From: Vigna angularis
Lineage: Eukaryota > Streptophyta > Magnoliopsida > Fabales > Fabaceae
Length of the DNA: 64,000 nucleotides
Assembly (NCBI RefSeq): GCF_016808095.1
Contig: NC_068975.1
Location: forward strand, 7,566,001 to 7,630,000
Direction: 5' to 3'
Numbering within the stretch: position 1 is the stretch's first letter; each line of letters opens with the position of its first letter. Below are positions 1-64,000 of the stretch, in pieces. The position numbers were made by a program, and so were the translations under genes. The notes below the pieces were generated by a model that was not told the DNA's origin, did not search any database, and saw only the letters and a list, made by a program, of their open reading frames with translations.

Positions 1-296
1 AAATTACAAAACAAAAATAAGATGATGGAAATCTTAAGTCATTTGTCTTTCTTGTAAATCGTCAAACTCTTGTTTTTCGAAAATAGCAAAAAAGAATAAA
101 AAAATGATAATCGAAAACAAAAGTTGCAGTGTCAGATTTTTTCGAGGTCAAAATGTTGAATCAAAAATAACAATTTGATACTTTTTTTTTGAGATGTTTG
201 TGCGCATGTTTCTTGAAAACCTTCACCCTTTACCTTTTCCAAAATAAAGGATTTTTCCCAACAAACACTGTCACTACCCTCAGTAACAAAGTAAGC
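1..296. other. AT-rich sequence, nothing recognised
   Basis: No coding potential, RNA gene or repeat is recognised here. It lies beyond the broken 3' end of retroelement A and does not match the part of A's LTR that would be expected next, so a rearrangement junction falls near 297. Confidence 0.5.
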
Positions 297-835
297 CTTA
301 ACGTGACAGTGGCCCCTTCTCCCCTTTTTAGTCTTTAAGAATAATATTCCGGACACTGCTTTTCAATTTGGATTTTGGACACATTCAATCATATCTTTTG
401 TCAAGGCAAATGCTCAAAAACCAAAACCAATATCGTTAGTGGTGGCCCCATGTTTGTCGTCCAAAATGCTGAATGTCCGTGTGGAGTGGAAGTCTGCACA
501 TTCTTTTTCTTTCCATTCAACCATGGCTTCCTCACGTTGCAGCTGCCAAGCAGTTACTGCATTTGCTCTCTGCTGTACCTCCGCTGAGACTCTTTTCTAA
601 CTTCATTGCTGGACCGAAAAGCTTCTTTCATCCCCTGCTGGTCGCTCCTGCTGCTGTTCCCACCGTGCACCTCTCAAGCTACTGCTGGGATGGTGGACCT
701 AGCCTTGAAGTGTTGGATGCTTGAACTGCTGGAGTTGGAGAACCGAGAGCTCTTCCTTCATGTGCGTGATGGTGCTGGAGCTGGACCAGTTGCTGGATGA
801 AGGTCTGGATGCATGGAGGCTGGACGTGAGGACCG
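297..835 (-). repeat. Internal LTR fragment of retroelement A
   Basis: Nearly identical to 5663-6205, the middle of A's complete LTR, with only scattered substitutions. Neither LTR terminus is present. Similarity starts abruptly at CTTAACGTGAC and stops near GTGAGTGCTG, where the sequence jumps to internal DNA. This is the remnant of A's 3' LTR after a deletion that also removed the adjoining internal DNA: the equivalent of B 31635 to about 33297 is missing. Confidence 0.8.
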
Positions 836-1686
836 TGAGTGCTGGACGTGAGGACCCTGAGTGGCATTTCCTGACTTCCCACTCTCTCTCTACTCCTGTC
901 TCCTCCTCTCTCTTCTCCTCTGAGCGTCTGGAGCCTGCGCGGAGCCTCTGCCACCGCGCCTTCTGAAGAGTCTGAGATTAGCGAGGAGCTCCTCTGCCAG
1001 CCTACTACTCCAGGTAAGTCATCTGCACCTAGATCTACCTTTCTTTCTGCCTTCATTTAAATTTTTCTTTCTTCTTTATTATTTTTTTTTCTTCTCTGCT
1101 TTCCTCTTTTCTGCTCTCCCTTTCTTTCTACTTACCCTTTTTTTTTCGCGTTCCTCTTGCCTGCTCTTCCTCTCCCTTTTTCCTGCTTTTCATTTTTTTT
1201 TTTCCGATTATTTTCCATTTCCTGCTTCAATCTTCTCCTTTTCAATTTTTTTATATTTTGAAACTTAAAACACTTAAACACATAAAACAACACTGTCTAA
1301 AAACTTAAGGGGTATATAGGCTGGAAACCAGACGTTAATCTCCCTTCGATTGAAGGTATTGCAGAGACAATCGGGTAGAACAACGCCACGTACCCCACTT
1401 AAAACTAAAAAACACAGAAACATAATATACATGAACAATATGGACAAGGACAACTGGACGTAGATCCGTTTAGGACCCTTTTGCAAGGACCGTGAAACAG
1501 ATCTGAGACCAGACACTGAAACATCAAAGACTGACAGGACAAAAAAATAAATCTAAAAGGAAACAAGAACAAATAAAGAAAACACAGAACTAAGAATCTA
1601 ATTTTTTTTATGCTTTTTTTTTATGTTTTGTTTTTCTTTTTTTTATGTTTTTGTTCTTTTTATTTTTATATATTTTTTTTATTTAG
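836..1686 (+). other. Untranslated first exon and intron 1 of WOX-like gene A
   Basis: The segment to 1013 ends in a consensus donor, CAG|GTAAGT. The intron runs 1014-1686 and ends in a pyrimidine-rich tract plus TTTAG. Element B has the same arrangement (donor at 33473, acceptor at 34051). No open frame with an ATG runs across the junction into the homeobox exon, so the first exon is probably 5' untranslated. Its 5' limit cannot be seen. The intron is T-rich, as plant introns usually are. Confidence 0.5.
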
Positions 1687-1701
1687 AATATATTGAGAGG
1701 A

Positions 1702-2254
1702 ATGATGAGTGAGATAGAATCAGAGAGATACACCAGTCAGCGGTGGCGTCCTACCGAAAATCAGACCCAGATGATGACCAGAATCTACAACTTTGGGGTC
1801 ACACACCCAAGCAGAGCGCAAGTTGTCGAGATCACGTCTCGACTAAGGATCTTCGGAGATGCCAGCGAATACAACGTGCACTGCTGGTTCAACAACCACG
1901 GCAATCGGGTCAGGCGCTGGCAAGCGGAGATAGACCCCACTGGCACTCAGTTTTCACAACTGCCGCTATATATGTATGGTAAGACCCTGATCACACCTCA
2001 ATTTTTTATTGAAATTTTTCACTTCCTCTTCTATTATTAACACAAGTTTTTTTTTGTTGTTGAAAGAATACGACTGGGTGATAATGAGGGCACCGAGGCT
2101 GCTGAATCTGTTTCCCGTTCCGATCATCATTGACGATGATAGAGATGAGAGACAAATCCCTCCACCCATGCTTCTCACATTCCGAACCAGAGCTCCCTCA
2201 ACGGAGCTCTCCCTTAGACCACCACAACCAGCTCGAGAATTCTTCCAGTTTTAG
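1702..2254 (+). CDS. WUSCHEL-type (WOX) homeodomain protein gene carried in retroelement A
   Basis: Two coding exons, 1702-1978 and 2067-2254, flank an 88-bp phase-1 intron (TATG|GTAAGA ... GAAAG|AA) and give 154 residues. Residues ~12-75 match a WOX homeodomain: RWxPT at the start, PSRAQ and ITSRLR before an FG turn, and a recognition helix with NVxxWFxNH and R-R. Variable changes include Gln-to-Asn within WFxN and Lys-Ala to Gly-Asn after NH. Residues ~103-110 read LLNLFPVP, resembling the WUS-box (TLxLFP), and ELSLRPP near the C-terminus recalls an EAR-like motif. WOX proteins are nuclear transcription factors controlling stem-cell and organ fate. This copy is antisense to its host element and shorter than typical WOX proteins. 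I chose the first ATG in the homeobox frame. Whether it is expressed is unknown. Confidence 0.8.
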
Positions 2255-3031
2255 TGTTTTATGTTTTTTTTTTTTTTATGTTTTTTTTGCTGGCCGAGTG
2301 TGGCCAGAATTTGAATAAGGCATGTAATCTGAACAATTAATTTTTTTTTTTTATGTTTTTATTTTTTTATGGTGTGTAATATTAACGATCAGAAATGATC
2401 GACCCCTGAACAACTTTATTTTCACATATATCTACTGCAAATTTATTTTCAGATCTGATAAATTTCCTTTTCTCAATTACTGTAATTTTTTTGCAATGAT
2501 GAATGAAATCTTTCTTAGTCTAAACAAATTTTCAAACAATACTGAGTATGAAATAACTAAGAAATTTATTTACAGTGAAGGAAAATAAGGAAAATTAAGA
2601 TCAGAAGTGAAAATTTTTATTGGTATGAAATAATAAGATAGTGAGGGTCGAAATAAAATCAAGGAATATGCAAAATAATTTTTTGAATTTTTGATTTTTT
2701 TTTTAAGGATAACAATTTGAAAACTAAGAAAGAAAAATAAATATACATATTAGAATACAGATTTGGCACAAAAACATTTTATCACAATTTTTATGTTTTA
2801 TTTTTTATATTTTTTTTTATTTTTAAAAATAACAATTCGAAAACTAAGAAGAAAAGGAAAAACAAACTTAAAAGAAAAACAAAATGAAGAATCTTCCCGA
2901 GACCACACTTAAACTACACTGTCCTAAATGTTTTCTAAGCATAAGATCATAAACTAAAACAACAAACAGATAAAGGACAAGTGCACTAAAAATATGAAAA
3001 CGGGGAAGAAAGAAAAAGAAAACTTCCCTGG
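2255..3031. other. Non-coding spacer between WOX-like gene and gag in A
   Basis: AT-rich DNA with long T runs and no supported gene. The same spacer, diverged by indels, separates the WOX-like gene and gag in B (34619-35425), so it belongs to the element. It may contain the 3' untranslated region of the plus-strand gene. Confidence 0.6.
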
Positions 3032-4432
3032 TCAGGGTGGCAGTTGCCAATTTTGGATTTGGAGGGAGATGTTCTTCGCCTCAGGATCCAGCATCAAAGT
3101 GTTGAGGACGAACTGCTTCATCCTCCAGATCTGATCAAGTAGTGAGATGTCCTCCACCGCCGGATCTAAACAAAAAATATTGTTTCTGAGCGGATTTAGT
3201 AGGTGCCTTTTGATCTTCGAACTGCTGTATGTACTGGCACCTTTGTCTTCCAGTGTGGGTGCATGCTGATCAAATTTATATGTACCTCCTACAATATGGT
3301 TAGTGCACAATGGTTCCACAGAAATGTCATGTAGAGGTATAACACCCAATCCCAATTCATCATGCTGAGCCTTAGATACAACCTCATAACATGAATCAGT
3401 TTCAAATGTAGAAACAATATCTATAACAGGCTCAGATTCATGTTCAGAGGGAGAATTAAAAACATGCTCAGCAACAATATGATTACAAGCATACCTATCA
3501 TCAGCATAATCTTTAATAACACAGTCAACAGAATAATCAATTTGCGGTATGCTTACCTCCACTTCCTTGAAGATTGGTAGAGTGAGGGAAGATGAAAGTA
3601 GTCTACCTGGTTCAGGATTATTGCTTATTCTTGCCTGGTCCTCAAAATCATCAGCATTTTCCTCAAGTGCAAGAGTGGCCATCTGCCCAATCTGATTACT
3701 CAGATTCTGCATGGCAGCTTGAGTTTCCTACTGGATCTTCATGCTCTCTTGCTTGAACTTGAGATTCTGCATGGTCATCTGCTCCAATAACTCCTGCAAT
3801 GTGGGCTCAGAAGTTGAAGGCTGAGGAATTAATTGAGTAGGGGCATCATACTGCTGAATCTCATATTGCTGGACTGGTGGAGGCATAAAGGTGCTCTGGA
3901 ATGGTGGTTCTTGGTATTGATGTGGGGCATCGTACCATCCCAAGTTAGGGTCATTCCATCCAGGACCGTTGTTGTATCCATCTTGCACAGGGGAAAATTT
4001 GCTCAGAAACTGAAGCTCAAGATATCCCCAATCGGTAACGGATCCTAGAGGAAGAGAATCTTGCCAATCCTTAGCTGCTCCGTGTAATGAGTGTGGAAAT
4101 GCCCTCAAGAAAATGTGATCAAGAGGGACATGTGGAGGCTTCATTGAAGAGCACATGTTGTGGAACTCCTCCAAATGTCTATGTGGGCATTCTCCGGCAA
4201 AACCATGAAACTTAGGGAGCAGATATATCAGTCCAGTGCTAAGAACACAATGAATATCATCCTTAGGTGGGACCGGCTCACGAGGAGCGCGCTCAGGAAA
4301 TTGAGGATGATCATTATAATTTTCATCATAAAATTCAGCAGAATTAAAATCAGAGCAATATGCAGAATAAGAATCATATTCACAGACATTGGCAGAATAA
4401 GCAGTATTCACATAGCCAGAATAGATAGACAT
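3032..4432 (-). pseudogene. gag: gag of retroelement A, one nonsense mutation
   Basis: A frame of 467 codons starts at the MSTYSGYVNTAYS-like N-terminus seen in all three family members. Residues ~60-140 have the plant Ty3/gypsy Athila/Tat gag signature: TTGLI/STGLI, FHGxxxECPxxHLE, FLRAFPHSLxGAAKDW and LPLGSVTxW, then a KFSPVQ segment. A Gln/Met-rich region (LLEQMTMQN) and a long acidic tail ending in WQLPP follow. No zinc knuckle and no protease are visible. A TAG at 3728-3730 replaces a CAG present in B. Gag would form the particle that packages element RNA in the cytoplasm; this copy is broken in the middle. Confidence 0.8.
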
Positions 4433-4956
4433 GAAAAAATAAAACAAATAAAAACTAAATACTAAAAATTACAAAACAGATAAATCACAACACATTTATA
4501 CATGTTACACACACACAAAAGACAGAACATAATAAATTTATTTATTTATTTTTTTTATTTTTTTTATTTAACAGATAAAACACATGCGACACACATACAA
4601 AACATCACATCACAATACAAAATAAAACACAACACAATTAAACATGCTTCAGACACAAACAAGACAGAACAAAATTAAATTTTTTTTTTTTTTAAATTTT
4701 TTTTTTAATTGACAAACATAATACAAAACACATCACAATAAAAATATAAAAGACAAAACATATATTACAACCACGTAATAAAACAAAAAGAGTAAAAATC
4801 TAAAACAAGAACCTGGACTGAAGTGACAACGCCGCCAAAATTTGCTGAAGGTGTCGTTGTCACCCACAAAAATATACAAGACAAAACACACAAAACAAAC
4901 ATATTAACAAAACAAAAATTTACACAACAAAAATCTAAAACCAAACCTCCATTGGT
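4433..4956. other. 5' untranslated leader of retroelement A
   Basis: Lies between the primer binding site and gag on the minus strand. It is AT-rich with long T/A runs. The motif around 4822-4875 (GGTGTCGTTGTC next to GACAACGCCGCC) is shared with B and C, forms an imperfect inverted repeat, and may be a dimerisation or packaging structure. No coding region is seen. Confidence 0.5.
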
Positions 4957-4973
4957 CCCCGGCAACGGCGCCA
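4957..4973 (-). promoter_or_regulatory. Primer binding site, tRNA-Asp type
   Basis: The minus strand reads TGGCGCCGTTGCCGGGG, complementary to the 3' end of plant tRNA-Asp including CCA. It lies 3 bp inside the LTR (starting at 4977) and fixes A's orientation. This PBS type is usual for Athila/Tat elements. Confidence 0.85.
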
Positions 4974-4976
4974 TTT

Positions 4977-7268
4977 TGATACGACTGTCGCGGTCATACA
5001 AATTTGATGTGCATAGAAGAATGCAGTATAGTCTAACTAGTGACTCCTAGGTCGTCTCTCAAGGACCAATATTTGTGGTTCAGTCTTAGATTTAAGACGA
5101 AGGGGGGGGGGGGGGTTTGTCGATGTTTTTGACACTGAAAAATAAAATAAATTAAAAACAACTGAGTTGTAAACACAACTGAATTTAAAAACACTGAAAT
5201 AAATTTTAACGACGGTAAAAACTGAACGGTAAAAGACGGTAAAAACGAAATATGAAAATTAGCAGTGTTTGAAATTAAAATGCTGGAACTGTAATCATGC
5301 ATAAAATGTAACAGCAGACGGTAAAATAAATAGACAATAAAATAAAATCACTTGATTGAAAATGAAATTTATCAAAAGATTCAGATGAAAATGAAAATGA
5401 TCAAATTAATGTAACAAGCGTTCAGAAATAAAATTACATTGCTGGAAAATAAAAACACAGATAGCTTTGGAAAAGGGAAGAGGCAAGAGCCTCTTCCAGG
5501 GGCGTGTCCTAAAACTACTCCTACAATTTACTCTACAAATCTCTTCCATCTTCTCTGCATGCTGCCATCCTTTTATAACCAATTCTCTGACCAAGCATAG
5601 TCTCCTCCCCCTGAACTTCTGGATGTAGCTTCATTCTCCCTGCCAGCAGAATGTGTGCTTTGTCTTAACGTGACAGTGGCCCCTTCTCCCCTTTTTAGTC
5701 TTTAAGAATAATATTCCGGACACTGCTTTTCAATTTGGATTTTGGACACATTCAATCATATCTTTTGTCAAGGCAAATGCTCAAAAACCAAAACCAATAT
5801 CGTTAGTGGTGGCCCCATGTTTGTCGTCCAAAATGCTGAATGTCCGTGTGGAGTGGAAGTCTGCACATTCTTTTTCTTTCCATTCAACCATGGCTTCCTC
5901 ACGTTGCAGCTGCCAAGCAGTTACTGCATTTGCTCTCTGCTGTACCTCCGCTGAGACTCTTTTCTAACTTCATTGCTGGACCGAAAAGCTTCTTTCATCC
6001 CCTGCTGGTCGCTCCTGCTGCTGTTCCCACCGTGCACCTCTCAAGCTGCTGCTGGGATGGTGGACCTAGCCTTGAAGTGTTGGATGCTTGAACTGCTGGA
6101 GTTGGAGAACCGAAAGCTCTTCCTTCATGTGCGTGATGGTGCTGGAGCTGGACCAGTTGCTGGATGAAGGTCTGGATGCATGGAGGCTGGACGTGAGGAC
6201 CGTGAGTGCTGCTGTCCACAAGCTGATGCTGTGTTGTAGAGACCCTGAGCTGCTTCTATTGGTTCATTCTCTGTATCAGCATGCTACCTATTCATCACCG
6301 TGACAACACCTCTTCTTCAATGGTGGTTTCAAGCTGGACATGAGCTGCTGGAAAGGTCACCTCTGTTGTCTACGTGAAGGACGGATGGGCTGGACTGCTG
6401 CTGCTGCTTGGCCGTGAATGCCTCTCCATTCTCTGCTCTACTCATGAAACTTGTTACGGCAAACACTTCACACGCTTGGCAACTGCACCAGCTCAATGTG
6501 GATCAATGGATACAGCATTTTTCTGGCCGTGAACCAAGCTTCTCTCAAGACTTGCTGGACCCGTGAGTATTGCTGCTGTGTGCGTGAAATGCTGCATGTT
6601 ACTGCTAGTGGCTGGCCGTGGAGGTGTTGAAGCTGGACGGTGGTTGCTGGGTCACTCTCCCATTCTCATTTCAAGAATAAAAGCTTATGTGTGGAGTATG
6701 GAGAGTTAGAATGGAATGGACAGTGGAGTGCCGTGTGGTATTTTTCTTCAGCAGCCCATGCGCATCCTTTCTCAGATATTCCCTTTTCAAATTGGTGGTC
6801 CCTACTTTCTAATAATTGGCCGTGAAACCACTTACATTATCTCAATTAAAATAGCACCTCATCATTTTGTAGTTCCATGTGAACGTGCTTGGTTGGTTGC
6901 CACATATTAGATGTGATGAACTCCCTTACTCCGTGCACACCAAATTAATTACCTTCCATCTTCAACTTCCAGCCGCGCATACCACAAGAGCCGTGCTATT
7001 ATTCTTCCAAAGAACCGAGAAAACTATTAAATAACATAGTGTAAAAATGAATATTCTTCCAAATGTCCCAATAATATTTACAGAATTTTCCCTGCACTCA
7101 ATAATGTAAATAATTAGTCTCAGATAATTCAAATTAAGTGGAATAAGAATTTCTGATCAAATTAAGCACAATCAATAAAAACGGGAAAATACTAGACAAT
7201 TAAGCACAATTCCCTAATTAAATCTAGCACAATAAGCTAAGTGAAGTGAAGAAAATAATGATTCATCA
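4977..7268 (-). repeat. 5' LTR of retroelement A (2,292 bp)
   Basis: On the minus strand it begins TGATGAATCATTA and ends GACAGTCGTATCA, giving TG...CA ends. The first ~180 bp and last ~200 bp resemble the LTR ends of B and C, while the core is different. A G14 run lies at 5102-5115. The stretch 5663-6205 is duplicated at 297-835. Short open frames inside are chance frames. Confidence 0.85.
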
Positions 7269-8286
7269 ATGCACAACATAGGAGATATATTTTAAATCAT
7301 CAAAATAACTGGCCATGAACTATGTTTGCTACTTAAGTTGCCATAAGGATTCATACCATCGGTAGCAAGTGCAAGTCTTAAGTTTCTCGGCTCTACACTA
7401 AATTCAGGAAAGGTGCCATCAATGTTCTTCCATTGTGGGGAATCAACTGGGTGTCGAAGAAGATTATCACATTTTCGTCCATCAACGTGCCACATAAGAT
7501 TCTTTGCATCTTCTTTAACAGAAAACAATCGTTTAAACCTAGGTACTATAGGTAAATACCACATGACCTTAGCCGGTGGACCTTCATTGTGTTCATCATG
7601 ATTTCCATCAAGTTTCTTCTTAAATCGTGACGAACCACATGTCGGACACACCTTCATTGAAGCATACTGATCTCTATGCAATACACAGTCATTGGGACAT
7701 GCATGTATCTTTTGGTATTCCAAACCCATTGGACATAGAATTTTCTTCGCGTCGTAATTACGGATAGGTAAAGTGTTATTTTCTGGTAGCATCTCCTTCA
7801 GCAACTCCAACAATTCCGTGAAACTTTTATCAGTCCATCCGTTTCTTACTTTCAAAACAATTTCAAAGTAGTCGATAACCTTGTAAAATTGATGCATCCT
7901 GGATACAGCTCTTGCTCCGAATTGTTCTTAAGACTATCGTACAAATGAGCTCTTCCAAAATTTTCTTCGCCAACGACACGTACCATTTCGTCTAAATGAT
8001 CACTCATCCATTCGTCGACGTAATCCGAACCTCTTAAAGTTGTTGGCTTATATAATACTTCCCCATGCCAAGTCCAAACTGTATAACTTCTTATTATTCC
8101 ATAGACGAACAGATGATCACGGATCTTGTCCAAGTCTTCATATACTTGATTAAGACAACGAACACAAGGGCAAAAATATGCCACGTTCATTGGTTTTGTG
8201 TGTTGTTTAACATATTGTATGAACTCATAAACCCCTCGCTCATACTCTTCACTAATACGACGCTGATGAATCCAGCTTCGATCCAT
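7269..8286 (-). pseudogene. CACTA (En/Spm-type) TNP2-like transposase, N-terminal part
   Basis: The start (8286) has the plant transposase-associated domain: MDRSWI, RxSxEYxxGVxxFI and CPCxxCxN. The frame shifts near 7880 and continues with NGWTDKSFTELLELLKEMLP, a zinc-ribbon-like segment (CPNDC ... CPTCG), WHVDGR and LATDGMNPYGNLSS, the beginning of the Transposase_21 catalytic region. A stop replaces a Tyr codon just after HSSWPVILMI. At 7269 the frame is cut by the LTR of retroelement A, so most of the catalytic domain is missing. The full protein would bind CACTA ends and excise the element. It is clearly dead here, but it identifies the surrounding DNA as a CACTA remnant. Confidence 0.85.
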
Positions 8287-8356
8287 ACTACTACACTAAA
8301 CGAAAAGAATCCATGGAAAAAAACTAACTTACGTAGAGAAACAAAAATAAATACCT

Positions 8357-8750
8357 ATCATACGTTGAAGGAAAAAAATAAACTATCATAGGATATGTAC
8401 ACAAACACAAATATCTATCGTTATACATATATCATACGTCCAGAATCAACAAACACGTACACATATATCATACGTAAGAGATATTGAAGGAAAAAAAACC
8501 AAACTTGAAATGGAATCACTGGAGAAGATGACGAAGTTCGTTGACAACGAACGAACACAAATATCATACGTTGAAGGAAAAAAAAACTATCATAGTATCG
8601 TTATACATATAGATATCATACGTCCAGAATCGACAAACACAACACAAATACGAGCACATACATCATACGTAAGAGTATTTTAAGAAAAAAAAAACATACT
8701 TCAAATGGTGTCACTAGAGAAGATGATGAAGTTCGCTGACCCCGTACGAA
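8357..8750. repeat. Tandem duplication with ATCATACGT motifs
   Basis: A unit of about 200 bp occurs twice, at about 8357-8555 and 8563-8750. Each unit runs TATCATACGTTGAAGG, then ATCATACGTCCAGAATC, then ATCATACGTAAGAG, and ends in a segment with GAGAAGATGA and GAAGTTCG. The copies differ by small indels. It sits where CACTA subterminal repeats are expected. Confidence 0.75.
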
Positions 8751-9507
8751 AAACAGCCTAAAGATAAACGAAAAACAATTGGTCAAACTTAGAAATGAGA
8801 ACCAAATGACATTACAAAGACATAAACGACTTAAAAATAACCTTCTTTCTTTATCGCAGTCGTCCACCAAGAAGAAAGTTCAAGCAGAAATGGAACCGCG
8901 AACAAACAGTGAGACTGTGTTTTGTTTTTACATTCAATAAAAAACTTTCACGTCGCATACAACAAAAATTTGACGTTATGTTTAAAAACAATGTCGAAGT
9001 CCCAAACCATTCGACGTTTTCTCTTAAAACAGCCGCCTTTTTTATTAATTTTTTCTTATAAATTGCAAAGGTTACGTCGAATTTGAAGGGGCTTAGACGT
9101 AGTATTGGAAGCCAAAAGTTTCTACATTTTTATTTCTTTTTAGTTTTTTTCGTTTAAACACGAGAGCATTAATACAACGTCGAGTTCTGTTGGTTATTGA
9201 CATTTTGTTCTTCCGCCAAAAAGTACCATACTTTCAGATCTTTTTTCTTTTCTGCCCTCCCATAGAACGTCGTAGGCTACCGGGCTGGGACGTGAAGGGA
9301 ATTAAAGTACTTGGGAGCATTAATTGTGTGCTTAATAGAACGTCGTATTCGATGGGGCTTGTACGTTTAGTTCTTCCGACAATAGCAAAATGTGGCGCTC
9401 TTGTGATTCTTTTTTCTTTAAAATCAAACATGAATTTTTTTCTTTTTTCTTCTTCCTTAATCAATTCAAGTTAGCAGTGTACTGAAATTTGCACTTTTAA
9501 ACTAGTG

Positions 9508-9735
9508 ATCAGTTTTTGATCAATATCAGAACAACATAATCTTCTATTCTCAACTAGATTGAGGGTTAGTCCACATAACAATGCAATCAACATTCACAAT
9601 TCACATATCGTTTACTAAAATAAACCTTCATTTCATTTCAAAATAAAACCGAAGCAGTACATAAAACCAGAGGTGACTTAATTCCATGATTACAAAATAT
9701 AAAAAGAAATCCACATAGAAAAGTAGTCCCTATTC
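9508..9735. other. Flank of the first plant-transposon-protein pseudogene
   Basis: No gene. From about 9561 onward (GGGTTAGTC...) the sequence is a diverged copy of 13627-13801, so it belongs to the segment duplicated at 13.6-14.7 kb. Confidence 0.6.
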
Positions 9736-10816
9736 TTACGAAGAAGATTCCATTCAATCTTCATCAGTTGACTCATCATCAGAATCTTCAGTTTAAAAGC
9801 CAATGCCATTCTTGTTTTCCTTCTTCTCCCTTTTGAAAAGAGTTTCTTCAACTCTCTCATCCATTTCAGACTTCTAAATTGATCAACAACATATTTCTCA
9901 AAATCAGTTTGTGAAATGAAGACAGTATGATCTGCAGCAGAAGTAGGTGTACTTCCAACAATTACCTCATCTCTGAATAATCATCCATTCAAAGTCCTTT
10001 CCAGCCCAATAGAAAACAGAATTAGTATACCAATTTCTTATGAATTGTTGCACACAAGTCTGACTTCTTGAGATACATCTGCTCCTTGGAGTATCAACAC
10101 ATGGCTGATAAATACTCCATATGGCAATTTGTGTGCATATTTATAACCTGCAGCGATCATACGTTCTTTTAGTACCGCAACCCAATTGGTTAGGATTCTA
10201 GTCTTGATAGCATTCAACAAAAATACATCTTCTGTTGACATTTTGTCCTCGACAAATCTTCCAAGCAGCGATAGCCAAGTCAAGACATAAGCAATCAATT
10301 TCTCCTCCTTGTTTAAGCCATCATGTAGGTACTACTTATCCACCGTGTACCTTCGTGGATATCTTAAGGAGTTTATATATATAGCTCTCTTTGTTAGCCA
10401 TATATTTGACTTAGAATCACGGATATGAGAATTCAAACCTTCATCTTTCAGTCCAACAATATGTGACCAAACTTTATCGTCAATAGTAATGATAACACCT
10501 TTGACCCTTGCGTGAATGACCTCATTTACAACCCTCAGGTTTGTGTAGAAAACCTCTACCAAATTTGGATAGCAATCTCCTTTCATCTTGACAAAATCAG
10601 TAAGCCCTTGATATGCAATTCATTCTTGAAAAAGGAACCCTTCTTTCTTGAACAATTGTAGATCCAGATACTTGTGAGGATCTACATATTTTATAACTCT
10701 CCAAAATAAAAACTTTCCACGGATCTCTTCATCACTTATCCATCCAGATGGGTTTGCGTTTCTTGTAACCCGGGCAACCTTCTTTTTTTTCTAGATGATG
10801 ATGATGAAGAAGGCAT
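9736..10816 (-). pseudogene. Plant-specific 'putative plant transposon protein' domain gene, copy 1
   Basis: Starts at the ATG ending at 10816 (MPSSSSSSRKK-like, Lys/Arg-rich) and runs to a TAA at 9736. Recognisable segments are VKMKGDCYPNLVEVFYTNL, HARVKGVIITIDDKVW, LIAYVLTWLSLLGR, DVFLLNAIKTRI and LPYGVFISHVL. This is the pattern of a legume-abundant family variously called putative plant transposon protein or envelope-like protein; its function is unknown. Several in-frame stops and shifts (near 10600, 10330 and 10037) break it. A closer-to-intact paralogue lies at 13802-14731 in the same orientation. Confidence 0.7.
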
Positions 10817-12850
10817 GTCTGGATAGAATTTTTGGAACATCTTTCACAATCTAGTAGTGTTTAACTTCTCAACTTAGAAGCTTAAAATATACAATGGTTA
10901 CGTCGAATTTTACTAGGCTTTGACGTACTAATTGTCAGCCAGAAGACAAAGAGTTTGACAAAAGACAAAGGATACGTCGTATTCTACGGATATTCGATGT
11001 TTTCTTCTTCATCCTCACGCCTCTTTTTTCCTTTTTAAAACCTCTAATAACCTCCCAGTACCATTTTATTTTAATATAAAACTTACATTTTAAGATAACC
11101 TCCCATTACAAATGCAACGTTACGGATATTCGAGGTTTTCTTCTTCAGCCTCCCGCCCTTTTCTATGCTTTTTTCCTTTATAAACCTCCCATAACCCACC
11201 ATTACCTTTATATTTTAAGATAAGATTTACAATTCTTTTTTATTTTTATATTATATAAATTTGTATAAATTTATCTTGTAATATATACATATTATAAAAT
11301 ATAAGAACAATTTGTCGCTGAAATTTAAAGAGAATAAAATTTTGTTTCCTTAAAATATTAATTTTATTTCATATGGAAAATAATAATAATAATATTTTAT
11401 GAGAATTGTGTTTTAGTTATAGATCACAATAATTAAAATCATAATAAATATTTTTATATTATTAAAAGTAATTTGAAATGAATGCTTTAGGCTAAAGAAA
11501 TGTATGATTATACTAAAAGACTTTGATTGCTTTTTAAATTATAATACTTTAAGTTTGAGAAAAAATTAAGTTGACAGATAAACTAAAGGTTAAGATAGAA
11601 TATCGTGGACAAAAATTGAGATAGCTCAGTTAGAAAAATATCGAGAAGAGACGGCATGTATGGAGAATAGTCAAACAAATCTAGACCAAAAATTAAGACA
11701 TAATGGGTTGGGTCGAAGATTAAGGCAGGTTAAGTTTGACGATTGAGACTGGTTGACCCAAAATGAATGTTCGAAGATTAAGACTTAAGGTCCAGACAAA
11801 CTAACATAAGTTGAAGGTCGAAACGGGTCGGCCTAAGCCAAAGGTAGGGATGAGCTGACCCGAGCCAAAGGTAGGATAGAGGACTATCTCCTGAATAATA
11901 ATTAGTATAGGAAATAAAATAAATTGTATTTTTCTTATCAAAGATTAACATCTTTGTGGCAAATATTTCTTTAGGGTTTCTTAGGTGCCTTAAACATTTG
12001 TACTTATATATAGGGACACCAAATACATATGTAGACATTTTGGAAGTCATAAATATGCATTTGCAACGTTGAGGGAGGATTCTTTTGGTTCTTGGTTTAC
12101 AACTCTGATTCTTATCAAAGATTAACATCTTTGTGGCAAATGTTTCTTTTAGGGTTTCTTAGGTTGCCTTTAACATTTATAGCTATATTGTGGTGTTTCC
12201 ATCTTTGTCTTATGAACCTCCTGAAAGAATTAGAAAAAGTCGAGACGGACGGGTTAGGACATGAAAGAGATGGATCTGTATATTTGAAACAGACCGATCA
12301 CGACTACCACATAAGCGTTTATAAAAAACTTGAATTTTAAAAAGTCGACGACGATTAATGATCAAACGAACTCTTAGAAAAACTTTTATTGGCCACATTG
12401 AAATAAATTATTTTGAGAATTTAATAATTATAGTTAATTGTTAGTATAAATGATTATGATATCAAAAAATACTATGATTAACATTATTAGAAAAACAAAT
12501 TTGACCCCTCTCATGCATTATTTCTTCGCTTTTTAGTATTTTAACAAACGTGTGATCAATATTCAGCCACATTGTCATTAATATGACCATAAATAATCAT
12601 TCAAAACTCATTTTCATTTCTTAATTTATAACGCGTTGAATCGATTATTTATTACTTAGAATCGATTATATTAACTTAGCAAAATTGAGAGTGGAATTAT
12701 ATGAATATAGAGTGGCACATCAAACTTTTTAACTTCAAGCCCTCCAAATCTCCCTTTTTTCGCGGGTGATTGAAAAGTAAACAATTTCTGGGGAGTGGGA
12801 CGTCATTTTGTTTTTAAATGAATCAAACGAGAATTTATTGATTTTTTTTC
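10817..12850. other. AT-rich non-coding DNA with ACGTCG motifs and a short direct repeat
   Basis: No gene is supported. Further ACGTCG-type motifs occur at about 10910-10945 and 10975-11010. A ~65-bp direct repeat (TTATCAAAGATTAACATC ... GGGTTTCTTAGG) is at 11936-12000 and 12113-12176. The stretch 11640-11880 has repeated AAGATTAAGAC and GGGTCGG-like words suggestive of an old LTR, but I cannot assign it. Confidence 0.5.
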
Positions 12851-12949
12851 TGAATGATGTTTGAACGTCGAAATCGGCAGGGCTTCGACGTTCATACAAG
12901 AAGGTGGAGTGTGGCAGTTACTAAGCATAATTACCCGATGTACGTCATC

Positions 12950-13385
12950 AGTTCATCTATAAATATAGCTTGCATTTCACATAATCCCTGCCACCTATTT
13001 TCATATTGAACATATTAGGATTCATGTTTTTTATCTCCTTTGCGTTTTCTTTTCCTTAGATAATTAAGCATTTTTGTTCTTCATATTGCAATTTGATAAC
13101 TTGAACTTGAAAGTGGTTCATTCATCGTCATTTCATATGAAGGAGCCCTTTCAAGTTCAAGTTAAATAATTTTTTTTGTAGTACAAAAATGGTTAACATA
13201 TCTTACTGAAAGGGAAGTGCTTAGGAAAAAGAAATATGGTTCACAATATGTTTAATGCTGAAACAATTTTGAGATCTAAAATAATTATATAAAAATGTTG
13301 TTCAACTTCATCATTTAAAATTGTATGATTCCTTTTTAAATTGTCCATAAGTTGCACTCCTCTATTAGATTTCAGAACTATCTTT
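12950..13385. repeat. Promoter-like segment duplicated at 16165-16390 and 14793-14965
   Basis: 12955-13130 (TATA-box-like CTATAAATATAGC, then a stretch reading GAACATATTAGGATTCATG) matches 16170-16345. 13212-13385 (AAGTGCTTAGGAAAAAGAAA ... TTTAATGCTGAAACAATTTT) matches 14793-14965 and in part 16350-16390. These look like transposon 5' regions copied several times. No open frame follows directly. Confidence 0.6.
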
Positions 13386-13801
13386 TATTACTTTTTCACT
13401 GAATGATGTTTTAACGTCGAATGTGGCTTGGAATTGACGTACATTTGGATCAAAATGTACATTTCGATGAAGTACATTTCAATGGATCAAAATGTACCGT
13501 ACATTTGGATATATTTTGTTTTTCCCCTCTCATAGAACGTCGAAGGCAGCGGGGCAGTGACGTGAAGGGAATTGAAGTATGATGGGAGCATTAATGGGGA
13601 GCTCTTAACTTCAAATTAATGACGTGAAGGGTTAGTCTACATACATCACAATCAACATTCACAATTTACATATCGCTTACTAAATTAAAATATTCATTTC
13701 ATTTAAATCTAAAACCGAAAGAAATATAGAAACCATAAGTGGCTTACTAGCATGATTACAAAATAAAAAAAAACATAGAAAAGTAGGGTCTAAAATAATT
13801 A

Positions 13802-14731
13802 TCAAGAAGATTCCATTGAATCTTCATCACTAGAATCTTCAGTATGATCTTGATCAAGAGTAGGTGGACTTCCAACAGTTTCCTCATCAATGAAGAACCA
13901 TCCATTCACAGTCTTTTTCAGCCCAATAGATGACAGACTTGGTATACCAATTTCTTCTGACCTTTTGCACATAATTCTTTCTTCTTCAGATACATCTACT
14001 CTTGTGAGTTCAAGCACCTTGCTGATAAATACTCCATATGGCAATTTGCGTGCATAATCATCTCCTGCAACGATCATGTGGTGTTTTAGTACCGCAACCC
14101 AATTGGTTGGGATTCTAGTCTTGATAGCATTCAACGGAAATATATCTTCTGTTGACATTCTGTCCTCGTTCAATCTTCCAAGCAGCAGTAGCCAAGTCAG
14201 GACATAAGCAATCATTTTCTCCTCCTTGTTTAAGCCATCATGTAGGTATTGCTTATCATCATATACCTTCCTGAATATCTTAAACAGTTTATATATATAG
14301 CTCTCTTTGTTAGCCATATGTTTGACTTAGAATCACGGATATGAGAATCGAAACCTTCAGCTTTCAGTCTAGCAATATCTAACCAAACATTATCGTCAAT
14401 AGTAATGTTAACACCTTTGACCCTTGAGTGAATGACCTCATTTAAAACCCTCAGGTTTATGTAGAAAACCTTAACCAAATCTGGATAACAATGTCCTTTC
14501 ATCTGCACAAAATCAGTAAGACCTTAATATGCAATCCATTCTTGAAAAAGGAACCCTTCTTTCTTGAACAATTGCAGGTCCAAATACTTGTGAGGAACTA
14601 CATATTTTATATCTGTCTAGTATAAAAACTTTGCTCGCATGTCTCGATCACTTATCCATCTAGATGGGCTTGCATTTCTTGTAACCCGGACATCCTTTTC
14701 TTTTCTTCTTAATGATGACAATGGAGAAGCC
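13802..14731 (-). pseudogene. Plant-specific 'putative plant transposon protein' domain gene, copy 2
   Basis: Starts at an ATG ending at 14731 (MASPLSSLRRK) and ends in an acidic tail (SSDEDSMESS) with TGA at 13802. The order is a basic N-terminus, YVVPHKYLDLQLFKKEGFLFQEW, QMKGHCYPDLVKVFYINL, SRVKGVNITIDDNVW, MIAYVLTWLLLLGR, IFPLNAIKTRI, LPYGVFISKVL and NGWFFIDEE. The domain is the same as copy 1 but better preserved; at least two in-frame stops near 14620 and 14526 and a frame change near 14300 disable it. Family function is unknown; members occur in large numbers in legume genomes within transposable elements. Confidence 0.75.
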
Positions 14732-15118
14732 ATTTCTGAATAGAATTTTAGGAACGTCTTTCATAATCTCGATTTCTTAACTTCATAAAGGAAAGTGCTT
14801 GTGAAAAAGAAATATGGTTCACAATATGTTTAATGCTGAAACAATTTTATGATCTAAAATAATTATATAAAGAAGATGTTCAACTTCAACATTCAACTAT
14901 GTATGAATCGTTTTTTAAATTGTCTTGGAGTTGTCTTCTACCATTAGATTTCAAAGCTATTTGATTTCTTATGGTTGAAACAACTCGAAGACAAATTAAA
15001 TTTATAATGTTGACGTCAAATGTTGAGTGCATTCCATGCGAAAGACTGCTCAATGACATGTCTACGTTTAGTCAACAAGGAGTTCATAAGAATCCAAAGA
15101 GATTTTTTACTTTTGCAG

Positions 15119-15609
15119 TGAATGATGTTTGAACGTCGAATTCGGCGGGGCTTCGACGTTCAGAAACTTAATGTCAAATATTTGTGCTCGAGGACGTCCT
15201 ATATCATTATTCATCATAGAAATATCTACGTTTAGTTAGTAAGGATTTCTTAAGAATCCAAAGAGATTCTTTACTTTTTCAGTGAATGATGTTTGAACGT
15301 CCAATTGTGCGGCGCTTTGACGTTCAGGATATTAATGTCAAATATTTGTGCTCGAGGACGTCCTATATCATTATTCATCATAGAAATGTCTATGTTTAGT
15401 CAACAAGGAGTTCTTAAAAATCCAAAGAGATTTTTTACTTTTTTAGTGAATGATGTTTGAACATCGAATTGTGCGGGGCTTCGACGTTCAGGATATTAAT
15501 CATGTGTACTGCTTTTAAAATGATTTAATTTTGCTACGTGGATCATCTAATTTTTAGTATTTTTTTCTTTTTAATTTTTAATCATTCAATGGCACGTCCG
15601 ACTGTGTGG
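15119..15609. repeat. Tandem repeat of ~164 bp carrying the ACGTCG palindrome
   Basis: Three consecutive units begin at 15119, 15282 and 15446 (periods 163 and 164). Each contains GTGAATGATGTTTGAACG, the palindrome, GTCAAATATTTGTGCTCGAG, GACGTCCTATATCATTATT and AATCCAAAGAGATT. A fourth, displaced unit starts at 15888. Confidence 0.8.
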
Positions 15610-16395
15610 AGTAGAGGGACATTAATGGTGTGCATTTGCCAACGATATTTTTAACATCTTTTGTTAGGGGTTGGACGTTAATTAGTTCTTATGGTGGAAA
15701 CAACTGCAATACAAATTAAATTTATACGATTGACGTCGAGTGTTGACTACAATCGATGCAAAAGTCTGGTGATTGTGTCAAATATTTGTGATCAATGACG
15801 TCCTATATCATTATTTATCATAGAAATGTCTTTGTTTAGTTAGCAAGGAGATAATATCAGAATCCAAAGACTTTTTTTACTTTTTTAGTGAATGATGTTT
15901 GAACGTCGAATTTGGCGGGGCTTCGACGTTCATACAACGTCGAATCCAAAGACATTTTTTACTTTTTCATCAGCGGATCATCTAATTTTTAATATTTTTT
16001 TCTTTTTAATTTTTAATCATTCAATAGCACGTCTGACTCTGTAGAGTAGTCGGACAATGTTTCCAACGATGTTTTTAACGTCTTTTGTTGGGGCTTGCAT
16101 GTCAATTAGTTCTTAATTGAATCAAAAGAGATGTATTACTTTCCACTGAATGATGTTTGAACGTCGTCATTTCATCTATAAATATAGCTTAAATTTTGTG
16201 TAATCCTTGCCATCCTGTTTCTTTGTTGAACATATTAGGATTCATGGTTTTTATATCCTTTGTGTTTTCTTTTCCTTAGATTTCGAAGCATTTTTGTTCC
16301 TCAAATTTCAATTTGCTCACTTGAATTTCAAAGTGTCGCATTCAGATCTCACAATATGTTTAATGCTGAAACAATTTTATGATCTAACATAATAA

Positions 16396-16465
16396 ATATA
16401 TGTATATATATATATATACACATATATATATATATATACACTTATATATATATATATATATATAT
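16396..16465. repeat. TA-rich microsatellite
   Basis: (TA)n with a few CA units. It abuts the inverted-repeat element starting at 16466, and a matching TA/CA tract occurs on its far side (17555-17587), so the element probably inserted into a microsatellite. Confidence 0.9.
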
Positions 16466-17554
16466 GGGGTTTGCTAACTCGCGTACGCTGTTTCTTCAGT
16501 TGGTACATTTTAGGAATGTGTACCGAGTTTTAGTAAACAAAAATACTCTTATATATCATGAATTTTAAGTTTTAAGGTTAAGGGTATTTTAATAATTTTC
16601 ATTCTCAAAACTAAAAAAAACCCCAAACCCTTATTCACCTCTCTCATTCCTCTCAACCCTTTCTCTTTCATCTCTCTCACTCCAACCTTTTCTCTGTCAT
16701 CTCTATTGTAGCCCTAATTGAAAAAATAAAAAACACTTGTCTAACCCTCATCCACCTTCCTCACTTCTTCAATTTGTTTCTCTCTCATCTTCATACTCTC
16801 CCTCACCCACACAGAACAACTCGCGACACCGCAATGTGTTGCTCTTTCTCTGTTCGTTTATTTATTTTCCACTCTAATAACAAAATAATTGATGATGTTG
16901 ATGTTGATTTTTTATTGGAGGACTGTGTTATATATTTTCCTTCTTATTATTATTAAATTTTATTTTAAAATTAAAAGTTTATTTTGAGGAAATTTGATAT
17001 TTTGACTATTAAGTTGTATGAAAATATTGCATATTGCATAAATAAATAAGCTACAAATTTATTCATTTGCAGAACAAACTATTACTTTTTAAATTGATAA
17101 AAAAAAATTATTATAAAACCTAAATTTAATTATATGCACTCTTAGTCAGGTTATAAGAAAATGGAAAAATATTGGTGTTTGTGTGAGACTGAGAAGAAGG
17201 GTTGCATTTTCTGATCATTCAAAGGAGGAGAGGCTGAGTTTCTGGAAGGTTCCCGGTGCGAAGGAGGTCGTGGAACGTGTTTATGATTTTTTCAATTGGG
17301 GCTACAGTAGGGATGATAGAGAAAAGGTTGGAGAGAGATGAAAGAGAAAGGGTTGAGAGGAATGAGGGAGGTGAGTAAGGGTTTGAGGGTTTCTTTTTTA
17401 TTTTTTTAGTTTTGAGAATGAAAATTATTAAAATACCCTTAACCTTAAAACTTAGAATCCATGATATATAAGGGTATTTTTGTCTACTAAAATCTGGCAC
17501 ACATTGCTAAAATGTACCAATTGAAAAATAGGTGTACGTGCGTTAACAAACCCC
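16466..17554. mobile_element. Non-autonomous element with ~260-bp terminal inverted repeats
   Basis: The left arm 16466-~16725 (GGGGTTTGCTAACTCGCG ...) is the inverse of the right arm ~17286-17554 (... GCGTTAACAAACCCC), about 85% similar by eye. Long arms and GGGG-type ends suggest a Mutator-like or MITE origin. TSDs cannot be read because both flanks are TA-repeat. The interior has no convincing gene. A truncated inverted copy lies at 20297-20665. Confidence 0.75.
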
Positions 17555-17556
17555 AT

Positions 17557-17587
<31 letters not shown>

Positions 17588-17656
17588 AATAATGTGTACA
17601 TCTAGTTATAATTTTTGTCTTATCTAATTTTCACAAGCATATAACATCCGAAGGAA

Positions 17657-19252
17657 TTGGTAATTGGTCTGGATGGTTTATTTAGAGATGATGATTCAAC
17701 ATCTGCAGATGATGAAATTAGAGAGGTTAGTGAAAATGATAAAATTGAAGAGATCTTGAAACCTTTGCTTGAAGGCGCATATGGCAATGACTCAACTCTT
17801 TACAAAGGAAAATTGTTTAACAGCGACACCAATGCTTACAATTGTTATTGTTTATTTGCAAAGACTTCTGGTTTTTCAGTTAGACGTGGAAATAGTTACG
17901 AACGAAACAAGAATAACATTGAAGATATATATAAAATAAAGTTTATTTGTCACCGAGAAGGTGTTGCTAAACGAAGAAAAATTTTTGAAGTAGAAAAACA
18001 AAGGAAACGAAAAAGTTCCAGATGTAATTGTAGTGCAAAATTCTTGATATCTAAAAGAGCATTTGGCTTCGAGGAAAAATGGATGGTTACATGTTTCGAA
18101 AACTCTCATAATCATGCGTTATTAGATGAGAAAGAAATTCGATTTCTTCATGCTTATCTTGATATCCCTATTAATGATCAAGCTCATATATTATTATTGT
18201 CGAAAGTTGGTTGCTCGGTAAGTCTCATTACGAGAGTGCTTGAAGCGGAGAAAGGGATAGAGGCAGGACATCTACCATTTTCGGACAAAGATATTAGAAA
18301 TTTTATTAAATCGAGTTTGGTGGACTTTATGAATCAAGTAAGAATATATTATTGTTTGGTGGTACGAGTTTTTTTTCTTCCTTTTTTATAATCAACTTAT
18401 AAGTTTTTCATATTTCCTTTTTCTAAGGTTGGAGTTGCTGTGAACATTGGAAATTAAGCTGGAGAAGAGGCGATAATGCGTCAAAAGTATCATAATCCTC
18501 TAATGAAAATGAGTTTTCCGATTGAGGAACACGCTGCATCCACACTCACATCATATGCCTTTGAGTTGCTTCAACATGAGATTGAGTTATCTACAAAATA
18601 TGCAGTAATTGTGATTGACAATGACTCTTACTCGGTGCGGCATCACACCAAACTTGATGGAGGTCGTTCTGTAACTTGGATAAAGGAAAAAAGTTCAATT
18701 CATTGTTCTTGTAAACAATTTGAATTTTCTAGGATACTATGTAGACATGTTATTCGAGTGTTGTTGAAGAATGACTATTTTAGCATTCCAGAAGAATATC
18801 TTCCTTCTCAATGGAGAAGAGAAAGCTCATTGATCCCACAATCAAGACACATAATCAACTATAATGATAACTCCTCTGTTGAGTTTCGATCACTCGTGCA
18901 ATGTTTAGAGGTTGAATCTTTAAAGACCAAAGATCGAGTTGAAGTAACTACTAAAGAGTTAAAGAAAGTCATTCACTATTTAAAAGACATGTCTGAAGTT
19001 CAAGAAAATTCAATTGATCTAAAACATGGTGTTCTAAATGTTGATGAGTGTGATGTTTCCTATCACTTCTAAAATAAAAGGTCGACTAAAAGGATCAAGG
19101 GCAAAAGGAGGAGTTGAAGCTGCAAAGAAGTCTCGTCATTATCATTATCCTAATTATGGTGGAACCGATCATGACTCACAAAATTGTCCAATCAAAAGGA
19201 AGAAAGACTCATTATTAACTTCTCAATCATCTCCTAATAAGTATAATTCATG
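17657..19252 (+). pseudogene. FAR1-related (FRS) gene lacking the MULE transposase domain
   Basis: 17657-18337 encodes a FAR1 DNA-binding domain: GKLFNSDTNAYNCYCLFAKTSGFSVRR, a Lys/Arg-rich centre, CNCSAKF, then WMVTCFENSHNHAL; a phase-0 intron follows (CAA|GTAAGA ... TCTAAG, 18338-18427). After the intron a TAA soon interrupts, then a frame from about 18463 to 19072 gives the FRS C-terminal part with the SWIM zinc finger (CSC ... ILCRH) and HIPDxYLP-like FSIPEEYLPSQWRR. A frame change near 19060 leads into GGTDHDSQNCPIKRK, a decayed zinc knuckle. The ~250-300-residue MULE transposase core between these parts is absent. There is no in-frame ATG before the first domain. FRS proteins are nuclear regulators descended from Mutator transposases; this copy appears non-functional. 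Confidence 0.8.
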
Positions 19253-20231
19253 ATTCTGTTGTATTCTAAAATTTCATTAATTTGTAATATGTAGGTGATT
19301 GATTGAAAGTGACATGTATTGGTTATATTTTCCTCTTAATTAAACTTGTGATATTGGTTATATTTTATGACTGTTGCACTGCTTTTGTTCAATAGAACTT
19401 TATTACACTACACTATATTTTTGAAGATGGTGAAAATGGAGGCAAATCAAAACAAAACACATAAGTTTCCTAAAAATGAAATACCAAAACGACATTCATT
19501 TTTCTCATTATTTACTAACACAATAATGACTATACCTTTATTTTGTTATACGTTATTACATAACATTTAATAATAATAACGATTTTTAACTTATTATAAA
19601 CTAGTTTTAGTTCTTACAAAAACTTATTTTATTTTCTTTTTCTTATTTTCTTCTCCTTAAAAAAGGTGTTTATAGAGAAGTTCATGTAAACAAGTCTAAT
19701 GTTAAAAAACAACAAATACATAAATTGTTCTTTGAAGTACCTCGATTCTAGCATAGTGTTACAGAAAAAGGAGTGTTATAAGATTATTCTTTGTATCTTA
19801 ATATGTTTATTTATTATTATTAATTTTGTATTACATGAAATTACTTATTTCAATTTCATGTAAACTACTCACACTAAATTAAAAAAAGAAAACAAGTTCA
19901 ATGCAGTTATCGTAGTCAGAAATGCACCCTTCATACATCGATCAGAATAATTCATTTAGAGTGACACCAGTGGCAGCCATGTTTTGCTGCTTCTAATAAT
20001 AAGATTTTGCTATGTGTGTGTTAAACTATGCATAAACTTTATATCAATTTTTTTTTAATTTCAATATTTATCATTAAAAAAAAGTCATGTATGTATACAC
20101 ATTAATAAATAAACTCAATGTATACTGTGATAAAAATATAATGAAATGTGGTGTAGATGTGCAAATGATGCATGGAAATTCTCTGATTTGTGAAGGTTTT
20201 ATTTACCCATGACTTAATTTAAAAATGAAAT

Positions 20232-20280
<49 letters not shown>

Positions 20281-20296
20281 GGAAAAATATATAACA
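19253..20296. other. AT-rich intergenic DNA with (AAT)n microsatellite
   Basis: No gene recognised. A perfect (TAA)n tract covers 20233-20280. The rest is low-complexity AT-rich sequence. Confidence 0.7.
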
Positions 20297-20665
20297 CAGT
20301 CCTCCAATCAAAAACCAATATCAACATCATCAATTATTTTGTTATTAGAGTGGAAAACAAATGAACGAACAGAGCAAGAGCAACAAATTGCACTGTCGTA
20401 GGTTGTTGTGTGTGGGTGAGGGAGAGTATGGAGATGAGAGAGAAACAAATTGGATAAGTGAGAAAGGTGGATTAGTGTTAAACAAATGTTTCTGATTTTT
20501 TCAATTGAGACTACAATAGGGATGACAAAGAAAAGGTTGGAGTGAGAGAGATGAAAGAGAAAGGGTTGAGAGGAATTAGAGAGGCGAGTAAGGGTTTCGG
20601 GGGTTTCTTTTTTATTTTAGTTTTAAGAATGAATATTATTAAAATACTTTTAATCTTAAAACTTA
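20297..20665. mobile_element. Truncated inverted copy of the 16466-17554 element
   Basis: The reverse complement of about 16600-16935 is present, including TTATTAGAGTGGAAAACAAA, the (A/C)GAACAACT-like region and GAAAGAGAAAGGGTTGAGAG. It stops at AAACTTAGAATC and lacks the outer ~90 bp of the terminal repeat, so it is a decayed copy. It lies opposite in orientation on the far side of the FAR1-related pseudogene. Confidence 0.75.
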
Positions 20666-20859
20666 GAATCGTAGAAAAGAAAAATATTAAAATCTTAATC
20701 ATATGCACATGCTTGATGCTCTCACTTTTATTTTCAGAACAATCCTCATACACTACAAAAACCTATAATTTTAGCGGGGGTTATTTTTTTCGTTTCCGAC
20801 GGTTTTAACCCCCGGAAAGTAAGTTACCCGCGGTTAGGAAAACCATTGGGAAAAGCTGC

Positions 20860-21160
20860 GTCGTTAAATAATTACCGGCGGTTTTAACCGCCGGTATTAG
20901 TGGGGGTTTTGAAAAATCGCCGGTATTAGCGAGGGTTTTGAAAAACTGTCGGTATTAGCGGGGGTTTTGTGAAAACCGCTGGTATTAGCGGGGGTTTTGT
21001 GAAAACCGCTGGTATTAGCGGGGGTTTTGTGAAAACCGTCGGTATTAGCGGGGGTTTAGTAAAAACCATTGGTATTAGCGGGGGTTTTGCGAAAACCGCC
21101 GGTATTAACGGGGTTTTGCGAAAACCGCCGGTATTAGCATGGGTTTTCTAAAACCGCCAA
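20860..21160. repeat. Subterminal tandem repeats of the CACTA element
   Basis: About nine imperfect ~31-bp units of the form GTATTAGCGGGGGTTTTGTG followed by AAAACCGCC. The GGTTTT/AAAACC arms form small inverted repeats. An apparent 60-residue frame of repeated TAGISGGFVK units is an artefact of the repeat. Confidence 0.85.
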
Positions 21161-21389
21161 AAATTTGTCCAGATTTCTTTTTTAGTTTTTGATTGTAATA
21201 AAATGGAATTATAATAAAATTTGTTTTATTAACCAAACAAATAATGAAATAATATGAATTAAAACTAAATATTATATATAAAATAAATAACATTGTTCTA
21301 CATGTTAATATGTTTATACAATTAATGGTTCATATATTAAAAAGAAAGATGTTCAATATTAAATTAAAATACTAAAAATATGAATAAGG

Positions 21390-21695
21390 ATGGTGCATCC
21401 TTAGAAAGAATTCCATGACGATCTTCATTCCAAACATTCTTCAAATATGGCAAATTGGGTAAAGTCAAATTCTTCAAAGGAAAAAGGGTTGATCCTCTAG
21501 ATATCACATCTTTGCTTTTTGTTGTACATTTGACATCAAAAATGGCTTTGACGGAATCTCAGTTTTCAACTTTCAACGTTACTAAATTAGTTAAGAAAGG
21601 AAGCAATCGTAGCAGAACATCTTCCACTACTGGATCTTCAAGTTCCACAAGATCTTTCGGTGTTGGTGGGGACACACTTGTAAGGCGTTCATAAT
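21390..21695 (-). pseudogene. NB-LRR disease-resistance gene fragment (LRR part)
   Basis: The minus-strand translation gives VLLRLLPFLTNLVTLKVEN, a TGA where a Cys is usual, DSVKAIFDVKC, then STLFPLKNLTLPNLPYLKN and VWNEDRHGILS. This LRR pattern, with 'L..L.V..C.S...IFD' and 'L..L.L..LP.L..VW', is typical of the C-terminal LRR of legume CC-NBS-LRR proteins. NBS and N-terminal regions are absent. It lies wholly inside the CACTA element and is antisense to the receptor-kinase fragment, so it is best read as a captured piece. Confidence 0.7.
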
Positions 21696-22902
21696 TCTTA
21701 ACATGTACTCAAATAGATAGGTGAGTTGTCAAGTCCTGTTATGAAAAGATAAAGATAAATTAGGAAAAGGAAAAGCAATGTTTGAGCTTTTCCTACTAAC
21801 TAAAACCCTTGTATTTTAGTACTACTGTACTGTCATATACTATTCCCAATTTCATAGTTTTTCAAACCTTTGAGACTTTTTATTTTGATAAAAGAAGGTA
21901 AATGTTAGTGTAAAGTGAGTGAAAGTTTAGTTTTGTCTACTAACAAAGTAGAAAGGTAGGAGTTTCCATATTCTTTTTTCATCATCTTTACATCACCAAT
22001 TCTTTAAATATCACACCATCATCCATGTCAAACCAACCTATCACTTCCTAAACCTATACACAATCAACCAATATCATAGGTATACCACTAAACTAATCAT
22101 TCAAGCTATGCTATGGAGTGAGGATTTAAATTTTGAAGTTCTTTTAGAAGTGAGAAAAGAAGAGTGGTGGAAATGAATGGCTTCCATCCTCTGACATCCC
22201 CTGAAGTTTATAAACTTAGATCTGTATAGTGAAGCTACCAATAATTTCTATTTAAATACTTTGCCCTCACAATCCTTTCTTTCCTCACAATCCTATTTTG
22301 AAATTACTTATCATTTTGAAAAACTTAGGCACAAAATATAAAAGATACTACCTTCTTATGCCCAACACTTAAGAGTTATAATTAAATAGGAGACAAATAC
22401 AGACAACTCAATGAGTTCACTTAACACTTAATTTACAAAGAAGTAAACCAATTATCAACAACTACGTTTTGGAATTATTTTACTTACAGTTCCTTCCAGC
22501 ATTTTTAATAATGCCTGCTAAACACCCTCACCAGAATCATCTCGCTAATATTCAACCTTTCAGCCTGTAATATATAATATAGCATTTAAAAATTTAAAGC
22601 TATAATGGAAGGCCATTTATGAACTTAGCCATTAAAATTAGAAAAGAACCTTCTTAGTTGTCCACTTCATCAATGTAAAAAATCCCTTGTTGAGCTGCTT
22701 GAACATTGAACTATGCTGCCTATATGGTAAAAACCAAACTCACAATGAAGAAATGGCAAGTAGAACTAGAAACAACACACGATATCTTCTAGAAATGCTT
22801 AAATTATAAGTAAGTTTAATAACAAAAGTATTCCTCAACAAAGTGGTTTGGGTAGGGCATATGATGTGCAGGGACATAAATATCATCAAAGAATCCAAGA
22901 CT
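21696..22902. other. CACTA internal DNA, unassigned
   Basis: No coding region recognised. The sequence is AT-rich and partly intron-like. It may be further captured host DNA, but no domain is visible. Confidence 0.5.
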
Positions 22903-24281
22903 CACTAGTGCAATGAAGGGAAATGGCACCGGTTAGATTTGCTTATAGGTACCGGTTCTACAACCGAGGCATACGCAGGCGAGGCAATATGTCTTCCCCT
23001 TTTGACCTCGGGTAAGAACCGATGCATATTTAATTGGGATACGGCCTCGGTTGCTCCGTACCCGAAGCAGTACACTTTTTATTTTTTTTTTTATTTTTTT
23101 TGCAGGACATATGGCCTCGGTTCCCCCTGAACCGAGGCATAAAGCCTCCATCCACCGCCAGTTTTAGGCATCGGTTCTTTTACGTAACCGAAGCAGTAAC
23201 TTGTTTTATTTTTTTTTAAGCTTCAGGATGTTGTTGATGTTTGTTCTTATGCATCACCCATCTTCCACTGCCATCACCCATCTTCCACTGCCACCAGCAT
23301 GATTTCCCACTTTCAGAGCTGCAATTCCACATTTTCAGTGAAACAAGAATGATTCTCTACCAGCTTCTCTTCCTCTGTTCCTGGAGGTCTCAGCTCTGCC
23401 GCCACTCAAAAACTCCAATCAAAAATCCAAAAATTGAAATCGGAACCCTAGACGAATCGGAATGAGAATGACGTGCTCCCACCACCACCTGCAGAGAATC
23501 AAACTCCACCACTCTTGCAAAGCATCATTTAAACATAAAACAACCCAAACAAAATTAGAAAAAGGAGACGGAAGGAAGTTTCCTCCTTCCCTGCAAATCA
23601 GAACAAAGAGAAGAAGAACGAGAATGACCGCCCTTGCGCCCCCACTGCGTCTTCACCGCGCCTCAATCACGCCATTGAATATCCTTCGTCGCGCCTCCAT
23701 CAGAGCAGAGAAGAGGAAGGAAGGGAAACAAAAGAAAAAGGGAGAAAAGAGAAGAGCGGCGCAACTTCTATCTCTGTTTGCGAAATTTAACCCTAAACAC
23801 ATGTTATTACCTCGGTTATTTTTTTAACCGAGGCAATAAGGGTCTACGGCCTCGGTTCTATAAAGATACGAGGCCTAAACGCTCTCAAAAAAATAAAAAA
23901 ATAATTACAAAATGTCACCGCGCCAGTTTTAGGCATCGGTTCCTTTTGAACCGCGACATATACCTTTGCGCGATAATTACAAAAATGCCACCGCACCAGT
24001 TTTAGGCATCGGTTCTTTTTGAACCGAGGCATATACCTTGCGCGATAATTACAAAAATGTCACCGCACCAGTTTTAGGCATCGGTTCTTTTTGAACCGAG
24101 GCATATACCTTGCGCGATAATTACAAAAATGCCACCGCACCAGTTTTAGGCATCGGTTCTTTTTGAACCGAGGCATATTCATTTGTGATAACTACAAAAA
24201 TGCCACCGCGCTATTTTTTGCTTCGGTTACAGCTTAACCGATGCCAAATGCGCGAGTTAAAATCTTGTTTTTTTACTAGTG
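22903..24281. mobile_element. Small non-autonomous CACTA nested in the larger CACTA
   Basis: The left end is CACTAGTGCAATG at 22903; the right end is GTTTTTTTACTAGTG to 24281. A 3-bp TSD ACT is at 22900-22902 and 24282-24284. Inside the ends are many copies of a GGCATCGGTTC ... GAACCGAGGC inverted repeat. The middle (23240-23820) is richer in coding-like codons and in CCACC/GAAGA words, possibly captured host sequence, but no domain is recognised and no transposase is present. Length is 1,379 bp. Confidence 0.9.
23930..24190. repeat. ~73-bp tandem repeats in the small CACTA
   Basis: Four units carry CAGTTTTAGGCATCGGTTC, TTTTT-type spacers, GAACCGAGGCATATACC and GCGCGATAATTACAAAAATG. Each unit contains a 7-bp-arm hairpin (TCGGTTC/GAACCGA). 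Position and form match transposase-binding subterminal repeats. Confidence 0.85.
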
Positions 24282-25045
24282 ACTTACTACCAGCCATAGA
24301 TTCAGAATTATTAAGCAAGACTATCTTGAATAAATCAATATTTGACAATCAATTAACATTTTAGATAAAGCAGATAGTGTATGGTGTTGTTTCATGATGA
24401 AAAAAATAGGTTGTTTTCAGTGTCACATCACAGGTACAGAAATACAAAAACTAGCTCTAATAACAACTCCATAGAAAAGTCACATTATTCTTTTAGAACA
24501 CACTTTTAGCGTCAATTAAATTCATAGTTATCGATCCTAATAGAATAGCATGATGACTAACTGTTAGGTTCCTAGATAGAGGAAACCAGGAAAAACCCAC
24601 TGCATAAAATAAATAAGCAAACAGGTTGGTTTTCTCCCAAGAAGAGAAGAACTCAACAAGGATGAACAAGATATGCTACCGCGTAAAAACACCCAGAATT
24701 CTAACAAGATCCAATGCATTAGTGTTAGAATAATGAACAAACACACCTAACCAAGAGTGATACTACCTTGCCTCATCTAAACTATTAAAGAACAACTTTG
24801 AACATCAGTATGTAGGCCTTTATAAAGATTGCATTACAGCAACTACAATGCCAGGATCTTATAATCAACTCTCATGAAGTCTTATTTTACTTTCAATGGG
24901 TATCATCATGCCACCAATGTTGAAATCTTATGAAACACTTTTTGATAAAATTATTTTCCATGAAAGTGATTAGACTTGTTGAGAACTAATTTATTATCCT
25001 CAATCCTATAAATATACTAATTATTGAAGTTTCTGTTTTGGCAGG

Positions 25046-26441
25046 AAAGAGCAATACTTCTCTAACTGTAATAGCAATAGCCTTTGTCACACTAGTAATT
25101 CTTATGTGCATCTATTTAAGAATGAGGAAGTCACGGAAACAGATTGAAGGTAAGCTAACATCACATTCTCTTTTATTATGATATTTGTTGATTTAATCCT
25201 TTGCTATCTGCAATGGAGTTAATAGGGTAAAACTGAAGAAGTACACTATGGTTGCTACCCACAATGACAATAGAATTTGAAATTTCTTCCACTGTTGGAA
25301 AAGAAGTGCATGGTTCAATCACTGTCAGGAAATAGTAAAATGAAAAAAGGACACTTGCAATAATAGGTGTTTATATAATAAAATGCATTTGGAGAAAGAA
25401 TATAAACTTTTTTAAAATGTCTGAAAATCAGCTTATCCAAAATAATTAGTTGTAGAATTTCTGATTCACATAATACAAATAGTCTAAATAAACTTATGCC
25501 AATTATCACTTAACTTTAACATGTCAGCTATAATAAATAAGAGATATCATCATAAATTTTTATATTATAAGTTCTACCAAGTTTCCAAAAGAAAGTTATT
25601 ATTGTTATCATAAATAAGCAAGTAAGTGTCTATAAGAAGAATATTTTCCTAAAATGAAGTAGAATTCCATTTAGAGAACTAATTTGTTGCAACTCATTCC
25701 CAGTTCAAGCTGAAAATCATGATGAAATCACATCAATAGAGACATTGCAATTGGACTTATCCACAATCATGACGGCTACAAACAACTTTTCTGATGCAAA
25801 TAGGCTAGGAGAAGGAGGATTTGGACCTGTTTAAAAGGTAAATATAACAGTGTCACAAAAAGATGTACATCACATCTACAAAATATAGTGGTATACCTAA
25901 TAGGCCGTTACCCTGACTTACATTCATAAACTTTAAATTTTCAGGGTAAACTCTCCAATGGTCAAGATGTTGCAATCAAAAGGTTGTCCAAGAACTCCCT
26001 CCAAGGAGAAATTGAGTTTAAGAGTGAGGTGATGTTAGTGGCCAAACTTCAGCACCGAAATTTAGTTAAGCTGATAGGATATTGCTTGGAAAGAAGAGAA
26101 AGGCTATTGATGTATGAATTTGTTCCCAACAAAAGCCTCGATTTCTTCATAATTGGCAAGTCAAAATTAAGGAACCGAACCATCTATTCTTCATTTATAA
26201 ACATTCTAACTCGTTGAGAATATCGTATCTTGGCTTTGGTTTATAGATGAAGTTGGGCGGGTACAATTGGATTGGGAAAAGCGACACAAAATCATAACAG
26301 GCATAGCTAGAGGTCTTCTTTATCTTCACGAGGATTCACGTTTGACGATCATTCACCGTAATCTCAAAGCAAGTATCATTTGTTTAGATGCCGAGATGCA
26401 TCCAAAGATATCAGATTTTGGCATGGCAAGATTAGATTGTG
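25046..26441 (+). pseudogene. Cysteine-rich receptor-like kinase fragment captured by CACTA
   Basis: Exon-like blocks keep splice borders: 25046-25149 (transmembrane segment TVIAIAFVTLVILMCIYL plus basic stop-transfer), 25704-25837 (ATNNFSDANRLGEGGFGPV, glycine loop), 25945-26155 ([20 protein letters not shown], then [11 protein letters not shown]), and 26247-~26441 ([22 protein letters not shown]). This order matches DUF26/CRK or S-domain kinases at the plasma membrane. Defects: Tyr-to-stop TAA (25832-25834) right after GGFGPV; HRD reads HRN, so the catalytic Asp is lost; extracellular and C-terminal kinase parts are missing. The third donor is a GC type (G|GCAAGT). A 20-bp tandem duplication at 26434-26473 marks the downstream break. 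Confidence 0.85.
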
Positions 26442-26473
26442 GAGTTCAATGTTAGATTGTGGAGTTCAATGTT

Positions 26474-27077
26474 TCAAAAATTGTTATTAAAGTCTTAGAC
26501 CAAACCAGAGACAAAATGTTTTGAGTTCCCACAAAAAGATCGAACATCAGTAGATCGAACAAACAAAGAACGAGAGAGCCAAAACCGGAGAGCCAAGATC
26601 GAACACAGTCTTACCTTGACGATCAATGCGGGAGCGCGCCAGAGCACCTCGAACTTGCTCAACCCACAAATGCCTCGACGCCTCCACCTCGATGCCTCAA
26701 CCTCGACGTCTCCACCTCGACGCTCCACCTCGCAGAAAACACAAAGCCAAGAAAGAAGAGAAGACTAACACGAAGCCAAGCCAAAGAAGAAGCCAAGCCA
26801 AAGAAGAAGCCAAGTAGAAGAAGATTGTGGTAGGGTAGGGTTTGGGGAAAATTTTGATGAAGATGGGGAGAAGGTTTTAGGGTTCGAAAGTATCTGAAAC
26901 TAGAACAAATGTTACTAGAACGAATGACCGAAGGCGCGGGGAAGGGGATACGGGTTCGTAAGTATTATAAAATTTAAAAAACAATTAGGGGCGGTTGTAC
27001 ATAAACCGCCGAGAATTATTCGGGGTTTCTAGAACCGCCGGAAAATAACCCTCCTAAAATTAATTATATTTGTAGTG
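26474..27077. other. Right-hand interior and subterminal part of the CACTA element
   Basis: Runs rich in CCTCGACG and GAAGCCAAGCC words (26640-26820) are low-complexity, not a convincing gene. 26985-27060 holds inverted GGGCGGTT/AACCGCC motifs matching the left-hand subterminal repeats. Confidence 0.6.
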
Positions 27078-28110
27078 ATAGATCTAAGAAAATACTCATC
27101 AATGTAAATCTCCATCATTTTCTTTAAGTAATAACAAAATCGTTCACACTAGATTGAAGCTTCTCGTATATTATTACAAAAAACCATTATTGCTCCCTAA
27201 ATGATTGTCAAAATAATAATAAAAAATAGGGTTAGGTTCGTGGTTATGGAGTCATTTTTTAATTGCTTTATATCTCATATTGATTTAATGATATATGGAA
27301 GCATCTTTTTATTTGTGAAACATAGATTTTTGATAAATAAATAAAAATTTATATGTTTGAGTTTCATAAATATTTGTGTTATAAATAAAACCTTGATAGG
27401 AGTTTCAATCTAAAAGAAAAATAATACTTTGGATATAAATATTAATTATTATTTCTATTTTAAGTAATTGATAACTAATCTTTAATTTAAAAAAATACAA
27501 TTGATAATTTTTTATAATTAATTAAATAAGCATTCAATGTATTCTAAATAGGGGTTTATAAATACAATTTCAGGTAAGTTAATAGAAAAACAAAAGACAT
27601 GTGAATTAAAACGACTTCTTCCTAATCTATACAGAAACAAAAATAAGAAATAAAAAACAAAGTTGTATGATCTAACAATGCTTCCTGTTTAAAAAAAAAA
27701 AAACTGAACTTGTGTTGAAAGTATGACTTTTTCATTGGAAAGTTGTATTCTAAATACCAGTTACTTCTAAAAGAAATTATCTATTTGGATAATTAAAAAC
27801 CACAATGGTGCATTTTCCTATAATACAAAGTATTAAAAATGAAAATCAAAACTATTCAATACGAGAGTGATTTATGACTTTTTATACACTAATAATCGTT
27901 ATGCTAATGTTTGTCGTCAACTTAAACATATTTGGATTAAACTCATACAAACTATAATTCTCATGATGTAAACTTCAGGCAAATTACTACTTAATTAAAT
28001 TGTTTATTGAAGAAGACCCTAATCCTTGATTGATGTGAAAAGTAAATTAAAAATACTTAAAGCACGCCGGAATTGTTCATGGAAATAACAATATTAATGA
28101 AAATTCAAGT

Positions 28111-28179
<69 letters not shown>

Positions 28180-28940
28180 TTTCATAGTTACGAAAATTTA
28201 GTTTGATGAGTGGACATGATAAATACACAAACCAAAGTTTACAACTTCACATTGATTACGTTTTAATTTTTTTAATGCAAAGTATTAGACAGAGATTAAT
28301 TATTTGACAAATTACTTCAGTGACTGAACATGAAAATTACACAAATCAAAGTATATAACTCTACATTGATTACGCTTCAATGTTTTAATCCAAAGTACTA
28401 CGTAGATATTAATAATTTAAGATTGTGAAATCTATGTATGATCCGTATGTTTTCTATTGTGTACACACATACTCGGACATTAGATTCAATGTTTAAATAA
28501 CTTCATAAATCATGTTTTCACGCTGTTTTTTTTTTCATCTATTTAGTGTGTTTTGTTTTTCTGGGAAATTACAAAATTGTTAAATTTAAAAAAATACTTA
28601 TTTTAATATAAGTCGTAAATAAATAAGCAAATTTATTTTAAAGAAATGTACAATTACCACTTTATATTTTTCTTTACACAAAATTCGTTATCTGAAGTAC
28701 AATTTTTTTTTCTTTTAGTTTCTATTATAAAAGTTGTTACAATACATAAAACTTTTATGCCTTATTTATTTTTAAAAATTTGAATTTGTAGAATCATAGA
28801 TAGTACAACTTATGTTTTTTATTTTATTTTTATAATTTGAAGCGTATATCTTATTCAAGATTATTCATATATTGGATTATACTCGTGACTTTTGCTAAAA
28901 GAAAAACATACAATGTAGAGTTGTAACATGCATAAAAGAG
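27078..28940. other. AT-rich intergenic DNA
   Basis: No gene recognised. It contains a (TA)n microsatellite at 28114-28177 and an imperfect direct repeat of ~100 bp: 28204-28305 and 28318-28418, both with ACACAAA(C/T)CAAAGT and CATTGATTACG. Confidence 0.7.
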
Positions 28941-29354
28941 AAAGGGTAGAAAAGGGAATGCACGCCTGAAATGGGTAAGGGACAAATGAGTAAATTGACT
29001 GAGATTTCTGGTGACAGAGAAACCGTTAGAAAAATCACATGTCAAGCCAAGAGAAGCGTGTATTTGAAGGACTACGTGTGAGCAAAAGAGACAGGCATGT
29101 GGTATGAAATTTCTTTCTGAATCTTCTCTCTATTGGTGCTTTCTTCTCTATTCTTCTATTAATTCTGGGTTTCCTCTCTGTCAGGTGGAATCCAATAATA
29201 TTCCAGCTCGGGCATCATTACACGCTATATTTTACACTATTCTATTAGTGCTACAATATTTCAGTTGTATTTTGCAGTTGAAATTATACTTTTCATACGC
29301 CTATATATACTATTCTCTGTTACTTTCACTACCTTAAATAAAATCAGTTGTTTT
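28941..29354 (+). repeat. 5' LTR of element E
   Basis: Matches 56660-57069 with ~18 substitutions and a 4-bp indel. A TATATATAC box lies near 29303. The gag start codon follows only ~23 bp after the LTR, and TGGTGCTTTCATTG just inside is the likely primer site; its tRNA is not identified. Confidence 0.75.
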
Positions 29355-29376
29355 ATTGGTGCTTTCATTGCTCTTT

Positions 29377-29674
29377 ATGGCTGAAGCAACAAGGTTGAAG
29401 GATGTTCAAGCTGAACTAAAAACCCAAGGTAGCGAGATTCAGAGGCTATTGGATTGATTTGAGTTGCGGGATCGTCAACGGCGTGAGTGCAATGCACAAA
29501 AAGAGGCGGAAAATCAAAATAGATTCGATCAAATACAAGCAACATTGGAACGCTTGTTAATGGAGAAATCGATGCATCAACACCATGAAGAGTCGACGAT
29601 GAACACGTCTTCGAGGCCGTTGAATGCAGCGTTTCCTATGAGGAATATTTCTCTGGAGTTTCTCACTTTGATGG
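29377..29674 (+). pseudogene. gag: gag of E, N-terminal part, interrupted by element B
   Basis: Begins MAEATRLKDVQAEL. A coiled-coil-like N-terminus is followed by a stop at 29455-29457 (TGA, probably from an Arg CGA), a Gln-rich stretch and a conserved F-x-H-F-D-G type segment. Element B is inserted at the FDG region, and the same frame resumes at 39186. Confidence 0.8.
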
Positions 29675-29679
29675 AACAT

Positions 29680-31634
29680 TGGTACGACTGTCAGCGGTAC
29701 AAATTTGATGTGCACGAATTAATGCAGTATATTACTAGGAAGTGACTCCTAGGTCGTCTCTCAAGGACCAATTTATGTGGGTTCAGTCTCAGATTTAACA
29801 CGAAGGGGGGTGTTTGTGTTTGGTTTTGCGAGAAAAAAATAAAAATAAAATTAAAATTGACTGGAATTTAAATAAGACAACTGAATTTAAAAACACTGAA
29901 ATAAATTTTAATGACGGTAAAAACAAGCGGTAAAAGATGGTAAAAATGGAAAATGGAAAATTACGCAATGGTAAAAACAACGTCTGAAAATAAAATGAAC
30001 AGAAAAATAAATTGACAGAATTTAACGGTGCAGAAAATCATGAACGGTAATTTTAACAGATAAAAACATTTAACTGAAAATCAAATTCATCAAGGATTCA
30101 ACGTTTAAATTAAAATTCAACACTTAGAAATAAAATAAAAATGAAATGATCAAACTGTGAAATGAACTACACGCTTCAGAAATAAAATTCATGCATTGTT
30201 TGAAAATAGAATTGGAAAAGAAGGAAGAGGCTAAACTACTCCTAATACAATCCTAAAATCTCTCCTAAAATCTAATGAGTCTTCTCTGCTGCTTGGCTTT
30301 CAATTTATAGCCACTTCTCTGGACCAACACCTGTATAATCCTCCTTCAATTCAGCTTGGTTGTTTTGTCTTATCTCCAATTGGCAGCTCGTGAATTCCTT
30401 CAAACTTCACGTTTGTTGTCTCTAATTGGTAGCTCCTTGTTTCAAGAAATTTCTTTTGTCAAATGTTCAGCTATTGAGCTCCTTGGGCGTGCCAAAGTCA
30501 AGAAGGTGGGGTCCTCCATTTTCTACCTCACTTGTCTTCTTCTTCAATTTGTCGTGTACACTCTTCTCCGTTCCAAGACACCAACCGTAGCCCCCTCATC
30601 TCCCAAACTATTGGATTGTTCAACATCTCCTTCTCCCTTCTCTTTGCTGCACCGTGAGCTTGAAACGTGTTGCTTCTAATATGCTACAACCAAATTGAAA
30701 ATCCAAAAGCTTTTCTTTCCATGTGGGCCGTAAGCTTTTCTTTCTCTACTAAATTCAGCACTTCAATTTTGGAGTAGTGCTTTTTGAACGTGAGCTTTGG
30801 TGGTCCCCCTCTTTGATTCCACTTCAAGTCCATTATGTGTTCTCTTCTACGTGTTCACCACTCTAAGGTGATCAAGCCTTCTTAACAAAACCGTGACCTT
30901 CCAAATGTGGTGGCTCCCACTCATTCCATTTGGTTTACGGCTTTAACCAATTCACACACTCAAAAAGAATTTTCCAATCCTAGGTGGCGGCTCCCATTCC
31001 AACGTATACTTGACTTGCGAAAATGAATTGTAGATGGGCCAATGAATAATTGAATGAGTGCTTAAGAATTCTGCAGCCTATTTCCTTTAAAGAAATCACA
31101 TATCTTATCCTCCAAAGAGCTATAAAACTGTGAGTGGCCCCTTGAAACGTGGTGACTTATTTTTACCATTTTGTTGACTTGCCAATGGTTGCAAAACCGT
31201 GTGGAATGTGCTTCTTCTAAATCAATTTTGTCCATGTGAAATGAGTGACCAATGGACCAAAATAAATCAGCATATAACATGAAATATGCTTCTCCCATAA
31301 CCGTGGCACCATCTTTCCAACTTCAAACAAAAATATTTCACTTCTAAGTTTCCACATAAACACCCAAAACAAATCATTGTGCGGCTTCTTCCAATTAAAT
31401 AACACCGTGTAAATGAATATTCTTTCAAATGTTCCAAATTTTATCTCCAAAATTTTTCCTGTAATCGATAATGAAATTAATTAGCTCAAATAATTCAAAT
31501 TAACTAAAATAAGAATTTCTGATCAAATTAAGCACAATTCAGTAAAATGGGAAAATACTGGACAATTATGCACAATTCCCTAATTAAATCTAGTACAATA
31601 AACTAAATGGAGTGAATAAAATATCGACTCATCA
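29680..31634 (-). repeat. 3' LTR of element B
   Basis: 1,955 bp, essentially identical to 37223-39180 apart from its outer ~20 bp (TGGTACGACTGTCAGCGG against TGGCATGACTGTCGCGG) and a few substitutions. Open frames within it are duplicated identically in the other LTR and are not genes. Confidence 0.93.
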
Positions 31635-33290
31635 AAATAGACCACACTTAGTCTTTTGCACTCCTGGGCAAAATTAAGACTCAAATCAGGGAATGGTTCG
31701 TAGGACATCAAAGGAGTGACACAAATGCAACATACAGAAAAATAAAGACTCACGAGAAAAATAAACAGAATTTACAAAGTTCTCAAGAAGTCTGGACAGA
31801 GAAAAGAAGTAGACAATATCCAACACATAGTCAAGAAAAGCACATACTTACAGAAATCATCCAAGCAATTCAATACATAGCAAAATGATTAATCAGTTCA
31901 AGAGGTGATTCAAAAATAACATAACCTCACAGATGCACTAATAGTGTTTCTCTCAAGTGTTTAGGGTAAATAATTTCAACTCAATGTACTCAAGAAAACA
32001 AACACAAGTAGACTTGGCAAGCTTCTAATATCAACACTTAAAACATATGCATGTTCAGATCTAAAGGTCTTTCAGGGTTGTAATGGGGCCAAGGATAGGG
32101 GAGGATAAAAATATGGATAAGTAGCTAGATCTCAGAAGAATTAGAGGAGCACTGGGAAAAAGTGTAAACACAGTGAAATCTCACCCAAACCTCTAATTCA
32201 ATCCTCTTCTCGACTCCATTATTCACAAAATTATTTTTCATTTTTTCTCTCTTTTTCTCATCAATTTTTTTTTATCCTGTCTCTTTTTTTTTTCTTTATC
32301 ACACAACAGGATATAAATCATCATTTCAAAACATGATGTGGAACCAACTAGCCAATTCATCAGAATTCCCAAGGAGACCACACTTATTCATAAAACACTT
32401 CTATAGCTCCAGACTTCCCTAAGGTTTAGGTAATCATTGTTTTTCACTTAGGGTCAGTGTATGAGCTTTAAAACAAACAAATGGGGAAAGTATAGGCTCA
32501 AAGGGGTTATCAAAGGATAATAACAGGGTAGGCTTATTTGGCTAAAGAGGGTCAAGAAATAAAATGCCTTTATGATTTCTAAACATGCATATAAATCAAG
32601 TCTATCAAAAAGAATCAAGCCAAGGCATATGTGCAAGAAATCAAGAGTCATATCACACAAGAAAGAACATTAAGTGGCTCAAATCTCACACAGGGTATCC
32701 GTGTTATAATTAATTCAACCTCTTGAACACATAATCATCTTTCCAAGCAGAGAAAAGCAAGGATTGCAATCTATAAGTATTAAGTAAGTGAAGGAAAAAT
32801 CTACAACTTAGACAAACTCCAGAAATCAAGAGAAAAATGTAAAATTTATTGCACTCAAGACACACTAAAACAACTTAAAACAGAAAAAATTTAGCACACA
32901 AAAACAAAAAATTTAACACACAAAATACATACTAACATAAACTAACAGAAAAATCAAAATTTCTCCCCAGTAGACCACACTTAAATCACACAATGTCCTC
33001 AGTGTGTTACAATCATCAGATTATCAATTTTAGAGCAGTCAAATAATATAGACAAGTGCAATAAAAAGTTAGGAAATGGGAAGAAATTTTCAGTAACATC
33101 CATCAGTAGATGTTATCAGTGACATCCATCAGCAGATGTCTAAATCACCTAGCACCCATCAGTAGATGCTAATAATAATATTTTTTTTTTTGAAAAAGGA
33201 GATGACCGGCACTGTGACAACAGTTTCGGTGGCAACAACCGGAACTGTTGCTACAGTGGCAGAACATTTGGCTACAAATAGGCAATAATC
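31635..33290. other. Non-coding 3' internal region of element B
   Basis: No gene. On the minus strand it resembles 47640-48751 of element C, including the polypurine-side sequence AGACTAAGTGTGGTCTATTT next to the LTR. It is therefore a conserved non-coding module of the family. A is deleted for this part. Confidence 0.7.
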
Positions 33291-34051
33291 GGCGTCTGAG
33301 CGGCATTTCCCGACTGCCCGCTCTCTCTCTCTACATCTCACTTCTCTCTTCTCTCTCTCCGCTCTCCTCTCTCTCAACCTGAGCGTCTGGAACCTCTGCG
33401 GAGCCTCTGCCCCGGTGCCATCTGAAGAGTCTGAGATCGGCGAGGAGCTTCTCTGCCAGCCTACTACTCCAAGTAAGTCCTCTGCTCCTAGATCTGCCTT
33501 TCTTTCTTCTTTCATGTAATTTCTTTCCATACTCCCCTTTAAGCTTTCCGTTATTCCTTTCCTTTATGCACTTCGTTCTACTTTTCTTTCTGCTTTTTAT
33601 TTTCCATTCTGCCTTCTCTTGTGCTTTCTCTGTTTTGCTCTCCCTTTCCCTTTTCCTGCTTTCCAATTTTTATTATTTTTTCTTTACTGCTTTTCCATTT
33701 TTCTTATTATTAAGCACACTAAAAGAAAAAAAAATAATAATAATCTAAAAACAAAATATGGACAACACACTGGACCTAGATCCGTTAGGACCCTTTGCAA
33801 GGACCTGGACCTAAAACTGGACAAAAACACTGATGGACCTAAAACTGAAAAATGGACAAACCTGAGACAAGATACTGAACATCAAAGACTCACAGGACAA
33901 AATAAATCTAACGGGAAACAAGAACAAATAAAGAAAACACAGAACTAATCTAATTTTTTTTTATGCTTTTTTTTTTCTGTTTTTTATTTTTTTATGTTTT
34001 TGTTTTTCTTTTTTTTTTATGTTGTTTTTTTATATATATATATTTTTTTAG
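33291..34051 (+). other. Untranslated first exon and intron 1 of WOX-like gene B
   Basis: The first exon-like block resembles 870-1013 of A and ends at donor CCAA|GTAAGT (33472/33473). The intron runs to TTTTAG at 34051. CT-rich repeats (CTCTCTCT) at 33320-33375 resemble a plant core-promoter or 5' UTR pyrimidine patch. The transcription start cannot be located. Confidence 0.5.
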
Positions 34052-34066
34052 AATATATTGAGAGGA

Positions 34067-34618
34067 ATGATGAGTGAGATAGAATCAGAGAGATACACCA
34101 GTCAGCGGTGGCATCCTACCGAAAATCAGACCCAGATGATGACCAGAATCTACAACTTTGGGGTCACACACCCAAGCAGAGCGCAAGTTGTCGAGATCAC
34201 GTCTCGACTAAGGATCTTCGGAGATGCCAGCAAATACAACGTGCACTGCTGGTTCAACAACCACGGCAATCGGGTCAGGCGCTGGCAAGCGGAGATAGAC
34301 CCCACTGGCACTCAGTTTTCACAACTGCCGCTATATATGTACGGTAAGACTCTGATCAAATCTCCATTTTTATTTATTTTTATTTTCCTCTTAAATTATT
34401 AACACAAGTTTTTTTTTTTTTTGTTGAAAGAATACGACTGGGTGATAATGAGAGCACCGAGGCTGCTGGATCTGTTTCCCGTTCCGATCATCCTCGACGA
34501 CGACAGGGACGAACGACAAATCCTGCCACCTATGCCCCCTGCATTCCGCACCAGAGCTCCCTCAACGGAGCTTACCCTAAGACCGCCACAACCAGCTCGT
34601 GAATTCTTTCATTTTTAA
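34067..34618 (+). CDS. WUSCHEL-type (WOX) homeodomain protein gene carried in retroelement B
   Basis: Coding exons 34067-34343 and 34431-34618 are separated by an 87-bp phase-1 intron (ACG|GTAAGA ... GAAAG). The 154-residue product has a WOX homeodomain at ~12-75, LLDLFPVP (WUS-box-like) at ~103-110, and TELTLRPP before the C-terminus. Compared with copy A, the homeobox exon differs by only three bases (Arg-to-His after RW, Glu-to-Lys before YNV, one silent). Exon 3 differs at about 27 of 188 sites, with more silent (14) than replacement (8) codons. The frame is open throughout and splice sites are canonical. It lies wholly inside the AACAT-flanked element, antisense to gag. A nuclear DNA-binding role follows from the family; activity is unproven. 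Confidence 0.82.
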
Positions 34619-35425
34619 TATTTTGTATTTTTTTTTTTTTATTGGCCGAGTGTGGCCAGAATAAGGGTTGTAATATGAACACTTAATTTTTTTTTTTATG
34701 TTTTTATGTTTTTTTTATATTTGGTTTGTAATATTAACGATCATTACTGATCGAACACCGAACATCTTTATTTTCACATATGAATCTACTGCAAATTTTA
34801 TTTTCAGATCTGTACAAACTCCTTTCCTCCATTATTGTAATTTTTGCTCAAATGAATGAAATCTTTCTTAGTTAAACAAAATTTTCAATCAAAGATCTGT
34901 ATGAAACAACTAAGAAATTATTTTTACAATGAAGGAAAATAAGAAAAATTAAAAAATTGAGATCTGAAGTGAAAATTTTCAATGAATTATTGGTAAGAAA
35001 CTGAGGGCCGAAAAAAAATCATGGACTTCGCAAAACAATTTTTGATTTTTTGATTTTTTTTTTAGTAAAAACACTAAAACTCACGAAGCAAATAAAACAC
35101 AAAACACATTTTTTTTTAAATATATAAATATATGTACATCTCATTAAATTTTAATGGAAAGGAAAACTTTTGCACGCTTAAAACAAAATATTTTATCAAA
35201 AAGATTTTTTTTTTTTTTTAAGATAACAATTCGAAAACTAAGAAGAAAAGGAAAAACAAACTTAAAAGAAAAACAAAATGCAGAATCTTCCCGAGACCAC
35301 ACTTAAATTACACTGTCCTAAACGTGTTCTAAGCATAAGATCATCAATTAAAACACTAAACAGATAAAGGACAAATGCAATAAAAGTAGGAAAACAGGGA
35401 AGAAAGAAAAAGAAAACTCCCCTGG
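34619..35425. other. Non-coding spacer in element B
   Basis: AT-rich, no gene. Equivalent to 2255-3031 in A, with the shared blocks TGGCCGAGTGTGGCCAGAAT near 34643 and ATGAATGAAATCTTTCTTAG near 34851. Confidence 0.65.
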
Positions 35426-36832
35426 TCAGGGTGGTAGTTGCCAATCTTGGATTATCAGGGAGATGTTCTTCTCTTCAGGATCCAGCATGAAATTGTTGAG
35501 GACGAACTGCTTCATCCTCTAAATCTGATCAAGTAGGGAAATATCTTCCACCGCCGGATCTAAGCAACAAATATTGTTTATGAGCGGATTTAGTAGGTGC
35601 CTTTTGATCTTCGAATTGCTGTATGTACTGGCACCTTTGTCTTCTAGTGTGGGTGCATGCTGATCAAATTTATATGTACCTCCTACAATATGGTTAGTGC
35701 ACAATGGTTCCACAGAAATGTCATGTAGAGGTATAACACCCAATCCCAATTCATCATACTGAGCCTTAGATACAACCTCATAACATGAATCAGTTTCAAA
35801 TGTAGAAACAATATCTATAACAGGCTCAGATTCATGTTCAGAGGGAGAATTAAAAACATACTCAGCAACAATATGATTACAAGCATACCTATCATCAGCA
35901 TAATCTTTAATAACACAGTCAACAGAATAATCAATTTGCGGTATGCTTACCTCCACTTCCTTGAAGATTGGTAGAGTGAGGGAAGATGAAGGTGGTCTAC
36001 CTGGTTCAGAACTACTGCTTATTCTTGCCTGGTCCTCAAAATATTCAGCATTCTCCTCAGGTGCAAGAGTGGCCATCTGCCCGATCTGATCACTCAGATT
36101 CTGCATGGCAGCTTGAGTTTCCTGCTGGATCTTCATGCTCTCTTGCTTGAACTTGAGATTCTGCATGGTCATCTGCTCCAATAACTCCTTCAATGAAGGT
36201 TCAGAAGTTGAAGGCTGAGGAGTTGTTTGGGCAGAGGCATTATACTGCTGATTCTGATATTGCTGGACTGGTGGAGGCATGAAAGGACTCTCGAATGGTG
36301 GTTCTTGATAATGATCTTGTGGGGTATCGTACCATTCATTGTTAAGATTGTTCCACTCAGGATCGTTGATGTATCCATACTGCTCAAGGGAGAATTTTCT
36401 CACAAACTGAAGCTCAAGATATCCCCACTCGGTAACGGATCCTAGAGGAAGAGAGTCTTGCCAATCCTTAGCTGCTCCTTGTAATGAGTGCGGAAATGCC
36501 CTCAAGAAAATGTGATCAAGAGGGACATGTGGAGGCTTCATTGAAGAACAAATGTTGTGGAACTCCTCCAAATGTCTATGTGGGCATTCTCCAACAAAAC
36601 CATGAAACTTAGGAAGCATATATATCAGTCCAGTGCTAAGAACGCAATGAATATCATCCTTTGTAGGTGGGACCGGCTCACGAGGAGTGAGCTCAGGAAA
36701 TTGAGGATGATCCATATTTTTCTCATCATAAAATTTAGCAGAATTAAAATCACAGTAATATGCAGAATAAGAGTCATAGCTAGAGGCATCCACAGAATAA
36801 GCAGTATTCACATAGCCAGAATAGGTAGACAT
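35426..36832 (-). pseudogene. gag: gag of retroelement B, one late nonsense mutation
   Basis: 469 codons from MSTYSGYVNTAYSVD to a TGA at 35426. It contains the Athila/Tat-type gag core (STGLIYMLPKFHGF, HLEEFH, FLRAFPHSLQGAAKDWQDSL), the LLEQMTMQNLKFKQESMKIQ segment and a long acidic tail. A TAG at 35519-35521 replaces the Trp codon of DQIWRMKQ seen in A and C, cutting 31 residues. The 444-residue open frame is the best preserved gag in the window. No pol follows, so particles and enzymes would have to come from another element. Confidence 0.82.
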
Positions 36833-37200
36833 GAAAAAATAAAAATAAAACAAATAAAAACTAAATACTAAAAATTACTAAACAGATAAATCACAACACA
36901 TTTATACATGTTACACGCATTCAAAAGATAGAACATAAATTGTTTTTTTTAATTAACAGACATAATACAAAACACAACACAATAAAAATATAAAAGACAA
37001 AACATATATTACAACCACGTAATAAAACAAAAACAGTAAAAATCTAAAACAAGAACCTGGACTGAGGTGACAACGCCGCCAAAATTTGCTGAAGGTGTCG
37101 TTGTCGCCTACAAAAATATACAAGACAAAACACACAAAACAAACATATTAACAGAACAAAAATTTACACAACAAAAATCTAAAACCAAACCGTTATTGGT
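36833..37200. other. 5' untranslated leader of element B
   Basis: Between PBS and gag on the minus strand. No gene; shares the GACAACGCCGCC ... GGTGTCGTTGTC inverted-repeat block (37069-37107) with A and C. Confidence 0.6.
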
Positions 37201-37217
37201 CCCCGGCAACGGCGCCA
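37201..37217 (-). promoter_or_regulatory. Primer binding site of element B, tRNA-Asp type
   Basis: The minus strand is TGGCGCCGTTGCCGGGG, the same as in A, 5 bp inside the LTR border at 37223. Confidence 0.88.
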
Positions 37218-37222
37218 AAATT

Positions 37223-39180
37223 TGGCATGACTGTCGCGGTCATACAAATTTGATGTGCACGAATTAATGCAGTATATTACTAGGAAGTGACTCCTAGGTC
37301 GTCTCTCAAGGACCAATTTATGTGGGTTCAGTCTCAGATTTAGCACGAAGGGGGGGTGTTTGTGTTTGGTTTTGCGAGAAAAAAATAAAAATAAAATTAA
37401 AATTGACTGGAATTTAAATAAGACAACTGAATTTAAAAACACTGAAATAAAGTTTAATGACGGTAAAAACAAGCGGTAAAAAATGGTAAAAATGGAAAAT
37501 GGAAAATTACGCAATGGTAAAAACAACGTCTAAAAATAAAATGAACAGAAAAATAAGTTGACAGAATTTAACGGTGCAGAAAATCATGAACGGTAATTTT
37601 AACAGATAAAAACATTTAACTGAAAATCAAATTCATCAAGGATTCAACGTTTAAATTAAAATTCAACACTTAGAAATAAAATAAAAATGAAATGATCAAA
37701 CTGTGAAATGAACTACACGCTTCAGAAATAAAATTCATGCATTGTTTGAAAATAGAATTGGAAAAGAAGGAAGAGGCTAAACTACTCCTAATACAATCCT
37801 AAAATCTCTCCTAAAATCTAATGAGTCTTCTCTGCTGCTTGGCTTTCAATTTATAGCCACTTCTCTGGACCAACACCTGTATAATCCTCCTTCAATTCAG
37901 CTTGGTTGTTTTGTCTTATCTCCAATTGGCAGCTCGTGAATTCCTTCAAACTTCACGTTTGTTGTCTCTAATTGGCAGCTCCTTGTTTCAAGAAATTTCT
38001 TTTGTCAAATGTTCAGCTATTGAGCTCCTTGGGCGTGCCAAAGTCAAGAAGGTGGGGTCCTCCATTTTCTACCTCACTTGTCTTCTTCTTCAATTTGTCG
38101 TGTACACTCTTCTCCGTTCCAAGACACCAACCGTAGCCCCCTCATCTCCCAAACTATTGGATTGTTCAACATCTCCTTCTCCCTTCTCTTTGCTGCACCG
38201 TGAGCTTGAAACGTGTTGCTTCTAATATGCTACAACCAAATTGAAAATCCAAAAGCTTTTCTTTCCATGTGGGCCGTAAGCTTTTCTTTCTCTACTAAAT
38301 TCAGCACTTCAATTTTGGAGTAGTGCTTTTTGAACGTGAGCTTTGGTGGTCCCCCTCTTTGATTCCACTTCAAGTCCATTATGTGTTCTCTTCTACGTGT
38401 TCACCACTCTAAGGTGATCAAGCCTTCTTAACAAAACCGTGACCTTCCAAATGTGGTGGCTCCCACTCATTCCATTTGGTTTACGGCTTTAACCAATTCA
38501 CACACTCAAAAAGAATTTTCCAATCCTAGGTGGCGGCTCCCATTCCAACGTATACTTGACTTGCGAAAATGAATTGTAGATGGGCCAATGAATAATTGAA
38601 TGAGTGCTTAAGAATTCTGCAGCCTATTTCCTTTAAAGAAATCACATATCTTATCCTCCAAAGAGCTATAAAACTGTGAGTGGCCCCTTGAAACGTGGTG
38701 ACTTATTTTTACCATTTTGTTGACTTGCCAATGGTTGCAAAACCGTGTGGAATGTGCTTCTTCTAAATCAATTTTGTCCATGTGAAATGAGTGACCAATG
38801 GACCAAAATAAATCAGCATATAACATGAAATATGCTTCTCCCATAACCGTGGCACCATCTTTCCAACTTCAAACAAAAATATTTCACTTCTAAGTTTCCA
38901 CATAAACACCCAAAACAAATCATTGTGCGGCTTCTTCCAATTAAATAACACCGTGTAAATGAATATTCTTTCAAATGTTCCAAATTTTATCTCCAAAATT
39001 TTTCCTGTAATCGATAATGAAATTAATTAGCTCAAATAATTCAAATTAACTAAAATAAGAATTTCTGATCAAATTAAGCACAATTCAGTAAAATGGGAAA
39101 ATACTGGACAATTATGCACAATTCCCTAATTAAATCTAGTACAATAAACTAAATGGAGTGAATAAAATATCGACTCATCA
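37223..39180 (-). repeat. 5' LTR of element B
   Basis: 1,958-bp partner of 29680-31634. On the minus strand it begins TGATGAGTCGATATTTTATT, and TSD AACAT follows at 39181-39185. Confidence 0.93.
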
Positions 39181-39185
39181 AACAT

Positions 39186-39978
39186 CGTCTGTGCTTAGCT
39201 GGATTTTCAAGGCAGAGAAATTTTTCAACTATCACAACACACCAGACATGGCTAGGGTGGAAATAGCAGCTATGCATTTTAAGGGTGAAGTGGTTCCTAG
39301 GTTTCAAATGTTGCAACGTTTGGCAGCTGTTAATACTTGGGTAGACTTAACCCGTGCCCTTGAATCATAATTTGAATTGCAGCAAACAGGTTCTGTTTCA
39401 GAGTACTACTTAAAATTTATGTCCCTGGCAAATAGATCAGTGGGTTTAACTGATGAGGCACTCCTGAATTTTTTTTTGAGTGGATTAAATGTTGATATTA
39501 AAAGGGATGTTATGGCCTTATCTCCAATTTCATTGTTGAGGGCAGTGGCGTTGGCCAAGTTGTATGAAGATAAATATTGTCCTGCACCAAAACCATCCTT
39601 CACGAAACCAGTGGTTTCATCTTATACAACGAAATCTGTATCACAGCCAGTGCAGCAACCGTATCAGAATCAGCGCATAAATGTAAAAACATCTCTTCCT
39701 CCATTATTACCTACTCCAAATATTCCTCCATTAAAAAATAGCAATGTTAAGAGGATTAGTTCTGCAGAAATGCATTTGAGAAAGGACAAGGGTCTCTGTT
39801 ATTTTTGTGATGAAAAGTTCACTTTTAGTCACAAAAGTCTTAATAGACAATACCTTTTCCTGCAATTAGAAGAAGAGGAAATAGTCGGGCATGATACTGC
39901 AGAGAAAGAAGAAGCTAGTAGTCACAATGATTCGGTGGAAGAACACCATTTATCTCTGAATGCTAAAAAGGTGGATTG
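39186..39978 (+). pseudogene. gag: gag of E, central and C-terminal part
   Basis: Continues the frame broken at 29674 with SSVLSWIFKAEKFFNYHNTP, RFQMLQRLAAVNTWVDL and SVSEYYLKFMSLANR, the Retrotrans_gag pattern. The stop at 39368-39370 falls where chromovirus gags normally continue QF. A zinc-knuckle remnant CYFCDEKFTFSHKS near 39795-39840 has lost its last cysteine. The frame ends in an acidic segment at a TGA, 39978. Confidence 0.8.
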
Positions 39979-40347
39979 AGTGTGGGAACCATTCGATTTT
40001 TAGCTTACATTAACCAACTGCCTGTGGAAGTACTGATTGATGGAGGCAGTTCTGATAACTTTTTGCAGCCAAGGATTGCAAAATTTTTAAAGCTACCAAT
40101 AGAACCTGCTACTTTGTTTCGTGTGATGGTAGGGAATGAGAATTATATGACAGCTGAAGGAAAGATTCAACAGCTTAATATTCAGGCACAGGGACATTCT
40201 TTTGTTTTACCCGTATTTTTACTACCTATTTCTGGAGCAGATCTAATTCTGGGTGCTAGTTGGTTGAAAACCATTGGTCCTCACATTGCAGATTATGATA
40301 CCTTGCAGCTGAAACTACTTCATGAGGGTATATTCACTACATTATAA
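39976..40347 (+). pseudogene. Aspartic protease of E
   Basis: Open frame of ~120 residues with the retropepsin active-site context EVLIDGGSSDNFLQPR, then LPVFLLPISGADLILGASWL, the usual second half. Catalytic Asp is in DGG rather than DSG, as occurs in this retroelement group. It would process the gag-pol polyprotein. It is isolated from gag and RT by stops, hence not functional as a polyprotein. Confidence 0.75.
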
Positions 40348-40359
40348 GGGGATAAGGAA

Positions 40360-41300
40360 TTGGTGCTAGCTCAAGCTCAATTACATCACATAAGAAGGAT
40401 GGTGCATACAAATGCTATCGCAAAGATTTACAATATGAAGTTATTGGAGGAAAATTCCCATTCTGGGACATTGTTGGAAGCACAAGATGATATGGAACCG
40501 AAATTAGCTTTATTACTACATACTTATGAGTTGGTTTTTGATACTCCTCATTAGTTACCACCTCAAAGATCACATGATCATGTTATTCCTCTGTTGGAAG
40601 GTTCTAAACCGGTGAAGGTTAAGCCTTATAGGTATCTCATAGTCAAAAAGAGGAGATTGAAAGGCTGGTATTGAAAGGCTGGTAGAAGGAATGCTGAAAG
40701 AAGGCATTATACAACATAACAAAAGTCCTTTTTCTTCTCCTATTATTTTGGTCAAGAAGAAGGATGACTCATGGAGAGTTTGTACAGATTATAGAGCCCT
40801 TAATGTTATATCTATGAAAGATAGTTTCCCATTCCAACAGTAGATGAATTGATTGATGAACTCTTTGGCGCTTGCTACTTCTCTAAGTTGGATCTTAGAT
40901 CTGGATATCATCAGATATTATTAAAGCCAGAGCTGGATATCATCAGATATTATTAAAGCCAGAGGACAGGTAAAGACAACTTTTAGAACTCGTCATGGTC
41001 ATTATTTATGGTTAGTCATACCATTTGGATTGACTAATGCACCAGCTTCATTCCAGAGTTTCCACGGGTTATTAAGAAGATGTGTGTTGGTTTTTTTATG
41101 ATATTTTGGTATATAGTTGCAACTAGAAGGATCATTTATATCATTTAGAAGTTGTTCTCAGGATTCTGCAAACACATAAATTGTTTGCAAGGTTTTCTAA
41201 GTGTTGTTTTGGAGTTACTCAAATTGAATACCTAGGACACACTTTATCAGGTTCTGGAGTAGCTATGGATGATACAAAACTGATTGTTGTACGTGCATGG
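40360..41300 (+). pseudogene. Reverse transcriptase of E, fragmented
   Basis: Pieces in shifting frames: SPFSSPIILVKKKDDSWRVC followed by TDYRALN, then [16 protein letters not shown], then [20 protein letters not shown], and a frameshifted copy of the FYDDILVY catalytic region near 41085-41115. A 32-bp tandem duplication (40901-40932, 40933-40964) lies inside the GYHQI region. The enzyme is destroyed. Confidence 0.8.
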
Positions 41301-41940
41301 CCCCAACCTTCAAATTTAAAGCAATTGAGGGGTTTTCTAGGCCTCATAGAAGATTTGTGAAACATTATGCCAACATAGCAGCACCAGCGTTTGAACAATT
41401 GAAAGTCGCAATGACTTTGGCGCCGGTCTTGGCTCTTCCCAATTTTAAAGAAACATTTGTGTTAGAAACTGATGCTTCTAGAATGGCAGTAGGTGCGTTC
41501 TTAGCCAACATCAACATCCAATTGCTTATTTTTCAAAGAAAATGTCTAATAGGATGCAAAAACAATCTGCATATGTCAGAGAGCTATATGCAGTTATAGA
41601 AGCTTTGTCTAAATTTAGACATTATCTTCAGGGACACCACTTTATTATTAAGACTGACCAGAAAACTATCTTCTGGGACACCACTTTATTATTAAGACTG
41701 ACCAGAAAATCTCCCACTTTATTATTAAGACTGACCATAAAATCTGAAGCAATTGCTGGATCAGACCAGACCCTTCAAACCCCTTAGCAACAACAGTGGC
41801 TGCCAAAATTCTTAGGTTATGATTTTGAGATCCAATATAAAGCTGGGAAGGAAAACATTCCTGTAGATGCTTTATCCAGGAGTTTTTTCATGGCTTGGTC
41901 TGAACCTAACTGTGTTTGGCTACAACAGCTGGTGGACTTC
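41301..41940 (+). pseudogene. RNase H region of E with internal tandem duplications
   Basis: LPNFKETFVLETDASRMAVG, RELYAVIEALSKFRHYLQGH and HFIIKTDQK match the retroviral-type RNase H of plant gypsy elements. The IIKTDQK-coding sequence is repeated about three times at 41631-41746, scrambling the frame. A remnant of DYEIQYKxGKEN and DALSR-like sequence follows to the insertion of D at 41941. Confidence 0.8.
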
Positions 41941-42246
41941 TGATAGGTTTCTGGTGTAGGAACCTTTTGAAACGCACACAACACACTTCCCAAAACTTCA
42001 AAGAATGCTGTATAACCTCTCTTTGTATTATCAACTATCAAGAATACAAAGTACACTAGTGATGAGAGCTTAACCTCCCCCTTACAAGAATTAAAGAATT
42101 CCTGTTGAACTATAATTCTCCAAAAGTCCCCCCTAAACAAAATACAATGTTTATTTAAACAACCCCTTCCCGCCTTTCCTAACTGCCAAGGCAGTTAGGC
42201 CAGCTAATGTTTCTTTCTTCTTTCATACACTCTTAACCTCCTAACA
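41941..42246 (-). repeat. 3' LTR of element D
   Basis: 306 bp, minus strand TGTTAGGAGGTTAAGAGTG ... CAGAAACCTATCA. One difference from 55007-55312. Confidence 0.95.
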
Positions 42247-43443
42247 TTACCTCCCTCCCCTTCAACAACCTTGTCCTCAAGGTTGAATTCAGGGTACTGA
42301 TCTTGGATAGTCACCCTATCCTCCCAGGTTGCTCCTTCTCTGCCTCCTTCCTGCCACTCTACCAAAATTTGTTGTATTATATCGTTTCCTTGCTGCCTTT
42401 GTCTAACCCCCAGAACTCTCACTGGCCAATAAGTTGGTCCATCTGCTTGCAACTCAGCTGGTAGATCCTTCTCTACTTGTTTTTCCCCCACAGCTTTCTT
42501 CAACTATTATACATGAAAGACTGAATGTATCCTAGCTGATTCAGGCAACTGCAATCTGTATGCCACTTTTCCCACCTGCTGAATCACCTGAAATGGTCCA
42601 TAATAACGAGCTGCAAGTTTGGGATGTAACCGAGTAGGCATGGTAGATTGTCGATGGGGTCTAATCTTCAGATAGACCCAGCCATCCACCTTAATATCCG
42701 CATTTGTCCTCTTTTTGTTTGCCTGCTGTGTCATTAAATCTTGGGCCCGATTTAAATGGACTTTTAATTGCTTCAATGCCTCATCCCGTGTCATCAGATC
42801 TTGGGCTACAGCTTCCACTGACGTCTCCCCTGGAACAAACCGGCTCAAAGATGGAGGAGCCCGACCATACACCGTTTCAAAAGGTGTGCATCGAGCAGCC
42901 CCTTGGTAACTGGTATTATACCAGTATTCTGCCCACGGTAGCATTGAATTCCAGCTTTTAGGTTGTTCCGAGCAAAAGCACCTGAAATATCCTTCCACAA
43001 TTCTATTCACCACCTCCGTTTGCCCATCTGTCTGCGGGTGGTATTCTGTGCTCATCATGAGCTGGGTTCCCTGCATCTTACAAAGCTCCTTCCAAAATAG
43101 GCTTAAGAATAGGGGATCTCTATCACTAATAATCAAAACTGGAATCCCATGCAACCTGACAACTTCTTTAATGAACACCTCTACCACTGTTCTTGCCGAA
43201 TAGGGATGTTTTAGTGCCATGAAATGGGCATATTTACTCAATCGATCTACCACCACCAATACGGCATCATAGCCCTGAGATTTGGGTAGCTTCACAATAA
43301 AGTCCATGCTGACCTCCTCCCACACTGCTTGGGGTATTGGTAAGGGTTGTAATAACCCTTGAGGTGATGCATCCATGTATTTGTGCTGCTGACACACCAC
43401 ACACCCTGCCACAAAATCCGTGACTGCTTTCTTCATGCCTACC
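42247..43443 (-). pseudogene. Integrase and chromodomain of D
   Basis: The frame split by C resumes at 43443. It has the CVVCQQHK half of the zinc-binding region, the core with SMDFIVKLPKSQGYDAVLVV and ISDRDPLFLSLFWKELCK, and YHPQTDGQTEVVNR carrying the final Glu, giving D-D-E. Then come FETVYGRAPP, the C-terminal domain (MPTRLHPKLAARYYGPFQV), and a chromodomain-like end (ILVEWQEGGREGATWED). Two adjacent stops (TAATAG, 42504-42509) precede the chromodomain. In this family integrase inserts cDNA and the chromodomain guides it to chromatin. The catalytic triad is intact, but the gene is broken. Confidence 0.88.
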
Positions 43444-45383
43444 TGATGAGTCAATATTTTATTGATTTAACTTAGTTTATTGTACCAAATTTAATCAAGG
43501 AATTGTGCTTGAATGTACAGTATTATCCTATTTTTCCTAATTGTCATAAATTTGATCGGAAATTCTTATTTTAACTAATTTGAATTATCTAAGCTAATTA
43601 TTTTACAAGGAAAAGTTGGAAATACAATTTGGGACATTTGAAGGTTAAATGAGAAATGACAATTGAACCCAATGTATTTCAGCCATTTCAGTTTTCGCTG
43701 GTTGCTTGCTGAATTTTGTGTCAACTTGTTTGTCCTCGTTTGAGTTCAATTCTTATCCGTTTTCCATGCAATTTTTTTTTCATAGTTTCGTTTAGATGTC
43801 TATTTTCACGTATAGTTTTTCGTTTGTTCAAATTCGTTTTGTACTGTTCCCAGTATTTTTTTTTTTTTTACTCTCCTATGTCAGTCTAGTGTTTACTGTT
43901 TGAGTAATTTCTAATCTTTTTGCATTGTTTGATTGTTGTTTGGTATTTGTGGTGGCTGGAATATCATGGTATTGGCTTGATCCAACAACACATCTCATGG
44001 CCATAAGTGGTTTAAATTTTAGGACTCTTGCTATGTTGACATGGAGGTGCACTTACGGTAGAAAGAAATTTAGCAACATCCAAAATGGAAAATGGGCTTG
44101 CAAGTGAAAGGAAGAAAGTAATTCAATTCTTGAAGCACAAATTATCTTGCAACCAACACACCACACGAGCCACAATAAAAGAAGCACATGCACTCATTTG
44201 CTAAGAGGTGTTCACGGTTCTAGCTGGAAAAGCACATGCCGTCCTTAACTCATTTTCTTTATTTTAGAAAAGCTAGACCAAGCATTCATTTTCCAAGTGG
44301 CCTATGAAAAGAAGCGTTGATTCATGGTACATTTGGTTGAATGTTTCTATTGTTCAAAACTTGAATGATTCACGGCTGTCCAAGGGTTAAAGGAGAATTG
44401 TTTCATGATTTTGTTTTAATGTTTTTAAGAATGAAAGTAAGCTCTGGGTTAAATTCAATTTCAGCATCAATGTTTTGAATTCTTCTTGTTTCTTAGATGA
44501 TCATTCATTGCTGAAAATAGTAGGTGTGTTACGTGAAAAGCCTTCTTTTTTTTTGTAAGAAGTCCAATAACTTTCTTCTAAAAATTCCATTAGTATTTAA
44601 CCTTTTCTTGCATTGAATTGTATTTTCATGAGCTGTTTTGGAGAAAGAATATCATGGCTGGAATCTTGTGCACGTTAGGTGATGTGAGAATACAATTTGA
44701 TTTGCTTTTCATTTAGGAAAAAGATAAGAAGTGTTAAATAAAGTTGGTAATATGTTTTCTTTGTAAAATAAATTTGGCATGGATGTTGTAAGGCACGGTG
44801 TTGGATGAAGGAACCTAATTTTATTTTTCTGTTTTAACTGAAACAATGTTCAAGGCATCTAGAGGATTTTTAGAAGGCAATTCCAAAATTTAATTTCTTT
44901 AGGAGGATGTTGTATATTTTTTGCTTCAAATTTACGATTTCTGCACTACTGTAATCAAATTTCGTTTTTACCATTTTACCATCTTTTACTGTTCGTTCTT
45001 ACTGTTTCACATTTGTTGTTTTTACGTTTACTATTTCAATTCCATTTTTACCATTTTGTGATTTTACTATTTTCTTTATTTTTGGTTTACTGTATTAATT
45101 TTCGTTTTCTGTCTTTTACTGCTTCAATTTACTATTTTTAATTTATTTCAAGGTTAATTTTGAATTACTGTTTCAATTGTGTTTTTACAGTTTTTAATTT
45201 ATTTTCATAATTTAATTTTTCTACAATAAAAGCAATCAATCAAACCCCCCACTTTGTGTAAAAAGATCTAAAATTGAATTGCAAAATTATTGGTCCTTGA
45301 GAGACGACCTAGGAGTCACTTCCTAATATCTATACTGCATTATTTTGTTGTATCAAATTTGTATGACCGCGACAGTCGTAACA
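43444..45383 (+). repeat. 5' LTR of element C
   Basis: 1,940 bp. It lacks a 999-bp block found in the other LTR; the joint lies at GGTA/CATTTGG near 44328-44332. Confidence 0.93.
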
Positions 45384-45388
45384 AATTT

Positions 45389-45405
45389 TGGCGCCGCTGC
45401 CGGGG
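45389..45405 (+). promoter_or_regulatory. Primer binding site of element C
   Basis: TGGCGCCGCTGCCGGGG: the tRNA-Asp-type site with one change (GTT to GCT) compared with A and B. Confidence 0.85.
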
Positions 45406-45768
45406 ACCAATGACGGTTTGGTTTTAGTTTTTTGTTATGTAAATTTTTGTTTTGTTAATATGTGTGTTTTGTGTGTTTTGTCTTTTGTATTTTTTGTAGG
45501 CGACAACGACACCTTCAGCAAATTTTGGCGGCGTTGTCACTTCAGTTCCAGGTTTTTGTTTTAGATCTTTGCTGTGTTTTTCGATTATGTTGTATTTATA
45601 TGTTTTTAATTGTACTGTGTTCTATATTTAGTTGTTATTTAAAAAAAAAAAATTATTGTTGATGTTCTATCCTGTTTGTGCCTATAGCATGTTTAAAATG
45701 TGTTGTGTTTTATCTGTTTCATAATTTTTAGTATTTAATTTTTATTTTATTTTTATTTTCATTTTTCA
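45406..45768. other. 5' untranslated leader of element C
   Basis: No gene. Contains the family's GGCGACAACGACACC ... GGCGGCGTTGTC inverted-repeat block at 45500-45540. Confidence 0.6.
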
Positions 45769-47328
45769 ATGTCTACCTATTTTGATTTTGTGAATTCTGC
45801 TTATTCTGTCGATGCCTCTAGCTATGATTCTGCTACTGCTTGGTGCAATGATTATAATTCTGTTGATTTTTATGTTGAGAACAATATGTCTCATCCTCAA
45901 ACTTCTGAGAGCTCCCTTTGGGAGCCGGTTTCACCTAATGAGGATGGTGATCATTTAGTGCTCACCACTGGATTGATAAATTTGCTGCCCCATTTTCATG
46001 GACTTTCGGATGAATGCCCATATGAACATTTGGATAGGTTTTATCGAATTTGCTCTTTAATGAAACTTCCAAATGTCTCGGATAATCTAGTTTTCTTAAG
46101 GGCATTCCCGCACTCATTAGAAGGAGCAGCAAAGGATTGGAAAGACTCTCTTCCTCCAGTGCTCATTACCAGATGGGAAGATCTTGAGCATAAATTTCTA
46201 AGCAAATTTTCCCCTGTGCAAGATGAATACAACAACGGTCATGTATGGAATGACCCTAACTTGGGATGGTACAATGCTCCACAACATCAATACCAAGAAC
46301 CACTATTCCAGAGTACTTTCATGCCTCCACCAATCTAGCAATATGAGAGTCAGCAGTATAGTGCTCCTGCCGAAATAGCTCCTCAGATTTTGACTTCTGA
46401 GCCTACATTGAAGGAGTTACTGGAGCAGATGACCATGCAGAACATGCAGTTTCAGAAAGAGAGCATGAAAATCCATCAGGAAACTCAAGCTGCCATGCAG
46501 AATCTGAGTAATCAGATCGGGCAGATGGCCACTAAATTTCCTGAGGAACAATTTCAAGATGATAGTGCCATCAACGTAGGAGATGAGAACCAAAGTCACG
46601 TGTTCACTGCACCACCTACTTTCCCATCGTCCTACGTCCCTACTCTTGCATCGGAGGAGACTGCTGAGCATTTTGAGGACCAGGCAGATATGAGCAACAC
46701 TCTTGACTCAGGTAGACCACCTTCATCTTCCCGCACTTTATCAATCTTCAAGGAAGTGGAGGTAAGCATACCACAAATTGATTATTCTGTTGATTGTGTT
46801 GATGATTGGTATGTTGATGATTATATTGTTGTTGAGCATGTTTTTAATTTTCCCTCTATGCATGATGAAAACCAATTTTTGCTATCACATCCGAATGTTT
46901 ATTCTCCATGCATTGAACATGAATCTGAGTCTATGGTTGATATTGCTTGTGATTTTGAAATTAATTCATGTTCTGAGGTTGTATCTAAAGTTTAGCCTGT
47001 TACACTGGAATTGGGTGTCATACCCCTGCATGAAATTTCTGTGGAACCATATTGCACTAATCCTATTGCAGGAGGTACAAATGAATTTGACCAACATGCA
47101 CCCATGCTGGAAGACAAAGGTGCCAGCATTCACAAAAGTTTCAACATCAATGGGCACCTGCTGAACCTGATCAGCAACAATCTTTGCTGTTTAGATCCAG
47201 CTATGAAAGACATTTCACTGCTAGATCAAATCTGGAGGATGAAGCAGTTCGTCCTTAAAACTTCCTGGCTGGATACTGAAAAGGAAGACCTCTCCCTGAT
47301 GATCCAAAATTGGCAGATTCCACCATAA
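45769..47328 (+). pseudogene. gag: gag of retroelement C, two nonsense mutations
   Basis: 520 codons from MSTYFDFVNSAYSVDASSYD to WQIPP. It has the same core as A and B (TTGLINLLPHFHGLSDECP, FLRAFPHSLEGAAKDWKDSL, KFSPVQDEYNNG), then LLEQMTMQNMQFQKESMKI and an extra ~40-residue segment (46540-46660) absent from A and B. TAG codons at 46336-46338 and 46993-46995 each replace a CAG that B retains. All three gag parts stay in the same frame, so only point mutations break it. Confidence 0.82.
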
Positions 47329-48751
47329 CCTACGGGAGTTTGCATTTTCTTTCTCTCCCTTTTTCCTGCTTTTATTGCACTTGTCCATGATATGTTATTG
47401 TTCTGATTGCTGATTTTATGCTTAGAACACATTAAGGCATTGTGTAATTTAAGACTAGGGGGAGATTCTGATTATTTGTTAGTTTTACTCTGTTTTTATT
47501 TTTTTTTGGTATGTTTTCTTATTTTTCGGTGTGTTTTCTGTTTAAATAAAAAATTGTTTCATCTTGTATATTTTTACATGTTTCTCTTGATTTTTGGACA
47601 TTGTTTAGATTGTAGATACATCTTTCACTCAATTGATACTTGGTTTAAAATTCTTGTTTTTCTTTGTGTGGGAAAATGATTATGATTTTTGAAAGACTGA
47701 ATCAATTGTGACACAAATAACCCGAGTGAGAATTTGAGCCACTTATTTTGTTTCTTGTGTGTGATATGACTCTTGATCGCTTGTACATATGGTTTGTCTT
47801 GACTCTTAATAATTCTTGATTAATATGCATGTTTGAAAATGATAAGGCATTTTTTTTTCTTAAGCCTCTTTAGCCATATAAGCCTACCTTGTTTTTAATC
47901 CTTTGATACCCACTTTTGAGCCTATACCTTCCTAATTTCTTCATTTTTAAGCCATACACTGTCCCTAAGTGAAAAACCATAATTACCTTAACCTTGGGGA
48001 ATTTTGGAGCTAAAGAAATGTTTTCGAACAAGTGTGGTCTTCCTAGGGTTTCTGAAAATTGGCTAAAAAGAAGGTTTTACAATTTATATCTTGTCTCTTA
48101 CACTTGTGTACTGAAAAGAAAGAAAAGAAAAGAGACACGATGAAAAAAAAATGAAAAAAAAATAATTTAAATAAACAATGGAGTCAAGAAGAGGACTGAA
48201 ATAGAAGTTTGGGTGTAATCTGACTGTGTTTTCACTTGTTCCTTGCTCCTCTATTTCTTTTGAACTACTTATCCATATTTATCCTCCCCTATCCTTGACC
48301 TCATTACAGCCCTAAAAAGACCTTCTGATTTAAACATGCATATTTCTGAGAATTAATTTTAGAGGCTTGCCAAGTCTAATTGTATTTGTTTTCTTGAGAT
48401 CATCGAGTTGACATTGCTTACCCCATACACTTGAGAGAAACACTAATAAGTGCATCTGTGAGGTTCTGTCATTTTTCGATTCACCTCTTTAATCTGATTA
48501 ATCATTTTACCATGTTTTGAATTACTGGAATAATTTTGTGAGTATCTGTTTTCTTTGATTCTGTGTTAGATATTGTCTACTACTTTTACTTGTCCAGATT
48601 TCTTGAGAACTGTGTAATTCGGTGTGTTTCTTTGTGAATTTTTGTTTTCTTTGTGTTAAGTTTGAGTCATTTCCTTGATGTCCTTTGAACTATTTCTTGA
48701 TCAACTTCTTGATTTTGCCCAGGAGTGCAAAAGACTAAGTGTGGTCTATTT
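47329..48751. other. Non-coding 3' internal region of element C
   Basis: No gene and no WOX-like sequence. Shares blocks with B 31635-33160 in reverse complement, for example CCCTAAGTGAAAAACCAT and the purine-rich end AGACTAAGTGTGGTCTATTT just before the LTR. Confidence 0.7.
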
Positions 48752-51690
48752 TGATGAGTCAATATTTTATTGATTTCACTTAGTTTATTGTACCAAATTT
48801 AATCAAGGAATTGTGCTTGAATGTACAGTATTATCCTATTTTTCCTAATTGTCATAAATTTGATCGGAAATTCTTATTTTAACTAATTTGAATTATCTAA
48901 GCTAATTATTTTACAAGGAAAAGTTGGAAATACAATTTGGGACATTTGAAGGTTAAATGAGAAATGACAATTGAACCCAATGTATTTCAGCCATTTCAGT
49001 TTTCGCTGGTTGCTTGCTGAATTTTGTGTCAACTTGTTTGTCCTCGTTTGAGTTCAATTCTTATCCGTTTTCCATGCAATTTTTTTTTCATAGTTTCGTT
49101 TAGATGTCTATTTTCACGTATAGTTTTTCGTTTGTTCAAATTCGTTTTGTGCTGTTCCCAGTATTTTTTTTTTTTTTACTCTCCTATGTCAGTCTAGTGT
49201 TTACTGTTTGAGTAATTTCTAATCTTTTTGCATTGTTTGATTGTTGTTTGGTATTTGTGGTGGCTGGAATATCATGGTATTGGCTTGATCCAACAACACA
49301 TCTCATGGCCATGAGTGGTTTAAATTTTAGGACTCTTGCTATGTTGACATGGAGGTGCACTTACGGTAGAAAGAAATTTAGCAACATCCAAAATGGAAAA
49401 TGGGCTTGCAAGTGAAAGGAAGAAAGTAATTCAATTCTTGAAGCACAAATTATCTTGCAACCAACACACCACACGGGCCACAATAAAAGAAGCACATGCA
49501 CTCATTTGCTAAGAGGTGTTCACGGTTCTAGCTGGAAAAGCACATGCCGTCCTTAACTCATTTTCTTTATTTTAGAAAAGCTAGACCAAGCATTCATTTT
49601 CCAAGTGGCCTATGAAAAGAAGCGTTGATTCATGGTACAAGGGTGACATCCAGCAATTCCCATCCAACAAACAACACAAAGCATGCAAGGACTTCATACT
49701 TCAGTAGCTAATTCACGCATGCAGCAAAGGGGGTCCATGTTCTTTGGGATTGGGTCTTGGTGTGCACGGTCTTTATTCTAGCTTGGATGGAGAATTTAGT
49801 GGGAGGAAGCATCATGCAGAGGATGGGCTGCACTCATCTAGCAGTTTTGAAGCAGTAACAATACGTCCAGCAGAAGGAAAGAGCGCACCACGGCTGCCTC
49901 ATTTGGAAGTTGTTGTTACGTATAACCAAGAGAAGCGTGATGGTGATTGAGTTGTGGTACTGTACGGAGAAGGAAGTGTACCATGGTGATGGATTTGTAA
50001 TTTCCTTCTTGGAAAGAAGCAAGTAGAAAGGTGTGTACCAAGAGTATTGATTCATTCACGGTAAAAATTTTGTTGTTCTTGAAGTGAAGAGGTGATTGGT
50101 TGAATGAAGTGGTGAAGAGAAGGGAAGAGAGGGCCCTTTCACGTCTGCTGTTGGAACGTAGGATGGTGGAGAAATGATTGAAGTAAATTTGCTAAAGGAC
50201 AAAACTTCATGAAGAAGTGGGCCGCTTAGTAGCACCATGTTTAATTCTTTTATTAAGTAGATGGTGAGAAGGTAGAGGGGGAGAGAAGCTCTCTTCCAGA
50301 GGGCTTCAGCAGAGTAATTTCCAGTAACTCCAATAGTGGAGTGGAGAACCGTGAGCAACCAGGGATATTGGAGGAAGAAGGAAACAAATCTCTGCTGGAA
50401 TGGAGGATGAAGTAGCTTGAACCCTTGCTGTCTTCTCATCTGGTTTTATTCATCTTTTCATTAAGTTTTTGTTCATTTGCTGTTACACTCTTGTATGGAT
50501 TCTATAAATTGTAATCTGGACTTTGTTTGTGCAAGTTAGTTTCATTTTGGAAGCATTTTCTTTCTTTTGATTTATGATGCAAAAATTCACGGTTGTTAAA
50601 AGCTATGTTCATTTCTTCATTTAGTTTTCTTTGATGCATTTGGTTGAATGTTTCTATTGTTCAAAACTTGAATGATTCACGGCTGTCCAAGGGTTAAAGG
50701 AGAATTGTTTCATGATTTTGTTTTAATGTTTTTAAGAATGAAAGTAAGCTCTGGGTTAAATTCAATTTCAGCATCAATGTTTTGAATTCTTCGTGTTTCT
50801 TAGATGATCATTCATTGCTGAAAATAGTAGGTGTGTTACGTGAAAAGCCTTCTTTTTTTTTGTAAGAAGTCCAATAACTTTCTTCTAAAAATTCCATTAG
50901 TATTTAACCTTTTCTTGCATTGAATTGTATTTTCATGAGCTGTTTTGGAGAAAGAATATCATGGCTGGAATCTTGTGCACGTTAGGTGATGTGAGAATAC
51001 AATTTGATTTGCTTTTCATTTAGGAAAAAGATAAGAAGTGTTAAATAAAGTTGGTAATATGTTTTCTTTGTAAAATAAATTTGGCATGGATGTTGTAAGG
51101 CACGGTGTTGGATGAAGGAACCTAATTTTATTTTTCTGTTTTAACTGAAACAATGTTCAAGGCACCTAGAGGATTTTTAGAAGGCAATTCCAAAATTTAA
51201 TTTCTTTAGGAGGATGTTGTATATTTTCTGCTTCAAATTTACGATTTCTGCACTACTGTAATCAAATTTCGTTTTTACCATTTTACCATCTTTTACTGTT
51301 CGTTCTTACTGTTTCACATTTGTTGTTTTTACGTTTACTATTTCAATTCCATTTTTACCATTTTGTGATTTTACTATTTTCTTTATTTTTGGTTTACTGT
51401 TTTAATTTTCGTTTTCTGTCTTTTACTGCTTCAATTTACTATTTTTAATTTATTTCAAGGTTAATTTTGAATTACTGTTTCAATTGTGTTTTTACAGTTT
51501 TTAATTTATTTTCATAATTTAATTTTTCTGCAATAAAAACAATCAATCAAACCCCCCACTTTGTGTAAAAAGATCTAAAATTGAACTGCAAAATTATTGG
51601 TCCTTGAGAGACGACCTAGGAGTCACTTCCTAGTATCTATACTGCATTATTTTGTTGTATCAAATTTGTATGACCGCGACAGTCGTAACA
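48752..51690 (+). repeat. 3' LTR of element C (long form)
   Basis: 2,939 bp. Matches 43444-45383 except for an additional block at about 49640-50638 that contains no recognisable domain. Short frames inside (49233, 49744, 50056) are not supported as genes. Confidence 0.93.
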
Positions 51691-53416
51691 CTACCCAATA
51701 TAAAGCTTGGGCGATCTTCCTATATGTGCGAAACACCCCAGAATGGCCTCCTGTGCTGGTCACATGGAACTCAACTAATAATTTGGGGATCCAAGCCGAT
51801 TTGGTGGATATTACGAGCCTCCCCTTGTAGTGCAATCTGTCATTCTCCAATGTGTACGCTAGATGACAGTTTGGATCCTTCTTAATATCTCTTATTATTC
51901 TGCCCAACGCTTCATCTTCTTCGACTTCTCGCAGCACTTCTTGGAAGTCTTGCCAATATGATCGGGATAGTACCTGCAATGCCGCTTCCTCCATACCGCC
52001 TTCCTCTTTTCTGGATAGAGCGTCTGCCACTTTATTTGAACTCCCTGTCCTATATACAATTTCAAAGTCATAGCCCATTAACTTGGCTATCCAATTTTGT
52101 TGACTGTAAGTTGTAATCCTCTGCTCCAATAGGTATTTCAGACTGCGTTGGTCAGTATGCACCACAAACCTCCTTCCTAGCAAATAAGGTCTCCAATGTT
52201 GAACTGCCAAGACCACCGCCATTAACTCTTTTTCATGGATAGATTTACTCAGGGATCCCTCCGATAGTGCTTTGCTTAAATAGGCAATAGGTTTCCTGTT
52301 CTGAGTAAGCATGGCACCCAACCCTCCTCCAGAAGCATCGCATTCCACATGGAATACCTGCGTAAAATCTGGCAAAGTCAAGACTGGCGCCGACGTGACA
52401 GCAGCTTTCAGTGCCTCCATCGCTGCTCCAGCCTGCTCCGACCACACAAATTTACCTTTCTTTAACAATTCTGTTAAAGGCTTTGCAAGCTTCCCATATC
52501 CCTGCACAAATCTCCTGTAGTACCTTGTTAAACCGAGGAAAACCCTCAATGCTTTCAGGTTTTTTGGTTCGTCCCATTGTAAAACAGCTTTGATCTTCTC
52601 TGTGTCCATCTCCACTCCTTTCTCTGAGATTTTATGTCCAAGGTATCCTATATGCATTTTTCCGAAGTCGCACTTCTTTCTAGTAGCGACCCAACCATCT
52701 CGTTCTAATATGCCCAGTACCAAATCCACATGCCCAAGATGCTCCTCCCAACTTGTACTGTATACCAAAATGTCATCAAAGAAAACTAGTACAAACTTCC
52801 TTAGATACTGCTGCAAGAGCCCATTCATCGCGCTTTGGAACGTGGATGGCGCATTTGTGAGGCCAAAGGGCATCACTAAAAACTCGTAATGGCCCTAGTG
52901 TGTGCGGAAAGCTGTCTTCTGGATATCTTCTTTCCCCATCCTAATCTGATGATAGCCCGCTTTTAAGTCGATCTTCGAAAAATAGGTCGCTCCTCTCAAT
53001 TCATCTAAGAGCTCTTCGATTACAGGTATCGGAAATTTATCCGGTATTGTGGCTCTATTTAGAGCTCTGTAATCCACACAGAACTGCCAACTGTGGTCCT
53101 TTTTCTTTACTAATATAACCGGACTAGAAAAAGGGCTTCTGCTTGGTCTGATCAGTCCGACTTCCAGCATGTCCGCCACTTGTCTCTCAATTTCTCCTTT
53201 TAACAGGTGTGGGTATCTGTAGGGACGCACATTTACTGGATCCTCTCCTTCTTTCAGTGGAATTCGGTGCTCCATATCCCTAGATGGTGGTAATCCCTGC
53301 ATTTCCTGAAAAACGTGGTAGTGCGCCTGCAACACGGTTTCCAATTCTGCTTTCTGCCCCTCCGTCAAATCCACTTGCCCCTCACCGTCCACCTCTTTCT
53401 CCACTCGGCCCATATC
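51691..53416 (-). pseudogene. Reverse transcriptase and RNase H of D
   Basis: [51 protein letters not shown] and the catalytic FDDILVYS box. RNase H: VFHVECDASGGGLGAML, HEKELMAVVLAVQHWRPYL, HTDQRSLKYLLEQ and NKVADALSR. The H-x-H part of the integrase zinc-binding region follows, ending at the C insertion. A TAG at 52895-52897 replaces a Glu codon before GHYEFLVMPF. Catalytic residues are otherwise intact. Confidence 0.88.
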
Positions 53417-54976
53417 TCAAGCTATGACCCATGACTCAGCATCTGTCAATTTTAATAAAGATTGAGGCTCCACCAGCTGTCGGGCTAACACTGGGTCTCC
53501 TTGTATCTTCACCTTCTTACCTTCCACGATATACCCCATTGTCATTTCCTTCCAATTTATCATCACCTCCCCCAGTTTAGCTAGCCATTCAACCCCCAAT
53601 ATGATGTCTACTCCGCCCAGTTCGAATAAATGGAGCTTCTCCTCAACCACGGCCTTCGCCAATCTGATCTCTACCTGCTCACAACACCCTCTTGTCTCTT
53701 TCCGCTGTCCATCCCCCAAACTCACCTGATAAGGGGGCGTATCATTTATGGGTAACTTCAGCTCTTCCGCCAGTCTCCGACTAATAAAGTTGTGGCTGGC
53801 CCCGCTGTCGATGAGGACTAGCACCTCCCTGTGCCCAATCTTCCCCCTCAATTTCATCGTCTTCGGTTGGGTTAACCCTCCGGCGGAACACGCCGATAGC
53901 TCCATAGGTTTTGAATTTTGATCTATCCCTTCTTCCGCTTCGTCATCCTCATCCTCCGCCAACAGCAAAACTCGCAGACTCTTCTCCGAGCAGCGGTGGC
54001 CAGGAGCAAAGGGGCCTCCGCACCGGAAACAACGACCCTCTTCTCTCCTTTTAAGAAATTCCGGATACGGTAAGTTTCGCACCGTCCGTCCCCGATTATC
54101 GGCACCTCCAGTCACACTCCCTCTCGAGCTGCTCGCCGACATCGCTCCCTCTCTCCTAGCTGATCCATTGCCTTCCGTTCCCCCTGTCCGGTTTGTGGAC
54201 TGGCGTTCGGTTTCGCCACGTACTACCGAACCTACCATGCGCGACCCCGATGGGTTAATTTTCATCCCGTTCCAGCCCCCTCCTTTCGCCCTCATTATCG
54301 CATCTTCTACGTCCCGCGCGATCCTGATCGCAACCATGAATTCTTGAGGATCTTGAATGCGGACTTGTCCCTTGATGTCTTCTTGCAGTCCAGCGAGAAA
54401 AAACCCCATCACCAGCTCCTCCGATAACCCCCGAGTCTGACCTATTAATATTTCAAAGCTCCGGACGTACTCCTCCACTGATCCCTCTTGCCGCATTGTC
54501 GGAAGCTGTTCAAACACCGATCCTCTGGATCCCCCTCCAAACCGATTTACTAACGCCATTTTTAGGGCCGTCCAAGAACGAATCTTGGCTTTTTCCTTCC
54601 AAACATTAAACCAGTAACTCGCGCTGCCCTCCATACTAATATACGCCAGCTCCACCTTATCCTCCTCCGCCACTTTTTGAATGTGGAAGAAACGTTCTGC
54701 CCGATTAATCCAGCTGTGAGGTTCTCCCCCTTCGAACGATGGTAGATCCACCCGTTTTCGCCAATTGTGTGGTATCCCCCCATGATCAAGTCTTCCCCCA
54801 TTATCATTCACCGAACTGTCACTCCCTTCAGAGTTTCCTTCGTGATTATTCGTTCTCACCCCCATCATCTGCATCATCTGCTGTATATCTCGTCTCACCG
54901 CGGCCGCTTCCACCTTCATCCCCTCCATTGTAATTTCCAGTGTCTCCATTCTTCCTTCCATGGCTTTCTCCGTCAA
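53417..54976 (-). CDS. gag: gag-protease of element D
   Basis: Uninterrupted 519-residue frame. N-terminal coiled-coil-like region; gag core (VDLPSFEGGEPHSWINRAER, SASYWFNVWKEK, SVEEYVRSFEILIGQTRGL); zinc-knuckle-like CFRCGGPFAPGHRC at ~318-331 (C-x2-C-x7-H-x-C); acidic linker; aspartic protease with VLIDSGASHNFISRRLAEEL at ~385-404 and VDIILGVEWLAKLG. A TGA at 53417-53419 separates it from RT in the same frame; whether this is a decay stop or a read-through point is not decidable here. The structural protein could still be made. Confidence 0.85.
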   Translation of the reverse strand: MTEKAMEGRMETLEITMEGMKVEAAAVRRDIQQMMQMMGVRTNNHEGNSEGSDSSVNDNGGRLDHGGIPHNWRKRVDLPSFEGGEPHSWINRAERFFHIQKVAEEDKVELAYISMEGSASYWFNVWKEKAKIRSWTALKMALVNRFGGGSRGSVFEQLPTMRQEGSVEEYVRSFEILIGQTRGLSEELVMGFFLAGLQEDIKGQVRIQDPQEFMVAIRIARDVEDAIMRAKGGGWNGMKINPSGSRMVGSVVRGETERQSTNRTGGTEGNGSARREGAMSASSSRGSVTGGADNRGRTVRNLPYPEFLKRREEGRCFRCGGPFAPGHRCSEKSLRVLLLAEDEDDEAEEGIDQNSKPMELSACSAGGLTQPKTMKLRGKIGHREVLVLIDSGASHNFISRRLAEELKLPINDTPPYQVSLGDGQRKETRGCCEQVEIRLAKAVVEEKLHLFELGGVDIILGVEWLAKLGEVMINWKEMTMGYIVEGKKVKIQGDPVLARQLVEPQSLLKLTDAESWVIA

Positions 54977-55006
54977 CCCAATTTAATCCGGCAGGTCGGA
55001 CCAAAT

Positions 55007-55312
55007 TGATAGGTTTCTGGTGTAGGAACCTATTGAAACGCACACAACACACTTCCCAAAACTTCAAAGAATGCTGTATAACCTCTCTTTGTATTATCAA
55101 CTATCAAGAATACAAAGTACACTAGTGATGAGAGCTTAACCTCCCCCTTACAAGAATTAAAGAATTCCTGTTGAACTATAATTCTCCAAAAGTCCCCCCT
55201 AAACAAAATACAATGTTTATTTAAACAACCCCTTCCCGCCTTTCCTAACTGCCAAGGCAGTTAGGCCAGCTAATGTTTCTTTCTTCTTTCATACACTCTT
55301 AACCTCCTAACA
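55007..55312 (-). repeat. 5' LTR of element D
   Basis: 306 bp, flanked by ACTTC (55313-55317). The primer-site region immediately inside reads TTTGGTCCGACCTGCCGG on the minus strand; its tRNA partner is not identified. Confidence 0.95.
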
Positions 55313-55317
55313 ACTTC

Positions 55318-56170
55318 ACTCAAAAAGATACAAAGTTGTCTCAATTGTTATTAAGGAAAGTATGCTTTTTTGGAAGGGTCGTATTATGGTGCCTAATAAT
55401 CCCACTCTCATTAATCAAATACTCCAAGAGTTTCATAATTCCAAAATGGGAGGTCATGCCGGTACCACTAAGACCATTAGTAGAATTGGCAATCAATTTC
55501 ACTGAACCAATATGCAGCAGGGCATTCGAAAATATATCAATGAATCTACAATTTGTCAACAAGCGAAAGTGGATCATGCCTTACCAAAAGGGTTGTTGCA
55601 ACCATTGCCTATTCCACAACAGGTTTGGGAGGATATCGCTATGGATTTTATCACTCATCTTCCAAACGCTAATGGGTACACAACAATCATGGTTGTGGTT
55701 GACAGATTGTCTAAATTTGCCTATTTCATTCCTTTAATATCCGATTTTTCTAGCAAATCAGTAGCAGAAGCATTTATTGTGCAAGTGGTAAAGATACATG
55801 GCATTCCAAAATCCATAGTATCAGACAGGGACAGAGTTTTTATTAGCTCATTCTGGCAACAATTAATTAAATCTCAAGGAACTACATTAGCCATGGGTCC
55901 GCGTATCACTCTCAATCCGATGACCAAACAGAGAATTTAAACAAGACATTAGAGATGTATTTGAGGTGCTATGTGAATCCTAAGTCATGGATTAATATGC
56001 TGTTATGGGCCCAGTATTGGTATAATACTTCCTTTCATCACAGTTTAGGTATGACTCAAGCGGAATTTGGCAGACTTCCACCTAAACTTGCAAGATATGA
56101 ATACAATCCTAAAGATCCTATTTCAGTGAAGGAAGCTCTGACAACAGAGATCAAGTCTTATTACAACTAA
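55318..56170 (+). pseudogene. Integrase of E
   Basis: After the D insertion the E frame resumes. Visible pieces are LLQPLPIPQQVWEDIAMDF, VVVDRLSKFAYFIPL and HGIPKSIVSDRDRVFISSFW, giving the first two Asp of the D-D-E core. The third region (YHPQTDGQTE in related elements) is scrambled by a frameshift near 55900, and WAQYWYNTSFHHSLGMT follows. The zinc-binding half is split by D. Non-functional. Confidence 0.82.
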
Positions 56171-56708
56171 AGGCGAATTTATTGAAGTCTCATAACTATA
56201 TGAAACAACAAGTGAAGTCTCATAACTATATGAAACAACAAGCAGATAAAAGAAGGACAGACATTCAATTGGAGGTGGGTGATTTGGCATTGGTTAAGCT
56301 GCAACCATATAGGCAGCAATCCTTGGCCTTACGAAAAAATAAAAACTGGGACTCAAGTTTTTTGGGCCGTTTGAGGTGGTGGAAAAGATCGGAGTTGTTG
56401 CTTATAGAATACAATTACCTGACACGGCTAAAATTCATCCTCTGTTTCACATTTCTTTGTTCAAGAAGTTCCAAGGCAATCTACCACAACAATATCTTCC
56501 CTTACCCCTAACAACATCAGAGTTTGGTCCTACAGTGCAGCCATGGAACATCCTAAGGTGTAGAGTGGTAACAAGGAATCACAAGAAGGTATCACAGATA
56601 TTAGTGCAGTGGGACACCTCAGATCCTAAAGAGACTACTTGGGAGGATGTAGAAGAAGTAAAGGGCAGAAAAGGGAATGCACACCTGAAATGGGTAAGGG
56701 ACAAATGA
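56171..56708 (+). pseudogene. Integrase C-terminus and chromodomain of E
   Basis: RRTDIQLEVGDLALVKLQPY is followed, after a frameshift, by FEVVEKIGVVAYRIQLPDTAKIHPLFHISLFK in segments. A chromodomain-like end (QILVQWDTSDPKETTWEDV) stops with TGA at 56708. A short duplication of the SHNYMKQQ coding stretch occurs at 56189-56242. The chromodomain marks E as a chromovirus. Confidence 0.8.
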
Positions 56709-57069
56709 GTAAATTGACTGAGATTTCTGGTGATAGAGAAACCGTTAGAAAAAACACACGTCAAGCCAAGAGAAGCATGTATTTGAAGGACTACGTGTGA
56801 GCAGAAGAGGCAGACATGTGGTATGAAATTTCTTCCTGAATCTTCTCTCTATCGGTGCTTTCATCTCTATTCTTCTATTAATTATGGGTTTCCTCTCTGT
56901 CTGGTGGAATCCAATAATATTCCAGCTCGGGCATAATTACACACTATATTTTACACTATTCTATTAGTGCTACAATATTTCAGTTGTATTTTGCAGTTGA
57001 AATTATACTTTTCATACGCCTATACTATTCTCTGTTACTTTCACTGCCTTAAATAAAATCAGTTGTTTC
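56660..57069 (+). repeat. 3' LTR of element E
   Basis: 410-bp partner of 28941-29354. Overlaps the last codons of the chromodomain frame. Ends about 725 bp before the phytoene synthase start codon. Confidence 0.78.
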
Positions 57070-57794
57070 AAGAGTCCACTTTTTTAACAGAAATAATGAT
57101 AATGTTTAAGTGTAAATTAGAATCTCAGGTCATATAAAAATAATTAAGATAAAATATAGGAGGTATAACTTATAATATAGAGAATATTAAATTACATGTT
57201 TAAGTATAACTTATAACTATAGAAAGATTGAAGAATTTATCTATTTATGAATCTCGAAAACAGAAATACACTAGGTTTGGTGCTAAAACCAGTTCTTGCT
57301 AACCATGTTTGTGATGGTGTTGAAGTTAATGGTAAATAAGTCATTCTCAACCACATTTTTAACTACAAAGAAAAACAAAACACTGGACCACAAATTCACA
57401 ACCGTTAAAAAGGGTAGACAGAGAGACAGTGAGTGGGGGAATCTGAGTGAGAAAGAATAGTCTTACATTAAAGACAAACAAGTTGTGGAAGTTCAAGATT
57501 ACTGTACCACTGTCCATACATTGTACATGTGTCAGCTAAGGTTACAAAACAAGAGATTGCCTTTACATTTAGCCTTCCAATCACATTTCTCTCCCTATCT
57601 TCATACTCACAATAATGGGTTGGTCCTAAAACTTGTGACAGCAGCCTCACAAAACCAACCATTTTTCCCTCACAAGTAGATCCGCAAAGTTACTTACAAC
57701 TAAAATTTTCTATTGTTTTTTTGCCTCTCTTTCATCAGTTCGAGGCATTCAAAGGAGCAGCACAAGGAGTAGAGGAATTTGCATAGTAGCTGAG
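57070..57794 (+). promoter_or_regulatory. Promoter and 5' UTR region of phytoene synthase
   Basis: The remaining non-transposon DNA between retroelement E and the PSY start. A splice-acceptor-like tract (TTTTTTTGCCTCTCTTTCATCAG) ends at about 57738, and CACAAG|GTAGAT-like CAAGTAGATC at 57672 could be a donor, so a short 5' UTR intron is possible. No clear TATA box could be assigned. Any more distant promoter elements have been pushed 28 kb away. Confidence 0.45.
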
Positions 57795-59202
57795 ATGTCT
57801 GGTGTTCTTCTTTGGGTGAGTTGTGGACCCAAGGAGAACCCCATCTCTATTGTTGGTGTTGCAGGGAGAGGTGGGAAGAGCCAGAGGAGGTTTGGACTGT
57901 GCAATGAGATCACTTTTGCAAGCTTTTCACCTGCAGTGGCAGACCCTTCAAGATCTTCAGAAGAGAGGGTCTATGAAGTGGTGTTGAAGCAAGCAGCACT
58001 GGTCAAGGAACAGAACAAGGGTACTAAGAGATCTTTGAATTTGAACAAACCAATTGAAGGTGATTTCACCCAAGGGGATCTGTTGAGAGTTGCTTATGAT
58101 AGGTGTGGTGAAGTCTGTGCTGAATATGCCAAGACATTTCATCTAGGTACTCTCTCTATACACACACACATTTCTATATATAATCATTGCCTCTTGTACT
58201 AATGAGTAGTTGCTGTTCATTGTTAAAATTTCATCCCTATATCAGTTACATATATGGTATGTCTCAGGCACACAATTGATGACTCAAGAGCGCAGAAAAG
58301 CCATCTGGGCCATATATGGTATGTGTGATTTATCCTCATTGGCATGCTACAGAAGCTTATCCAATGAGGCGTGTGGTCCATTATTTCTTTGTTGAAATTA
58401 AAATTGAAATTGACTACACTTTGTGCATTGAAGTGTGGTGTAGAAGAACAGATGAACTAGTGGATGGCCCTAATGCTTCTCACATCACACCAAAGGCATT
58501 GGACAGGTGGGAGAAAAGATTATATGATGTTTTCGAAGGGCGCCCTTATGATATGTATGATGCTGCTCTCTCAGATACAGTCTCAAAGTACCCAGTTGAT
58601 ATACAGGTAGACCACTGCACAAGCCCCAAAACTGGACTCTGAAATTGAACATTTTACCTTTCAAAGTTTCTAGGGAAAATAAATCATTGTTTACATCAGA
58701 ACTCAAACTAGTCAAATGGGTGTTTACATCTCACACCGACTATACATAGACCATAATCTGCTTTGACAATCCTTACCTCAGGAGCTAGTTTTTCATGTTT
58801 AAATTTAAGATGGTATCAAAGTCACTCTTAAATTTTCAAAAATTTACCTTGACATGCAATTTTTCTAAAAGATGTCTTATTTGAATGTGAAGGAGTTGTG
58901 GCGGTCAACCTTTTAAGGTAGAGTTAACCAAACCCAAATTCAAGAACAAGGAAAATGATAGGTCTCAAGGACAGAGAATAAGTGAGGAAAATGTACAACT
59001 TTGCAAGAAAGCTTAAAACAATGAAACAATTACTTTTCCTGAAATAAGAGTTACCAAGCATGCCAATTCTCTTAAAATGCAGGCCGCTCAAGAAAAAGTG
59101 AATGCAATTCAGGTACTGAATTGTTCTGACTTATTAAAACTAATGAATAAGGAGCCTGTGTTCCACAAGATTAGTTTTGAATTTTATAATCGGTATATTT
59201 TA

Positions 59203-59244
<42 letters not shown>

Positions 59245-60114
59245 CCGTGTTCGTGTCCTATATTTTTTCATTTAACCGTATTCTGTGTCGGTGTCTGTGT
59301 CCATATCTGGGCTTCTTAGGCTGAAACCTGTCCAATTTACAATGCGATTTGTCTGTTTTGTGTAGCCATTTAAGGACATGATTGAAGGGATGAGATTGGA
59401 CCTGAGAAAGTCAAGATACAACAACTTTGATGAACTCTACCTTTACTGCTACTATGTAGCAGGGACAGTGGGCCTTATGAGTGTTCCAGTAATGGGGATT
59501 GCACCAGAATCAAAGGCTTCAACAGAGAGCATCTACAATGCTGCATTGGCACTTGGCATTGCTAACCAACTTACCAACATTCTCAGAGACGTTGGAGAAG
59601 AGTAAGAACCTTTCAGCACAACAATATCTTGGATTCCAATCTATTATCACTGCTATTCATCTATATAAAAGCCTCAATTGCAAGAACCTGCATAAACAGT
59701 GAAAAACAATAATTATTTGTTTCTGTTGATGATTATAGTGCAAGAAGAGGAAGAGTATATCTTCCACAAGATGAACTAGCACAAGCTGGGCTATCAGATG
59801 ATGACATTTTGATAGGGAAAGTTACAGACAAGTGGAGAAGTTTCATGAAGGGACAAATACAAAGAGCTAGGATGTTTTTTGATGAGGCAGAAAAGGGAGT
59901 TTCAGAGCTCAGTTCTGCAAGCAGATGGCCAGTGTGGGCATCTTTGTTGTTGTATAGGCAAATCTTGGATTCTATTGAGGCTAATGACTACAATAACTTC
60001 ACCAAAAGAGCTTACGTAGGAAAACTTAAGAAGCTCTTATCACTGCCTGCTGCTTATGGAAGAGCACTTATAGGTCCCTCAAAAAACATAACCAAAATGG
60101 TTACATCTAACTAA
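57795..60114 (+). CDS. PSY: Phytoene synthase (15-cis-phytoene synthase), five coding exons
   Basis: Exons 57795-58146, 58268-58318 (51 bp), 58434-58606 (173 bp), 59366-59601 (236 bp) and 59739-60114 give 395 residues with GT/AG borders throughout. The enzyme condenses two geranylgeranyl diphosphates to phytoene, the committed step of carotenoid synthesis, at plastid membranes. Residues 1 to ~60 look like a plastid transit peptide (Ser/Gly/Arg-rich, few acids). The squalene/phytoene synthase fold follows: [32 protein letters not shown] (~102-118), first Asp-rich motif DELVD (141-145), second DVGED (267-271) before [19 protein letters not shown]. All are intact. The last exon is undivided through SRWPVWASL, where I recall many plant PSY genes having an intron. 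Intron 3 (58607-59365) carries a (TA)n tract at 59206-59243. This is the only clearly functional host gene here. Confidence 0.95.
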
Positions 60115-60623
60115 AGTTGCTCCAATGAGCATCAAAGTGTTTCAGCTTGTAAATTCTGTTCACTGCAAATCTCAAAGCTAGTAAAGTGTATAACATTTTC
60201 AAGTGTTAATTGTATACTTCCATGTAAAAAATATTGAAGAGAAATCCTTTCAATATTGAAAGATAGGTATAGTGGAAAAGATACAGAGATCAGAGAAAGG
60301 TGATTTAAAAAATAAAATAAAATAAAATTGATTCAATATTGATGAAGGGACCAAAACCTATCCTCTTCTAAATTTTTCTTGCATTCAAAATTGTGATCTT
60401 TGAAAAAAAAAAAAAAAACTAAAAAAGTGGGAGTGATTTAAAATATTTTATACTGATTAGTGCCGTTATTATGATTACCATATATGTATATATAATTAAA
60501 TTTTAGACTTTTTATATTTTATTACTGTGTGTTAAGTTTATTAAAATTGACATTTGAGACTTGATAGAAGCTAATGATTGTGTACTAATATATTAACTTG
60601 ATGGAGTTAGTTTCAATATTGTT

Positions 60624-60679
<56 letters not shown>

Positions 60680-60946
60680 TTCTTATTTTTTATGTAAAGG
60701 TCTTAGCATTAGACATGATTACATAAGATACATTTATATGATTTTATGATTTTGAAAGGATAAAATGTTATAGATATAGAAATGTAGTTATTATGTTAAA
60801 ATGAATATCCTCTCTCCAGAAAATCTTCACCCACTTACTTTTAATTTCTAGTTAAATAATAAATAGTTATGTAATAATAGGATTGTCAAAATCTAAATAC
60901 AACTTATCTATCTTCATAATTTTTTCAACAATCATTAAATAAAAAA
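60115..60946. other. PSY 3' UTR and AT-rich intergenic DNA
   Basis: The 3' UTR probably extends to about 60240 (TTGTAAATTC- and AATATTGAAG-type U/A-rich signals). Beyond it only AT-rich DNA is seen, with a (CA)n(TA)n microsatellite at 60624-60674. Confidence 0.6.
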
Positions 60947-62345
60947 GGGTTAAATATGTTTTTTCGTCCCTTAAGTATCACACGATTTTGATTGTAGTCC
61001 CTATTCGAAACATTGATTGCTTTTAGTTCTTATGGTTTTGAAACTAGTACTAGTAGTCCTTAAAATTGGACAGCGTTATCTTTTGTTTGATATGGCTAAC
61101 GACGATGTCACGTCTTATGACAGCTGTCGTGTCACGTTGATTGTTTCATTTTTCAAGTTGAACCTAACTTCGTCATCTACGGCGACCCAGAAGCTTCTCG
61201 TCTCTGCCCCTTCGCCCTCCACACCCTCTAGCACCGTGGTCAGGGAAGGCACTGACATCGTCACCGTGGCCAGTATAAATTTTCTATATTTCGGATTTTG
61301 GGTTTCTCTCTTGCGTCAATCGTAATGGCTGCTCTACAATACTTGGAATCGTTGCGCAACGCATACCATAGTCGAATGGTATAATTCGCTCGCAGATCTG
61401 TACCAGAAGAAGCTCTGGCATCAACTCACCCTCAAGCTCGAGCAGTTTTTCGCACTTGCTATTTGTCAGCTTCCACTCTTCTTCTTGACTTCATTTTCTA
61501 TTCCGCTTTTTGTACTCGTAATTGATGGAAAGTTGTACTGTACCTCGGTTTGTTTTGTTTCGGAAATTGTTAGGTTTAGGTTTAATTTGTTTTTGTGTGT
61601 GTAGTTGTTGGTTTGAGCTTGATTTGGGAGTTAGGGGTGATGTTGTCTAGAGAGAGTGATTGTGCTATTGTTAGGGTTTTGTTTTGGGGGGCTTGAATTG
61701 TTGTGTTTGGAACGGTGGAAAAGATGGGAACTTTTTTCACAGGGATTAGTTTAGATTTGGCGTCCAGTTTTATGGTTTTAGTTATTTAGATTTCGAGGAG
61801 AGTGGTGAGTGATGATTTTTAGCGACCTGGTATATACTGGTATAACGTGTGGATCATGTGATTGGTAAGTCAAGGACCATGAAGATCAGAGGGCAGTGTC
61901 GTTTGGATGGAATGGAACTTCAGCCACATTGGACTGAATGTGGATGTTTTACTTCAAACAAGATCAAGCGAGCCTTGTTAAATTTGGGAATGACTTAAGT
62001 AATTAAACTGTTATTCTATTGATGCCTACCAAGAGGTTGTCGTGGATGGCGACGATGCCGGCACATTCCTGGCCATGGTGCTGCTGAAGGGCGAGGGGGC
62101 AGAGACGGGAAGCTTCTAGGTCGCCGTAGATGACGATTTAGGTTCAACTTGAAAAATGAAACAATCAACGTGGCACGACAACTGGCATAAGACGTGGCCT
62201 CGTCGTTAGCCATATCAAACAAAAATTAACGTCGTCCAATTTTAAGGACTAATAGTACTAGTTTCAAAATATAAGGACTAAAAGCAATCAAAGTTTCGAA
62301 TAGGGACTAAAACCAAAATCGTGTGATACTTAAGATATTTAACCC
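60947..62345. mobile_element. Non-autonomous Mutator-like element with ~300-bp inverted termini
   Basis: The left arm 60947-~61255 (GGGTTAAATATGTTTTTTCG ...) is the inverse of the right arm ~62045-62345 (... AAGATATTTAACCC). A 9-bp TSD, AATAAAAAA, is at 60938-60946 and 62346-62354, as Mutator-like elements produce. There is no transposase. The middle (61260-62040) holds GT-rich non-coding DNA, possibly captured host sequence. Open frames in the two arms are mirror images of each other and not genes. Confidence 0.85.
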
Positions 62346-63110
62346 AATAAAAAATAAATTGTACATTATAGTAAAAATCATTAGGTCTTGTAGATTAATT
62401 TATTTGATTTATATTTGAAACAACTTTGGTATATGAATCTTATTTATCTTCACTAAATTTTTATATTTTGATATAATGATAAACAACATATATACGTTAA
62501 ATAACGTTTTTAATAACAACCATATATATAATTATTTTATTTAATATCAACTATAGATTAAGTAAATACAATATATGAACTTGGATAATGCTTTAGTTAT
62601 AACATACATTTTCCTTTCATATGTTGAATATTTTAGGATTATGAGCTTAGAGAAATAAGTACTATATATTGCATCAAAATATAGCTCCAATTTTCATACT
62701 AAAAACATATCTTTACATATACTTCTAATATCAATGGTAAAGAAAGTTTTGGTATTGTTAACACAATAGCATAAGTTAAATAAACTTTAACTTGTTTAAG
62801 GGATCTTTAATCGATGCGATCAAAATAAATTATTCTCTCTTTATCATATGTATCAAAATGGTATAGATGTAGTCCTCTCACCAACTAATAAAACTACTCC
62901 ATATCATATATGTCTATACACATCACTATAAAGACATCCCTCAGATTACTAGTTAGTGAGATACAAGAAAATATTAGAAATGTGGGGTTTGAATGTATTT
63001 TTGAAGATATTTTTGCAAATAGTGATTAAGTTAATTGGTAATGTGGGGTTTGAATGTATTTTTGAAGATATTTTTGCAAATAGTGATTAAGTTAATTGGT
63101 AATGGTTAGA
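62346..63110. other. AT-rich intergenic DNA with a 61-bp tandem duplication
   Basis: No gene. Perfect or nearly perfect tandem copies lie at 62979-63039 and 63040-63100 (AATGTGGGGTTTGAATG ...). Confidence 0.8.
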
Positions 63111-64000
63111 CGGTCTGCACAATAGTTTAAACACTTCGTTAAATAAAGTGTTCTAATGGAAAACGTTGTTTGAAAACAAATGGTATAAATCACACTTTAG
63201 TTTTATACTAGGTCACTCAACCTGAGCTATGTCCAGCTCTCCCTTAACAACACATTAAGAGGTTCCATTAATATTTTACAAAGATTACAACGAGTACAAA
63301 CCACTCTTGGTATACAAGTATTATATCAATCACTCTTGGTTTCAACCCTAGTCAACTTGACTAAAATGAGTTAACCACTCTTGGTATTCGCACTAGATAA
63401 ACTATCTAGAATGTTTAACTCCACTAAGTTAAAGAATACAAGTGTTTGAATTCACTTTTGAATATAAAAACAACAAGTGTTTTTTGTTACCAATGATGAA
63501 CATTGATGTCTTGAAGTGATTTTGATAATGATACTGTTGAAGACTTGAAGAATCTTTTTGTACCAATGTTAAAACCATTCTTTGTAGAAACAATTGTATA
63601 AGAATCATTTTGCATTTGTAAAAGCACTTAGAAGTTTCATATCTAGCAATTCTTTACAATAATATTCGATTTTCATAGGCGATAATCGATTATCACAAGC
63701 TAAGATAGAAAAGGGTTGCTTGCGACAATATCAGTCATCACAGGACATAATCGATATCACTGCTTGGTTTGATATTGTCCAAGGTATGACAATAATCGAT
63801 TATCACTAAGGATAATTGATTATCAAGTTTTCTAAAACCCCATAACGACCTCAAATAATCGATTATCACTTATGGTAATCAATTATCACTGGTAGTTGGG
63901 AACATATTTTTCAGTTTCTGACCCCTGACCTATATATACACATTTCCTAAACCTTTAAGAGGTTAACTAAGCCTTTTGAGAATACAGAATAGTTCTGAGG
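63111..64000. other. LTR-like DNA with repeated ATCGATTATC palindromes, cut by window end
   Basis: The words ATAATCGATTATCAC or close variants occur at about 63678-63700, 63740, 63790, 63815, 63855 and 63877. CCACTCTTGGTAT words repeat at 63300-63390. The density of such palindromes resembles LTR U3/R regions of legume retrotransposons, but neither LTR border nor any coding part is within the window. Confidence 0.4.

Follow-up and report, generated by a model that had tools for sequence, protein, structure and literature searches.

The window analysed here, a stretch of 64,000 nucleotides of the Vigna angularis genome, holds two LTR retrotransposons, A and B, each of which carries a WUSCHEL-related homeobox (WOX) gene as cargo, and a relative, C, which does not. 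The features of A are as follows.

about 297–7269, minus strand: element A, a damaged LTR retrotransposon
297–844, no strand assigned: left (3′) LTR piece of 548 bp, fused to the cargo unit and 99.6% identical to 5664–6211
905–1013, plus strand: 5′ non-coding exon of the cargo, its 3′ end at the donor CAG/GTAAGT, its start undefined
1014–1686, plus strand: intron in the 5′ UTR of the cargo (GT...TTTAG), of low A–B identity
1702–1978, plus strand: coding exon with the WOX homeodomain (PF00046, E = 8.6e-7; STENOFOLIA and WUSCHEL in the PDB, E about 1e-10)
1979–2066, plus strand: coding intron of the cargo (GTAAG...AAAG)
2067–2254, plus strand: second coding exon, with the WUS-box LLNLFPVP and the EAR-like STELSLR, both conserved motifs
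3032–4411, minus strand: gag with one internal stop (Retrotrans_gag, E = 0.0016, under the curated cut-off)
4953–4973, minus strand: primer-binding site (PBS), TGGCGCCGTTGCCGGGGACCA
4977–7269, minus strand: 5′ LTR, inner end placed from the sequence, outer end from similarity to B

Of the left LTR of A only 548 bp remain, joined to the cargo without a gap, and the target site duplication (TSD) of this element is therefore not readable. Position 836, where the earlier note had its feature begin, falls at the junction of that LTR piece and the cargo. The non-coding exon (905–1012 in A) is 83% identical between A and B and the intron that follows it 65%. Element B, its cargo gene and element C comprise the following features.

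29680–39180, minus strand: element B, an intact insertion
29675–29679, no strand assigned: left TSD of B, AACAT, 5 bp
29680–31634, minus strand: 3′ LTR, with 12 differences from the other LTR over 1955 aligned sites
32939–33086, no strand assigned: left copy of a direct repeat of about 150 bp that brackets the cargo, 73% identical to 35258–35405
33171–33309, plus strand: conserved, promoter-like block upstream of the cargo, with matches across loci
33310–33472, plus strand: 5′ non-coding exon of the cargo, start approximate, donor GTAAGT at 33473
34067–34343, plus strand: coding exon with the homeodomain (PF00046, E = 3.5e-6)
34431–34618, plus strand: second coding exon, with the WUS-box LLDLFPVP and the EAR-like STELTLR, from motif reading
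35258–35405, no strand assigned: right copy of the direct repeat, of which element C has one copy
35519–36832, minus strand: gag, ended by a premature stop, from frame reading
37197–37217, minus strand: PBS, TGGCGCCGTTGCCGGGGACCA, from the sequence
37223–39180, minus strand: 5′ LTR, from LTR comparison
39181–39185, no strand assigned: right TSD of B, AACAT, 5 bp
43444–51690, plus strand: element C, a gag-only relative without WOX cargo, with the TSD CTACC

The cargo of A and B lies on the plus strand, and gag together with the PBS places both elements on the minus strand; the gene is antisense and occupies the same place in the two elements, between gag and the 3′ LTR. This position agrees with the one described in the earlier note, as does the AACAT duplication on either side of the LTR pair of B. 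The gags of both A and B contain a premature stop, and no pol-like ORF was seen between the LTRs of B (frames of at least 100 aa) or of C (at least 110 aa), the frames being judged by reading. B and C, each with an LTR pair, a TSD and a PBS and with no pol seen, are non-autonomous LTR retrotransposons. The PBS of A and B is presumably a match to tRNA-Asp, and we take this tRNA-Asp-like PBS and the gag type of A, B and C, elements in which no RT was seen, to suggest the Athila/Calypso-type lineage of Ty3/gypsy. Element C is 75–79% identical to B in long alignable pieces, and the cargo protein finds strong matches in the window at A and B only, with none in C. Because the cargo is bracketed by a repeat in B that is present as a single copy in C, the simplest reading would be that it was added to this element family and that flanking element sequence was duplicated in the process. 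That the elements were merely inserted around a pre-existing gene is rejected for B, in which the cargo lies within intact LTRs and a TSD, C being without it.

Spliced at GT/AG junctions, the two coding exons yield a product of 154 residues in A as in B, and all the WOX motifs named in the earlier note can be read in both: RWRPT, ITSRLR, NVHCWFNNH and LLNLFPVP in A, with the variants RWHPT and LLDLFPVP in B. The profile comparison that it had proposed as a check gave significant matches of both copies to the Pfam Homeodomain, above the curated cut-off in each case. The nearest sequences in the PDB, searched with the A exon, were STENOFOLIA (E = 5.8e-11) and WUSCHEL (E = 2.1e-10). In view of these matches the WOX identity of the cargo is not due to chance, and its homeodomain is of the WUS type characteristic of the WOX family.

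The cargo is not confined to the window. When the 448-Mb genome of V. angularis (adzuki bean) was searched with P0002, a protein of the A/B type (subfamily I), at least 150 homeodomain-exon rows of this subfamily were obtained (scoring covered 150 of 1012 first-look candidates), 140 of them without a stop. This count is a lower bound, since B was listed and A was not, although A should score higher. Among the ten rows with stops, four extend past the donor; in one of these four, L072, the stop lies inside the homeodomain exon although the match ran past the donor. The donor motif of the coding intron is found at the same place in 30/30 subfamily-I loci (L019–L048). Two further subfamilies, 34–50% identical to P0002, comprise 25 rows at 69% identity or more, seven with stops (subfamily II), and about 42 rows at 55% or more, 12 with stops (subfamily III). 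They can be told apart by their signatures, WFNNHGNR in subfamily I, WFQNHGNR in II, and WFQNYGYR with TLDLFPIP in III. Three protein searches gave 60, 26 and 76 proteins (the third being the best 76 of 2204 candidates), which among the matches listed came from V. angularis, V. radiata and V. umbellata except for one Rehmannia WOX, a distribution from which, given the word and length filters of the search, a lack of such proteins in other legumes follows to a limited extent. In prokaryote genomes and virus contigs, 19 and 24 pattern matches were obtained, none of which was confirmed by tblastn.

Conservation across the three subfamilies is concentrated in the parts that define a WOX protein. 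The same majority residue is found at 9/12 positions of the EAR-like segment, 7/13 of the WUS-box region and 22/59 of the homeodomain, as against 4/27 and 2/20 in the linkers and 0/12 and 0/9 at the ends. The WUS-box of the modern WOX clade has the consensus TLxLFP. The cargo has this box, as TLDLFPIP in subfamily III and as LLDLFPIP/LLNLFPVP in II and I, where the first T is replaced by L. The EAR-like motif reads ELSLRP or similar in subfamily I, and most members of II and III keep LxLxL (SLRL). Equivalents of R38, N90 and R94, the base-reading residues of WUS according to a section of PMC7203112, are kept in 28/28 representatives and in 22/22 sampled copies, which upholds the claim that the DNA-binding domain has been retained along with the WUS-box. 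The WUS contact positions K82 and Y86, on the other hand, are replaced in 28/28 representatives, and Q89 is N in 18/18 representatives of subfamily I; owing to these replacements, the affinity and specificity of the cargo for DNA may differ from those of WUS. A structure model of P0002 built from 30 aligned sequences (mean pLDDT 66, pTM 0.46) is confident in the homeodomain blocks (pLDDT 86–95) and low in the remainder, and in a fold search against the PDB the best 11 of 121 matches were all WUS or STENOFOLIA. Motifs and model support, rather than demonstrate, the view that the cargo protein is a putative small WUS-like repressor. An autoregulatory role through TGAATGAA sites is not supported, the window having 5 such sites where 8.2 would be expected.

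In a homeodomain tree the cargo forms a clade of its own, apart from the canonical WOX groups, with support of 98/95, the alignment being short and long branches being flagged. The homeodomains of subfamily I are at best 41–46% identical to the canonical ones compared, and that of A shares no run of more than three residues with WUS or more than two with STENOFOLIA. The earlier note had suggested that the element could produce antisense RNA against real WOX genes. Given the low identity and the short shared runs, matches of 21–24 nt to such canonical genes are not expected, and we judge the suggestion unlikely, the comparison being with canonical homeodomains.

The surroundings of the other copies resemble those of A and B to different degrees. 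The C-terminus of gag was found within 1.5 kb in 21/30 subfamily-I loci, in all 21 on the opposite strand and downstream of the cargo, the arrangement seen in A and B; within the same distance there was none in 9/30 subfamily-I loci, nor in the flanks of any of ten subfamily-II loci. The copy number and the gag linkage bear out the proposal that the gene has been amplified with its element. Wider flanks were read for seven further copies, of which six (L049, L050, L051, L062, L063 and L065) are flanked by LTR-like repeats; judged by the side on which the PBS lies, the cargo is antisense in every one of these six. In subfamily II, L049, L050 and L051 have direct repeats of about 1.8–2.1 kb that are 98.7, 97.2 and 96.4% identical (the right repeat of L050 being incomplete at the end of the stretch), and TGGTATCAGAGC stands beside one repeat in L049 and L051, with a one-base variant in L050. 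The A/B gag has no match in L049–L051; no ORF of 110 aa or more was seen in L049 besides the WOX exon, which is one of two such ORFs in L050. In subfamily III, the repeats are degenerate in L062 (about 70–88%) and 96–98% identical in L063; both copies have the PBS motif of the subfamily-II elements, TGGTATCAGAGC, and several subfamily-III loci share extragenic DNA with subfamily-II elements among the matches listed. L065, a subfamily-I copy without the A/B gag, is flanked by repeats of some 3 kb, 98.9–99.5% identical as judged by comparing neighbouring stretches, and has a different PBS-like motif, TGGCGACTCCACTGGGGA. The exception is L064, whose protein is similar to that of L065 and which shows no LTR pair, PBS motif or A/B gag within 10 kb. 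The earlier note had named copies outside the element, at conserved syntenic positions, as evidence that would speak against it; of the seven copies read, six side with its reading and L064 does not.

The cargo is therefore carried by elements with three different PBS, which we take to be matches to tRNA-Asp, initiator tRNA-Met and tRNA-Arg. A PBS antisense to tRNA-Arg is mentioned for Ogre-type elements in a passage of PMC9289625. The block upstream of the gene in B (33171–33309) was matched in 29/30 subfamily-I, 8/10 subfamily-III and 0/10 subfamily-II loci, so that subfamily III shares it although its PBS, where read, differs. The shared block and the conserved intron donor argue for a self-contained unit that would have been captured as genomic DNA, with its regulatory sequence and introns.

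Several comparisons bear on whether the protein is maintained. Between A and B the cargo differs by 19 silent and 10 replacement changes (dN/dS 0.141), of which 18 silent and 8 replacement changes lie in the WUS-box exon (dN/dS 0.109). The nucleotide identity of that exon (85.6%) is little above that of the non-coding 3′ flank (82.5%), and when its changes were placed at random, 18.4 of them on average were replacement or stop changes, with 0/5000 runs as low as 8. The gags of A and B have a dN/dS of 0.588, and their split between silent and replacement changes differs from that of the cargo (Fisher P = 0.002). In the homeodomain exon, which is 99% identical with silent sites included, the three changes (one silent, two replacement) are too few to show selection. 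Along their length, A and B form a mosaic of tracts of high and low identity, which suggests recombination.

A larger set consisted of A, B and 29 copies, the 30 that match P0002 best less L045, which was omitted because it did not match the acceptor pattern, a pattern that itself favours intact splice sites. Over the 15 nearest pairs of these 31 copies, the pooled pN/pS of the homeodomain exon was 0.080, that of the WUS-box exon 0.287 and that of the entire CDS 0.181, as compared with 0.3–2.1 in the other five frames, the lowest of which (0.315) is a reverse frame. In seven pairs matched by gag distance, with an intron divergence of 0.197, pN/pS was 0.051 for the homeodomain exon, 0.222 for the whole cargo and 0.387 for the gag fragment; the lower ratio of the cargo here stems from its higher pS (0.263, against 0.134 in gag), pN being about equal (0.058 and 0.052). 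All genome samples were chosen by protein similarity and are biased towards conserved copies. A systematic sample was drawn further down, every sixth of 120 lower-ranked subfamily-I rows giving 20 copies, none of which was dropped, to which A and B were added. In these 22 copies the homeodomain exon had a pN/pS of 0.256 and the WUS-box exon one of 0.283, and stops were absent from the former in 20/22 and from the latter in 22/22. The rise of the homeodomain-exon ratio from 0.080 among the best matches to 0.256 in the lower-ranked copies is as selection by similarity predicts. The ratios of the systematic sample support purifying selection on the cargo protein, although weaker than the top-ranked set implies. 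The cargo is in this respect, and in the range of elements that carry it, a broader phenomenon than the earlier note had it.

We consider it probable that LTR retrotransposons of Asian Vigna took up a WOX homeodomain gene from the host and have come to carry it as an antisense accessory gene. In antisense, the introns and the poly(A) signal of the cargo would not be processable in the genomic RNA of the element, and an intron-bearing gene would thus survive retrotransposition; this would explain why the cargo is antisense wherever its orientation can be read. The mosaic identity of A and B, together with the occurrence of the same gene in elements with three PBS, points to template switching between co-packaged RNAs, which would spread the unit between element types. 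As to a possible benefit, to element or host, the cargo would most likely change gene expression in meristem or germline-forming cells and so favour transmission. It is tempting to go further and to speculate, with considerable reserve, that Asian Vigna elements of different types share a miniature WUSCHEL-type repressor that would act in trans on the stem-cell programme of the host, or on WUS-dependent stem-cell defence, so that more copies reach the germline.

Constraint on the protein would also be expected if the cargo were a passive hitch-hiker without function in the element and owed its conservation to one or a few functional source genes that were repeatedly copied. Insertions can be young, as the 12 differences over 1955 sites between the LTRs of B indicate, so that substitutions could have built up in few active source lineages, and the stops in 7/25 subfamily-II and 12/42 subfamily-III rows would fit. 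We nevertheless regard this as unlikely, given that copies sit in elements wherever their context is readable, that the ratio is lower in the cargo than in gag both between A and B (0.14 against 0.59) and in the seven matched pairs (0.22 against 0.39), and that L049 shows no long gene other than the WOX exon, the A/B gag being unmatched in L049–L051. Alternatively, the host may have come first, with a family of fast-evolving Vigna WOX-like genes that serve a host function, perhaps as a domesticated copy, and were captured several times. Several proteins of subfamilies II and III are indeed annotated as WOX1/2/4/5/6/7/8 (-like), a few of them in V. radiata and V. umbellata, and three different PBS could mean separate captures. 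Subfamilies II and III, however, are dispersed multi-copy loci, all five of the examined copies lie between LTR-like repeats, the upstream block is common to subfamily I and most subfamily-III loci, and two subfamily-III copies reside in elements with a different PBS; such an origin appears decidedly improbable to us. An effect at the RNA level, in which antisense transcription would form dsRNA with the genomic RNA of the element and tune silencing, the protein being irrelevant, has been proposed for antisense ORFs generally (in a part of PMC7264820), yet it can hardly be reconciled with the codon-specific conservation seen here (pooled pN/pS 0.18 in the coding frame, 0.3–2.1 in the other five), and we give it very little credence.

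If a host-derived accessory gene is what these elements carry, they would provide an antisense accessory ORF whose host origin and likely biochemistry may be read from the sequence itself. Well over 100 copies, indications that the protein is under selection, and element C as a relative that lacks the cargo make the question of where such ORFs come from and what they do directly testable. The elements may be using their cargo, and some listed plant developmental genes may conversely be retrotransposon cargo. WOX gene counts in Vigna may include such copies, several database entries carrying WOX names. WUSCHEL-related homeobox proteins are among the families given as significantly expanded in the V. 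reflexo-pilosa genome in a section of PMC10357499; this expansion may be the same cargo.

Extra ORFs in antisense orientation are well known from plant Ty3/gypsy elements, and a review of 2020 (PMC7264820) treats where they come from and what they do as open questions. Examples of the type aORF-3R are gene23 of maize Grande, rice RIRE2, ORF4 of Silene Retand and ORF2 of Phaseolus PvRetro13. The antisense ORF of Grande is reported to be transcribed from a promoter of its own and to give a nuclear protein, and the aORF proteins are characterized as having no clear database relatives, with SMC-like and transposase-28-like domains mentioned (PMC7264820). The Vigna cargo resembles the aORF-3R in being antisense and in lying in the internal region on the 3′ side of gag, as seen in A, B and 21/21 gag-linked loci, and in its coding capacity, which is conserved over many copies. 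Unlike them, it is recognizable as a host-type WOX, has introns and occurs in elements with different PBS. With WUS, STENOFOLIA and Medicago HEADLESS it has in common the homeodomain fold, the equivalents of R38, N90 and R94, the WUS-box and the EAR-like motif, as far as these are set out in the relevant parts of PMC7203112 and PMC6305195; it differs in its length, mostly 144–154 residues as compared with 302 in HEADLESS, in its altered recognition helix (WFNNHGNR or WFQNHGNR) and in being carried by retrotransposons. In the HEADLESS work, a retrotransposon appears as the mutagen, Tnt1 (a section of PMC6305195).

No description of a WOX gene inside a retrotransposon was found in the open-licence literature, in keeping with the earlier note's impression that such cargo is unusual. 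Host sequence within an LTR element is also what Bs1-type transduction produces, and transduced sequences in plant LTR elements are, according to a passage in PMC7264820, usually sense and present in one or few copies. The Vigna cargo is not an intron-less sense copy of this kind: it is antisense and intron-bearing, with the donor motif in 30/30 loci, and exceeds 100 copies. LTR consensuses of Aegilops with a B3 DNA-binding domain are mentioned in PMC9289625, which also describes orchid Ty3/gypsy elements with an m6A demethylase (2-ODD) domain as an extra ORF, kept over several rounds of replication. Like the Vigna elements, these have retained a functional domain as an extra ORF; theirs, however, is an enzyme domain in one Ogre-like family, whereas the Vigna cargo is a developmental transcription factor that is found in several kinds of element.

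The motif AGACCACACTTA, picked out by eye, occurs next to the 3′ LTR of element B and within each of the two direct repeats that bracket its WOX cargo gene (approximately 31637-31650, 32972-32985 and 35292-35306), and resembles a polypurine tract (PPT) when read in the sense of the element. Its recurrence could be a trace of the way in which B acquired the cargo. Another frame adjoins this element:

39371-40347, gag/protease-like frame (domain names assigned by eye)

Element C, the related gag-only element, appears to be nested inside a further Ty3-type element, which lies in minus orientation (41941-55312). The surrounding element has 306-bp repeats at 41941 and 55007 that are 99.7% identical, and two frames named by eye:

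42507-43466, integrase-like ORF
51647-52894, RT-like ORF

The 3′ LTR of C contains an insert of about 1 kb (49640-50636) that is absent from its 5′ LTR.

Element A is adjoined by transposon remains:

7292-8295, minus strand, CACTA-type transposase pieces (Transposase_21 and Transpos_assoc matches)

The unassigned left end of A (window 2-302) shows 74% similarity to a stretch (L064 3081-3351) close to another cargo copy, the subfamily-I-like genomic copy L064.

Further cargo-like homeodomain copies in the genome, only 61-68% identical to subfamily III, perhaps constitute a fourth subfamily:

G000:C9:22902438, C9:28350195, C10:23355295, C10:9775760 and others

Among Vigna database entries, P0062, P0063, P0065-P0068, P0073 and P0074 belong by sequence to the cargo family and bear the names WOX1, 2, 4, 5, 6, 7 or 8 (-like). 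Such entries are a likely source of wrong WOX gene counts in Vigna.
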